A program made the translations under genes and the position numbers. From the NCBI RefSeq assembly GCF_027942865.1, contig NC_134524.1, positions 5,275,036-5,339,035 of the forward strand: 64,000 nt of DNA, written 5' to 3'. Source of the DNA: Odontesthes bonariensis (Eukaryota; Chordata; Actinopteri; Atheriniformes; Atherinopsidae). Under the pieces are notes generated by a model, which did no database searches, was not told the origin of the DNA, and saw only the letters and a program-made list of their open reading frames with translations. Every line of letters starts with the position of its first letter. Position 1 is the first letter of the stretch. Of the stretch, positions 1-64,000 are shown piece by piece.

Positions 1-867
1 TGCAGTATGCAGTATGTAGTATGCAGCATGCAGCATGCAGCATGTAGCATGCAGTATGTAGTATGCAGTATGTAGTATGCAGTATGTAGTATGTAGTATG
101 CAGTATGCAGTATGTAGTATGCAGCATGTAGTATGCAGTATGTAGTATGCAGCATGTAGTATGCAGTATGTAGTATGCAGCATGCAGTATGCAGTATGCA
201 GCATGTAGTATGCAGTATGTAGTATGCAGCATGTAGTATGCAGTATGTAGTATGCAGCATGCAGTATGTAGTATGCAGCATGTAGTATGCAGTATGTAGT
301 ATGCAGCATGCAGTATGCAGTATGCAGCATGTAGTATGTAGTATGCAGTATGCAGCATGTAGTATGCAGTATGTAGTATGCAGTATGCAGCATGTAGTAT
401 GCAGTATGCAGTATGTAGTATGCAGTATTCAGCGTGCAGTATGCAGCATGTAGTATGCAGTATGCAGCATGTAGTATGCAGTATGCAGTATGCAGCATGT
501 AGTATGCAGTATGTAGTATGTAGTATGTAGTATGCAGCATGCAGCATGTAGTATGCAGTATGCAACATGCAGTATGCAGTATGCAGTATGTAGTATGCAG
601 TATGTAGTATGTAGTATGCAGCATGCAGTATGCAGCATGTAGTATGTAGTATGCAGTATGCAGCATGCAGTATGCACTATGCAGTATGTAGTATGCAGTA
701 TGCACTATGCAGTATGCAGTATGTAGTATGCAGTATGTAGTATGCAGTATGCAGCATGCAGTATGTAGTATGCAGTATGCAGCATGTAGTATGCAGCTTG
801 TAGTATGTAGTATGCAGTATGTAGTATGCAGTATGCAGCATGTAGTATGTAGTATGCAGTATGCAGT
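1..867. repeat. 7-bp satellite (AGTATGC / AGTATGT units)
   Basis: Tandem 7-mers alternating AGTATGC, AGTATGT and AGCATGT fill this stretch, about 124 units. Because 7 is not a multiple of 3 and few units create stops, all frames stay open and give false proteins of the ILHTAYY type. No gene is claimed here. Confidence 0.95.
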
Positions 868-887
868 AGGCGGTTTCGAACACAGCC
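1..887 (-). mobile_element. Right end of a TIR element swollen by a 7-bp satellite
   Basis: The last 18 bases (870-887) are the reverse complement of GGCTGTGTTCGAAACCGC, the terminal inverted repeat that bounds complete copies at 7309-7912, 22141-22798 and 59189-60884. Everything to its left within the window is satellite, so the other end lies outside. The short copies show that the satellite seed is a normal part of the element next to this terminus. Transposon superfamily not assigned. Strand is arbitrary. Confidence 0.75.
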
Positions 888-1751
888 AGACTCACTACAG
901 GAGTGGGATGTGATTGGGAAAAACAAACGGTGAAGGGATATTTTAATGGAGGTAACAAAACAAAGGCGAAACTTACCTCAACCGGCTGCTCTGCGCTCCA
1001 GGGGTGTTACATCAAAAGAGGTCCCCGGGAACATGACCCCTTAAATATGGTTCCGGAGAACAGTAGCAAGAAGGAGGGGGGAGTGTGTAAATGTGTAAAG
1101 ATGTTTATTCATGTATATAAGTTTGGGTGTTAAGTAATAGTTTAGTTTTTTTTTTTTAATTGGTGATTATATTGTGTATATATTGCAAATATGGATGGAT
1201 GTACATATTTATGATTATTGATAATGTACATATCTGAACCTACCTGTTAGTGGTTTGGTCTAATTGGTCATGTGATTAAGGGTAGAGTGTTGGAGATTTG
1301 GATTGAGACTGATGAGGATTGTTACTGTAAAGATTTTGGATTTTGCTCGTGTTTCATTAAACACACCTTCATTGCCACTTAAAGGATTATTCCTTGGTTT
1401 TTGCCTCCGCACCGCTCGACAAGTTGAAACAGCTGTTCTCAAAGCCAAACATGCACATCTGTAAAGCATTAAACAGGAGGCTGGTGGACATGTTGCATTA
1501 AATAAGTGTTTTAAGAACCAGAATAGACAAAAAAAAAACACCCCTAAAAGGTAAGCTGACCCCATTTGGTTGAAATAAATGTTGCTAAATGAGTCGATTG
1601 AGTTTGTTTTGTTCCATTTGAGCTTTTCTTCCGGAGGAAACAGAGATGACGGCTTCTTTCAGCGAGCAGCTGTGGTGACACCAAGCGCTGAGCTCGGCGT
1701 TTCTCACAGGAAGTGCAGAGATGCGAGCTTCTCACTCGCTGCTGGAGCAGG
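888..1751. other. Upstream region of FCRL-like gene 1
   Basis: No coding exon is recognised. The stretch holds AT-rich sequence near 1140-1250 and presumably the promoter and 5' UTR of the gene beginning at 1752. I see no convincing TATA box at a useful distance. Confidence 0.4.
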
Positions 1752-4700
1752 ATGCTGGTAACACCGTTCTGCATGATGCTGGGTGAGTTCCAACGCTGAT
1801 GTTTCTATCAGGACGTTGCTTCTCTTTCAGTGGATTTATTTTTAGTTGTTCCACAGATCTTTCATTCTCTCTTTTTTTCTTGCTCTCTCCATTGTGTTTT
1901 TATTCCTCAAACTTTTCGGTTTTACCCGACACGCTTCCTCTAACATTTTCCTGTCTTTCTATTCTCGATTCTTTTTTAATTTTTCGATCTTTTGTGACGC
2001 TTTCATCCCTCCTTTTGTTTCATCTCAAAAGTCCTAAATATCACATTTTATTTCAAGAAATCTTGACAAGCTGATTTTCACTAGTTCCATTGGCAGATTT
2101 ATTTTGCTTATTTCAAGCAAAAACGTCTTTTATTTGTTGTTTTTTTTACTTATTTTTGGAGGGGCATTTTTTCCAGTGTTCTCTTTTTCTCTATATCTTT
2201 CTAGCTCTGTTTTCCCCTTTTTATTTCTTTGAAAGTTATCTTACTTTTTTGTGTTTGCCTTCTCTGTTTCATACAATTCATTATGTTTTTTTTGCTTGTT
2301 TCTTCCCTTTTTCTCTCTCTCTTTGCTCTCTTTCTTCCCTTCCTCTTCCCCTCCCTGCAGCCTGTCTCCAGGTCCAACCCGACAGATCTCAGTTCTTCCG
2401 CTATGACTCCATCTCTCTGAGCTGTGAGGATGAGTTCAACTCCACCGGCTGGAGGGTCAAGAGGAAGACGGCAGATGTGGGTGTCCGGGCCTGCTCCTCC
2501 GGCTGGGGCTCCACCTCCTCGGGCTCCACCTGCATCATCAGCACCACCTACCCGACGGACACCGGGGTGTACTGGTGCGAGTCGGAGACGGAGCAGAGGA
2601 GCATCGCTGTCAACATCACCATCACTGGTGCTTCACACTGCATAGAAACAAGTCTTTCAAGTGCTGATGTGCCACACATGAGTTGAACTTAACCGCCTTA
2701 AACGATGCAGATTTTACACCTGAATCTATGTCAGTGCACTGGAAAAAACAACTCGTAAGATTTACTTAAAAAGCGCTAAAGTGACTTTTTGGTGAAGTAA
2801 ACTCTATTAGAGTAACTGTCATAATTTCATCCTTGTATTCTTAAGATTCAGTAAGAACTAGAGCTTCTTAAGTAAAATTAAACATTTTATTAACGTAATA
2901 CATGAATTATGGGGGAAGAGTAAGTTTTACTTAGGTTTCCTCATACAATTTAAACGTTTAATAGTTGTATGTACATAAACCTAGAAATACTACATAAACT
3001 TTACTCTGAAAGTGTATCGTTAAAATCTACTAAGTTACTTCATAACAGCAAATACTACAGATATATCAAATTTATCTAAAGTTGCGCCTGTTACGGTGTT
3101 TGCTGCTCGGTCTGCACAGCAGGCAGTGATATGAAGGGAGAGAAAATAGGGCCAAGTGATTGTGAGGTCTGACTTTTTCTGGAGAACGATTTTGTGATGC
3201 AAATGTATTACTCTTTTGAACGCATATTGTTTTGAGAAGCAAAACGCTTTATTTTTTAAACCCCAGCCAACGTCGTCAACACCAAAACGAGGCTGGAACT
3301 CTGCTCACAGGACGCAGCAGGGGGTAAGAAGATGTTCATAAATGATGTTGCTGATATGGGATGTCATACAGCTTCATGTCAAAAGAGGCGAACTGTCCCT
3401 TTAAGAAGCTCTAGTTCTTACTGAATCTTAAAAATACAAGGTAGAAATTTTGACAGTTTCTCTAATAGAGTTTACTTCACCAAAAAGTCAATTTTTTCAG
3501 TGTATTAGAACCGCTAACGTGGTGCTTTTCCTTTCTACAGATCGGCCTGTGATCCTGGAGAGTCCAGCTCTCCCGGTGTCGGAGGGCGCCGCTGTGACTC
3601 TGCGCTGCAGAGCTGAGACGAACCCCTCGGACCACACGTACGATTTCCACAAGGACGGCCGCTCCGTCAGGAGCAACTGCTCAGGAGAGATGAGCATTCG
3701 CGGCGCTTCCAGGTCCGATGAGGGGCTCTACACCTGCAGCATCTCCGGAGGCGCAGAGTCAGCCGGCAGCTGGCTGACGGTCACAGGTGACGCGGCTCAG
3801 GGAGGAGAAGCCTGTCGGATGCTTTCCGTGCTTTAGCCAAGCAAAAGAAACAATCCTTTAAAAAAATCCCAGAAATTAGCCTCTTCTTCTGGTGTCACTC
3901 TTAGAGTGTCTCATCGTATCTGAGAGGATGTCAGTCAGACACAATGATGTTGCTTCTGTTTCCCCCCGAATGTGCATCTATTTGCCAAAGGCAAGAGCAG
4001 AGCAGGTAAACATTTCCACACGTTTCTGGAAGGTTTTACCGTGTTTATCTACTTTTTTATTAGTTATATCTTCTAAATGTAAACAAACGATCTATTAATG
4101 CAGTGAGAACCTGCAAAATCTGGTTATTTTCAGTCCTTTTTGGCATGGACTGTACATAGAAGATGGATGTTTTTGGAGACTCTGTAATGAAAGATTTAAC
4201 CCTCTTTAAAGGGATAGTTCGCCTCTTTTGACATGAAGCTGTATGACATCCCATATTAGCAACATCATTTATGAACATTTTCTTACCCCCTGCTGCGTCC
4301 TGTGAGCCGAGTTCCAGCCTCGTTTTGGTGTTGATGAAGGTAGTTACGGCTAGTTGGCTGGGGTTTAGAAAATAAAGCGTTTTGCTTCTCCAAACAATAT
4401 GCGTTCAAAAGAGTAATACATTTGCATCACAAAATCGTTCTCCAGGAAAAAGTCAGACCTCACATACTCTTGGCTCTATTTTCTCTCCCTTCGTATCACT
4501 GCCTGCTGCCGACAGCCGCGCCTGTTACGGTGTTTACTGCTCGGTCTGCACAGCAGGCAGTGATACGAAGGGCTAAGGTTAACCACATGTTTTTAGGGTT
4601 AGGGTGTAACAGAAATTGGTGTTCACCTCATATACACTGGTATTTAAAGGGTTATTTCTTTTTTTAAATAATTGAAAACTTGGTGGTTATGATCAGAACT

Positions 4701-6558
4701 GAAGTGCAAGAAAAGATTTCTGAAAATAAAAGTGGAAAAAAATATTAACATATGGTATTTTGGGGATCATTTTAGAAGGGGACAAAAATGTCCCTTTTCA
4801 GAAATAAAGGAGTTTTTGTTGTTTTTTTTTAAATCAGGCATGACAAAAAAATAAAAATCCCTAAAAATCCATTTTGTTGTTGCTAATCATTAACATATCC
4901 CAGACCATAATTATCCCTACTCAATAATTCCACTTTGCATTCCATATTTTGAAAATACTGGCACCTAAAGGCTTAAATTTTGGGCTAAAAAGTTCAAATT
5001 GGCATCGAAAGGGTTAATTTTTTTGAAAATAATTGAAAACTTGGTAGTGGAAAAAAATATTAATATATGATGTTTTTAGGTCATTTTAAAAGGGGACAAA
5101 AATGTCCCTTTTCAGAAATTAAGGAGTTTTTTTTCTACACAATGAAAAATTGCATTGTATATGATGTGTGTTTGAAATTCGAAAAAATAGTCAAAAATGC
5201 ACAACTGGACCAAATATGATGAGTATCACTATCTCCAGTGTGAAATTAGAGGAGAAAGTACACCCCAAGTGGACAAAAATGTCCCCTATCAGGGATTAGG
5301 GTTAAAGACCAAACCCTGCTGAAAGAAAAGCAAAATTAGAATATAAATCATCTCTTTCTAAAAGAGTTTGTTTCTCTTTACAGCTCCTCTTTTACCGCCA
5401 CCTTCAGCTCCGCCTGCAGCCCCAAAGACATTGTCCACCTCCAGACTTCTGTGCCACCTGGTGGTGGGAGCGCCTTACCTGTTGTCCACCATCTTGTTAG
5501 GACTCGTATACAGAGACAGGAAGAGAGGTAGAGTCAACCTTCCCAGTGTTAACGCAGGCCTGCCAGTGTTTAATATCAGCCAATCAGATGGAGCTGTGCT
5601 GTGGACGGGAGGAGCTGAATGGCAGTCCTGGTCACCAACGTTGTGGAATTAGGTTGTAAATAGGTTCTGTTTGTCCTGGTGGCTGAGGAAGCTGCACCTG
5701 TCAGACCAAAGCAGAGACTGGGAGGCAGTGGAGCAGAGAAAAAAAAAATCTTTAGACGTTTCCGAAATTAGGTCGAGTTTTGCATTTAAGAACGTATTCC
5801 ATGCCTGGCTTTTCTAAAAGCCTCTGAGCCAAAAGAGTGAAAAGATCCCAAAGAAGTTCAAACGTCTTCGTCCTCTGGTCCCACAGAGTTTGTTCTGCTG
5901 AAGATCAAGATTTATTGTCATTAAGATTAAGATTAAGATCAGATTTATTCTCATTAAGATTAAGATTAAGATTAAGATCAGATTTATTCTCATTAAGATT
6001 AAGATTAAGATCAGATTTATTGTCATTAAGATTAAGATTAAAATCAGATTTATTCTCATTAAGATTAAGATTAAGATCAGATTTATTCTCATTAAGATGG
6101 AGATCAGATTTATTGTCATTAAGATTAAAATCAGATTTATTGTCATTAAGATTAAGATTAAAATCAGATTTATTGTCATTAAGATTAAGATTAAGATCAG
6201 GTGGACTTTCACCGATCTTTTTGAGTGGTGAGAGTGGGAACCTTCAGGTTATTGGACGACCCACTCTAACCACTGAGCCCCGTGCAAAATATATAATTTT
6301 AAACATGTTGGAGCTACAGCAAAACAAAATTTCAAAGCACATTGCCAACACCGCTGAGATGCGAGGGAAATTCAGTCATTGCAACACAACATGTGGGTGG
6401 ATCAACACCTTTAAAGCTTTTACCTGATTTTAACTGTTGAGACGTGCAGGTGTGAAACTTTAACCGCTGATGTTGTTCCTCTGTTTCTCTTCGCAGCAGC
6501 ACAGACGGTCACGGACCGGAAAGGCAGGGCCGACGTCGTCATGGAAACGGTCGTATAG
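1752..6558 (+). CDS. FCRL-like receptor gene 1 (two Ig domains, TM, short tail)
   Basis: Five exons: 1752-1782 (leader, begins MLVTPFCMML), 2361-2627 (Ig1), 3541-3786 (Ig2), 5384-5527 (stalk and membrane), 6497-6558 (tail, stop TAG). All junctions are phase 1 and the total is 750 bp, 249 residues. Ig1 carries the PDRSQFFRYDS start, cysteines in SLSC and VYWCE, and the YPTDTGVYWC motif; Ig2 has VTLRC and EGLYTC. A proline-rich stalk precedes a membrane helix around LLSTILLGLVY, followed by basic RDRKR. The order Ig1-Ig2-TM-short tail matches fish Fc-receptor-like proteins, which sit at the surface of immune cells; ligand unknown. The 31-bp leader exon has the same length in genes at 43225 and 57134, supporting the start, although the leader is short and an unseen extra exon is possible. 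The tail, ending in DVVMETVV, has no ITIM or ITAM. Donor after Ig1 (GTGCTT) is weak. Confidence 0.85.
2737..3502. mobile_element. Fold-back MITE in intron 2 of gene 1
   Basis: Two arms are inverted copies: roughly 2737-2870 and 3411-3502, with shared segments such as TAGAGTTTACTTCACC and AGTTCTTACTGAATC. The termini read CACTGGAAAAAA and TTTTTTCAGTG. The centre has been interrupted by a partial TTAA fold-back element (3083-3404). Its right end lies only about 38 bp upstream of the Ig2 exon of gene 1. Confidence 0.75.
3083..3404 (-). mobile_element. TTAA fold-back element, half copy a
   Basis: Right half of the family defined by the full copy at 13259-13922. It begins in the element centre (GCGCCTGTTACGGTG) and ends at the terminus CCCTTTAA. 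It is nested within another MITE. Confidence 0.85.
4206..4575 (+). mobile_element. TTAA fold-back element, half copy b
   Basis: Starts TTAAAGGGATAGTTCGCC and runs through the left arm and the central GCAGGCAGTGATACGAAGGG, then stops abruptly. It lies in intron 3 of gene 1. Confidence 0.85.
4576..5330. repeat. AT-rich intronic sequence with internal repeats
   Basis: The phrase GACAAAAATGTCCCTTTTCAG occurs near 4784 and, slightly varied, near 5094 and 5271. The block looks like an old degenerate interspersed repeat. No exon is seen until the membrane exon at 5384. Confidence 0.5.
5906..6204. repeat. Minisatellite of ATTAAG and AGATCAGATTTATT blocks
   Basis: Alternating runs of AAGATT and AGATCAGATTTATTCTCATT repeat about ten times in the last intron of gene 1. 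Both strands stay open for over 100 codons, which produces false ORFs. The unit resembles the 3' tail of a common fish retroelement. Confidence 0.85.
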
Positions 6559-7048
6559 CTGCAGTTGGTCTAACACCCAAACTGGTGAAAGTGACACCAC
6601 AGGAAGTCACTTAAGGAGGCAGCATCAAATGTAGAAGTCCTGATTAAATGTCTGAGTGATGGTTATTGTTTTTGTTTTAATTAAGATGAGAAGCATCGTG
6701 TAAATGTAAGTTTTCATCTGTTCGTGGCAGCTGAGCGTGTAAAGGCAGGACCGGGACCCTGCATGTGCTTTTAAAGAGGTGTTTGTGGTTTGGTTTCACC
6801 CAGTTGTTTCTATAGTTTTTTTTTTTTCTTTTTTACAGCCGTATTTTTTATTTTTTTTATTTTTTATTTATCTTTGAGTGAAAAACAGGAAGTTTCATGG
6901 TCTGCCTTTAGCTGAATCGTCCTTTTCTGAATATGTGTCGGCTGTGGTTAGATTATCAGAAAAAAAAAAGGCTGTTTGTTTCTTTGAAGAGAGGATGCCG
7001 TGCCATTTTTAAACCACAAACAGGTCAATGGATGGAAGAAAAACATCA

Positions 7049-7054
7049 AATAAA
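7049..7054 (+). terminator. Poly(A) signal of gene 1
   Basis: AATAAA lies 491 bp after the TAG of gene 1, a plausible 3' UTR length. The stretch 6559-7308 shows no other feature. Confidence 0.6.
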
Positions 7055-7308
7055 CTGATGATTTAAATGATTCAGTGTCTTTAAAGTGAGTATCAGCTGC
7101 AAAAACTGTGTTTTGTATTCAGCAGTGACTGGAAACTTGTGTGTTTTAGTGTGAAGGGAGGCTGCTCTGCTGTGTTCTGTTGCTAAAACACTCTTTGTCT
7201 TTATCAGGAAGTATTCTTAGGAAATACCAAGTGTCCAGGGTTCATTATGGTACAAATGCCACCTGCTGGCGCATTAAAGCAAATGTCACAACCCAAATTA
7301 TGAACCAA

Positions 7309-7912
7309 GGCTGTGTTCGAAACCGCCTACTTCTCCTACTAACTTTAACTTTTTTTAAGTTCCCGGATGCATACTAGATTCTCCGAAATGTTGGGTATGC
7401 ATCATGAGGTTACTACTCATACTCAAACTACCCAAGATGCAACGTAATGTGACGTCGCCGATCGTCATTTCCTGTCAAAACGGCAGTTTCAAGCTAGCTA
7501 CAACGAGGGTAGGTTCACTTCCTGTTTTCAAAACAAAAGCACCAATTGTATGGTAATGGCTTTCCCTATGATAAAAGGCAACGGGTATTTTATTTTGTGA
7601 AAATAACCGGAAGTGCGTTGCTCACTGCGGCTAGCTTTAGTAGCGCCGAATTCGTGGGAACAAAATTGTAAATAGCCGGTATTTTGTCAGGTTTTCAACA
7701 CGTTGGGGATCTAAACGACTACTTTCTCGCCTGAAAATGTTTCAAATGTTGCTAAAGTTTACAGAGTTTAGAGCTTAAGAGAAATCAGCTTCAGGCCGGC
7801 TGATTTCGGCTCGGGCAGGAGCGAAATGCATTGTGGGTAAACGCTCTGCATACTGTCTGATCGAATGAGTATGCAGTTTGCAAGTATGTAGTAGGCGGTT
7901 TCGAACACAGCC
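7309..7912. mobile_element. TIR element, short satellite-free form
   Basis: Bounded by GGCTGTGTTCGAAACCGC and its inverse. This copy has only two or three 7-mers (ATGCAGTTTGCAAGTATGTAG, near 7870) before the right TIR and so represents the unexpanded state of the family. No transposase ORF is seen. Confidence 0.85.
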
Positions 7913-8079
7913 CATGACAACTACAATTATCAACATGCAAAGAAGCAATAACTTGAAGAAGGCACTATTTACCAGATAAATAAATCAAATATATCTCAAC
8001 TCCTGAAAGCTCATGAGTTCTAGCATTTTGCGCCAGCTCCCCTCCACAGAGACTCCGATCACAGCAAACATAAAGAAGG

Positions 8080-8085
8080 TTTATT
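8080..8085 (-). terminator. Poly(A) signal of the 453-residue membrane protein gene
   Basis: AATAAA on the minus strand about 155 bp beyond the TAG at 8239-8241. Confidence 0.6.
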
Positions 8086-8238
8086 GAACATGATGAAATC
8101 TGTACAATAAAATGTACGAAACTGTTTTGTGATGTAAATCTGAGCAAATAAAATGAATGTACTCGGTTCTCCTCCTTTGCTGCCAACTCTTGACAGACAG
8201 GTTTTTCCCCAGCTTTGCCTTCGCTGCCGGCCATCATG

Positions 8239-11200
8239 CTAGAGTCTCTGAAATTAAAAAGAGAAAGATTAGCAAAGGCCAGAGGTTGCACAACCGATCA
8301 GATACAAAGCCTTGTAACTTACTCTATCTATCCTACGTTTCCTCAAGACCCAAACAGCTGCTGCAGCAATCACTGCAACGACTCCAACTCCAAATAAAAC
8401 ACCAATTACTTTGCCAGCTCCACTGCTTTTATCCCCTGAGAGTGTGTAAGGACAAAGAAGCATCAAGTATAGCGGAAAAGTTTGTTTTTTGATTTGAGTG
8501 CAAAGATAAAAAGATAAATATGGTTAAAAAATAAAGATAAAAAAGATCAATATACCTGTTACAGAGGCCTCATCCAGGGTTCTGGTCTTGTCACCATCTT
8601 TTCTCTGGTTTACAGATGCTGTTAAATAGCAGAAAATTCAAATCCACACATTAGATTTCATAGCGAATCATCCTACACTGCTCAGCCAGAAGCTTATTTA
8701 TTGGATCCGGTTCTGACTGGGAGCCCTGATTGGTCTGCAGCTACACTGCCACATATGAAATAAACTGCAACGTATTGTGTGTTCTGACACATATTTGAAC
8801 TTTTCTTTTTCTTAGCAAATAGAGCTACAGCCCATTGTTCATGTCTTATCTTGGATGAGTGAACGTGGTTTGCTTTTCCTTCCAGCTACAGTCGAGAAAA
8901 AGTTTGGATTTGTTTCACTCTTCAAGCACCAGTACGATTCTGGCCTCTGCAGGGAGACTGTAGCTAAAAGTTGAGGCTGTTCCAACACTAAAAGGACACA
9001 AATCTGAACCTCAAGCAGTTTGTGAAACAGTTTCAAATGTCTGTGTTGGGTTGGCATGAGATGTATGAATGGATTTTAGTAGAAACATCATGAATGAAAG
9101 GGCAGCTTAGCTTCAGCAGGTACTGAACATATTTACCAGCCAGAGACATCCTGCTGCTCACTTTGATGTTTGGGATCCGATTCTGACTCCAGCATCTACG
9201 GCTGCATTTCATGTGTTGTCACGCTTGAAAACAGTGTTTTCTCGTGCTGTTGGTTTATATTAGTCTACAATTAGTGGGCGTTCACGTGTCAGCGTCACCA
9301 CTAGGGCTGAGCAATTTTATCGATACTGCGATATATATCGATATTTTGTTTCCCGATAAAGTATCGAGTTTTAAATTTTTATTTTATTTATTTATTTATT
9401 TTAAAGCAAACTTTATTGAATCGTCAGCCGTTCCAATTAGTAAAAACACAGAACATTAATATAATACAATACAATACCAGGGGGTCACTTTCTACAAAAC
9501 AGTGATAAATTAGTTGATAAAAATGTTGTATAAAGTCCACAGCTCTCACGTTTGTTTCCGTTTGTCCTTCCGCTTCAAAGGACGGACACCAGTCCAATCA
9601 ATCGAATCGCATCGAATCGAATCGCATCACATCGAATAGCATCATGACATTCGTGTATCGCTACAGCCCTAGTCACCACCCTCCCACCACGCTGAGCAAA
9701 CCTCCAGGAATTCGACGAATCAGAGGACACATTAGCCAGATCCTGTGTTCCATCATTCAGATCTAATCCCAAACTATTCTGGGGTATGAAGCGTGCAAAA
9801 AGGGGCCAGAGTCTAAGAATGAAATGATTGCACCATGTCCAGAGGAATTGTTGCTCAACACAAGTTGTATGATTATCTACCATCACATACTCGATGGAAA
9901 GGTGCTCGTGGTTTCTTGGTTAGTTGTTGGCACAGAGGTTGAAGTTGATGGAGGAACTGTAGTGATTGGTCCTGAAAACATAGCAAACAAATGTGAAAAC
10001 TTATAGTGAGAAAAGCAGGGAGGGAAAATATGAAAAAAAACATGCCAAAGTGAAGAAACAGCCACTCACTGGTGTCGATGGTCACAATCACACAATGTAG
10101 CTCAGAGTGGTACCTGAATGAACTGGGGAAAGTTTTTTAAAGAGAAAATCACACAAACAGAAGACATTGAACTCCATTCAGAGTAACTCTGACAGAGTAA
10201 ATGCTAAGTAAAGAGTATTTATATCTTCATAGATTATTTCCAGTGATCATACTGACTTGTGCATTGACTGGACCACAAAGCACACAGGGTGGGTTTCTCC
10301 ATTTTGTTCCTCTGATGGGGTCAAAGCCAGAATGAACTGTCCGTTCGATCCTTCAGGGCGGCTCTTAACACCATGAGGCCCACTAAGCACGAGCCTAGAA
10401 ATCCTTTACAAAAAAAAGTTAAATAAATTCAAAAGCAAAAGATGAAAGAAACCATCTATCTGTTCAGCATGAATGATGGTCCAAGGAGGTTAGAACGGGT
10501 AACATTCTGATGTGATGGCACTTTTAATGCTACAGGATATGTATTTTTGGGGTAACATTTGCTTCACATCCATATTTTCCAGTTAAAGGTTAGCTTGGAT
10601 TACATCAAAGCTCCATAGTTAGAGTTATTAAACTGGCCAGCCTGCCATCCATAATTATATGGAACAAAAAACAATCAAATGTGATAATAGTCCAACCTGA
10701 ATTGCTATTTAATGCAAGACGAGATACACACCTTTTTAGAAAAGCCTTTAGCTTAAAGGGACACTATGTAATAAATTAAGTAATTTATTAGCTCAAATCA
10801 ACATATTCATTCATAAATGAGTCCTCATTGGTGTAAAATTATCTCTGTCAAAAATCTCAATTATCCTCCTGAGTGAAGAATAACTTGTCTGTATCTACAG
10901 TCTGCTGTGCAGACCGAAGCGCAGACCGAGCAGCAAACACTGTAACAGGCGCGGCAGGCAGCAGCAGGCAGTGATATGAAGGGAGAGAAAATAGCGCCAA
11001 GCGATTGTGAGGTCTGACTTTTTCCTGGATCTCATTTTGTGATGCAAATGTATTACACTTTTGAACGCATATTGTTTTGGGAAGCAAAACGCTTTATTTT
11101 CTAAGCCCAGCAAACTAGCCGGACTACCTTCATCAACACCAAAACGAGGCTGGAACTCTGCTCACAGGACGCAGCAGGGGTAAGAAGATGTTCATAAATG

Positions 11201-14200
11201 ATGTTGCTGATATGGGATGTCATACAGCTTCATGTCAAAAGAGGCGAACTATCCCTTTAATGCTCACTTGTTGGTTTTGTATTGATATTTGTCATTAACA
11301 TGTCAGTAACACAGTGGAAGAATAAGTGGGGGGGGGGGGGGGTTACAGAATAATGAAAACACAAAACAAACTACTTTTATGTCAGACTGCAGCTCTCAGC
11401 ACACAGACCGACATATATATTTGAGTTCTCCAAGTAGTTTAATAACAGCAGTGATGATGATTAAATCGTTTCTCTTTACTCACTGGGATTCTTTTGCCTC
11501 TGCCACAATGGTAACTTCCAGTGTCTCATTGATAAAAGCGATCAGCTGAGCCCCGTAAGCTGGGGTTGGAGGAAGAAACCTGGGCAGGTAGAGTCCCTCC
11601 GAGCAGGACGGAGCAGCAGGGTCAACTGTAACAACACAGAGATGACAGCGACCATTACACCCAAGAGCAAGATGGTTCGTAGCTGAAGAAATATATGCAG
11701 AATATTCCCGTTTTCACACAATGAGCTGACCGTTTGAGACCGTCCTTACAACTCGAGTTGCAGCTTACAGTAGATCTCACTTCATTTATCCTTTCCAAGT
11801 GATTTTCCTCCTACATTACTGAGTACTTCTGTGTCTACTTCCACCCTGAAGTTTACCAGTTTACCAACTTTAGAATAAATACTACCTATCAAAGCAAATC
11901 TGACTGGTATTTTGCTGAGAGCGTCGGTGGGACTTCTTGTTGTCTTCACGCCGTCGTCCTGAATGAGGGAAAGACTCTGGTTTGGGAAGTCCTCCATCTC
12001 TATCTGCACTGCATACGGACCTTCGGTCTCACTGCCGGTAGGGGAGAACGACAACGTGCACGACTGCCGAAGGACAAAACAACAGACACGTTATAAGTTA
12101 AAAAACCAGCCCAGAAAGTGACATAACAGGAAACCGATTAACCGATTCTTTTTGGTTGTTGTTTTTTTAGCCGCCCTTCATGACTTTCAGACTGTTTCTG
12201 CGTCCTGAGTTTCTTTGGCCTGACAATTACCACACACACACTCAGTCCTAGGGACAATTTAGAGATGCCAATGAACCAAACATGCATGTTCTTTGAACAG
12301 TGGGAGGAACCATTACGCCCAAGAGCAAGATTGTTCTTAGCTGAAGAAATATATACAGAATATTCCCGTTATCACACAATGAGCTGTCGGTTTGAGACCG
12401 TCCTTACAACTCGAGTTGCAGCTTACAGTAGATCTCACTTCATTTATTCTTTGCCAAGCGATTTTACTCATACATTAAGGAGTACTTCTGTTTCTACTTC
12501 CACTCTGAAGTTTGATAGTTCCAACTTTAGAATAAATCCCACCTATCAAAGCAAATCTAACTGGTATTTTGCTGTGGTCGCAGGGGGGCTGGAGCCTATC
12601 ACCAGCCCACACTCACACTCACACTCACTCCTCGGAACAATTTAGAGGCGCCAATTAACCAAACATGCATGTTTTTTGGACAGTGGGAGGAACCATTACT
12701 TCCAAGAGCAAGATTGTTGGAGTATTGTTGGAGTTGGCGATTGGAGGACCCAGAGAGAACCCACGCATACACGGGGAGAACATGCAAACTGAACACAGAA
12801 AGGCCCCAGCTTGGAGTTGGACCTGGAACCCTCTCGCTGTGAGGCGACGGTGCTAACTACCACAGCACCGTGCAACTTTTCTTCATCGTTTCCTGTGGCA
12901 TGGAGGCTTGGATCGTTGTGTAACTTTGTGACAGAAAGTGTAACTCACAGGTGAGATGGTCAGAACAGACGGCGGTGAACAAGGACTACACTCGTCTGCT
13001 GCTGTCTTTCCAAATCTGCATTTCACTCGGTCTGCGTCCGGGTCAAAGGCCAACAATCTGAAGTCTCTTTGGCAGTTTGAGGGAACTCTGGCACAGACAC
13101 ATCACATGCGTTATTTTGTGCTTTCACAGACTTCAAAGTAATACGTTACCACCATCGCATGAGTCTCATTGCTCAAAACATACAAAGGTATTTTGCATAC
13201 TTCACTGTTTTGATGGGAGATGCACTACATTATAGTATACATACTAGAGTTTGCATACTTAAAGGGATAGTTCGCCTCTTTTGACATGAAGCTGTATGAC
13301 ATCCCATATCAGCAACATCATTTATGAACATCTTCTTACCCCCTGCTGCGTCCTGTGAGCAGAGTTCCAGCCTCGTTTTGGTGTTGATGAAGGTAGTCCG
13401 GCTAGTTGGCTGGGGTTTAAAAAATAAAGCGTTTTGCTTTTCAAAACAATATGCGTTCAAAAGAGTAATACATTTGCATCAAAATCGTTCTCCAGGAAAA
13501 AGTCAGACCTCACAATCTCTTGGCCCTATTTTATCTCCCTTCGTATCACTGCCGACAGCCGGGCCTGTTACGGTGTTTCCTGCTTTGAAGCAGGGGACTG
13601 CTCGGTCTGCACAGTCTACACAGCAGGCAGTGATACGAAGGGAGAGAAAATAGGGCCAAGAGATTGTGAGGTCTGACTTTTTCCTGGAGAACGATTTTGT
13701 GATGCAAATGTATTACTCTTTTGAACGCATATTGTTTTGAGAAGCAAAACGCTTTATTTTTTAAACCCCAGCCAACTAGCCGGACTACCTTCGTCAACGC
13801 AAAAACTCGGCTGGAACTCTGCTCACAGGACGCAGCAGGGGGTAAGAAGATGTTCAGAAATGATATTGCTAATATGGGATGTCATACAGCTTCATGTCAA
13901 AAGAGGCGAACTATCCCTTTAACTGTTTTGATGGGAGATGTACTACAGTATACATACTAGAGAAGCTCACCGTAGGGCGGGCAGGATGGTGGTCTGAGGC
14001 GATCTGTTGGGTTTACCCGTGTCAGACCGAGTCCTCAAGTCCACCTGAGTCACTGCTCTCCAGCTGCTGACACCATTTTGGATGTTGTCTAACCAGTTGC
14101 CACCGTCCAACCTTTCAAATTTGAATGAGAGTCATAAATCAGATGAGCAGGTGCTGTTTGTTTGCTGGTTTTACTTTTGTCAGTGCTATTTCAGCTTGTG

Positions 14201-15282
14201 TTTTGTGGCGTGTTGCTGACCGCAGCTGAAATGGAGCATCGGTGAAAACCTGCCGAGTCATGACTCCTTCCCTTTGACACCACTCTCCAGTCTCCTCGTC
14301 CACGTTTTCCAGCTCCACTTTCTCAGACCCGCAATCCCCACTGATGCAGTTCCATGAATCTTCATCTGTGCATGAGCGAAAGCTCAGCTTATAGCGAAAC
14401 ACCACCTGCAGCATTGGAGCAAAATATGTTATGAAAGGTGACCACGGCTGTGTATTTATGTGGAAACCAGCATTTAGGCTGAGAATTCAAGGCTGATCTG
14501 CTTAAGCCTCAGTCATATGTTTTTAATAGGGCTGGGCAACGATTCAAATCTTTAATCTAATTAATCACATGATTTCCCTGATTAATCGCATTTGTACGCA
14601 AAATCCGAAAATGAATCCAAAAGTAGCGTATAGCTTTTAGCATTTAGTTTTATTTTAAATGTGCTGCCATATGAATGAAAGTGCCATAACATTTGTTGTG
14701 CAAACACACTTTTAACATCAGCATCTTTCTGTAGTTTTTATGTAGAAGCCTCGCTCCACTGTCTGTTTCCTTGAATGACTTGCTGCTATCAGTTGTGTGT
14801 TTTGCCTTTAAGTGATATTTTAGCCTGGAACTACTACGCTGAGAAGACAATTCAACTTGGCAGTGTTTACAGATGACTTTGGTTCTGTCGACTCCGCCGT
14901 CTGGAAGAACTTTAAAATGAAAATGGCCGAGTAAAAGTTCCGTACCCTTCTCCATGTTTGGTGGATCTGCCGATTACTTTCTTTTCCGGTTCCACAGCAG
15001 ACAGAGACAGACTTTTACAATAATAAAATAAATAATAAAACAGGGGGGGTCCGTGGCCTAGTGGGTTGAGCAGGCACCACATGTACAGAGGCTATAGTCC
15101 TCGCTGCAGCTGGCCCCGGTTCAAGTCCCGCATCGGACGGCCCTGTGCTGCGTGTTATTCCCCGTCTCTCTGCCCCCTGCTTCCTGTCTCTCTGAACGTT
15201 CCTATCCATTAAAGGCACAAAAGCCCCAAAAAAATTTTAAAAAATAAAAATTGGGGGGGGCTTTTGTGCCTTTAATGGCATG

Positions 15283-15338
<56 letters not shown>

Positions 15339-15763
15339 TTAAATAAAACCTGTGTTAATGTTGTGTTAAAAATCAAATATTTATCAGCGTTAAATAATCA
15401 TGGAGTTAACTCGTTATTATCGCGTTAACTCGCCCAGGCCTAGCTTTTAACAATGGAATATTTTCATTCAGGAGAATCTTTGCAGGTCAGTTTCTACCAA
15501 ATGAAACACCTATTGCTTCGAAACTAAATGTAAAAGGTAAGAAAACAAACACTAACTGGATTTGAAAAAAAAAGGACAAATGATGTTTCCAATGATTGAA
15601 ATTAAGTCAAAAGAAGATGCATATTTACTTGAACGGTGCCTACCATGATGGAGCCATTTTCCCAGGTTTCCTTTGGAGTAAAAGTCATCACTGTTCCATA
15701 GAAGTGGGAAGCCTGGACCCCACCCAGCAGGAACAGAGGAGTGAGCAGCAGGGCTGCAGCCAT
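8239..15763 (-). CDS. Fish-specific uncharacterised type I membrane protein, 12 exons
   Basis: Exons in transcript order: 15763-15644, 14405-14221, 14111-13971, 13087-12949, 12063-11886, 11625-11484, 10403-10257, 10113-10070, 9971-9891, 8618-8556, 8435-8323, 8247-8239. Lengths sum to 1362 bp (453 residues plus stop) and every junction keeps frame with GT/AG sites. The product starts MAAALLLTPLFLLGG (signal peptide) then SHFYGTVMTFTPK. It continues through a cysteine-bearing domain (RYKLSFRSC, WNCISGDCG), a segment with LLAFDPDADRVKC, a second with PYAVQIEMEDFP, and a third with SCSEGLYLPRFLPPTP, HPVCFVVQ and YHSELHCVIVT. A Thr/Ser/Pro-rich stalk, a Gly/Ala/Val membrane helix and a basic stub (RKRRIDRRL) follow. 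I recognise this layout from uncharacterised fish proteins; function unknown. The extremely short cytoplasmic tail argues against direct signalling. No catalytic motif is seen. Confidence 0.85.
9302..9671. mobile_element. hAT MITE with perfect 8-bp duplication
   Basis: Termini TAGGGCTGAGC and ACAGCCCTA are flanked by GTCACCAC on both sides (9294-9301 and 9672-9679). An 8-bp target duplication is the mark of hAT transposition. The interior has TATCGATA and ATCGAATCGCATC low-complexity arms. Intron 9 of the 453-residue gene. Confidence 0.9.
10901..11260 (-). mobile_element. TTAA fold-back element, half copy c
   Basis: Right half of the family, ending CTATCCCTTTAA. It lies in intron 6 of the 453-residue gene and is included in the inverted duplication with 25440-26661. 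A run of 14 G follows at 11329-11342. Confidence 0.85.
12305..12580 (-). pseudogene. Local tandem copy of intron plus 3' part of exon 5
   Basis: This block is a diverged direct copy of about 11650-11935, which spans intron 5 and the 3' part of exon 5. The exon remnant on the minus strand still shows the AAATACCAGTTAGATTTG region, but its reading frame and donor are altered and it joins unrelated sequence at 12580. It sits in intron 4 as a non-functional exon fragment. Confidence 0.75.
12590..12870 (+). repeat. Dispersed fish repeat (CATGCATG...GGGAGAACATGCAAAC family)
   Basis: Contains the phrases GGAGCCTATCACC, ACATGCATGTTTTTTGG, GAACCCACGCATAC and GGGGAGAACATGCAAACT, common to an abundant fish interspersed repeat. 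Related copies lie at 12245-12310, 33414-34370 (split) and 49200-49320. Confidence 0.7.
13259..13922. mobile_element. TTAA fold-back element, complete reference copy d
   Basis: A 664-bp near-palindrome. The left arm starts TTAAAGGGATAGTTCGCC; the right arm is its inverse and ends CTATCCCTTTAA. The arms are about 290 bp and meet around CACTGCCGACAGCC and CACAGCAGGCAGTG (13546-13635). TTAA at both ends is compatible with a TTAA-targeting transposon such as piggyBac. No transposase ORF. It lies in intron 3 of the 453-residue gene. Confidence 0.9.
14650..14955 (-). CDS. BED-type zinc finger fragment of a hAT transposase
   Basis: A 101-residue ORF beginning MEKGTELLLGHFHFKVLP. Residues about 28-55 have the BED pattern: VICKHC (C-x2-C), then SSSRLKYHLKAKHT (H-x4-H). 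BED fingers are the DNA-binding N-terminus of hAT transposases such as the ZBED group. The catalytic RNase-H domain is absent, so the element is non-autonomous. The same ORF recurs almost unchanged at 45082-45408 and 51748-52053. Confidence 0.75.
   Translation of the reverse strand: MEKGTELLLGHFHFKVLPDGGVDRTKVICKHCQVELSSQRSSSRLKYHLKAKHTTDSSKSFKETDSGARLLHKNYRKMLMLKVCLHNKCYGTFIHMAAHLK
15040..15235 (+). repeat. tRNA-derived SINE
   Basis: Box A-like TGGCCTAGTGGGTTGAGCAGG (15053-15073) and box B-like GGTTCAAGTCCCGC (15118-15131), spaced as in a tRNA gene, are followed by a unique tail ending CATTAAAGGCACAAAAGCCCC. It is nested in hAT copy A. It is not a functional tRNA, since the tail is continuous and no cloverleaf acceptor end is seen. 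Confidence 0.8.
15283..15342. repeat. AT dinucleotide and T-run microsatellite
   Basis: (TA)n from about 15287, then about 21 T, inside hAT copy A. Confidence 0.95.
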
Positions 15764-16005
15764 GCTGGTATTAGAGTTGTTGTCCTCTCAACGTGTGTCT
15801 TTATTAAAGAGAAGTGGAGGCACACATGTTGAGCTTGTGTTAGCATCCCAGCAGCAGGGCTAATTTTTCCTCTGCACACACTTCAGGTTTCCTAACTAAA
15901 ACATTTGGCCATAACATCCCTGAGTGTTTAGTGTTGCAAATGGATGGCGCCCTTACTCCCTATATTACGGTAAACTGATGCACTGCTCTGCTGTATTGTT
16001 TAGAG

Positions 16006-16465
16006 CAGTGTTTCCCAACCGGGGGGGTACGCGGATGTACTGCAGGGGGTTGGCGGCACACGGGGAGTTTTTTTTATTTATCTATTTTTAATTTATTTTA
16101 TTTATTAAGGCGTCACACTTTTATGGAGGACTGTTTATGAAGGAGACTCCAGTTTTGTGATAAATGTTACATGAGTTAGGCCTGTTAATGTATTCTTAAA
16201 AAGAGAGAGAAATGTTACTTGTTTAAGTTAGATAACAAAGGAAGGTTATTTTGATTTAGTATTTATACTATTTTGGTTAATTATTTATATTTCAAGAAAA
16301 AGGTTTTTATTCTTATGTTGAATTCAACTGAGGTTAAAAAAAAGAGAGAGAAAGCCTGAGAATTTTTATGTTCAAGTTAAGGATATTAAATAAAATGATT
16401 TTCATGTAATAACCACTGTGTTGCTCTACTTTTGGAGAATCATCGCAAAAGGTTGGGAAACACTG
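16006..16465. mobile_element. hAT MITE, CAGTGTTTCCCAACC ends
   Basis: Inverted termini CAGTGTTTCCCAACC and GGTTGGGAAACACTG. The 8-bp duplication GTTTAGAG flanks both sides exactly (15998-16005, 16466-16473). No coding content. It lies just upstream of the 453-residue gene, whose start is at 15763. Confidence 0.95.
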
Positions 16466-16848
16466 GTTTAGAGTTTACCGTACGTACACGACATGATGTC
16501 ACCACGCTCCAGGTGAGCGCCAATTGTTCTGTGTTAATCATGGGGAAGAGACGACACCGGGACCATTTCTATCAGTTCGCACCTTATTAGATAAATATGC
16601 CAAGAGGCTGAAGATGGAGCGGGTTTGTTCTGCTTATCCTCTGCTCCGCACTCCAGTAAAAACCTGAACACTGAGCAAGGACGCGTTGCTTCCAACATGT
16701 TCCTTAACTTTCATCAGAAAATGACCTCCAGCAGTGATGCTTTAAGCCGCATTCAGGATATTACAAGACATTCCAGAACATACCGAGTCTGTAATAAGCA
16801 CATTAACCCGTGTTCTTAGACTGATTGTCTGTTTAACTGTAACCGTCA

Positions 16849-18283
16849 TTAAAGGAAAACTCCGGTATTTTCAACATTAAGCCTCTTTTCGGAGTCGTCT
16901 GCAATGTTTTAGAACCCCCCTCACCGCTTTTTTGATGTTTACTGCTGTCTCCGGTATTTGCCTAATTTTGATTCATCTCAACCTGCTTCAGAATGGCAAG
17001 TCATATGCATGTCTTAAAAGGTCCGTAAAAGCACCATAAACGTCCGTTTTCAAAATAATCAACTCACCGGAGTGGTTACTGGTGTGCACTGGTAATCCAT
17101 ATCAAATTTCGTGGCGAAAAGTTGCTTCTGTCGTGTTTTATTTGACATTTTGTACTGGATGTTCGTTGATATTACTCCGCCACCGCTAAGAAAATAGTGC
17201 GAGCATGAACGAGCTGCCAAATAAAACACGACAGAAGCAACTTTTCGCAACGAAATTTGATATGGATTACCAGTGCACACCAGTAACCGCTCCGATGAGT
17301 TGATGATTTTGAAAACGGACGTTTATGGTGCTTTTACGGACCTTTTAAGACATGCATGACTTGCCATTCTGAAGCAGGTTGAGAAGAATCTATAGCCCCT
17401 TTCACACTGCCGAATAACCCGCGTTTAATTCGCGAATTTAGCGTGTCCGCTGTTGTGTTCACACTGCTGACCCGGGCTGCCGCGTCAACTCGACTCGCCT
17501 TTCGACCCGCGTCGGACCCTAGTCTTTTTGCCGAGCCGAGTTTGATGTGAACACAATCGACGCGGGTCGGACGTGGGCGTGACGTGAGGAGTTTAAAAGA
17601 CAGAATGGACAGCTGATTCAGAACAACAGCAACAGGTGAGGACAAGTTTTACTCTGTTTTAGCCAACACCAAGTTGGAGACATTTTTTAATATGGCCAAC
17701 TGGGGAGACAAGGAGGTCCGCGAGCTCCTCAGCCCCCGAGCAGAGGACGTTATTTTCCGCCACATGTCGGGGACGGTGAAAGATGGACCTCTGCTGGAAG
17801 GGCTGGCGAGAAAGATGGGAGAGCCCGGTTTCCCATGCAGCAAGACGCACCGTAAAGTAACATCTCCATGAACTGCATTGCAAAAATGAGTTCTCAAGGT
17901 GTCCCGCCATCGTTTGTTTGAAAAAATTGATGCAGACAGGTGTATTTCACCCTACCTCCGACGCATGGCTTGTGCCTACGTCATTGTACACGCCCAGCAT
18001 TTTACGTGTTTCGTGTGACGCTCTGCCACTAGGCAACGCCCCCTGAACTCGGCTTCAGGCGACACGGGTCACCCTGACACGCCAAGCGTTCACATTGCTC
18101 GACGCGGGTCGAAGGTGCAATTTGGACCCGCTAAAGTAGCGGGTCGCAGTGTGAAAAGGGCTTATATTAGGCAAATACCGGAGACAGCAGTAAACAACAA
18201 AAAAGCGGTGAGGGGGGTTCTAAAACATTGCAGACGACTCAGAAAAGAGGCTTAATGTTGAAAATACCGGAGTTCCCCTTTAA
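16849..18283. mobile_element. Second fold-back element with TTAA ends
   Basis: Starts TTAAAGGAAAACTCCGG and ends CCGGAGTTCCCCTTTAA. The left arm (about 16849-17160) and right arm (about 17215-18283) are inverted copies sharing, for example, CGACAGAAGCAACTTTTCGC. The right arm is split by a Harbinger-like insertion (17394-18162); removing that restores the palindrome. Confidence 0.85.
17394..18162 (+). mobile_element. Harbinger-like MITE with Myb/SANT-type ORF fragment
   Basis: Termini AGCCCCTTTCACACTGCC and CGCAGTGTGAAAAGGGCT, flanked by TAT on both sides (a 3-bp duplication). Codons at 17674-17871 read METFFNMANWGDKEVRELLS, and later DVIFRHMSGTVKDGP, resembling the trihelix or Myb-like DNA-binding proteins carried by PIF/Harbinger elements. 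The ORF is truncated. GC-rich with many CG dinucleotides. Confidence 0.7.
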
Positions 18284-18477
18284 CTAGTTTTTTAAGCATC
18301 ATCAACAGATTTTACAGCATTAGACACAAACTGCATTTTTAATGTACAGACATTATGTTACTGTTGAGTTATTGTCTTTGCCAAACTGGTTCATATTTAC
18401 TCATAAGGCAAAACCTTTACTTATATACGAAGCCCGGCGAGTGGCACCAGGAGTAAAAAAAACAAAGACAGTGGAAA

Positions 18478-19262
18478 ACCGTGCGCACGCATTGTTAAAC
18501 TTATTTATGGTTTTACAAACCGTGCGCATGCATTATTAAACTGTATTTATGGTTTTACAAACCGTGCGCACAGATTATTAAATTTATTTATGGTTTTACA
18601 AACCATGCACACACATTATTAAACTTATTTATGGCTTTACAAACCGTGCACACGCATTATTAAACTTATTTATGGTTTTACAAACCGTGCACACGCATTA
18701 TTAAACTTATTTATGGTTTTACAAACCGTGCGCACAGATTAAACTGTATTTATGGTTTTACAAACCGTGCACACGCATTATTAAACTTATTTATGGTTTT
18801 ACAAACCGTGCGCACAGATTATTAAACTTATTTATGGCTTTACAAACCGTGCACACGCATTATTAAACTGTATTTATGGTTTTACAAACCGTGCACACGC
18901 ATTATTAAACTGTATTTATGGTTTTACAAACCGTGCGCACAGATTATTAAATTTATTTATGGTTTTACAAACCATGCACACACATTATTAAACTTATTTA
19001 TGGTTTTACAAACCGTGCACACGCATTATTAAACTTATTTATGGTTTTACAAACCGTGCACACGCATTATTAAACTTATTTATGGTTTTACAAACCGTGC
19101 GCACAGATTAAACTGTATTTATGGTTTTACAAACCGTGCGCACAGATTATTAAACTTATTTATGGATTTACAAACTGTGCATACGCATTATTAAACTTAT
19201 TTATGGCTTTACAAACTGTGCATACGCATTATTAAACTGTATTTATGGTTTTACAAACCGTG
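18478..19262. repeat. 41-bp minisatellite
   Basis: About 19 copies of a unit containing ATTATTAAACTTATTTATGG and TTTTACAAACCGTGCACACG. Variants carry GCGCACAG or CTGTATTT. One isolated unit recurs at 19553-19600. No gene. Confidence 0.95.
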
Positions 19263-19929
19263 AGCACCACTGGCGGAGCCAGAAAAGACATTGGGTGTGC
19301 CAAATTTATTTTCAACAGAGTTACACCTCCACAAACATTCAAAAGAATGTATCTCTCGAAAACAGTATTAACACAAAACATATCCACACGTTGTGCGCGT
19401 TCTCATCAGTAATAGTCAACAGGACTTCACAGCAGGTCTAAACATTCACACATGTGAGGTGCGCTCAAATAAATCAGTAACAAAGTAATACAAAAAGCAC
19501 ACTTTGTGTTCTCAAAAAAAATAAACACACACAGACATTGCGTTCCGCATTATTATTATTAAACTGTATTTATGGTTTTACAAACCGTGCACACGCATTA
19601 TTATTGCAAAACCAGTTCAATTAATAAATAAAATTCGCGCGCACAGATGGTTTTCCCCTCCTTGGAGCACTTGCCAGGCTACGTAATTTAAAGCGTTTTA
19701 CTCACCTGTAATAAAGAAATGAGGAGGCAGGTGGTGGGATGGACTGTGTCGGTGCTCCGAAGCTTGTGCTGAGAAGTCCAACAAGTGTTTAGTGAAATGC
19801 TCATCAAGGCGCGGCTCACCGAGGCGCGGCTCATTGGGCGAGTCCTCGTTGACGCTGGAAGCCTCTCTGAACGCAGCGGTTCAGGAAGGAGTTCGGATTT
19901 TGGCGCGATGTACTAACACCTAAAGCCCT
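19263..19929. other. Intergenic, no gene seen
   Basis: Unique-looking sequence with one stray minisatellite unit near 19553. The AACACCACTGGCGGAGCC-like start near 19264 suggests another old transposon end, but I could not find its partner. Confidence 0.4.
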
Positions 19930-20110
19930 ACCTACCAAATCAAATTTATTTATATAGCACATTTCATGTACAAACAGTTCAAAGTGCTTTACATAAAATA
20001 AAAGTATTGCAGCAGGGAGTGCAAGAAGCATTAAAAATACATAAAAGAATATAAAGAGAAACAAATAAAATCATTTAAATGAATTTAAAAACAGGCAACA
20101 GTCTAGATAA
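19930..20110. mobile_element. 3' end of an L2-like LINE
   Basis: Shares AAATCAAATTTATTTATATAGC, CATTTCATGTACAAA and GCAGCAGGGAGTG with the block at 33580-33730, which carries an L2-type reverse transcriptase C-terminus. Truncated. Confidence 0.6.
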
Positions 20111-21070
20111 GTTAAAAGATATTTCCATTTACTAATAATAGCTCTCATGTGTGTACTTGGTGGCGTGCACTAAGTCTGACCCTCGCCCGGTTCTTTGCAA
20201 TCTTTATGTGTAACATTAAATGTCTGTTCATCTGTCCTCATCTTTTTTAGTGGGCGCACTTGTCTTGTGGAAATACTCGGACAAATAAGGAGCTGAGACA
20301 AACTGTCTGAGTGATCTTTAATACATCATCTTACAGGAAGGAGACAGCATAAATGACCAGAGATGCTACAGGGAAACTATACAATCTAAGGATAAGAGAA
20401 ATTAGATGTTTTTAATTGTTTCCATGCTAACTAAGCATCTCTTTCGCTTTAATTCTCATATGAAATCTATTTTAAATAGTTCCATTTGGACTTTACCCCC
20501 CACATTCTCCACCTTTTTAACCATTCTACAGTAAACCAGATGATGGTATTTCAGCTGAAGAGATGCATAACAACAAATGATCAAGCTATAGGAGCTATGT
20601 CTCTATTTTTAGTTAAGTCTTAGTATTTAGATTTATTTTATATTATTTGCTTAGTTTTTGGTTGATAATTACTATTTTTGTTTAATTTTAGTTGTTTAGG
20701 ATAATTGTTTTTAATAAATTAAATTCATTTTTTGTTTGGGGAAATGGGCGTTTCACACGTAAATACGTAGGTTTTAGGGAGCTCTGGACGCACTTGGGTG
20801 GTCACATGGTTTTTTTTTACCAGTTCTCAGTCAGTCAATCAGTGGGTGAACAGGTGAGGCAAGCAGGCAGAAAGAGCGGGAATCAGGGCAGGAGAGGCAG
20901 GAAGGGATCCTGTGAAGCATGAACCATGTTGGATTTACCTGCAAACTTGGAATAAATCCATGATGAACTACATTTTTTGATGTTTTGGACCTTTTTGTAC
21001 TGCGTAAACCAGAAACCCAAAGTCCATCAAGTGACTATTTGAGTTATGTTTATTTTTAGTTTGGTCACCT
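20111..21070. other. Intergenic, no gene seen
   Basis: AT-rich sequence. The longest open frame (20692-20922) has no recognisable motif. Nothing supported here. Confidence 0.4.
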
Positions 21071-21488
21071 TTAAAGGGATAGTTCGCCTCTTTTGACATA
21101 AAGCTGTATGACATCCCATATTAGCAACATCATTTATGAACATCTTCTTACCCCCTGCTGCGTCCTGTGAGCCGAGTTCCAGCCTCGTTTTGGTGTTGAT
21201 GAAGGTAGTCCGGCTAGTTGGCTGGGGTTTAAAAAATAAAGCGTCTTGCTTCTCAAAACAAAATGCGTTCAAAAGAGTAATACATTTGCATCACAAAATC
21301 GTTCTCCAGGAAGAAGTCAGACCTCACATACACTTGGCACTATTTTCTCTCCCTTCAAATCACTGCCTGCTGTGTAGACCGTGCAGACCGAAGTGCAGAC
21401 CAAGCAGTAAACACAGTAATAGTAAAACGCAGTGATACGAAGGGAGAGAAAATAGGGCCAAGCGATTGTGAGGTCTGACTTTTTCCTT
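21071..21488. mobile_element. TTAA fold-back element, copy e (right arm truncated)
   Basis: Full left arm from TTAAAGGGATAG, then the centre, then only about 70 bp of the right arm, ending GACTTTTTCC. Confidence 0.85.
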
Positions 21489-21763
21489 AAGCGTGGCATC
21501 CCTCCTCAGTGCCAGCTTACCTTGGCTTGAAAAGGGCTCGAGGACAACAGTGATGGCCTTCTAAGGAGATGTAAAAACCCTCAATAAGTGTGATGTCCGT
21601 GGTACGAATGGAGGTGATGATGGAGTCCCATGCTGCGGGGAGCTCTACCATCGTGTGTTATTAGCCTCAGCATGGTTGTTTTACCCCTCGGGCCACAGAG
21701 GACAGGAGCTTCGGCTTCTCCCTGAACTCGGTAAGTCGGCCTGACTGTAAATGGCGTTCTTAA
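21489..21763. repeat. Duplicated flank of an LTR insertion
   Basis: A 75-bp segment here (GCGTGGCATCCCTCCTCAG to GATGGCCTTCT) also occurs at 28902-28975, next to another copy of the same LTR. On the minus strand the 28.9-kb copy gives a short stretch faintly like actin (GDTQVFPMGE, then CPRAVFKP), too weak to call. Confidence 0.55.
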
Positions 21764-22127
21764 AACAAAACATCACTATGGCTGAGAAAAAACAAAGAAC
21801 TTGACTTGACATGAAATACTTTACTTGGCATGAAGGATATTGACGGATGGAATCTGGCAAAAAACAGTGAGGAAACCTGGAAACTAAATACTGAGTGAGT
21901 GATCGGTGAGTGCAGCTGAGGGGAAAAACAGGAGAAGTGAATGAAGGTGATGGCAAAGCAACAGAAACTATGGGAAAACATGGCTAAACTAAATACCGGA
22001 TCTGGACTAGAAAACTAAAAACTAAACATGAGCTTGAAAACTAAAGACATGACAGAAAACTAAGGCATGGTAAAACTAAAAACTAAACAGGAACTAAAAA
22101 CATGGCAAAAACCCCATGGACGTGACA
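21764..22127 (-). mobile_element. Solo LTR, 3'-proximal fragment in window orientation
   Basis: Matches the distal part of the LTR at 29027-29618 (both contain AAAACAAAACATCACTATGG) and ends GGACGTGACA. The next five bases are GGTAT, which is also the left flank of the 29027 copy. Confidence 0.65.
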
Positions 22128-22140
22128 GGTATGGGAGCAC

Positions 22141-22798
22141 GGCTGTGTTCGAAACCGCATACTTCTCCTACTACTGCTACTAACTTTTTGAGTTAGTGAG
22201 TTTGAGTCCTCGAGAAGTTCCCGGATGCATACTAGATTCGCCGAAATGTTGGGTATGCATCATGAGGTTACTACTCATACTCAAACTACCCAAGATGCAA
22301 CGGGACGTGACGTCGCCGATCGTCATTTCCTGTCAAAACGGCAGTTTCAAGCTAGCTACAACGAGGGTAGCTTCACTTCCTGTTTTCAAAACAAAAGCAC
22401 CAATTGTATGGTAATGGCTTTCCCCATGATAAAAGGCAACGGGTATTTTATTTTGTGAAAATAACCGGAAGTGCGTTGCTCACTGCGGCTAGCTTTAGTA
22501 GCGCCGAATTCGTGGGAACAAAATTGTAAATACTCGGTATTTTGTCAGGTTTTCAACACGTTGGGGATCTAAACGACTACTTTCTCGCCTGAAAATGTTT
22601 CAAATGTTGCTAAAGTTTACAGAGTTTAGAGCTTAAGCGAAATCAGCTTCAGGCCGGCTGATTTAGGCTCGGGCAGGAGCGAAATGCATTGTGGGTAAAC
22701 GCTCTGCATACTGTCTGATCGATCAGTATGCAGTATGCAGTATGTAGTATGTAGTATGGAAGTATGCAAGTATGTAGTATGCGGTTTCGAACACAGCC
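22141..22798. mobile_element. TIR element, intermediate satellite form
   Basis: Same family as 7309-7912. Between the body and the right TIR it has about seven 7-mers (22727-22781), intermediate between the seed and the long arrays at 1-867 and 59751-60868. Confidence 0.85.
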
Positions 22799-24425
22799 CA
22801 ACAGTGGCTGGAGTGGATCCGAGCAGCTCCACCTTCCCCGTGGGGAGGCCTGGGAATAGTTCCTGACACTGTGAGATGTGTTGGGAAGGCCTCTCTGACT
22901 CAGGGCTGCAAGAGAAGCAGACGGTTGGTAAGATTCCAACAATAACGTTCAGAGTTTCACCCTGTCTCTCCGCTGCTCTGACACCAGGGTTATACGATCA
23001 GCTTTATCTGATGCCTCCAAACACAGTCAGGTCCGGTCATGCCTGTAGCGGCCCACTTGGATTAATCACACAAAATGCTCAGAGCTTCGACTGGTGCAAC
23101 TTTAATTCTCTCCTCTTTTCACCACCGACATTTTGGCACCGTGAAAACTGTAAAATGGACACAAAAAATACAAATGCCATAGTACCATATTTCACAGATA
23201 ATGCATAGAACCATGTTTACATTTTAAACTTAAATGAATCATTTGTAGTGAACGTAAGTAATTAATTTTACATGAAAATCACACCATTTGTCTCCTACCT
23301 CCTGCTTCCAAGGGCGCTAAGTTTGAGCTCAATAAAATAATAAAATACCTACAATATTTATATATAAAATATCTTTCACAAGTTTCAACACAGAATATGA
23401 TGAGTAATTAATTTGTTCTCGTGTTTTTACCAACTCTGGAGCAACGTGCACATGTTCTTATGATGAGACGGGAGTAGAAAGTCTAGCGTCAGCAATAACA
23501 GGAAGTAGGCAGGAGTGGCAGAACTGCATCATTTATCATAAACAAAATTAGCAGCCATGCCTATCGATAAAGGCTGTTGTCACTGGGTTTCTTGTCTCTG
23601 GATGTTTCCACACACGGAAAACAGATAACACTGTTCAGGCCAGCCCAAATTCCACGGATGTTTATCCACCGACTCTGGGCTGCATCTCTGTGTTATTTCC
23701 CTGTTTCATGATCAGAACTGTTCGCATGAACCTCGTATTTACAGACAGAGTTGTTTGGCCCATAGAGTAGCACTTACCAGAGGATGTTAAAAAGCTACAT
23801 TCAATACCTTTTCCAGAAGTTGGGTCATAAGAGGCCGACGGTTTGAGATCGGGAATGTGCCACAACATGTCCCACTGAGTCATTTTCCTTTAATTTTCAT
23901 CTCTTCAGCTTTAACTACCACTCTGTCTAGGTTTCATTTAGGCTTTAAGTCACTGTCTTTCACGATGAGCTCAGCATGATCTTTAATAATACAGCTTAAT
24001 ACAGTAATGCAGCTTATTGACCTCAGTGTTGATCATGTTCTCACATGTTCGTGTAGACGTATTCTTACATGTTCGTGTAGAATCTCACGTTTTCGTGTAG
24101 AGGTATTGTGGAGGCAGCAGGATCCTTCTTAAATTTAGTTGTTCTTCGTTCTTGACTTCTTTTTGCAGAATCTGCTTTTAAGTCCTTAAAGTCCTGAAGG
24201 CGAAGAAGCTGAAGGCTTACCCAGGCGACTCCTCTAAGCTCCCCCTGGCTGATTCCTTTATGCACCTGCTGATTCAGGTGCCAAGGTGAGCCGTCACAGT
24301 CACACAACCCTTATATTTCAGCTGTTTATCAAAACGTATTCAGGCTCCAGCTATGAGATAACTGTGGGTTTGAAGTGAAGACTCTCAACCAGAATCAGGT
24401 ATTCATGTGCAGCATTTACAGCTCT
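22799..24425. other. Intergenic, no gene supported
   Basis: Several open frames of about 70-110 codons, none with a motif or splice context that I trust. No repeat family recognised. Confidence 0.4.
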
Positions 24426-25378
24426 TTAAAGGGATAGTTCGCCTCTTTTGACATGAAGCTGTATGACATCCCATACTAGCGACATCATTTATGAACATTT
24501 TCTTACCCCCTGCTGCGTCCTGTGAGCCGAGTTCCAGACTCGTTTTGGTGTTGATGAAGGTAGAAAATAAAGCGTTTTGCTTCCCAAAACAATATGCGTT
24601 CAAAAGAGTAATACATTTGCATCTGTCAGGTTGGGGGGGGGTGGTAGGACACGGATGCAGACTCAGAGGATGTAGAAAGCAAACTGGGATTTATTCACAA
24701 GAAACAAACGTTAGACAAAAGGCACGGCTGAGCCGGATAACAAAAAAAAAACTAAACTGAGGAATAAATACTTGACAAAACAAAACAAAAGACTTGACAT
24801 GGCATGAATAAATACTTAACTTAGCGAGGAAGGGTCGTGACATGGCATGAGTGCAAATGAAGGGTGTAAGACGGGTTGGATCTCCCAAACTTGAAAGGGG
24901 AGACTGGAAACTAAATAGGGACCTGGGAGTGATTAGTGAATGAGTGCAGCTGATGGGGAAAACACAAGTGAGGGAAGTGAGTGAAGCTAACGAACTGAGT
25001 GAGTGAAAAACAATGGCAAAACCTAACTAAACATGAACTCAAAAACCAAGACCTAAAACATGATAAAACACAAAACTAAAAACAGGGGAAAAGTCACGTG
25101 GGCGTGACAGCATCACACCATTGTTCTCCAGGAAAAAGTCAGACCTCACAATCGCTTGGCCCTATTTTCTCTCCCTTCGTATCACTGCCTGCTGCCGCCT
25201 GCCGACAGCCGTGCCTGTTACGGTGTTTGCTGCTCGGTCTACACAGCAGGCAGTGATACGAAGGGAGAGAAAATAGGACCAAGCGATTGTGAGGTCTGAC
25301 TTTTTCCTGGAGAACGATTTTGTATGCAAATGTATTACTCTTTTGAACGCATATTGTTTTGAGAGGCAAGAAGCTTTA
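24426..25378. mobile_element. TTAA fold-back element, copy f, split by a solo LTR
   Basis: The left arm runs 24426-24623, is interrupted by an LTR (24624-25109), and resumes at 25115 in the centre and right arm until about 25378. A further short piece of the family lies at 25398-25440. Confidence 0.8.
24624..25109 (-). mobile_element. Solo LTR with perfect 5-bp duplication
   Basis: Begins TGTCAGG and ends GGGCGTGACA, so it has TG...CA ends. GCATC flanks both sides (24619-24623 and 25110-25114). On the minus strand it carries AATAAA. No internal retroelement sequence remains, so it arose by LTR-LTR recombination. The family also occurs at 21764, 29027 and 59078. Confidence 0.85.
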
Positions 25379-25628
25379 TTTTCGGGACCCTAGCAAAACT
25401 GTCCTGTGAGCCGAGTTCCAGCCTCGTTTTGGCGTTGATGAGTTGATGAGTGTGTGTATGTGGTAATTGTCAGGCCAAAGAAACTCAGGACGCAGAAACA
25501 GTCTGAAAGTCATGAAGGGCGGCTAAAAAACAACAACCAAAAAGATTTGGTTAATCGGTTTCCTGTTATGTCACTTTCTGGGCTGGTTTTTCAACTTATA
25601 ACGTGTCTCTTGTTTTGTCCTTCGGCAG

Positions 25629-26207
25629 TCGTGCACGTTGTCGCTCTCCCCTACCGGCAGTGAGAGCGAAGGTCCGTAAGCAGTGCAGATAGAGATGGAG
25701 GACTTCCCAAACCAGAGTCTTTCCCTCATTCAGGTCGACGGCGTGAAGACAACAAGAAGTCCCACCGACGCTCTCAGCAAAATACCAGTCAGATTTGCTT
25801 TGATAGGTAGTATTTATTCTAAAGTTGCAACTGGTAAACTTCAGGGTGGAAGTAGACACAGAAGTACTCAGTAATGTAGGAGTAAAATCACTTGGCAAAG
25901 GATAAATGAAGTGAGAGCTACTGTAAGCTGCAACTCGAGTTGTAAGGACGGTCTCAAACGGTCAGCTCATTGTGTGAAAACGGGAATATTCTGTATATAT
26001 TTCTTCAGCTACGAACCATCTTGCTCTTGGGTGTAATGGTCGCTGTCATCTCTGTGTTGTTACAGTTGACCCTGCTGCGCCGTCCTGCTCGGAGGGACTC
26101 TACCTGCCCAGGTTTCTTCCTCCAACCCCAGCTTACGGGGCTCAGCTGATCGCTTTTATCAATGAGACACTGGAAGTTACCATTGTGGCAGAGGCAAAAG
26201 AATCCCA
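25629..26207 (+). pseudogene. Two-exon fragment of the 453-residue membrane protein gene
   Basis: Exon 5 equivalent 25629-25806 (178 bp) and exon 6 equivalent 26066-26207 (142 bp) keep the parental lengths and splice sites. In exon 5 the tyrosine codon of PYAVQ has become TAA (25677-25679), a premature stop. No flanking exons 1-4 or 7-12 are present, so it cannot encode the protein. Confidence 0.9.
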
Positions 26208-26422
26208 GTGAGTAAAGAGAAACGATTTAATCATCATTACTGCTGTTATTAAACTACTTGGAGAACTCAAATATATATGTCGGTCTGTGTGCTGAGAGCT
26301 GCAGTCTGACATAAAAGTAGTTTGTTTTGTGTTTTCATTATTCTGTAACCCTCCCCCTTATTCTTCCACTGTGTTACTGACATGTTAATGACAAATATCA
26401 ATACAAAACCAACAAGTGAGCA

Positions 26423-26661
26423 TTAAAGGGATAGTTCGCCTCTTTTGACATGAAGTTGTATGACATCCAACATTAGCAATATCGTTTATGAACATTTTCT
26501 TACCCCCTGCTGTGTCCTGTGAGCCAAGTTCCAGCCTCGTTTTGGCGTTGACGAAGGTAGTCCGGCTAGTTGGCTGGGGTTTAAAAAATAAAGCGTTTTG
26601 CTTCTCAAAACAATATGCGTTCAAAAGAGTAATACATTGGCATCACAAAATGAGATCCAGA
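26423..26661 (+). mobile_element. TTAA fold-back element, copy h (left arm)
   Basis: Counterpart of half copy c, carried in the inverted duplication. Starts TTAAAGGGATAG. Confidence 0.85.
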
Positions 26662-28130
26662 GATGCTTTCTCAGGATAGAACCCAGGGGCCCTAAAATTG
26701 GACCCTGTGGAACCCCATATGACAGAGCGGGACTCAGAAGCACCAAGGCTTACACACATGGTTCTGTCTGCCAGGTAGGACTTGAACCAGTCCAGGGCGA
26801 TACCAGAGAAATAAAGTAAAATTAAAGTAAAAACAGAAGTGCTCACTGTGAGAATAATCCAGTATTCCAGCTTTCTTCTTCTGCTATCATCCCTTGAACA
26901 GTGCTATTCTTCTGTGCGCCTCTTATGGCTGCAGGTGTGGTGCAATGGCATCCCCTGGTGTTAAAACATGAACATGGTACATGGGGCTGTTGGTACTTTC
27001 TGAGCTACAGGTGTCAGAAAGGTAGAGGTGGTTCCTTCTAAGTTAATAAGAGCGTAATTTATTATGTACAAATAGAATCTACAGGTGAGAAGCTGAATTA
27101 AGTAAAACACTAAACTAAGATGGCAGAAAAGCTGCTTTCAGCTGCGTTGAGGGACCAGCTGACCAGATCCATAATTCTTGAATTCGTATGATATGTAAGG
27201 AGAGGCTCCAAAAACAAAACTCAGACACGCTGAAGCAGGGCAAAAAAAAGGGAGGGTGGAGAACAGAGAGAAATGCGTCCTCCTTCACAGAGGGCAAGAA
27301 CAGAATGATGGATAATGAGACTGTGTGCCTGTTTTATATTTCTATGATTGATATGCAGATGTTCTGTAGCTTTTAGCAGGTGTGTCACATCTCTCGGCTC
27401 TTTTATTCTTTTTGTTTAGATCTTTTGTTGTGTGTCTTCTTGTTCCACTGCTTGGCCTAAAAAAATTGCTGCAGACTCGTAGTTTGTTGCCATCATTTTG
27501 ATCAGCTTTTACTCTGATCCTGTAATAACGATGGGAGAGTCGGATCAATGCGTGAAGTCTTCTCCAAAACATCCCAGATCTTCTTTTTGGGCCTGAAGTC
27601 TGTAATCTGTGGTGTGTGCATTGTCTCTTATTGCTGACTTAAAGCTCTTAATCAGTGAAGTTATTCTCTTAGTTGTCAGTTTGTAGTCTTATTGCATCAC
27701 TTTGTTGTTTTGCTTTGTATTTCGTGATAGCTTTAGTTGTTCCTCTTGGTTGTTTGAGGTTTCTTTGGCACTTTGTGTCCTGTTGTATTCCAATAATTTA
27801 TGCACTGAGTCTTTTTGCTGATTTGTTCTTGTTTGTTTAAGAGTCTGCAGTTGTTTTTATATCTTTTTGCTATCATTTTTTGCCTTTCAGTTGTAATGTT
27901 ATGCCTCTATGTGGTTGTTTTGTGTCTGTTTGGGGCAGTTTTGCATATTCTTGTGGAATTTTATTTGTAGGCACTTGCTTACCGCCTCTCTTGGTTAACG
28001 TTGCTTTACGCAGTCTTACGAATTATTCTACATTTTTTTGTGATTCCTTTATGTTTTAGTGGTCAGTTTGCAGCCATTTTGAATCTCTTTGTGATGGTTT
28101 TCTGCATTTTGGTGGCTGTTTTACATCATA
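26662..28130. other. Intergenic; degenerate T-rich repeat
   Basis: No gene seen. From about 27400 to 28120 short phrases such as TTTTGCATAT, TCTTTGTGATGG and GTGGTTGTTTTG recur irregularly, as in decayed tandem T-rich fish repeats. 26662-26840 includes a short open frame without motif. Confidence 0.4.
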
Positions 28131-28132
28131 TC

Positions 28133-28741
28133 ACTTACCCCCTGCTGCGTCCTGTGAGCCGAGTTCCAGCCTCGTTTGGGGGTTGACGAAGGTAGTCCGG
28201 CTAGTTGGGTGGGGTCCCGAAAATTTTGCTTCTCAAAACAATATGCGTTCAAAAGAGTAATACATTTGTATCACAAAATCGTTAATCCAGAAAAAGTAAG
28301 ACCTCACAATCGCTTGGCGCAATTTTCTCTCCCTTCGTATCACTGCGTGCTGTGTAAACTGTGCAAACCGAAGTGCAGACCGAGCAGTCCCCTGCTTCCG
28401 AGCAGCAAACACCGTAACAGGTGCGGCTGTCGGCAGGTGGCTGAACGCATTGATACGAAGGGAGAGAAAATAGGGCCAAGTGATTGTGAGGTCTGACTTT
28501 TTCCTGGAGAACGATTTTGTGATGCAAATGTATTACTCTTAGAACGCATATTGTTTTGAGAAGCAAAACACTTTATTTTTCAAACCCCAGCCAACTAGCC
28601 GGACTACCTTCGTCAACACCAAAACGAGGCTGGAACTCTGCTCACAGGACGCAGCAGGGGGTAAGAAGATGTTCAGAAATGATATTACTAATATGGGATG
28701 TCATACAGCTTCATGTCAAAAGAGGCGAACTATCCCTTTAA
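28133..28741. mobile_element. TTAA fold-back element, copy i (left end missing)
   Basis: The left arm begins inside the family at ACCCCCTGCTGCGTCC and the right arm is complete to CCCTTTAA. 28742-29026 shows only the duplicated 75-bp segment noted at 21489. Confidence 0.85.
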
Positions 28742-29026
28742 GTTAAAAGTTTTTTTCTATTATTTTCATAGACAAATAGTCACTACACCTAATATAGAGA
28801 TTATTTGAAGGAGCTGAATGTGTGTCTACATGATCAAACTCACTGCCAATAACATAGCTGAAAGTCCCATCCCATAAACCTTCTGTCCCTCTCTGATGAA
28901 AGCGTGGCATCCCTCCTCAGTGCCAGCTTACCTTGGCTTGAAAACGGCTCGAGGACAACAGTGATGGCCTTCTCCCATGGGGAAAACCTGTGTGTCACCG
29001 ATGTTGGCCTCCTCGTCTCTCGGTAT

Positions 29027-29618
29027 TGTCAGGTTTGAGTGTTGCGAGGGGTAAAAGGACAATGATGCAGACTTCAAAAAGCAAACTTAATTTAATATTC
29101 CAAAAAAAAACAAGTTTAACACAAAGCGCGGCTGACCCGGATGACAATAACTAAACTGTGAGAAAACAAAACATCACTATGGCTGAGAAAAAACAAAGAA
29201 CTTGACTTGACATGAAATATTTTACTTGGCATGAAGGTTATTGACGGATGGAATCTGGCAAAACACAATGAGGAAACCTGGAAACTAAATACTGAGTGAG
29301 TGATCGGTGAGTGCAGCTGAGGGGAAAAACAGGTGAAGTGAATGAAGGTGATGGCAAAGCAACAGAAACTATGGGAAAACATGGCTAAACTAAATACCGG
29401 ATCTGGACTAGAAAACTAAGGCATGAGAGAAAACTAAAACATGGCAAAACTAAGAACTAAACATGAACTAAAAACCAAGAGATGAGATAAACTTAAACTG
29501 ATAAAACTAAAAGCTAAACATGAACTAAAAACAAAGACATGAGATAAACTTAAAAAACTCATAAAACTAAGAACTAAACAGGAACTAAAAACATGGCAAA
29601 AACCCCATGGACGTGACA
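29027..29618 (-). mobile_element. Solo LTR
   Basis: Begins TGTCAGG and ends GGACGTGACA. Left flank GGTAT does not match right flank CGGAT, but does match the right flank of the LTR at 22127. The interior holds repeats of AACTAAACATGAACTAAAAAC. Confidence 0.75.
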
Positions 29619-30089
29619 CGGATCAAACCAATAATAAGTGATGCTTCTGTCACATAATGGTGGATCATGACCCCAGTCTGAAACCAACTGTCTGTGCATG
29701 AAAATCAGCTGGTAGCTGTGCTAAACTGGAGTCTGCTGTCAGAGCAAATGGGACGAGGAAGTGAACGAACAGGAGAGTATCGGTTGAGCTTCTTAACCGA
29801 TACCAAAAACTCAGTTTTGGATCCAATCCAGCATCAGCTCTGATGAAACATCAAGATAAAACTTTAAAGCCCAGAGAGGCTCGAAGCTGGGCGGTGATGA
29901 CTCATAGCTCTGGCAAAGGAGCACAGGACCTTCAGGAAGTGATGCAACACAAATAAGAAAGGGTTGTGCAACACTGCCTGTGTGTTATTATATGATGACG
30001 CTTTTATCTTATTTTATCTTATTCGATTTTGTTGTATTTTATTGCTTTCACTGTTCTTTTATTGTTTTTATTTGTTTTTCCTTATTGAG

Positions 30090-30990
30090 TTTGAGTTTAT
30101 TTATTTAAAGCAGGGAAAATACATATTAATGAACATATACATGTAAATATGCAAGATTATAGCCAATGGCTAATTTCCATCTTTAGTCCCTTCGACAGAA
30201 TGTTGTCAACAACAGTAACAACAATTAGAATAGTTGGCCTTCATGGCCAGTGTGAAAAGAGGGAATAATTACAGAGAGAAAACACAACAGGACAGAAAAT
30301 AAAACAGAAAAGCAAGAACAATGAAGAGTTTAGTGGATCATGAAACACATATACATGTTTAGGCAGGATTGTGGCAACAGTGCTGTTCCTCCAAATAGCC
30401 GAGCTTTAAGATGTTAGCAGTATTGAATTCCAAGTGTGAGAAGCACAAACGTGGTTTGACTAAAGACACTCTTTCTGAAAGGAACTACTCAGTCACCTCT
30501 AGAGCTCTTGTTGATCTGTTTGAGTTTTTTTTCACAAATTCTTGTAATGGAGGAGGAGCTTTGCCGTGGAAGATTTTGTAAATCAAGATATTATCGGTGT
30601 GTTTAACAGTGTTGTCCCAGTTTAAGCGCTCATGTTTTTTTTAGTATCTGACAATGATGGTACGTTTTTGTTTTTTTTATCTAGTACTTTCAGAGCTCGT
30701 TTATAAACTATTTCAATCGGTTTTAGTGTCGTTTTACAGGCCGATGCCCAACTTGTTACACAATAGGACATGTGACATGATCATAGTGTCAAAGTACAAT
30801 TTGGCTGACTCAAGAGTTAGATTGTTTCTAATAAACCTAAAGTTGGACAAGTTGAACTTAATTTTATTTACAATGTTTTTTATCTGTCGTTTGAAAAGAA
30901 GTTGTGAGTCAAGAGTGATTCCTAAGTATTTAAACTCTTGTACCACCTCGAATATTCTTCTCTTTATTTATTACCTGCTGTAAACCAGTT
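30090..30990 (-). mobile_element. L2/Rex-type LINE fragment
   Basis: Minus-strand codons 30946-30734 read VQEFKYLGITLDSQL, then KIKFNLSNFRFIR and LYFDTMIMSHVL, the C-terminal part of a non-LTR reverse transcriptase. The remainder to 30090 appears to be its 3' end. No intact catalytic region (no YADD box in the fragment). Confidence 0.75.
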
Positions 30991-31029
30991 TGGTACATCA
31001 TAAGGATTGTTTGTAAAGGGCTGTATAAA

Positions 31030-32430
31030 TAAAATACATTTACATTTATTTACCACTAAATGAACCTGCCTGTGTGTTATTTACCACTAAATAAACCTGC
31101 CTATGTGTTATTTACCACTAAATAAACCTGCCTATATGTTATTTACCACTAAATAAACCTGCCTATGTGTTATTTACCACTAAATAAACCTGCCTATGTG
31201 TTATTTACCACTAAATGAACCTGCCTGTGTGTTATTTACCACTAAATGAACCTGCCTATATGTTATTTACCAGTAAATAAACCTGCCTGTGTGTTATTTA
31301 CCACTAAATGAACCTACCTATATGTTATTTACCACTAAATAAACCTGCCTGTGTGTTATTTACCACTAAATGAACCTGCCTATATGTTATTTACCACTAA
31401 ATGAACCTGCCTGTGTGTTATTTACCACTAAATAAACCTGCCTGTGTGTTATTTACCACTAAATAAACCTGCCTATGTGTTATTTACCACTAAATAAACC
31501 TGCCTGTGTGTTATTTACCACTAAATAAACCTGCCTGTGTGTTATTTACCACTAAATAAACCTGCCTATGTGTTATTTACCACTAAATAAACCTGCCTGT
31601 GTGTTATTTACCACTAAATGAACCTGCCTATATGTTATTTACCAGTAAATAAACCTGCCTGTGTGTTATTTACCACTAAATGAACCTGCCTATATGTTAT
31701 TTACCACTAAATAAACCTGCCTGTGTGTTATTTACCACTAAATGAACCTGCCTATATGTTATTTACCACTAAATGAACCTGCCTATGTGTTATTTACCAC
31801 TAAATGAACCTGCCTATGTGTTATTTACCACTAAATGAACCTGCCTATATGTTATTTACCACTAAATGAACCTGCCCATGTGTTATTTACCACTAAATGA
31901 ACCTGCCTATATGTTATTTACCACTAAATGAACCTGCCTATATGTTATTTACCACTAAATGAACCTGTCTGTGTGTTATTTACCACTAAATGAACCTGCC
32001 TATATGTTATTTACCACTAAATAAACCTACCTATATGTTATTTACCACTAAATGAACCTGCCTGTGTGTTATTTACCACTAAATGAACCTGCCTATGTGT
32101 TATTTACCACTAAATGAACCTGCCTATATGTTATTTTCCACTAAATGAACCTGCCTATATGTTATTTACCACTAAATGAACCTGCCTGTGTGTTATTTAC
32201 CACTAAATGAACCTGCCCATGTGTTATTTACCACTAAATGAACCTGCCTATATGTTATTTACCACTAAATGAACCTGCCCATGTGTTATTTACCACTAAA
32301 TGAACCTGCCTATATGTTATTTACCACTAAATGAACCTGCCTATATGTTATTTACCACTAAATGAACCTGCCTATATGTTATTTACCACTAAATAAACCT
32401 GCCTGTGTGTTATTTACCACTAAATAAACC
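31030..32430. repeat. 31-bp minisatellite
   Basis: About 45 tandem copies of a unit containing ACCACTAAATGAACCTGCC and TATATGTTATTT, with TGTGTGTT and AAATAA variants. It ends directly before the orphan FCRL-like tail exon. Confidence 0.95.
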
Positions 32431-32446
32431 TGTGCTTCTCCTGCAG

Positions 32447-32495
32447 CTCGAGCTGAGGCCAAAGGGAGACATCGTCCTCGTCTCAGGCCAGAGTG
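32447..32495 (+). pseudogene. Orphan FCRL-like cytoplasmic-tail exon
   Basis: After TCTCCTGCAG (acceptor) the sequence CTCGAGCTGAGGCCAAAGG aligns base by base with the tail exons of the FCRL-like genes at 48988 and 51359. In phase 1 it reads ARAEAKGRHRPRLRPE and stops at 32493-32495. In phase 0 it reads LELRPKGDIVLVSG and stays open well beyond. No Ig or membrane exon lies nearby upstream on this strand, so it is probably the remains of a lost FCRL-like gene. An alternative is a very distant last exon of gene 1. Confidence 0.6.
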
Positions 32496-33413
32496 ATGAC
32501 TCTTCTCCGCCCGGAGGAGATGGAGGAGATGGAGGAGATGGAGCAGTAACAGTGTGTGAGCAGTATGAACTCTCAGCTGACACACAGTCTGACATTAGCC
32601 TCATCTTAGATGCTTTTCTCTTTTTTAAATCTAATGTATTTCTGCACTTTCGCTGTTATCAAATGATCAACCAAGAAATAAACAGATTTTTATTTACAAT
32701 GTTTTGTTTGAGCATTCTGCAGCTAATGCTATGCTAACAGTTATCTCTGCTCAGGAGATGTGTTACTAAGACGTTTCAGAGTTCATTAAAGTGACACACT
32801 CCATAATGTAGCTGTGATAAGTCAGAGCTGTCACACAGCCACCTGTGGTATTCACCCTCAGGGGGGGGTGATGCTGCACCTGAACCGGCTTTGCACGGTG
32901 AAACTTGTTCCTGTTGATGTTTTAGGACATTAAAAACTGTCTCTCAGATGTGTTTGACATTCTTTTGGCCGATTAAAAAGGGAAAACTCTGACAGAATGT
33001 CTTTTCTGAAGCACTTCTGGACGTGTAGAAGCCGAGAGGAAATAAATACAACACGATTAAGACATTTAAACATCTCACTTAAACATCTGCTTAAAAAAGG
33101 ATTAGAGAACATTTTCAGGAATCAGTGACATGAAACAGAAGAAGACACTGAACCAGCTCCATGATATCGATTCTTTTCTGTCTTACTTACACAAAACATT
33201 ACAGCCATGAAACTATTTCCTGTCCAGTTTAGGTGAAGGGGAAACATCAAATTATGCATCACACAATCTTCCAAATGTTTAATTTTGAAACAACTGTACA
33301 TTTTTGTGTTGGTCCAGTTTGGAGTTTCAGCCATGGACTCAAACAGCTTTAATCCTTTATTAGTCTATGAGGGGAAAAAGTGACTAAATATTTCTAATTA
33401 AAGTCTGAATATC

Positions 33414-34370
33414 CATCCATCCATTTTCTAATCCGACTCAGGGTCGCAGGGGGGTGGAGCCTATCCCCGCTGCCATTGGGCGAGAGGCGGGGTTAACCCT
33501 GGAGAGGTGGCCAGTCCATCACAGAGACACAAAACCATCCAAACTCACACCTGAGGACAGTTTAGGGTGAACCTAACATCAAATCAAATTAAGTTTATTT
33601 GTAGCACATTTCATGTACAAAACAATTCAAACTAATTAAAAGCATTGCAGCAGGGAGTGGAAGAAGCATTAAAAATACATAAAAAAATATAAAGAGAAAC
33701 AAATAAAATAATTTAAATGATTAAAAACCAAGCAACAGTCCAGATAAGTTCAAAGATATCGTGCAGATTTCATGCATAGACACATGAGAAAAGAAATGTT
33801 TTTAACCTGGATTTAAAAATGTCTCCATTTGGTGAGAGTTTAATCTCCACTGGCAGTTTGTTCCACTTGTTAGCAGCATAACAGCTAAATGCTGCTTCTC
33901 CATGTTTAGTCTGGACTCTGGACTGGACCAGCTGACCTGAGTCCTTGGATCTAAGAGCTCTGCTGGGTTTATATTCTCTGAACATGTCACAGATTGTAAA
34001 CCATCAGCAGACTTTTAAAATCTATTCTGAGACTGACTGGAAGCCAGAGTAAAGATTTTAAAACTGGTGTGATGTGTTCAGATCTCTTAGTCCGGGTTAA
34101 AACTCCAGCAGCAGCGTTCTGGATGAGCTGCAGATGTTTGATGCTCTTTTTGGGAAGTCCAGTTAAAAGAGCGTTACAGTAATGGAGTCTACTGGAGACT
34201 CAAAAAACCCCAAAACATGCATGCCTTTGGGTGGTGGGAGGAAGCCGGAGCACCTGGAGAGAACCCACACATCCACAGGGAGAACATGCTAACTCCACAC
34301 AGAAAGAACCAGCCGGGAATCGAACCAGGAACCTTCTGCTGTGAAGGTGCTACCCACCACACAGTCGTAT
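33414..34370. repeat. Dispersed fish repeat split by an L2-like insertion
   Basis: 33414-33582 and about 34205-34370 together form one copy of the repeat seen at 12590; the left part ends at AACCTAACAT and the right resumes at AAACATGCATGCC. Stretch 32496-33413 shows no feature. Confidence 0.65.
33583..34204 (-). mobile_element. L2-like LINE 3' end
   Basis: Minus-strand codons 33985-33770 include VQTKHGEAAFSCYA, NKWNKLPVEI and FKSRLKTFLF. This is the C-terminal signature of fish L2-type reverse transcriptases (a KHGEAAF box followed by WN-LP and FK-LKT). Truncated at its 5' end. Confidence 0.75.
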
Positions 34371-35555
34371 TAACTCAAAATAACAACTTGAGCAGGTAAG
34401 AGAAATATTATTTAGTTCACATTTAGTCAAACCAAGCTGCTAATCTTAATCTCATGTTTTAGCTAAAAGCCTTTTCTAACCAACTAAACAACTCAGAAAA
34501 GTTATAATAATCTTATCTTATAATAATAAAGATCCAACCTTAAGCAGAAGGGAAAGCAAAGATCTCAAAGTTTGTGTGTCGCTCTCTGCTCTGCATCTGT
34601 TGCTGTTCTCATGCATCATGCTGAGACTTCTGTGTTTGAATGAGGAAGTTCCTCATTCATCTGGGTGTTAAACATCATTTAATTTAACATCCCTCAGTCT
34701 TCCTCTGATAAGCAACCGCTGAGGAGGAAATGTGACTATTTTCTCTTTTCATTTCAGTGAAACTGAGTTCTGATGTGAAACCTCTTTTAATGGGATTAGT
34801 AAAGTGATTCAAAGCGTTAAATGGCATCATTAAAGTTCTATAAAAAGAGTATCTGAGGCTAAAGCTACAAGAAATCTGAATAGAATAATAAAACAATAGA
34901 TAAAAGTTTTATTATTATTATTTTATTATTAGATAAAACAATAAAAAGTTCATAAAAAGGACAACAGGTTGTCACAGAAAGACAAAGCATGCAGCATACA
35001 ACACAGTAAAACAAATGCCTGTTTAAATAGTTTTAAGTCCTCATCACTCAAACTTCTTAAATCCAAAAGAAGACAGTTCCACACTTTAATTCTGTGCTAA
35101 AACACGCCATTAGCTGTGATGCTTTGGTGACTTTCCCTCCATGCACAACACAGCTCTTATAGAAGGAAATGAAGAAGAAAAAGGTCCAGAATTCCCACAG
35201 ATTTTACTGAGATGTGCAGAAGGAAGCTTTTCCCTTTGGGATAGATCACATGTACACACATTGTTTTAACTTAATCTCATGAGTCTGATCTTCTTTACAG
35301 GAGGAGAGTGTGGCAGTGTTTCAGAGACCCTGTGAGTCATCAGATGATGCCGCACGACTCCTGGGACCTGCTGCCTTTCTTTTACACCACATGACTTTGC
35401 CTGACTGGATTTTCATTTTCCTCTAAGGTCATTGGAATTGTCTCCTGAACAGCGTCTCCTTCCTGTTGGCTGCCTCGTCTTTTTGGACGTGCTCCTGTGC
35501 AACACAAACAGCGCATTGTCAGGTATTATTATCATTATTATCATTATTATTATCA
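34371..35555. other. Intergenic, no gene supported
   Basis: At 35301-35332 a 31-32-bp stretch lies between TCTTTACAG and GTGAGTC, so it could be a mini-exon (EESVAVFQRP). With no neighbouring exons I leave it unassigned. Confidence 0.35.
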
Positions 35556-36390
35556 TTAGGGACTGAGCAGTGAAACTGCAAGGATCCTATTGTATCTGTA
35601 AGGTTTATTATTATTCCGCCGTCTTATTCTTTGCAAAAGGTACTCCAAAACTCAGGAAATTTTGCGAGCGCCACCTGCCAGTCGACGACATGAAAGAATC
35701 TAAACTTTATATTTTTGGGAGTCGCTCATTGACTCTGTAGCACCCCCTACGATGCTTAAAAATGGTCCCCGCATTGGGGTTAGTTTCGCGTAGGACGACG
35801 AAATTCGGTACACTCATTCATCATGCCCAGACGCACAAAAAAGCCTCTTGCCGCCATGGTCCCACGTCCACAGGAAGGCGGCCATTTTGGATGGAAAGTG
35901 CGTTTTCGTGCCATTTTTGACCGATTCCACACCTCACATTTGATCAAACTCCTCCTACAGATTTAATGCTACAGACTTCAAACTTGGCCAGGTTACTCTT
36001 AAGACATGGGGGGAAAAATCATGGAGAAACTTTTCCAATCTCTGAACGGTGTGGGCGTGGCCAGGCGGTGAAAATCGTGTGATGGCGTTTGTGATTTGAA
36101 AGCCTTATCATCATCACAAGGTCATGAAACTTGGCACACACGTCCACCCTGACGACCTCGTACGTATGTAAAGGGTATCGTGTGTGGGCGGAGCAAAATG
36201 GCTCAGTGGCGCCCCCTAGAAGTTTTCAAAAACCCTCCGCATTGCGGTTATTATGTGCTCGTACGTACGCAGAGGGTATCCTGCGTGTGGGCAGAGCTGC
36301 GCGACTACGGCGTCCAGCGCATGCCCCAACGTGCGCACATCCAACGTGCGCACATCTCGGTCCCGCATACAGCTGCTTGCAGCTTTCTAG
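35556..36390 (+). mobile_element. Helitron-like element, copy 1
   Basis: Ends CAGCTGCTTGCAGCTTTCTAG, that is a small hairpin followed by CTAG, and is inserted between A and T without target duplication. Starts TTAGGGACTGAGCAG. A longer inverse copy lies at 45385-46860 inside a hAT element, where both borders can be fixed. Helitrons normally start with TC, so the class is tentative. Confidence 0.55.
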
Positions 36391-36937
36391 TTATTATTAT
36401 TATTATTATTATTATCATTCATTTATGAGCCTCAACAATATTACTGGGCATGTATTGTTGTAATGTTTTAAATACTTGAACGCAGTTTTTCTAGAGAAGA
36501 TAATTGTTTTGTATATGGGATTATCGTCCATCGACTCTTTTGGGCTTTCACATGCGCGCGTATACCAACAACCGGTAAGTGACATGCTGTTTATAAAGTT
36601 GTTTTGTAACGTCCCCATGCCAGTAATGTGAGAACCATGCATATGGTTTTGATGGTAAGGCTTGTGACTTTATTGTCGGATGGTTTATAAAGTGGTGTGA
36701 CGTTTCTGCAGTGTGCAAGTTGTTGTTTTACGTGGAAGGGTTATTATTTGCCCCTTGGCCACCACGTATTTGGCTAGCATGACAGGCTGCGCAAACAGCG
36801 CAATCGCCGCACAGGGAGCGCCGATTTGCACCTGTCTGTGTCCTACTGTCAGTATTTGACAACCTCTAGCAATAGGATAGCGCTTCAAATGCCCCGGACA
36901 TGTCAAATGAACATTTTAATTTAAATAGATGCCTTAC
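36391..36937. other. Downstream of the V-set gene, nothing identified
   Basis: Should contain the remaining cytoplasmic exon or exons and 3' UTR of the minus-strand V-set gene, since its membrane exon ends with an open phase-1 donor. I could not identify them. An ATT trinucleotide run precedes at 36391-36417. Confidence 0.35.
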
Positions 36938-39900
36938 CTCTCTTCTTAATGCAGTAACATGCAACTGCAACTGCAACCACAACCACAACCACAACCACAA
37001 CCACCACAGCAAGAACGATGTCAGTTTTATCTGTCAGGTTCACGGCTGCTGGAAGAATGTAAGAGACACTGAGTTAGATCCACAGAATAAAAACTGAAGT
37101 GCAGGCTGCTGTTAAAAGTACATTTTGGTGGGATTTTTCTGGCATTTCACCTGTTTAAATGAGTGAAATCTGTCTTAACCTGCTTAAGGTGGAATGTTAT
37201 AAAAAATACATTCATTTGCTATTTACTCTGTTTTGTTCTTAACTATGAAAAAACCTGTAATTAATAATTTTTCTCTCTTTAGAAGCTCTTAGAGGTTACT
37301 CACGCGTTGGTGTTGGATTGACGGTGGTCTGCTGAATGCCTAAGCAGCAACAACACAAATCGGCATCGGATTTAAAGGGAAAGAACCAATAAACACATTA
37401 AAAAAACATGTTTTAAAGAAGAAATACACTGTGCTAAAGTTTCACAGAAGTCCTCCAGAAAAAAAGAAATACATGTTCTAATGTTCAGACAGTAACTGCT
37501 GAGCTGACCTTCAGGGTTTGGGTCTCCATTGGTCAGTTCTGGAAGAGAAAATGACAAAGACTGAGAATTAAAGGCACATATGCAACCTGCTCTATATAAA
37601 AAGAGATAAGCTTTCTTTATTTTTGATATTCTTAACCACTTTTTTTCTCATTCCTTGAATCACTCACTGTTGCATGTCTGCAAAAGGTAGAAACTCACAA
37701 GGTCAACATATGCCCTGTTCTCTCCCGTTATATGGATATACGCCGATATCCAGTGATCTACATAGTGTTAGCCCGATTCTTTCATTGGAAGCCCGAGAAC
37801 AAGTTAAACAAAGTATTTATTGGTGGTCACAGGTGAAGTATAGCAGCGCTGGGCTCGGAGGGACAGAGCCCCGGCTTCCGGAAACATTTCATATTTATAT
37901 GACCCTTTATCTCACAGAGGTTGGACTTAGACTCGATAATAATTGGACATGAGCAGGTTCAACACCGCCTTCATCATGTTCTCTGGATAAGACAAACAAT
38001 ATGTGTGTGAATGTTGCTTTAAGCTTTATGCTTTCCCAGGCTAATTGTTTAGGCTCTCTATGCTATCTTAGAGTCTTGGACCATCTAAGGTCATTTATTG
38101 TGTGACCATATGAGCAGAGTGGAAAAGTACAAACTAGGAACATGGATTATTTAGTAAAATACAGAATATCAATTCTAAGAACAAAGCCAATTGAAAGGAC
38201 GCCGACTTTCACCAAACTGTTATCGGTGAGTAGATGAAGGTATTTTACGCCAGAAATAAGGTTCAGGTTTAAAACAAAAAAAAAAAAAAAAAAACGAACT
38301 TCCCCTTTAAGGAGTCACTTTTATCAATCTACATGTTGAAAATATGTAGTTTGTGTAGAGATACTGATGTAGCGTTCCGAAGTGTACAGGGCTCCTAAAG
38401 TCACTCTTTCCTGCTGACAAAAACTCACAAACAATACTCTTTGGAGCTGAGCAACACACTCCATTTATTCTTCTCCTCACCCCAGCGAACTCTGCAAAAA
38501 CAATAACACTCAGTGGGGTCACATGGCACTGAAAGGATCAGATTATTGGCTAAATTACAATAAGAATGAGTTGAGCAAGGGTAATTCTCCTTGGATATAT
38601 GGCGGTGAATGAATTGGATCAGAGGCACAAAGAGTGTCTGCTGTGCAGACCGAGCAGCAAACACCGTAACAGGCGCGGCTGTCGGCAGGCGGCAGTGATA
38701 CAAAGGGAGAGAAAATAGGGCCAAGCGATTGTGAGGTCTGACTTCTTCCTGGAGAACGATTTTGTGATGCAAATGTATTACTCTGTTGAATGCATATTGT
38801 TTTGAGAAGCAAAACGCTTTATTTTTTAAACCCCAGCCAACTAGCCGGACTACTTTCATCAACACCAAAACGAGGCTGGAACTCACAGGACGCAGCAGGG
38901 GGTAAGAAAATGTTCATAAATGATGTTGCTGATATGGGATGTCATACAGCTTCATGTCAAAAGAGGCAAACTGTCCCTTTAATCCGATCCAATTTATAGT
39001 CAGATTAAGGTGTCTACATGCACTTAATAACTCAGTCTGATTGTAATTTAGCCAATAATCCGATCATTTCAGTGCCATGTGACCCCATTGAGTGTCGCCT
39101 CTCTGGACGCCACACCCCCGCGCCTCACTGGGCTTCCTGTTCAGCTTCATCCCTGCAGTGTAGTTGTGCGCAGCGAGTCCGGCACACCTTAAACGGAGCT
39201 GCGCTGCTGTGCCCGTTCGCTAATACTGATAAAACATTTCTAATTGGAGCTAAACTGACCTACGAGGGAAAACCCGCACATGAGCACCCACATTCAGCTG
39301 ACCCCCTACTGCACTGATATTAGTAAAAACAAAGATTTGTGTTGATGTGGGGTTAGGGTTCTTACCAAGAGTCTGATTGACGCAGTATAGATATACTCCT
39401 GGAAGTCTTATGCAGCAACAGTAGGTTCCTATATCGGACATCACCACATGATCAATCTGGAGTGAGGCGTTTTGTTTTTTCAGTCCCTCGATCGAGGCAG
39501 CGAGACGCATCCTGTTTTTGTTTTTTTCGTTTTGGATCGTATTTTCTTTCACAATTAAAATATCTGAACCATCTTTCTTCCATTCCAATATATGATCATT
39601 ATTTAGAGGGAGTTTTGGGATACATGGGAGAGTTACAGTACTGCCATTCACAGCTTTTACTGGTGGATTCCTCTTGTATTTTAAAGCGTTTGGTGGACAG
39701 GCATCGTCTGCATCGCTTCCACCTGTAATGTAGAAAACAGCCTCCATCAGCATACACTCCACAGATGTGAACATGGCACAAAGCTGAAAGCAACAACACA
39801 GACACAAGGCTGAAAAACTACAGCCCGCATCTGTCATTTCTAAGATTTCTATAGCAGATCATGAAAAAAGGTTAGCAACAGGTTAGCAACAGCTTAGCAA

Positions 39901-41771
39901 CAGGTCATTAACATGTTAGCAACAGGTTAGCAACAGGTTAGTAACAGGTTAGCAGCAGGTTAGTAACAGGTCAGCAACAGATTAGCAACAGGTTAGTAAC
40001 ATGTTAGCAACAGGTTAGCAACAGGTTAGTAACAGGTTAGCAACAGGTCAGCAACAGGTTAGCAACAGGTTAGTAACAGGTTAGCAGCAGGTTAGCAGCA
40101 GGTTAGTAACAGGTCAGCAACAGATTAGCAGCAGGTTAGCAGCAGGTTAGCAACAGGTCAGCAACAGGTCAGCAACAGGTTAGCAACAGGTCAGTAACAG
40201 GTCAGCCACAGGTCAGCAACAGGTCAGCAACAGGTTAGCAGCAGGTTAGCAACAACTGGTTAGCAACAGGTTAGCAACAGGTTAGTAACAGGTTAGCAAC
40301 AACAGGTTAGCAGCAGCAGGTTAGCAACAACAGGTTAGCAACAACAGGTTAGCAACAGCAGGTTAGCTACAACAGGTTAGCAGCAGCAGGTTAGCAACAA
40401 CAGGTTAGCAACAACAGGTTAGCAACAGCAGGTTAGCAACAACAGGTTAGCAGCAGGTAAGCAACAGGTTAGTAACAGGTTAGCAACAACAGGTTAGCAG
40501 CAGCAGGTTAGCAACAACAGGTTAGCAACAACAGGTTAGCAAGAGCAGGTTAGCAAAAACAGGTTAGCAACAGGTTAGCATGACTCGGGGAATAATGGAC
40601 GAGGAGAAGCTGATCAAGGCTGAAAAACTACAGCCCGCGTCTGTCATTTCTAATATTTCTATAGCAGATCATAAAAAAATCTTAAATGACAAATACATAA
40701 ATAACTTCCTGTAAGTTGTTCAGATAGAAATGAAAAGCTCTTTGAACTTAAAGATGAACTGTGGTTGCAACATTTAAAGCACAACAACTGACACCACAAC
40801 TTTTAAACAGAGATTTCAGTTTCAGGCTTAGATGTTCTAATTTGCTTCTCTTCAGCCCGCTGTGACCTGCTTTTCTCGTCTTTAAGTGTTACTGATGGTT
40901 TAACTTTGTTTTTTCTGGCTAGAAATCCCATTTCCTCCAGCCGGTTTCTTACAGTTCCTTCAGTAACATATCCTCCTGTTTCTGTCCATTTGTTTTTAAT
41001 TTCATTTGCTGTGAATTCTCTCTTTTCAAACACACGGCTTTGAGTTATACTTAATAGCCGGACCATGAAAGTGGAGAAACATAATCTCTCTTCAGCTGCA
41101 TATCCAAAACTCCAGCTGTTGAAGTTCATGCTGTAATACAGTACATTAAAGTTCATTAAAGAGGCTGTCAGAAGATACTCACTGAGCGGTTTTGCAGCCA
41201 CTTTGCATCCTGAACCGGACATTTTACACCAGACTGTAGACAAAAATAAACTTTTAAGTTAGGCTATATTTCGAGGATATTTGTATCTTCATGACTTATC
41301 ATAGCATCTATACCACCAAAATACCTCATAAAATGACTACGGTCAAGTGAGCAGACGTTCGTCTTTCTCTGATTTAAAGTGCGTCCGTATTACAGAATTT
41401 ATGGCAAATGCAGGCCATCCATGACACGGAGCGTGCAAATATTTTACTCAACTGTAAAATCACATCCTGACTCTTCACTCACTCAGTATCAAGCTCATTC
41501 ACTGTATCATTTTGGAGAAATTCAGCATCAATGGTCATTGATTTGAAGTGAAAAAGGCATTATTTGCAATATTTACGCTACTGTAAAATTCCTTTCATCC
41601 ATAATTTCTGACAAAGGTTGATACACTTGAACTCAGGAACATCCTGACTGTTCACTCACTCAGTATCAAGCTCATTCACTGTATCATTTTGGAGAAATTC
41701 AGCCTCAAAGGTCAAAATGTTCCTGAGTTCAAGTGTATCAACCTCTAGTTGCATAAATATAAATATATATC

Positions 41772-41804
<33 letters not shown>

Positions 41805-42073
41805 TGCGTAATATATCAGCGCTTATTCAGGGATTCTTATTGAACAGGTTAGTAACGAACCCGTAATTTAGGCCCAGTAACTCATAAGACAATGACATTC
41901 TGATTTAAATACGCGACTTATTCCCTCAGGTATCCAAAAAGAAGCTCTAAATCCTCTTCTTCCGAAAAAGAACTGCTTTAAGGAACAGACTCACCGAACA
42001 TCAAAGACATCAGGAGACTGAGCGCCTTCCATTTTTTCTGGCGGCCAAAACAAAAACTAAAAACTCGGAACAT
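36938..42073 (-). CDS. V-set IgSF membrane protein with polyvaline TM
   Basis: Exons recognised in transcript order: 42073-41995 (leader, ending ALSLLMSLMFG), 39722-39366 (V-type Ig domain), 37538-37509 and 37339-37304 (30- and 36-bp stalk mini-exons), 37048-36938 (membrane). All junctions are phase 1. The Ig domain has STVTLPC, HILEWKKDG and DIGTYCCC, so a disulphide pair and the core tryptophan are present. The stalk reads ELTNGDPNPEG and IQQTTVNPTPT. The membrane segment is VLA followed by eleven valines and AVAVA, then CYCIKKR. The layout parallels the gene at 61892 and suggests a B7/butyrophilin-like ligand or receptor. The leader assignment is less certain (a TATATG box at 42098-42103 would put the start site near it), and cytoplasmic exons after 36938 were not found. 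Confidence 0.65.
38637..38982 (-). mobile_element. TTAA fold-back element, half copy j
   Basis: Right half ending CTGTCCCTTTAA, in an intron of the V-set gene. A further phrase near 38990-39075 (TCCGATCCAATTTATAG) is unclassified. Confidence 0.85.
39868..40580 (-). repeat. 11-bp and 14-bp minisatellite in intron 1 of the V-set gene
   Basis: Tandem CAGGTTAGCAA units, with CAGGTCAGCAA variants and a 14-bp CAACAACAGGTTAG form after 40290. On the sense strand each unit reads GCTAACCTG or GCTGACCTG. The array is bracketed by a direct duplication: GGCTGAAAAACTACAGCCCG begins at about 39809 and 40619. Confidence 0.9.
40803..41243 (-). mobile_element. Tc1-like transposase HTH remnant
   Basis: The C-terminal two thirds of this 146-codon frame resembles the second helix-turn-helix of Tc1 transposases: FTANEIKNKW, TEGTVRNRLEEMGF, RKNKVKPSVTL. 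The DDE domain is missing. It lies in intron 1 of the V-set gene. The first 50 residues have no match that I recognise. Confidence 0.5.
41463..41742. repeat. Duplicated block with a 26-bp perfect inverted repeat
   Basis: The segment 41463-41536 (starting CATCCTGACTCTTCACTC) is repeated at 41640-41713. The second copy is bracketed by a 26-bp perfect inverted repeat, 41617-41642 against 41717-41742 (GTTGATACAC... and ...GTGTATCAAC). An AT microsatellite follows at 41757-41803. Confidence 0.85.
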
Positions 42074-42421
42074 GTTTGACGCCCCACACTAACACATATA
42101 AGACCACCGGGCAGTACTTATACAGTCCGTGTGGCCCCTGGATCCGGCCCTCGGTCTGTAAATACAGCAGGAGTAATGGCTCCCCGCACGCGACGCGTCC
42201 CTCACCTGTGAGACCAGGAAGCGCAGCAGGTGAGTTTTAAACACGCCTCTGCTCTTTACAGCAGGTCTCACTGTGTGTCTGGGCCTATCAGGATTTTAAC
42301 AAAACACTATTTGAACCAATCAGATGCTGAGTAAGACTCTCTGTTACGATGTTTTAATGAACACGTATTTGATTTAAAGCAGCTTTTGCGCTGATCTGAC
42401 AGATTGTGTCCTGATGTTGTC

Positions 42422-42541
42422 CCACAGACTGTCTGAGAAGCCTCCAGCTGATCCAAAACCCTGCAGCCAGAGTTCTGCTGAGATCCAACAGCAGAGATCA
42501 TATTTCTCCAGTTTTAGCTTCTCTTCTTTGGCTCCCTGCAG
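42422..42541 (+). mobile_element. LINE reverse transcriptase fragment
   Basis: One open frame reads LQLIQNPAARVLL, then RDHISPVLASL, a hallmark of the C-terminal region of fish L2/RTE-type reverse transcriptases (IQNAAAR and HITPVL boxes). Short and truncated. 42542-43224 shows only a C-rich run and AT-rich sequence. Confidence 0.7.
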
Positions 42542-43224
42542 AGGCGGTCCTGGCTAGATTTACGCTCTGGGCAAACCATCCCTTGCAGCCCCCCCCCCTC
42601 CAAAAAAAGAAAGACTTACCCCGCCACCAATTAAATACAAAAAGATAATACATGTAGCTTACAAAATTCCATGTTAATGTATATTATAAGTTATTTAAGT
42701 TATTTAATTTAGCATATAGCTCATAACAATAAAAAAAAATCCAGTCAGAACTTCTGTGTGAAATTGCACTTGAGGTTCCCAGAGTTTCTAAACGTAGAAT
42801 GTAGAAAGTCAGCAGTACTTTACAGTTAAACACCGTTTTAATGTTTCCCTGTAATGTTTACACGGAAGTTCTTTTTAACCGTTAAAACAGAAAACATTTG
42901 TTTTTGCAGTGACTTCTGGAAAGTTTTACAGAATAAAGTTGTGTTTCATCATTCTCACAGTTAGCTGAGCAGTAAAAAAAACGGTTTGTGGCTCAACCTT
43001 TATTTTAGGGGTGTTCCCTTGTTGAATTTAGTTTGTTTTCACAGTAAAAACTCGACTCCAGCACCAACAGTAGCAACATTTTCTGAGGAAGCTTTGGTAA
43101 GTGCTGTCTTTGTGACGTTCAGATGGTCTTTGCAGCTCAAACTTCCGGTGCCAGTTCAGGATGTGGGTAGACGTCTGGCTATAGCTCAGAAGATCACAGA
43201 GAGCATAGAGAGCATCAACACAAC

Positions 43225-46200
43225 ATGGAGCTCGTGTCGACCTGCCTTTTCATTGGTGAGATTTTTTCAGTTGTAGCCTCTTATGTTTTTGCTCTGATTG
43301 GGTTATTTTTGTCTTTTTAAAGCACTAAATCTACCAACGTCTGCTGTCAACTCTCTGAAGTCAAATCTCCTGCTGACCTCAGCAGTCTGTAACGTTTAAA
43401 AGAGGAAAAGTCTGGAGTTGAGTTTTAAGCCTAAAATATGTTCAATGTTTAAGCTAATTTATACAAAAAAAACTGCTTAATGAGGACAAATCTAGCTTCC
43501 TCCCATCTTGAACTGCTGTCTCGACCATAATCATCTGCTGAGTCGGCGACCACAGACGTTCCTGTGGCAAACATTCAGGGTTTCTTCCTGTTCGTTTGGC
43601 TACAGCGCTGAAGAAAACATTCAGATTCTGCACCAGGTCACATCTGCTGATGTCGGTCAGACTTGTGCCGGGTTATAAGTGATGATGTGAATGTTTATTT
43701 TAGCCTCGGTGCTCGTTCAGACATGACACCGACATTAGTTTGAGTCAGATTAATGGAGAGCAGTGTGTTTCTGAATGGTACTTACTTCTCTTTGAGGCGT
43801 CTTTGTGGTTTTACTCACACGCTTACTTTTAAATTCTGTTGAAAAGCTAAACTTCCTGTTTAGCTCCACCTTAGCTGTACTCTTATCAACCCAAAACCCT
43901 CTGATATGATGCAGAAGTCACAGCTGAATCAAATACTTGCAAGCTGTCCAGCTCCTGAGGCAGCTGACCCATCCCATACCATGACAATCCCACCACCGTG
44001 CCTCACATATGTCTATAAGCTCTTTAGAAGCAGCTCAGCGATGTTCAGGTGTTTAAATTCTTCCCCCGCGCTGCAGATGTTATGTTCTGTGCTTCGGACT
44101 GTTACAAATGCATTATGGGATGTATCTAAAAAGGAAGCAGACGTCACACAGAACGCATGTCAGCCTCACAGCAGCATCAGGTTTACACGGAATCGGACCA
44201 GCCTAAGAGTTACTGAAGTAAAGGGCATGTTTCCATCTTTGAGCGACCACAAAGGGCCTTTTTACAGATGTCCGCCTCATGGTTTCTCCTGGTCTCTCAT
44301 TTCCTCTTTTAGGAGCAGCTTTGCTGACGATCCAGCCCGACAGATCTCAGTTCTTCCGCTATGAATCCTTCAATCTGACCTGTGCCCCGCCGGGCAACTT
44401 CAGCGGCTGGACGGTGATAAGAAACACCTCTGAGCCGTTTGCTCCGTGTAAAGCCTGGGGGCGACAGAATGGGTCCTCCTGCATTAATCGCAGCGTCTAT
44501 AAGTCAGATACCGGACTCTACTGGTGCCAGTCTGAGCAGGGACACTGCAGCAATGCCCTCCACATCACTGTGACCAGTACGTAAATGTTCTTTCAGGTTT
44601 TTCCTGCTTCTAGTCACACAGTGAACTGCAGAGAAGAATATTATGAGGTGAGCTGATCACCGAACACCTTTAAAAGTAGAATATTTCTGTCAGAGAGCTG
44701 AGATGGAGCCCCGTAACCTTTCTTTGAATTGTTATTTTTGCATTCAGTCACTGTTTCCTGGTGCCTTCACTTGCTGTTTAATGGCTGTTTCACTCATTAA
44801 AAAGCAAAAGATTAAGGTTATAAAACATCGAGGCCGACATTAAAAGTAGGGCTGGGCGAGTTAACTCGTTATTATTGCATTAACTTGTTAATTATTTAAC
44901 GCCGATAAATATTTTATCGCACATTAACGCAGGTTTTATTATTTATTATTATTGTAAAAGTCTGTTGCTCACAGGCTTTTATTTTTGTAAAAGTCTGTTG
45001 CTCACAGGCTTTTATTTTGTAAAAGTCTGCTGCTGTCTGCTGCGGAACCGGAAAAGAAAGTAATCGGCGTATCCACCAAACATGGAGAAGGGTACGGAAC
45101 TTTTACTCGGCCATTTTCATTTTAAAGTTCTTCCAGGCGGCGGAGTCGACAGAACCAAAGTCATCTGTAAACACTGCCAAGTTGAATTGTCTTCTCAGCG
45201 TAGTAGTTCCAGTCTAAAATATCACTTAAAGGCAAAACACACAACTGATAGCAGCAAGTCATTCAAGGAAACAGACAGTGGAGCGAGGCTTCTACATAAA
45301 AACTACAGAAAGATGCTGATGTTAAAAGTGTGTTTGCACAACAAATGTTATGGCACTTTCATTCATATGGCAGCACATTTAAAACTAGAAAGCTGCAAGC
45401 AGCTGTGAGCGGGACCGAGGTGTGCGTACGTTGGATGTGCGCACGTTGGGGCATGCGCTGGATGCCGTAGACGCGCAGCTCTGCCCACACGCACGATACC
45501 CTCTGCGTACGTACGAGCACATAATAACCCCAATGCGGAGGGGTTTTTGAAAATTTCTAGGGGGCGCCACTGAGCCACTTTGCTCAGCCCACACACAATA
45601 CCCTTTACATACGTACGAGGTCGTCAGGGTGGACGTGTGTGCCAAGTTTCATGACTTTACGATGATGATAAGGCTTTCATATTACAAACGCCATCACACG
45701 ATTTTCACCTGTGGCCACGCCCACACCGTTCAGAGTTTGGAAAAGTTTCTCCATGAAGTTTTGCCCTCATGTCTTAAGAGTAACCTGGCCAAGTTTGAAG
45801 ATTTTAGCATGAAATATGTAGGAGGAGTTTGATCAAATAAGAGGCCTGGAAAAAAATGAAGTTTCCAACCACCATTAGGTGGCGCTGTAGGTGGATATCA
45901 CTTTTTTGTATGTGCACGTTCAGGCTGGGTCCAGCATTCACCGTAATAAGTTTGGGACAGATTGGATAATGTATGTGGGAGTTATAAGCGATTTAATTTT
46001 TTATGGCGCGTCATAAATTTGAGGTGTCGCCACGGCCACGCCCTTTAAGTTTTGAAAAAGTTGGCCAATGATTTTTTCGGCCCATGTCTTAAGAGCAACC
46101 TGGCCAAGTTTGAAGGTTTTTGTATTAAATATGTAGGAGGAGTTCGATCAAATGCGAGGTGTGGAAAAAAAAAGACATTTCCAACCACCAGCAGGTGGCG

Positions 46201-49040
46201 CTATAGGTGGATGTCACTATTTTATATGTGAGCTTTCAGTCTGGGTCCAGCATTCACCGTATGAAGTTTGGGACAGATTGGATAATGTATGTGGGAGTTA
46301 TAAGCGACTTCAATTTTCGTGGCGAGTGATAGCGAGTCATCAAACTTTGAGGCGTCGCCACGGCCACGCCCTTTAAGTTTTGAAAAAGTTGGCCAATGAA
46401 TTTTTCCCTCCATGTCTTAAGAGTAACCTGGCCAAGTTTGAAGTCTGTAGCATTAAATCTGTAGGACAAGTTCGATCTTAAGCAAGGCGTGGAATCGGTC
46501 AAAAATGGCACGAAAACGCACTTTCCATCCAAAATGGCCGACTTCCTGTGGACGTGGGACCATGGCGACATGAGACTTTTTTTTGCATCTGGGCATGATG
46601 AATGAGTGTACCGAATTTCGTCGTCCCACGCGAAACTAATCCTATTAAGGGGACCATTTTTAAGCATCATAGGGGGCGCTACAGAGTCAATGAGCGACTC
46701 CCAAAAATATAAAGTTTAGATTCTTTCATGTCGTCGACCAGCAGGTGGCGCTCGCAAAATTTCCTGAGTTTTCGCATACCTTTTGCAAAGAATAAGAAAG
46801 AATAATAATAAACCTTACAGATACAATAGGGTCCTTGCAGTTTCACTGCTCGGTCCCTAATAAAACTAAATGCTAAAAGCTATTCACGACTTTTGAAAAA
46901 ATTCAAATACAAATGCGATTAATTGCGATTAATCAGGGAAATCATGTGATTAATTAGATTAAACGTTTTAATCGTTGCCCAGCCCTAATTAAAACACACC
47001 CTGCTCTAATGTGTCCTTTTCCTGGATCACCGGCTCCTGCCCAGAAGTCCAACTGAAGTCCTCCTGGATGGAAACATAACTTTGTTTTTCTTTTGTCTGT
47101 TTGAATTCCAGCTGACACTGTGATCCTGGAGAGTCCTTCACTTCCTGTGACGGAGGGAAAGAACGTGGAACTGACCTGCTCCTGCAGGGGAAGATACGAG
47201 CCCACGTCTTCATCAAACTTCACTGCTAAGTTCTTCAGAAACGACACATTCATCGGAGAGCAGCCCGGTGGAAAGATGCGTCTTTTAGGAGTGTCCCCGT
47301 CTCATGAAGGCTTCTATGAGTGTGAACACCCCACAAGAGGACGGTCCCCGCAGAGCTGGCTGGCTGTGAAAGGTGATCCTGTTCTGCCATGTGTAGCATC
47401 TGTGTGATTAGCACCATTATCGAGTGTAGAAGAAGAGATGATGAAGCAATGATGGAGGCAGCAGTCACTGCTGGCTCACAAGTAAAAACAGCACAATTAG
47501 ATGATAGTTTTAGGACACAAAGTCAGAATCTGTTCCCTAAAAAGGAGGATTTTAGAAACAGTCTGATGGCTGTGAAATACGCTTCAGCCTCATTACTGAT
47601 GAGAATGTGAAGGAGCATCAGCTGGTGTTGCATGTAGGGACTGGAGAGCCGTCCCGCTGAGCTCCCTGCCACCATCACCTGAGCTGCCAGCCTGGTTATG
47701 ATCAAAAGAGTCAAACTGATGCAGAGGTGAGAAGGGAGGGAGAGAAGAATCCTTAGTCCAGTGGTGAGGGCTTTAAAACAGGATCCTGGAGGTCAACATG
47801 CAGGGTCTCTGGATGCTAAACTGTTAGATCCACCCAAAGTGATTTAGTGTTAAAACAGGAATCAGACCTCCAATTGCTCTGTCTGTGAAAAAGACAAAAG
47901 CCAATGAAGATAACGTAGGAATTAATAGAATTCCAGTCAACCATGGAGACCTGATCCACAGCAGCGAGTTACATCAGAAGCAGAGGTTTCTGTACCCATG
48001 CAGGGTTAAATCTGTCTTATCCAAGCGTCTCACACCAGGTACCGACAAGTCAACAGCACGGCCTGTAACCAAAACCCCGAAATACAACATGACATACTTT
48101 TCATTCTCTTCTGTTAACCACATGTGTGTCATTGCATGCCATGTAAGGACAAGCTCTGAGCTCTGAAAACCAGGTGGGTGGTGACACATTAACACTGGTG
48201 TTTCCTTCTTTCAGTGAAAGACACGCCTCCCAACCCTACCAACCCTCCTCCCAAGTCTCAGACCAGACTGCTGCTCTCCATCCTGCTGCTACTCCTCTCC
48301 ATCGTTATAGTCCTGATGGGAATCTACGTAAACCGAAGGCGGGCTCGAGGTAAGGCCGTCCTTTTATTCTTTTTATCTTATTCATCTTTAACAATGCCGT
48401 GTGACCACTGCTCAAGTTCTGTGGTGAATCCTTCATTAAGTTCTGACACACGTCTCGCTCTGACATCACCTTACAGCCATGTGTTCTGGCTTCTTTACTT
48501 CTTTTTGAGATATCTGCGGATAAATGTTCCTTTAACTGAGATATCTGCAGATAAATGTTCCTTTTAATGAGATATCTGCAGATAAATGTTCCTTTTAATG
48601 AGATATCTGCAGATAAATGTTCCCTTTACTGAGATATCTGCAGATAAATGTTCCTTTTACTGAGATATCTGCAGATAAATGTTCCTTTTGCTGACATATC
48701 TGCAGATAAATGTTCCTTTTACTGAGATATCTGCAGATAAATGTTCCTTTTACTGACATATCTGTAGATAAATGTTCCTTTTGCTGAGATATCTGTAGAT
48801 AAATGTTCCTCTCTGTCCGTGTTCACACTTCAGTCTGCAGGGAGAACTGAACCAGGCTCAGATCAAACACTTATCAGCACTGCACTGAGTTCTGTGGTGA
48901 ATCCTTCATTAAGTTCTGACACACGTCTCGCTCTGACATCACCTTACAGCCATGTGTTCTGGCTTCTTTACTTCTCTTTCCCTGCAGCTCGAGCTGAAGA
49001 CAGAGGGAGAGCTTCAAAGCGTCTGACCCCTCAGCGATGA
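43225..49040 (+). CDS. FCRL-like receptor gene 2
   Basis: Exons: 43225-43255 (leader MELVSTCLFI), 44313-44576 (Ig1), 47112-47372 (Ig2), 48215-48349 (stalk and membrane), 48988-49040 (tail, TGA). All phase 1; 744 bp, 247 residues. Ig1 has PDRSQFFRYESFNLTC and TGLYWCQ; Ig2 has VELTC and EGFYECE. Several N-glycosylation sites (NGS, NRS, NFS, NFT) are visible. A proline-rich stalk precedes a leucine-rich helix with no charged residue, then NRRRARA. The tail, ending KRLTPQR, has no tyrosine motif, so signalling would need partners, yet the usual acidic membrane residue for FcR-gamma pairing is absent. The Ig1-Ig2 intron carries a hAT element with a Helitron-like insertion. Convergent with the gene at 51282-57134, probably a duplicate. 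Confidence 0.85.
45082..45408 (+). CDS. BED finger ORF of hAT copy B, 3' end altered by insertion
   Basis: The same BED ORF as at 14650-14955. Its last residues (LESCKQL) come from the inserted Helitron-like sequence after HMAAHLK. Confidence 0.7.
   Translation: MEKGTELLLGHFHFKVLPGGGVDRTKVICKHCQVELSSQRSSSSLKYHLKAKHTTDSSKSFKETDSGARLLHKNYRKMLMLKVCLHNKCYGTFIHMAAHLKLESCKQL
45385..46860 (-). mobile_element. Helitron-like element, copy 2
   Basis: Comparison with hAT copies A and C shows the empty site ATTTAAAATAAAAC; here CTAGAAAGCTGCAAGC to CTCGGTCCCTAA is inserted between A and T, with no duplication. In its own orientation it ends AGCTTTCTAG. An internal unit containing AACCTGGCCAAGTTTGAAG is repeated three times (about 45780, 46090, 46425), accounting for its greater length than copy 1. 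Confidence 0.65.
48506..48812. repeat. 31-bp minisatellite in the last intron of FCRL-like gene 2
   Basis: About ten copies of GAGATATCTGCAGATAAATG plus TTCCTTTTACT. It is bracketed by an 85-bp direct duplication (48417-48502 and 48888-48972, starting GTTCTGTGGTGAATCC), the second copy of which leads directly into the tail-exon acceptor. Confidence 0.95.
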
Positions 49041-49090
49041 GACGCTTCTCCAGCAGGTCGGCAGCAGAAGAGCAGCCGCACATCAGTGGG

Positions 49091-49096
49091 ATTAAA
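49091..49096 (+). terminator. Possible poly(A) signal of gene 2
   Basis: ATTAAA 51 bp after the stop. An AATAAA at 49941-49946 is a more distal alternative, but would include a transposon. Confidence 0.4.
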
Positions 49097-49199
49097 GCTG
49101 CATCATTTCCCTCTCATTCAGCCTTTTCTTACCTTTAGAACGTCTCAGATATGAAGTAGTAGGAAAAAACATTCTTATTAACTTTTTTATCTCACAGTG

Positions 49200-49325
49200 T
49201 CTGTTCCTTTGTTGTTAGCATCGTTGTAAGAGGGTTCCCGGTCCGAATCCCAGCCGGGGCCTTTCTTTGTGGAGGCTGCATGTTCTCCCACAGCCCAAAA
49301 ACATGCAGGTCAGGTTAGTTAGTGG
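49200..49325 (+). repeat. SINE-like dispersed repeat
   Basis: Includes GGTCCGAATCCCAGCCGGGG, close to a Pol III box B, then GGAGGCTGCATGTTCTCCC and AACATGCAGGTCAGGTTAG, phrases shared with the repeat family at 12590. Confidence 0.55.
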
Positions 49326-49334
49326 CTCTAAACC

Positions 49335-49928
49335 GGAGATACTCATTGCGCGGCTCCTCAAGCTTTAATTGGCGGCACACACTCTCATAGTAGCTTATAA
49401 CAATATGGTAACAATAACAATAATTTTTTTATTGTATTAAAATACTTAATCAGTATTAAGTATTTTTATTAAGTATTAATTAAGGCTTAATGGTGTTTCC
49501 TAAAGGGGGGAACTGTTAAACCTGGCAACGCAGCCCGCTTAAACCACCTCACACTTGACCGCAGAGCACGCTAGCTCCTTTAGCCAGCTGAGATGCAGGC
49601 ACAATGGATCGTTTTTTAATTAAAAAAGGGCAAAAACCAGCACAAAAACCATGCTCATCCTGAATGTCTCACTGTGATTACAACAACAAACTACAAATAC
49701 CACATGAAGAAAGTCGAGGACATGCACGCCAGCTTCTGCTCATCCCAGTTTTAAGGCAAATGTGGTCTGAATTGAAAATGTGTTGGCTGTGTTTTTTTGT
49801 GGGATGTTTTATATGTAGAAATACATATTTGCAAAAATATGACTTTAGTATGTTGTAGTAAAAGTGGCTCTTCCCTTGATTTTGCTGTCAATGTGGCTCT
49901 TGTGAAAAAAATAGTGAGTATCACTGTT
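49335..49928 (+). mobile_element. Non-autonomous hAT (SCAND3/ZBED-like) remnant
   Basis: Ends GAGATACTCATTG and TAGTGAGTATCACTG are imperfect inverses. Inside, ATGGATCGTTTTTTAATTAAA opens like the MDRF start of fish hAT transposases of the SCAND3/ZBED5 type, and breaks quickly. No clean duplication found. Confidence 0.5.
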
Positions 49929-51281
49929 GTAGATGATCATAATAAAGTGTGAGTGTGAACCTGGAGGGTTGTTTGTCTGTGTGTGAGCTGCCTCAGCCTG
50001 GATAAGCCCAAATGGAAGGATGCTCCTCTGTTTCCCTCAGTTGGTTTTATTTCTGCCCCTGTAACACACCTCTGACTCCTTCCAGCAGCTATCTTAGTTA
50101 TATTAGTCACATCTGTCCCAGAATATTCCTTTTTTTTCTCCCACAAACTTCATTTATCACCAATAAGTTCCTTTATTTTTGGTCTTTTTCTTACTTTATT
50201 AAAGCAGAATGTGTTGTTATCCAGCTGTTGATGTGTGATGTGATATCATAAAGTTATGAACTGCAGTACCTCAGCCCCCCAGGACACTTTCAGGCCTGGA
50301 GCATTCATACGAAAGGTTCATGCACTTCAATACAAGTCACAAACACACATTTATATCTTTTAAAATATCTATCATGCTGCTTTTACTCGATTATTTCTTA
50401 TTCTAAATGCACATCATCTCGGTCTGTGGTGCCTCTGTGGAGTTTCAGTTGCACAACAGCGCCCCCTGTCAGCAGACAGGTGGCACTGTGAGCTGCTGAA
50501 GTGATGCACACAGCAGGTATGACTGCTTCAAAGCTGATATGTGAGTGTTGGATAAATTTTAAAAAAACCTCCTCATTTATAACAAGAAGAGGATGTCGTT
50601 GAATAACTGAGAGTACCGGAGGTGAAAGACACAACAACATCACAGCATTTTCAGACAGTTTTTGTGTCTCCTGTTTTTTTTCATCAGTTTGCATCACGTC
50701 TCCTTGCTGTGCTTTAATATTTGTGTTTTCTGCTTTGTTGACGTTTTAATTTTGCTGCATTTTCTGGAATCTCATCATGTTTGTCCTCTCGGTGTCACCA
50801 TAACAACCGTTTCCTTCTCCTGCTGCTCGTCCATCTTCTGACCCCTGAAGCGCCGGTTTTGGATCTCTGTTGGATTGAAATCTTTCAGGTTCCTCAGAGG
50901 ATGGCGCCTAATAAATCCAGTTATCCTGACGTCACACATGTGGGTTCAGACTGATTTGATTGGTTTCTTGAGTCATGTTGCAAACTGTGTGCCGATAGGG
51001 GGAAATATGTTGATTCACCAGATCAGCATAAAGTCACTGAGAAATAAAACCTTTTTTCAAAGTATGAAAATATTCACTCGAGTGCTCACTTCTGTACAAT
51101 ATAAGTCTTTATTAAAAGAAAGTTAAAATATGTGTTTATTATTCAAAATGACAGGGTAAAGCTTCATATATTTATATACAAGTTTAAAACATAAAGGACC
51201 ATAAACATCACGTTTATGGAAGAAACACATTCGTGATGCTTCAACAGTAAAAAGGATTTTCTCTTCATATTTACAGGCTGT
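49929..51281. other. Convergent intergenic space between genes 2 and 3
   Basis: No exon seen. Minus-strand AATAAA-type signals near 51104-51110 and 51130 could serve the FCRL-like gene 3. Confidence 0.45.
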
Positions 51282-54200
51282 TTAATTGTTGCTCTTCTTC
51301 TTCTTCTCATCAGTGCTGTCCACCATTATTAGAATATCACCATTTAGCATCAGCTCGGGCTGCAAGAGAAGCAGAAGAACCGTCACAAGGCAAAGCTTTG
51401 ACAAAAGTTTTCAGCCCCACCCCCCCATCACACTCCCTCCTTCCTCTCAGCATTGTCACCATCTCAGTCTGAGCGGTGAGCTGCAGAGTCCATGTGTGAG
51501 AGATACAGCCTTCTGTAGCTAACATTTAGCCTTCTGTTGCTAACATTTTCATTTATGCTCGAGTAGTTACATGATCAGAGCTCTTGATCTTATGAGAGGA
51601 AATGAGGATAATGTCTATCTTTAATAGGGCTGGGCAACGATTAAAATCTTTAATCTAATTAATCACATGATTTCCCTGATTAATCGCATTTGTACGCAAA
51701 ATCCGAAAATGAATCCAAAAGTAGCGTATAGCTTTTAGCATTTAGCTTTATTTTAAATGTGCTGCCATATGAATGAAAGTGCCATAACATTTGTTGTGCA
51801 AACACACTTTTAACATCAGCATCTTTCTGTAGTTTTTATGTAGAAGCCTCGCTCCACTGTCTGTTTCCTTGAATGACTTGCTGCTATCAGTTGTGTGTTT
51901 TGCCTTTAAGTGATATTTTAGACTGGAACTACTACGCTGAGAAGACAATTCAACTTGGCAGTGTTTACAGATGACTTTGGTTCTGTCGACTCCGCCGTCT
52001 GGAAGAACTTTAAAAAGAAAATGGCCGAGTAAAAGTTCCGTACCCTTCTCCATGTTTGGTGGATCCGCCGATTACTTTCTTTTCCTGTTCCACAGCAGAC
52101 AGCAGCAGACTTTTACAAAATAAAAGCCTGTAAGCAACAGACTTTTACAAAATAAAAGCCTGTGAGCAACAGACTTTTACAAAATAAAATAAGTAATAAA
52201 ACGGGTGGTTAGTGGGTTGAGCAGGTGCCCCATGTACAGAGGCTATAGTCCTCGCTGCAGCTGGCCCCGGTTCAAGTCCCGCATCGGACGGCCCTGTGCT
52301 GCGTGTTGTTCCCCCTCTCTCTGCCCCCTGCTTCCTGTCTCTCTGAACATTCCTATCCATGAAAGGCACAAAATCCCCACCAAATATATTTTTTTTAATA
52401 AATCAAATCAGCGTTAATGCGCAATAAAATATTTATCGGCGTTAAATAATTGAGTTAACTCGCCCAGCCCTAATCTTTAAGTATATTTTTGATGCATTAT
52501 GATCCAACCGCTTGGATCTCTTCTGTTGTTGCCTTCACACAATGAGCATCTGTCTCACTGTACACATGTTCATCTCGTTGTAACCATGGACGACCCTGTA
52601 GATGGAGCCCTGTAATGGCTCTAGTCTAGTTGTGGTGATCATCATGTGTTTAAGCCAACAGATCATCCTAAACGTTACAAACTGGAACTTTAAACTTTGA
52701 ATCATCAATCCACAACAGGATAAACGATGTGCAAAATGAAGAATTACGGGACTGTTGCTGATCTTTCTTGGGGTACAGACCAAACCAAGAGTCCTGGAAG
52801 AGGAAGATGAGGCAGAATAACAGCAGCATGAAGAGCTATGATCAGGAAACTGCCTCCGTCTGCTCTGATTACAAACAAATTAACTGAAGAGTGAAGGGAA
52901 GGAAACCCCCGTTCTCTCATTCATGAAAGACCACCAACACCACTTGTACAGTAATGTGGACGGAATAAAGAACAACTGGTATTACAGCATAAAAAAGTGG
53001 AGGGAGTATCATGGTTTGGAGCCTCAAAATACTTAGATGAAGGTCAAACTTCAGTTCATGTGCAGTCAACAATGAAATCCTGGTGATTCTAAAAGGCTCA
53101 CAGGCTTTGTTCTCGTCTGGATTCTTACCTCGAGCCCACTTCCGGTACGTGTACACACACAAGATGAGTATGATATTATAGAGGATGAAGAGCAGGACAC
53201 CACAAATCACCCTGGTCCAAGGGAAGGCATGAGGAGGAGGAGCAGGAGTGGGAGACAGAACGTTGGGCTGAGCTCTGGCTGTGAGAGGAGAAAAAAAAAC
53301 ATGCATAATGTAGAATTTCATTTTAAATGAAAGTCTTATAAAATCCCCCAAAACTTATAAAATCCTTTATGTTACAAGAACTGTTAATAACTCCATAAAG
53401 TAACATTTACAGTTATGAATGAACAAGTTTGATCAGCTGTTAAGCTGCACAGATGCAGGAGGTTTCTTCATTGTTCCTGCTTTGTTCCTGTGTTCATAGA
53501 TTTAAAAAAAGGTGGTTTAACATTGCCAGAGTACAAAATTATTACAAAAAGTATAGGTTTCAAAAAGGACCACGGTCACAGTTTACCAAGTTACCCCAGC
53601 ATATATTTAGATGTTCGTCCAGTTAACTGTGTTGTTTGTTGGCCAACATTTGGCTCTAAATGCAGATTTAAAACCTCACAAGCACAGTAGAGAAAACAAG
53701 CTGTGTCCAATAGCACACACCATCTTATCTGCGGGGGATAAAACTAGTTAAAATATCGGGTTGGCACTCGTAACTTTATGAAAATGTGAGCGTTTACAGT
53801 TTACAGACCCCACATTTCCACAGAAATATGAGTCAGTTTACTTCAGGTCACTTAAATAAAAGTAACTTTTGTCAATGAAATGTCTTATTTGCTCGAACTA
53901 TCAGTGTATCCTGAGAATAATACACCCCGCTTCTCTGGCGCCCCCTACTGCATGTAATGCAATTCACAAGAATCCTCCGCACCCAAATGAAAACAGCCAA
54001 TCTGAGCCAGGACGAGTACGGTTGCCTTGGTTACTAAGCAGCGCACAGATAACAGCTGAAGCCCAGCAGAGAGGGAGGGGCCTGCCGGTTCATTTTAGTT
54101 TTCAACTGACTTTTTAATTAAACTGCACCGTCTCCAAAGGTTAGAGTCCTGCTTTAACGGTAACATACCGTGAGTATGGACACCTGTAACCTGTAAACTA

Positions 54201-57134
54201 GAAGCAAAGCCTCACCTTCCACTGTCAGCAGGCTCTCGGTTGAAGATCCTTCGGTGGGATGCTGACACTTGTAGAAAGCTTCATGCTTAGACTTTGTAAC
54301 CAGATTCAGGGTAAGCTTCCCTGATTCTTCCTTCCCGATGAAAGAGCCATTTCTGAAGAAGTTCGCAGGGAAGTCTGACATCGTTGCACCAGCTTCTTCT
54401 CTCCTGTAGGAACAGCGAAGTGTCACATTCCCCCCCTCCATCACAGGGTGCAGAGGGCTGTGGAGCATCACACCGTGGCCTGAAAAAGAGTGAAAACTAG
54501 GGCTGGGCAACGATTCAAATGTTCAATCTAATTAATCACATGATTTCCCTGATTAATCACGATTAATCGCATTTGTACGCAAAATCCAAAAATGAATTCA
54601 AAAGTAGTGTATAGCCTTTAGCATTTAGTTTTATTTTAAATGTGCTGCCATATAAATGAAAGTGCCATAACATTTGTTGTGCAAACACAGCAACAGACGT
54701 TTACAAAATAAAAGTCTGTGAGCAGCAGACTTTTACAAAATACAAGCCTGTGAGGGACAGACTTTTACAAAATAAAAGCCGGTGAGCTACAGACTTTTAC
54801 AATAATAAAATAAATAATAAAACAGGGGTGCTGTGTGTCGTTCCCCCTCTCTCTGCCCCCTGCTTCCTGTCTCTCTGAACTTTCCTATCCATTAAAGGCC
54901 CAAATGCCCAAAAAAATAATAATTTTTTTAAAAAGCCCAAAAAATAAAATAAAATAAAAAAAAGTTTAAAAAGCCCAAAAAATAAAATAAAAATAAAAAT
55001 TTTAAAAAAGCCCAAAAAATAAAATTAATTAAAAAAGTTTTTTTTTTAAACCTGCGTGCGCAAAAAAAAATGTATTGCCGTTAAATAATTAACGAGTTAA
55101 CGCGATAATAACGACTTAACTCGCCCAGCCCTAGTAAAAACATGTTTACGTCCTGCTGAGATAAACCCAATGAACACAGACATGCGGGACATTACCGATC
55201 ACTGTGATGTTGACGGTGCTGCTGCTCCCCCCCTGCGGAGATTCACACCAGTACACCCCGGTGTCTGTTGGGTAAGCGCTCTCAACGATGCAGGAGGAGC
55301 CCCTTTGGATCGCCCAGCCGCGCTGGCACTTCTGAGCAGTCTGCTGGAGCGTGTTCCTCCTCACCACCCAGCCGGTGGAGTCAGCCGCACAGCGCAGGGA
55401 GATGCTCTCATACTGGTAGAACTGGCTCTGGTCCGGAGTGACGCGCAGCGTGGCCGCAGAGGGGTTAATTTCTCTGAGGATGGCTGAGCAAAACGAGCAT
55501 TTATCAGGGAGCATGTGTTGATATGATGACATGTTCTATATATAATTAATTTGAAACAAGCAGCAGATGAAAGATTCAGTGTTTCGGTCTCTGAAAGCTC
55601 CTGAAGGAAACCGCGGTGAAGTTAGTTCGAAGTTGGATGTTGGATATTCAAGCTCCGGAGGTTCAGTTAGGGAAATTGTTCTACTAGACCAGACAGATGA
55701 GCCACACCCATTTTTATTCCATTTTAAGTCTGGATTAACCTAGTAGAACCTAGTAGAACAATTACACACTGATTTTGTGTCAATGGGTCACATGAGCTAG
55801 CTATTGAAGAAAAATCCATTCTTTGCATTTTTTTGCATGTTGTGCAGTGCGTCCTTAAAACATTTGAGGAAACTGGACGAGTGGAGGACAAAAGAAGAAG
55901 TGTCAGGCCTAAAGAACTATCTACAGCAGATGAACAGGATCTGAAAGTGATGTCCTTAAGAAAGAGGAACCAATCCAGCAAAGACCTGACACAGGAGCTG
56001 AGAGATGCATCTGGACCTTCAGCTGATCCATCTGCTGTTGGCCCAAGCCTCATCAGAAATGGGCTCCATGGAAGGGTGGCTGTCAGGAAGCCGTTCTTAA
56101 GGAAGGGAAACAGGGAGAAATGGTTGAGCTGGGCCAAAGGACACAAGAAGTGGGCTGAAAATCAGTGGCAGCAGGTCTGATGGAGGGATGAATCCTCCCC
56201 AGAGCCCGGAGCTCAACATTACTGAAGCAGTGTGGGATCATGTTGGCAGAGAACGGAACAAAAGGCAGCCCACATCCAAAGAAGAGCTTTGGGATGTCCT
56301 TCAAGAAGCCTGGAGAACTATTCCTGAAGACTCCTTAAAGAAAGGACAGAAAGCTCGTCTGAGAGGGTTCAGGCTGCGTTGGAGGAGAACTGACTCTGTG
56401 TTTATATTAATGTTCAAAGAAATCCCTGCAATTATTTTCAGTTTTCAAGGAAACATATATAAAGAAATAAGGTAAGACCAGATGAGGTCAGGGCCTTGCA
56501 GGGCTCTCAAATCTCCCGCAATGAGTGTGAGACACACGCCACACATAGCATTTCTCACGCTGAAAAACAATTACGATATAAATGTCTCTATCTCTGGCGC
56601 ACCGCTGTCGCTATGGAAACGGCAGGAAATCAGCACAACAACACCCACCTGCCCACCACAAACCACTAGTGTTCATGAAACATGTTCCAGTTTAATGAAC
56701 TCTTTAGACTGATTAAGCTGTAAAACGTCAGGGATTTGTTACATGTTAGTTTTACATCCAAAGTATTTATATTAAATTATCCTGTGTTTTCGGTGAAACA
56801 GTCAGAGTTACCAACATTTAAAGTTTACTGCCCCAAAAACATGAGAAAACTTGGGGATATTCACTGATGAGATACACTCACAAATAATTCTGCGATTTTA
56901 AAAGATAAAGATGAATTATAATGACTTTGTTTTACTGTCCACACATCCGATTTATGTGAAAACAGTGCTTCCAAGGAGAAGTTCTTGGACCTTATTTAAG
57001 TAAAACCGAACTTCTCCTTTAAAGAAAGGTGTCAGTGAGACATGTAGATGTCATGAAACAAAGAGCAGAAGGCAAAACATTGTTAAAAGGTGGCTTTACT
57101 CACAGAGTACGAGGCAAAGACATGTGAATGTCAT
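51282..57134 (-). CDS. FCRL-like receptor gene 3
   Basis: Exons: 57134-57104 (leader MTFTCLCLVL), 55483-55196 (Ig1), 54479-54216 (Ig2), 53278-53129 (stalk and membrane), 51359 onward (tail). All phase 1. Ig1 shows PDQSQFYQYESISLRC and YPTDTGVYWCE; Ig2 shows VTLRC and EAFYKCQ. The membrane helix around LLFILYNIILILCVY contains an asparagine. The tail exon begins CCCGAGCTGATGC. In phase 1 it gives ARADAKW and stops at 51337 (756 bp, 251 residues). In phase 0 it gives PELMLNGDILIMVD and stops at 51282, a frame conserved with the orphan exon at 32447; which is used is unresolved. A hAT element ends 16-18 bp upstream of the Ig2 acceptor. No ITIM or ITAM. Convergent with gene 2. Confidence 0.85.
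51748..52053 (-). CDS. BED finger ORF of hAT copy C
   Basis: Nearly identical to the ORF at 14650-14955: MEKGTELLLGHFLFK, VICKHC, LKYHLKAKHT. Only a DNA-binding finger remains; no catalytic domain. Confidence 0.7.
   Translation of the reverse strand: MEKGTELLLGHFLFKVLPDGGVDRTKVICKHCQVELSSQRSSSSLKYHLKAKHTTDSSKSFKETDSGARLLHKNYRKMLMLKVCLHNKCYGTFIHMAAHLK
52203..52378 (+). repeat. tRNA-derived SINE in hAT copy C
   Basis: Box A TTAGTGGGTTGAGCAGG and box B GGTTCAAGTCCCGC are followed by the same tail as the SINE at 15040, at the same place within the host element. Confidence 0.8.
52800..53070 (+). mobile_element. Possible Tc1-like remnant
   Basis: Phrases such as GTGGAGGGAGTATCATGGTTTGG (53000-53022) recall the GGGSVMVWG box of Tc1 transposases. 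No sustained frame. Weak. 52481-52799 shows nothing else. Confidence 0.3.
54498..55133 (-). mobile_element. hAT-like element, copy D (decayed)
   Basis: Starts TAGGGCTGGGC and ends GCCCAGCCCTA. Flanks GTGAAAAC and GTAAAAAC are an 8-bp duplication with one change. The BED ORF is deleted and only the SINE tail remains (about 54826-54905), followed by repeated AAAGCCCAAAAAATAAAA blocks. It sits in the Ig1-Ig2 intron of FCRL-like gene 3, against the Ig2 acceptor. Confidence 0.9.
55740..56475 (+). mobile_element. Internally deleted Tc1/mariner element
   Basis: Codons 55833-56180 read like the Tc1 N-terminal HTH region (VLKTFEETGRVEDKRRSVRP) through RKPFLRKGNREKWLSWAKGH. A deletion then removes most of the DDE core, and the C-terminus follows in another frame (SPELNITEAVWDHVGRE, KEELWDVLQEAW). 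Clearly non-functional. Leader intron of FCRL-like gene 3. Confidence 0.85.
56476..57103. other. Intron sequence, nothing identified
   Basis: Leader intron of FCRL-like gene 3 apart from the Tc1 remnant; no feature seen. Confidence 0.4.
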
Positions 57135-58311
57135 CCTGTTGTGATGCGGTCTTCCTGAAAGTCTGGCTTTATAAAGCAGCACCTACTGACGTATGACAGG
57201 AAGTCAGCAGAGCCGACGGTTCGGTGCAGAGCAAATGAATCCTGTGCAGTTTTGATGATAACAACACTTTTTCTGCCTGTCGCTGTTTGTCTGAACACAT
57301 CTGTGCTGCTGAAATGCTTTTCATGTGTCACACCTGCTGACAACACGTGACGCTCTGCACTGAAAACCACAACATGAAGCTGCGCCTTTCCTCTGGTCTC
57401 ATTTCAGAGAAACAGGAAACAAAGCAGCCACTTAAAAAAGAAAAAACACCTTTGTGCTTTTTAAAGTGTTTTCACAGGGCCGACATTTTGTCAAAAAGGG
57501 ACTTTCTGCTCAGTGAAAAACCTGTGGAGCTTGTCACCACGGCAACACAATCGGAGGTAATAACTCGACGGCAGGCCTAAACTCCACAGTGTGTCACCTT
57601 CTCACTGAAAGTCTGAGTCCGTCCTCCACCAGGCTGCTTACCCATTTTCTCTTCATACATTTGTGTTCACACACTTTTTTCATTTAGTTTTGAAACTGAA
57701 AAAAAGCTGAAAGTGCTTAAAAGTTCTATGTTTAACACAAATTTTTTTGGTAATAAATGTGAGTTTCACAGTATAGATGAGGATTATTTCTGGTTCTGCT
57801 GATATTTATTCATTTACTCCGGGAGAAAGGAGTTGGAAATTTATCTTCAAGCAATCAGTTTTTGTTCAAAAAGTAAAGCTCTGAGTCTTCCTGCAATTCA
57901 AGTGAGAGGAAATGTCGCCATCTGCTGGACAACCGGAAGACAAGGCAACAACGATATTTTTCCTGCGGCTGCGCAGCACCGACTAAAAGTCAGACTCAGG
58001 AACAACAACAGGGACACTCTGACTCAGCAAATGACTTGAATTAAAAACATTTGATGCATAAGTTAATGTGAAAAAACGAGGACCCATATACAAGCTGATC
58101 AAACTGATGGTGAATCTTATTTAAGTCAATTAATCTTTTCTACCTGTTTAATCTAACTGAGGGTGGAGCCTATCACAGCTGTCACAGAGCCACACAGAGA
58201 CAAACACCCACCCTCACTGCTGGGGTCAATTCATAGTCAACTATCAACATAACCTGCATGTTTGTGGACAGCGAGGAAGCCGTAGAACTCAGGCAGACAC
58301 GGGGAGAACAT
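57135..58311. other. Upstream of FCRL-like gene 3, no gene seen
   Basis: Presumed promoter side of the minus-strand FCRL-like gene. Short open frames without motif. Nothing further supported. Confidence 0.4.
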
Positions 58312-58925
58312 GAAGGCTCTGTCTCCCAAACTGGCAGCTGGTTCCACAGAGAGGGGCCTGATAACTGAAGGCTCTGCCTCCCAAACTGGCAGCTGGTTCC
58401 ACAGAAAGGGGCCTGATAACTGAAGACTCTGCCTCCCAAACTGGCAGCTGGTTCCACAGAGAGGGGCCTGATAACTGAAGGCTCTGCCTCCCAAACTGGC
58501 AGCTGGTTCCACAGAGAGGGGCCTGATAACTGAAGGCTCTGCCTCCCAAACTGGCAGCTGGTTCCCCAGAGAGGGGCCTGATAACTGAAGGCTCTGCCTC
58601 CCAAACTGGCAGCTGGTTCCACAGAGAGGGGCCTGATAACTGAAGGCTCTGCCTCCCAAACTGGCAGCTGGTTCCACAGAGAGGGGCCTGATAACTGAAG
58701 GCTCCGCCTCCCAAACTGGCAGCTGGTTCCACAGAGAGGGGCCTGATAACTGAAGGCTCTGCCTCCCAAACTGGCAGCTGGTTCCACAGAGAGGGGCCTG
58801 ATAACTGAAGGCTCTGCCTCCCAAACTGGCAGCTGGTCCCACAGAGAGGCGCCTGATAACTGAAGGCTCTGCCTCCCAAACTGGCAGCTGGTTCCACAGA
58901 GAGGGGCCTGATAACTGAAGGCTCT
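58312..58925. repeat. 55-bp minisatellite derived from an L2-like LINE
   Basis: About 11 near-identical units containing CTCCCAAACTGGCAGCTGG and AGAGAGGGGCCTGATAACTG. The unit length is 1 mod 3 and stop-free on the minus strand, so three overlapping frames of about 200 codons are open; these are artefacts. Sequence after 58926 (ATATCCAACTATGAGATC) continues the LINE-like parent. Confidence 0.9.
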
Positions 58926-59188
58926 TTTGGGGAAATATCCAACTATGAGATCTTTAAGATGTGATGGAGCTCGGTCATTCAGAGCTTTATATGTTCAGCA
59001 CATCTGCATTGTGACACGATCCATTGAACCATTGAATTCTTGAAGGAGAAACAAAGCCTTGAAAATGACTCACCTTTCACGCCCATGGGATTTTCCCCAT
59101 GATTTCAGTTTTATGTTTTATGTTTTAGGTTGTCATGTCTTGGTTTTTGAGTTCTTGTCTTACATGTTCATGTATTTAGTTTGCCATT

Positions 59189-60084
59189 GGCTGTGTTCGA
59201 AACCGCAAACTTCTCCTACTACTCCTACTAACTTTTTGAGTTAGTATGCGAGTTTGAGTAAGCGAGAAGTTCCCGGATGCATACTAGATTGGCCAAAATG
59301 TTGGGTATGCATCATGAGGTTACTACTCGTACTCAAACTACCCAAGATGCAACGTAACGTGACGTCGCAGATCGTCATTTCCTCTCAAAACGGCAGTTTC
59401 AAGCTAGCTACAACGAGGGTAGGTTCACTTCCTGTTTTCAAAACAAAAGCACCAATTGTATCGTAATGGCTTTCCCTATGATAAAAGGCAACGGGTATTT
59501 TATTTTGGGAAAATAACCTGAAGTGCGTTGGTCACTGTGGCTAGCTTTAGTAGCACCGAATTCGTGGGAACAAAATTGTAAACAGCTGGTATTTTGTCAG
59601 GTTTTCAACACGTTGGGGATCTAAACGACTACTTTCTCGCCTGAAAATTAAGAGCTTAAGAGAAATCAGCTTCAGGCCGGCTGATTTCGGCTCGGGCAGG
59701 AGGGAAATGCATTGTGGGTAAACGTTCTGCATACTGTCTGATCGATGAGTATGCAGTAAGGAAGTATGCAGTATGTAGTATGTAGTATGCCGTATGCAGT
59801 ATGTAGTATGTAGTATGCAGTATGCAGTATGTAGTATGCAGTATGCAGTATGTAGTAAGTAGTATGTAGTATGCAGTATGTAGTATGCAGTATGTAGTAT
59901 GTAGTGTGCAGTATGTAGTGTGTAGTATGTAGTATGTAGTATGTAGTATGTAGTATGCAGTGTGTAGTATGCAGTATGCAGTATGTAGTATGTAGTATGT
60001 AGTATGCAGTATACAGTATGCAGTATGCAGTATGTAGTATGCTGTATGTGGTATGTAGTATGCAGTATGCAATATGTAGTATGT

Positions 60085-60118
<34 letters not shown>

Positions 60119-60658
60119 TAGTATGCAGTATGTAGTATGCAGTATGCAGTATGTAGTATGTAGTATGTAGTTTGCAGTATGCAGTATGGAGTATGCAGTA
60201 TGTAATATGCAGTATGCAGTTTGTACTATGCAGTATGCAGTATGCAGTATGCAGTTTGTAGTATGTAGTATGTAGTATGTAATATGTAGTATGCAGTATG
60301 TAGTATGTAGTATGCGGTATGCGGTATGCGGTATGTAGTATGTAGTATGTAGTATGCAGTATGCAGTATGTAGTATGCAGTATGCAGTATGTAGTAAGTA
60401 GTATGTAGTATGCAGTATGTAGTATGCAGTATGTAGAATGTAGTGTGCAGTATGTAGTATGTAGTATGCAGTATGCAGTATGTAGTATGTAGTATGCAGT
60501 GTGTAGTATGCAGTATGCAGTATGTAGTATGTAGTATGTAGTATGCAGTATACAGTATGCAGTATGCAGTATGCTGTATGTGGTATGTAGTATGCAGTAT
60601 GCAATATGTAGTATGTAGTATGCAGTATGCAGTATGCAGTATGTAGTATGCAGTATGT

Positions 60659-60699
<41 letters not shown>

Positions 60700-60884
60700 T
60701 AGTATGCAGTATGCAGTATGTAGTATGTAGTATGTAGTATGTAGTATGCAGTATGCAGTATGTAGTATGTAGTATGTAGTATGCAGTATGTAGTATGCAG
60801 TATGCAGTATGTAGTATGTAGTATGTAGTATGCAGTATGTAGTATGTAGTTTGCAGTATGTAGTATGCGGTTTCGAACACAGCC
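59189..60884. mobile_element. TIR element, fully expanded satellite form
   Basis: Termini GGCTGTGTTCGAAACCGC and its inverse, flanked by ATT on each side (3-bp duplication). The body is about 550 bp as in the short copies; the remaining roughly 1.1 kb is satellite. Confidence 0.9.
59751..60868. repeat. 7-bp satellite, about 155 units
   Basis: AGTATGC and AGTATGT units with occasional AGTGTGC or AGTATAC. Within it a higher-order duplication is visible: blocks near 59790-60080 resemble 60340-60625. The long minus-strand open frame (408 codons) is an artefact of the satellite. Confidence 0.95.
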
Positions 60885-61891
60885 ATTGTCTTCCCCACAG
60901 TTTCTGTTTGATCATTAGTTCACTTACCTCACCTGTTCATTGTCCCCAGCTGCACTCATTCACAATCACCCATATTTAGTTTCCAGGCTCCTGTCATTTT
61001 GTGTAATCCTTTTCCCCGATATCACCACTCCCTTGCCTAGTCGAGCCACGACCTTAAAGTTAAGTGTCTTTCATGTTTAAAGTCTTTTGTTTTGTTTCAA
61101 TAAAATTCATGTTTTTATTCCACAGTTTAGTCTTGTTATCCGGCTCAGCCGCGCCTTTTGTTGAACTTTGTTTTTGTGAATGAAACCCATTCTTTTTGCT
61201 TACACCTCTGAGTCCGCATCCGTGTCCTACCAACCCACCACCCTGCTGTGACATCACCGGCCTCCTTTTGTTTTTCAGAGTTTTTGCTGAATCCCTGTAT
61301 TCCATGTGGTTTATGGTTATGGATTTAATGTGCATATTGAAAACAGTCCAATTTAGAATCAAAAGAATGAAAAAAAAAAGTCATGAAAATAGAAAAGTGA
61401 AGGGTAATGCATATGTGTTCAGCACCTTTGCCAATTGCCTTCACATGTTAGAGTAACCTCACATTCAGATAGAAAATGGAGATATGTCCCCATCAAAGCT
61501 GCAACCTTCCTATGATTAAAACAACAGATCAGCACAGTGGAAGCACAAAGAGGGGAAAGGTTTATTAGTGTTTGAGGTATAAGAATCTCTTTATTCTTTC
61601 TTTGAGCTGCAATTCTGCAACTTCTGCCGTTTATTTAATTAATTAATAGATAATAAACTGTTGATCAGAACTCGTTTACTCAGATTTATTGCTCAGATAG
61701 GCTGGTGTGGGAGGACGGATCAACTCATTTCCTTGTTTACCTGAACACACCCCTCATATTTATTTATTTATTTATTTAAGTCACCCGTTGAAAGAGAAAC
61801 TAAACTGGCTTTCAGGAGGGCGTCTGTCGAGTGTTTGTTCGTTTTCTCTGGAAAACAAGAGACGATCTCCATTATTTTGTTGAGCAGAAAT

Positions 61892-63751
61892 ATGAGGTTT
61901 GCGTGGGTTATTATCTTGCTGATTGTCGGCGCTGTGTGGAAAGTCTCAGGAGCAGGTAGGTGACACCGTTTCTGAATAGTTTGCGCACTTAAAAAAAGAC
62001 GGCCGTGATTCCGTGAACGACTTTCTGCGGCCTTTTTTTTTTTTATCCCCAGCATGTCACACAGAAAGATGTTTCTTTACTCATAATTAATTATCTTCGG
62101 TTCAACGCACAACATGCTTCGACACAGCATGAGAATTACTCTGTGGATTTTAGAAACAATGGAAAAAGTGCAGATTGTAAAATAACTTTTAATCCAGAAT
62201 GTCCAAAGTGTCGAATAGTAATAAAGGAAGTTTTAAAGTGCATAGAACGGTGTGAGAGGAAATCTTTGAACGTCTAAAAGGTGACCTGTGTCTGTGACAT
62301 AAATAAAGATTTACATCTTTACACATACTCTGTGTAAAACTTTATTGGTACTGATAGGGACATAATGCTTTGAACATGTCGCCCGGGAGCGCGCGTCCTA
62401 TCATCAGCCAGATACTTCTAATCTTGAGGTTGACCCCTAAAGGGTGACATGAAGCTGTATGACATCCCATACTAGCTATATCATTTCTGAACATCTTCTT
62501 ACCCCCTGCTGCGTCCTGTGAGCAGAGTTCCAGCCTCGTTTGGTTGTTGATGAAGGTCGTCCGGCTAGTTGGCTGGGGTTTAAAAAATAAAGCGTTTTGC
62601 TTCTCAAAACAATATGCGTTCAAAAGAGTAATACATTTGCATCACAAAATCGTTCTCCAGGAAAAAGTCAGACTTCACAATGGCTTGGCCCTATTTTCTC
62701 TCCCTTCGTATCACTGCCTGCTGACAGCTGCGCCTGTTACTGTGTTTGCTGCTCAGTCTGCACTTCGGTCTGAACGGTCTACACAACTAGCCAACTAGCC
62801 GGACTACCTTCATCAACACCAAAACGAGGCTGGAACTCTGCTCACAGGACGCAGCAGGGGGTAAGAAGATGTTCATAAATGATGTTGCTGATATGGGATG
62901 TCATCATGTCAAAAGAGGCGAACTATCCCTTTAAACTCTTCTAACTTACTCGGTTCTTGGTGATCTTATGGCTGGCTTTTGTCCGACTCTGTCCAGTTTT
63001 TTGCTGCTGTGGTGCCTTTAGTGAACCTGCTTGAGTTCTGACGGGTTTGACGAGGAACCTGTTTCCATCACGTCTCTTTCATTTAGCAGCTTCTGCCGTT
63101 CATTTCAACGGTTTTAAAGACCACCATGGACCACCATGCTGGTCATGTAGCAGCGACTCTAAATGTGTTTGTTTCTCCAGGGGAGTTTGAGGTGATCGGC
63201 TCGTATGTTCCAGTCACAGCACAGCTGGGTCACGACGTAGTTCTGCCGTGCCACCTGGAACCACCGGTCGATGTTACAGCTCTAATAGTTGAATGGAAGT
63301 TCAATGGAACAGATATAGTGAATTCATATCGAAGTGGGGGAGATGATCAAGATCCTGTAAAAAAAAGGTTCAAGAACAGAACGTCTCTCTTCCATGATGA
63401 AATGGTCCATGGAAACATTTCCCTCAGACTGAGCAATGTCAGCCATGACGATGCGGGAAATTACACCTGCTGGTTTCCCAAAACTCAGTTCAAGAATGGA
63501 AGCGTCACATTGACTGTTGGTGAGTTCTGCTGAGCAGATTGAACCAGAGAAAACATTTAGTTTAGAACAAGCTCACACTTAAATACAACTGAACTCAATT
63601 CTTCACTTTTCCAGAAAACAGCCAGAGAAGAGAAGAAGGTAAGTAAACATCTCAGTTTGAGTTCAGCTTCCTCGTTGACAGCATTTTACCATGTTTAAGT
63701 ATTTTAATTGATTTTTCTCAGGAGACGATCCAGAGACCGGCAATAATAAGG
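61892..63751 (+). CDS. Butyrophilin/MOG/B7-type V-set gene, 5' part
   Basis: Exons: 61892-61955 (signal peptide MRFAWVIILLIVGAVWKVSG), 63181-63519 (V-set domain), 63615-63638 and 63722-63751 (24- and 30-bp stalk mini-exons); the gene continues past the right edge. All junctions phase 1. The V domain has DVVLPCHLEPP, LIVEWKFNG, FKNRTSLFHDE, GNISLRLSNVSHDDAGNYTC: the cysteine pair, core tryptophan, the NRTSLF and NISLRL motifs and DDAGNYTC typical of butyrophilin, MOG and B7-family V domains. N-glycosylation sites are at NGT, NRT, NIS and NVS. The stalk reads ENSQRREE and DDPETGNNK. The mini-exon layout mirrors the minus-strand V-set gene at 36938. These are usually co-signalling ligands; the precise orthologue is not clear. 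Confidence 0.85.
62437..62934. mobile_element. TTAA fold-back element, copy k (internal deletions)
   Basis: Decayed left terminus (CCTAAAGGGTGACATGAAG), left arm, centre, then a right arm missing about 130 bp (the join is near 62785-62790), ending CTATCCCTTTAA. Intron 1 of the V-set gene. Confidence 0.85.
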
Positions 63752-63835
63752 GTAAGTCCATAAAGTGTTGTCTTTAATGTACGAGCATGTTTGGGTGGGG
63801 CTCATCACAGGTTAAACAGGGTTCATGACAAAGGA

Positions 63836-64000
63836 TTAAAGGGACAGTTCGCCTCTTTTGACATGAAGCTGTGTAACATCCCATATCAGCAACATCATTT
63901 CTGAACATCTTCTTACCCCCTGCTGCGTCCTGTGAGCAGAGTTCCAGCCTCGTTTTGGTGTTGATGAAGGTAGTCCGGCTAGTTGGCTGGGGTTTAAAAA
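63836..64000 (+). mobile_element. TTAA fold-back element, copy l (runs off the edge)
   Basis: Starts TTAAAGGGACAGTTCGCC and continues through the left arm to the window end. Confidence 0.9.

Follow-up and report, generated by a model that had tools for sequence, protein, structure and literature searches.

The window analysed in our study is a stretch of 64,000 nucleotides from the fish Odontesthes bonariensis, and a gene of twelve exons runs on its minus strand from 15763 to 8239. The splice-site and frame checks have borne out the twelve in-frame exons of the preliminary description, as one frame extends from ATG to TAG across all of them and every internal boundary is GT/AG. The coding sequence sums to 1371 bp with the stop codon (456 aa) and not to 1362 bp as had been given, the smaller value being reached when only exons 1-11 are summed and the 9 coding bp of exon 12 are left aside. 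In the encoded protein a signal peptide leads into three domains, which are followed by a Thr/Ser stalk, a single transmembrane (TM) helix and the tail RKRRIDRRL. Exon 1 (15644..15763, 120 bp; all exon coordinates are on the minus strand) carries the signal peptide MAAALLLTPLFLLGGVQA and the beginning of domain 1 (SHFYGTVMTFTPK), and the position of its intron is common to the paralogous loci L029, L030 and L032. Domain 1 continues in exon 2 (14221..14405, 185 bp), with cysteines 52, 60, 65 and 83, and ends in exon 3 (13971..14111, 141 bp; W..T.VDL..RSDTG.PN.SP.TTILP), which can be aligned to a bacterial module described below. Besides the gene model, paralogue matches and the intron comparison support these two exons. 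The first half of domain 2 is found in exon 4 (12949..13087, 139 bp; AFDPDADRVKCRFG) and the second half in exon 5 (11886..12063, 178 bp), whereas domain 3 starts in exon 6 (11484..11625, 142 bp; VDPAAPSC...PRFLPPTP), continues in exon 7 (10257..10403, 147 bp) and ends in exon 8 (10070..10122, 53 bp; SELHCVIVTI); for exons 4 to 8 the gene model is joined by the intron comparison.

The Thr/Ser/Pro stalk is encoded by exon 9 (9891..9971, 81 bp) and exon 10 (8556..8618, 63 bp). Exon 11 (8323..8435, 113 bp) encodes the TM helix VIGVLFGVGVVAVIAAAAVWVL (about 8344-8409) and the basic tail, and the coding part of exon 12 (8239..8247, 9 bp) adds R-L-stop. A candidate polyadenylation signal, AATAAA, lies beyond the stop at 8080..8085 on the same strand. 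Nothing else in the genome matches exons 9-12, and the support for stalk, TM segment and tail is confined to splice sites and frame. The stalk, the single helix and the near-absent tail are as they had been claimed. The helix contains three glycines in 22 residues, with a GxxxG motif at aa 428, and no charged residue; the cytoplasmic tail is basic and has nine residues without a tyrosine. Hence, the protein is unlikely to signal by way of its tail or to pair with ITAM adaptors by means of a charged TM residue. Scanned against Pfam, the 456-aa protein gave no VWA, ZP or Ig domain, and no recognisable signalling motif is present in the gene.

The three-domain module is matched exon by exon at no fewer than eight other genomic loci (the locus counts are lower bounds), which indicates that the gene model is more than a product of chance. 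These paralogues sit on another contig (C1) and 13 Mb away, and a second copy is absent from the 100 kb searched on each side of the gene (20 x 10 kb). The seven domain introns of the window gene, with the phases 0,2,2,0,1,2,2, recur in L029 and L032 with identical phases and with positions that agree to within 1-2 alignment columns. L030 agrees in all five domain introns that it covers, and L033 in six of seven, where one intron is displaced by seven columns and the model contains an additional one. The intron script tracks the query protein and therefore favours agreement in position, whereas the phase is not imposed. The alignment of the paralogues (A1) is without L034, for its stop within domain 3, and without the partial L031, L035 and L036; L030 enters it from domain 1 as far as the beginning of domain 3.

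The comparison of the window gene with L029, the closest of these loci, gave a dN of 0.323 and a dS of 1.344, i.e. a dN/dS of about 0.24 for one pair with high dS, and the recent duplicates L029 and L030 gave 0.015/0.024 on 15 changes. Part of the gene is repeated in inverted orientation on the plus strand at 25447..26660, with 96% identity to 11025-12244; this partial copy contains exon 6 and an exon 5 interrupted by an in-frame stop, and is a pseudogene fragment outside the working gene. It may be asked from this fragment, and from the stop in the C1 copy L034, whether the window gene itself is unexpressed or decaying. However, its twelve open exons, canonical splice sites and dN/dS value speak otherwise, and decay appears improbable.

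The three domains are related to a module of bacterial secreted proteins. In a profile-profile comparison with hhalign the fish and bacterial modules matched at 99.3% with an E-value of 3.8e-20 over 295 columns, where the E-value refers to the single pair without database correction; the score of 146 compares with at most 23.7 among 20 shuffles. Domain 2 alone matched the bacterial module at E 1.2e-11. Taken by itself, domain 1 did not reach significance against only four bacterial sequences (14.8 vs 17.5 for the best shuffle), and with eighteen it aligned over 54 columns only. Sixteen of the eighteen bacterial members match the Pfam family SIBA-E_N (PF24907) at E up to 0.1, the best at 1.8e-11; this family is the N-terminal region of the Dictyostelium adhesion receptors SibA-E. 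The link of the fish module to Sib proteins thus runs through the bacterial members and not through a direct Dictyostelium comparison. At the Pfam curated score PF24907 has no match in the window gene or in the scanned paralogues. A six-frame search of the genome with it also gave nothing, which is a weak test as the coding sequence of domain 1 is spread across three exons. Among 71 genomes of the class of G001, PF24907 is present in only one. The bacterial alignment A3 leaves out L043, the second matches of G339 and G070, and the partial matches L063-L066.

Several other leads were followed and set aside. Bacterial genomes scanned directly with the fish protein gave 16 pattern matches and none by tblastn; L026 and L028 were rejected as relatives, being chance matches to the HFRGG pattern. 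Capture from a virus was rejected after two scans of viral contigs had yielded no relative. A PF24910 match in the paralogues was first assigned to domain 3, and this assignment was rejected since the fragment scan places the match in domain 2; an argument from collinearity with Sib was therefore dropped. The genome search with PF24908 gave four sub-threshold matches, only one of which was also found weakly (E 1.1) by tblastn with the window protein at E up to 5; for L023 a reading frame was inspected as well.

The eighteen aligned bacterial 'SHFR-G' proteins with the SIBA-E_N module (e.g. L027/L042, L046 and L057) resemble the fish protein in having three domains in the same order directly after the signal peptide. 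In these bacteria the open frames that contain the copies of one genome range from 478 to 2441 aa, and PKD domains follow the module in L027, whereas the fish module continues into a Thr/Ser stalk with TM helix, into mucin repeats or into ZP exons. Dictyostelium SibA-SibE (PF24907, PF24908, PF24910) are, like the window protein, type I membrane proteins in which a Sib-type N-terminal domain is followed by Ig-like domains, the likeness resting on profile homology via the bacterial members. Sib receptors carry an extracellular VWA domain and cytoplasmic NPXY motifs that bind talin. The window protein, on the other hand, has neither a VWA domain nor an NPXY-bearing tail, so that a talin link is not expected, and it shows no direct Pfam match above the cut-off. 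The single TM segment of Sib receptors is glycine-rich (PMC9197732), and the fish protein has one helix with some glycines, three in 22 residues.

The placement of the gene within a cluster of FcRL-like and other IgSF receptors is real: four of the seven neighbouring ORFs that were tested score above the Pfam immunoglobulin cut-off and the remaining three are weak Ig matches below it. For the window protein and its fragments 1-3, in contrast, no Ig-superfamily match above the cut-off was obtained. Six of ten fragments of domains 2 and 3 gave sub-threshold Pfam matches, five to Ig-like families and one to the unrelated AcetylCoA_hyd_C, as against one of ten reversed fragments (zf-RING-like, E 0.15); these matches are supportive only. 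For the domain 1 fragment of the window protein the sole match was DUF1280 (E 0.1). Three domains are present as described earlier, while their being repeats of one another was rejected, as pairwise hhalign detected none (E 0.25, 0.64 and 0.072).

In the fold analysis, a first structure model from one sequence reached a pLDDT of 62 and was excluded from the fold search. The bacterial module is predicted by modelling to form tandem beta-sandwiches (pLDDT 90), and structure searches with this relative returned general Ig, cadherin and adhesin chains. Among the chains listed none covers all three domains well, and model domains 1 and 2 are barely present in the VIA-align rows. A clear sequence relative of the head was not found in the PDB (best E 1.3, 2.2, 0.018 and 0.15). 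A defined family of a different role, which had been named as the finding that would overturn the earlier view, did not emerge, for the profile reaches an adhesion family. The location in the cluster and the Ig-like sandwich matches of the bacterial relative could suggest an immunoglobulin-superfamily receptor that diverged in place; the fish protein may share with its neighbours a broadly Ig-like fold class, judged from that relative. But the gene lacks a Pfam Ig match and a signalling motif, its domains are divided among several exons in other phases than those of the cluster, its paralogues lie elsewhere and its bacterial homology spans all three domains. IgSF membership was rejected on Pfam, exon phases and kinship, and such a divergence is considered extremely improbable. 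We regard a binding function as probable for the fish protein, rather than that of an ordinary immunoglobulin-type receptor.

Three settings of the head were identified in the genome, namely TM-anchored (window), with mucin repeats (three loci) and ZP-linked (C1 contig). ZP exons are present at all five C1 paralogue loci, and the ZP piece of L032 matched one PDB chain, TGF-beta receptor 3, at 1.1e-4; the window gene and the whole window contain no ZP. These settings tentatively suggest a microbe-capturing mucosal defence family with a role like that of uromodulin, GP2 and the zebrafish omcins, in which ZP paralogues would form filaments, mucin-type members gels, and the window gene a membrane-bound version. 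The window-gene paralogues resemble the omcin, uromodulin and GP2 genes in their downstream ZP exons and as clustered, duplicating fish genes. Zebrafish omcin5, of the structure D10C-EGF-ZP, is known to respond to bacteria by induction, and fish mutant for it show increased susceptibility (PMC11415648). However, as the omcin head is D10C/EGF and not the fish module, the likeness is one of role only, and the window gene itself is devoid of ZP. It seems slightly less likely still that the protein serves cell-cell or cell-matrix adhesion, or a structural purpose, outside immunity and is a neighbour of IgSF receptors by accident. The purifying selection seen in the comparison with L029, the adhesion-type relatives and the lack of a second copy in the flanks favour this reading, whereas lineage duplications and a multi-format family would look more like defence or mucosal genes.

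On the whole, the window gene most likely encodes an extracellular binding or adhesion protein without its own signalling tail. We consider it reasonably likely that the product is a type I membrane glycoprotein, that its entire ectodomain head (about aa 19-368) consists of three domains with homology to the bacterial secreted module and, via it, to the Dictyostelium Sib N-terminal region, and that it acts by binding or capturing an extracellular ligand. Adhesion modules may retain their fold yet lose function. The ligand of the module would be extracellular, a glycan or protein of microbes or of the cell surface, and the protein could act by adhesion, as a co-receptor or, if shed at the stalk, as a decoy; the TM helix with its GxxxG could permit dimerisation. 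Action on microbes is what we infer beyond this. The surface recognition or decoy role proposed earlier is compatible with a secreted-then-anchored ectodomain that lacks a signalling motif, but the cluster position is weak evidence for it, as the relatives lie elsewhere; the homology to the bacterial and Sib-type module gives stronger support to a binding role. The occurrence of the head before mucin-like repeats and before ZP modules fits an epithelial or leukocyte binding-protein family.

Our study places an uncharacterised fish surface protein beside a family of a known role type, adhesion. Among the matches listed for open-access papers, the three-domain module in fish was not described in the title or at the start of the abstract. 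Our results indicate the presence of a Sib-type head, described in amoebae, in a vertebrate-type genome too, where paralogues continue with ZP or mucin sequences. Possibly, though with less than even confidence, an ancient three-domain adhesion head common to bacteria and to the particle-gripping receptors of amoebae was kept or gained by fish and distributed among three formats of anchoring (membrane stalk, mucin repeats and ZP module); the resulting surface family would bind microbes or particles and have one member inside an Fc-receptor-like cluster. Whether the heads bind microbes, and whether the membrane-anchored form acts on leukocytes or mucosa, has hereby become a testable question.

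The twelve-exon membrane protein gene proposed at 8239-15763 in the preliminary description was upheld, as its minus-strand exons form one open frame with AG acceptors and GT donors. From splice sites and frame, exons 1 to 12 (minus strand) lie at 15763-15644, 14405-14221, 14111-13971, 13087-12949, 12063-11886, 11625-11484, 10403-10257, 10122-10070, 9971-9891, 8618-8556, 8435-8323 and 8247-8239, respectively. The total of 1362 bp given earlier covers exons 1-11 only; exon 12 contributes 9 bp, stop included, and the full joined frame is 1371 bp (456 aa), with AATAAA at 8085-8080. The hydrophobic N-terminus of the protein ends in VQA and is directly followed by SHFYG. Four N-glycosylation sequons were found, together with a Thr/Ser-rich stalk, a single uncharged transmembrane segment with GxxxG and the tail RKRRIDRRL, which has no tyrosine.

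For the three-domain head of the window gene and its paralogues, no Pfam family was found above cut-off. Sub-threshold matches were obtained in six of ten fragments of domains 2 and 3, five of them Ig-like, including, within domain 2, Ig_SIBA-E_2nd at E 0.011 and Ig_SIBA-E_3rd at E 0.0077; only one of ten reversed fragments matched, to an unrelated family. The sole Pfam match of window domain 1 was DUF1280 (E 0.1).

An HFRGG motif was the starting point for scanning bacterial genomes with a back-translated pattern. Three matches were returned, one of which, L027 from a Deltaproteobacteria MAG, is a secreted protein beginning SHFRGG; the other two were chance. The first 340 aa of L027 matched SIBA-E_N (PF24907), the N-terminal domain of the Dictyostelium adhesion receptors SibA-E, at 3.9e-6, 0.8 bits under the cut-off. 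This genome holds five module copies, two of them above cut-off in the PF24907 search, by which the family was present in 1 of 71 genomes of its class. A four-copy profile was run against 377 genomes sampled from the phylum, and 19 of these had the module at E <=1e-8, 15 of them across most of its length and four partially. In an alignment of 18 bacterial sequences, 16 matched SIBA-E_N at E <=0.1 (best 1.8e-11), with L057 scoring 40.5 bits (cut-off 28.1). In L027 the module is followed by PKD domains, and on contig C463 of the same genome two neighbouring open frames, L044 and L045 (2424 and 2441 aa), each have it at the start.

All hhalign E-values given here are single-comparison and not database-search values. 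Against the four-sequence bacterial profile, the fish module gave 93.8% and E 1.7e-7, and a parallel run scored 53.0 (reversed profile 14.0, best of 60 shuffles 21.0); on its own, domain 1 did not reach significance against this profile (14.8, best shuffle 17.5). With the eighteen-sequence profile, a single collinear alignment of 295 columns was obtained (99.3%, E 3.8e-20), scoring 145.7 compared with 15.6 for the reversed bacterial profile and 23.7 for the best of 20 column shuffles. For the window protein as a single sequence the score was 104.1 (E 2.1e-14; 7.3e-17 without signal peptide), and domains 1, 2 and 3 taken singly gave E 4.4e-6 (54 columns), 1.2e-11 (82 columns) and 2.4e-5 (67 columns), each beating 15 of 15 shuffles. 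As judged from these profile comparisons, the fish and bacterial modules are homologous.

A whole-genome search gave at least 37 exon matches, falling in the window gene, an inverted window fragment, at least three loci at 18.47-18.51 Mb on C24, the window's own contig, and at least five at 43.12-43.21 Mb on contig C1. Eight paralogue regions, and later five more, were aligned by a splice-aware script, which recovered the window gene model as control. Seven domain-internal introns agree in position within 1-2 columns and are identical in phase among the window gene, L029 (C24) and L032 (C1), the script being biased toward matching position by tracking the query protein, though it leaves phase free. 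L030 (C24) covers five of these introns and all five agree; in L033 (C1) one is displaced by seven columns, and one extra intron is modelled near its ill-defined start. The window gene and L029 differ by dN 0.323 and dS 1.344 (ratio ~0.24), and the recent duplicates L029 and L030 by 15 changes (dN 0.015, dS 0.024); pairs involving C1 copies are saturated. In a six-copy tree the window gene groups with L029/L030 (support 1.000), the C1 copies being separate. On these comparisons, the window gene is more than a mere open frame. Stops are present in two copies, the window fragment and L034 (C1), and the head family therefore turns over. The fragment, at 25447-26660 (plus), is a 1.2 kb inverted duplicate of 11025-12244 (96% identical), in which exon 5 is interrupted by an in-frame stop and the exon 6 protein is identical to that of the window gene.

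At all five C1 loci (L032; L033 with L039; L034; L035; L036 with L040), zona pellucida (ZP) module exons lie 0.1-1.7 kb 3' of domain 3 on the same strand, with ZP-C alone seen in L034. In L032 (ZP-N 1e-17, ZP-C 6.6e-14 in Pfam) the ZP exon starts ~300 bp from domain 3 and is read as a predicted internal exon of the head gene. To our knowledge, a Sib-like head followed by ZP exons has not been described. The three 18.5-Mb C24 copies have long Thr/Pro repeats after the head; neither the sequence retrieved around them nor the window gave any ZP match. Three settings of the head are thus distinguished: membrane-anchored in the window gene, ahead of Thr/Pro repeats in the C24 copies and ahead of ZP exons in the C1 copies. 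These tandem repeats are very long in L030 (3601-5001, more than one frame open) and L038 (55-1776).

Among seven neighbouring ORFs, Ig models were above cut-off in four (3432-3833, 39256-39858, 47105-47404 and 63087-63530) and weak, below cut-off, in three (2078-2683, 44243-44581 and 55152-55535); we read the cluster around the window gene as Fc-receptor-like. A repeated palindromic element (~82-98% identical), which looks like a non-autonomous transposon, occurs throughout the window, for example at 13259-13922, 3103-3404, 4206-4572, 10929-11260, 21071-21487, 28134-28743 and 62445-62785, and two window-gene introns include copies. A long minisatellite is found at 1-1000 and 59550-60919 (minus), its frames giving CILHTAYYILHTTY repeats.

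Zebrafish omc5 mutants are described as more susceptible to bacteria (PMC11415648), and by likeness to the omcins the existence of ZP-linked paralogues points to a possible mucosal setting. Sib proteins are described as adhesion receptors whose NPXY tails bind talin (PMC9197732, PMC12686525). The head type is common to these receptors and the fish protein, whereas VWA and NPXY are both absent from the latter. Since the fish protein combines a Sib head type with the lack of both, extracellular capture without signalling of its own is proposed, through which the window protein may act in adhesion, in co-reception or as a decoy.
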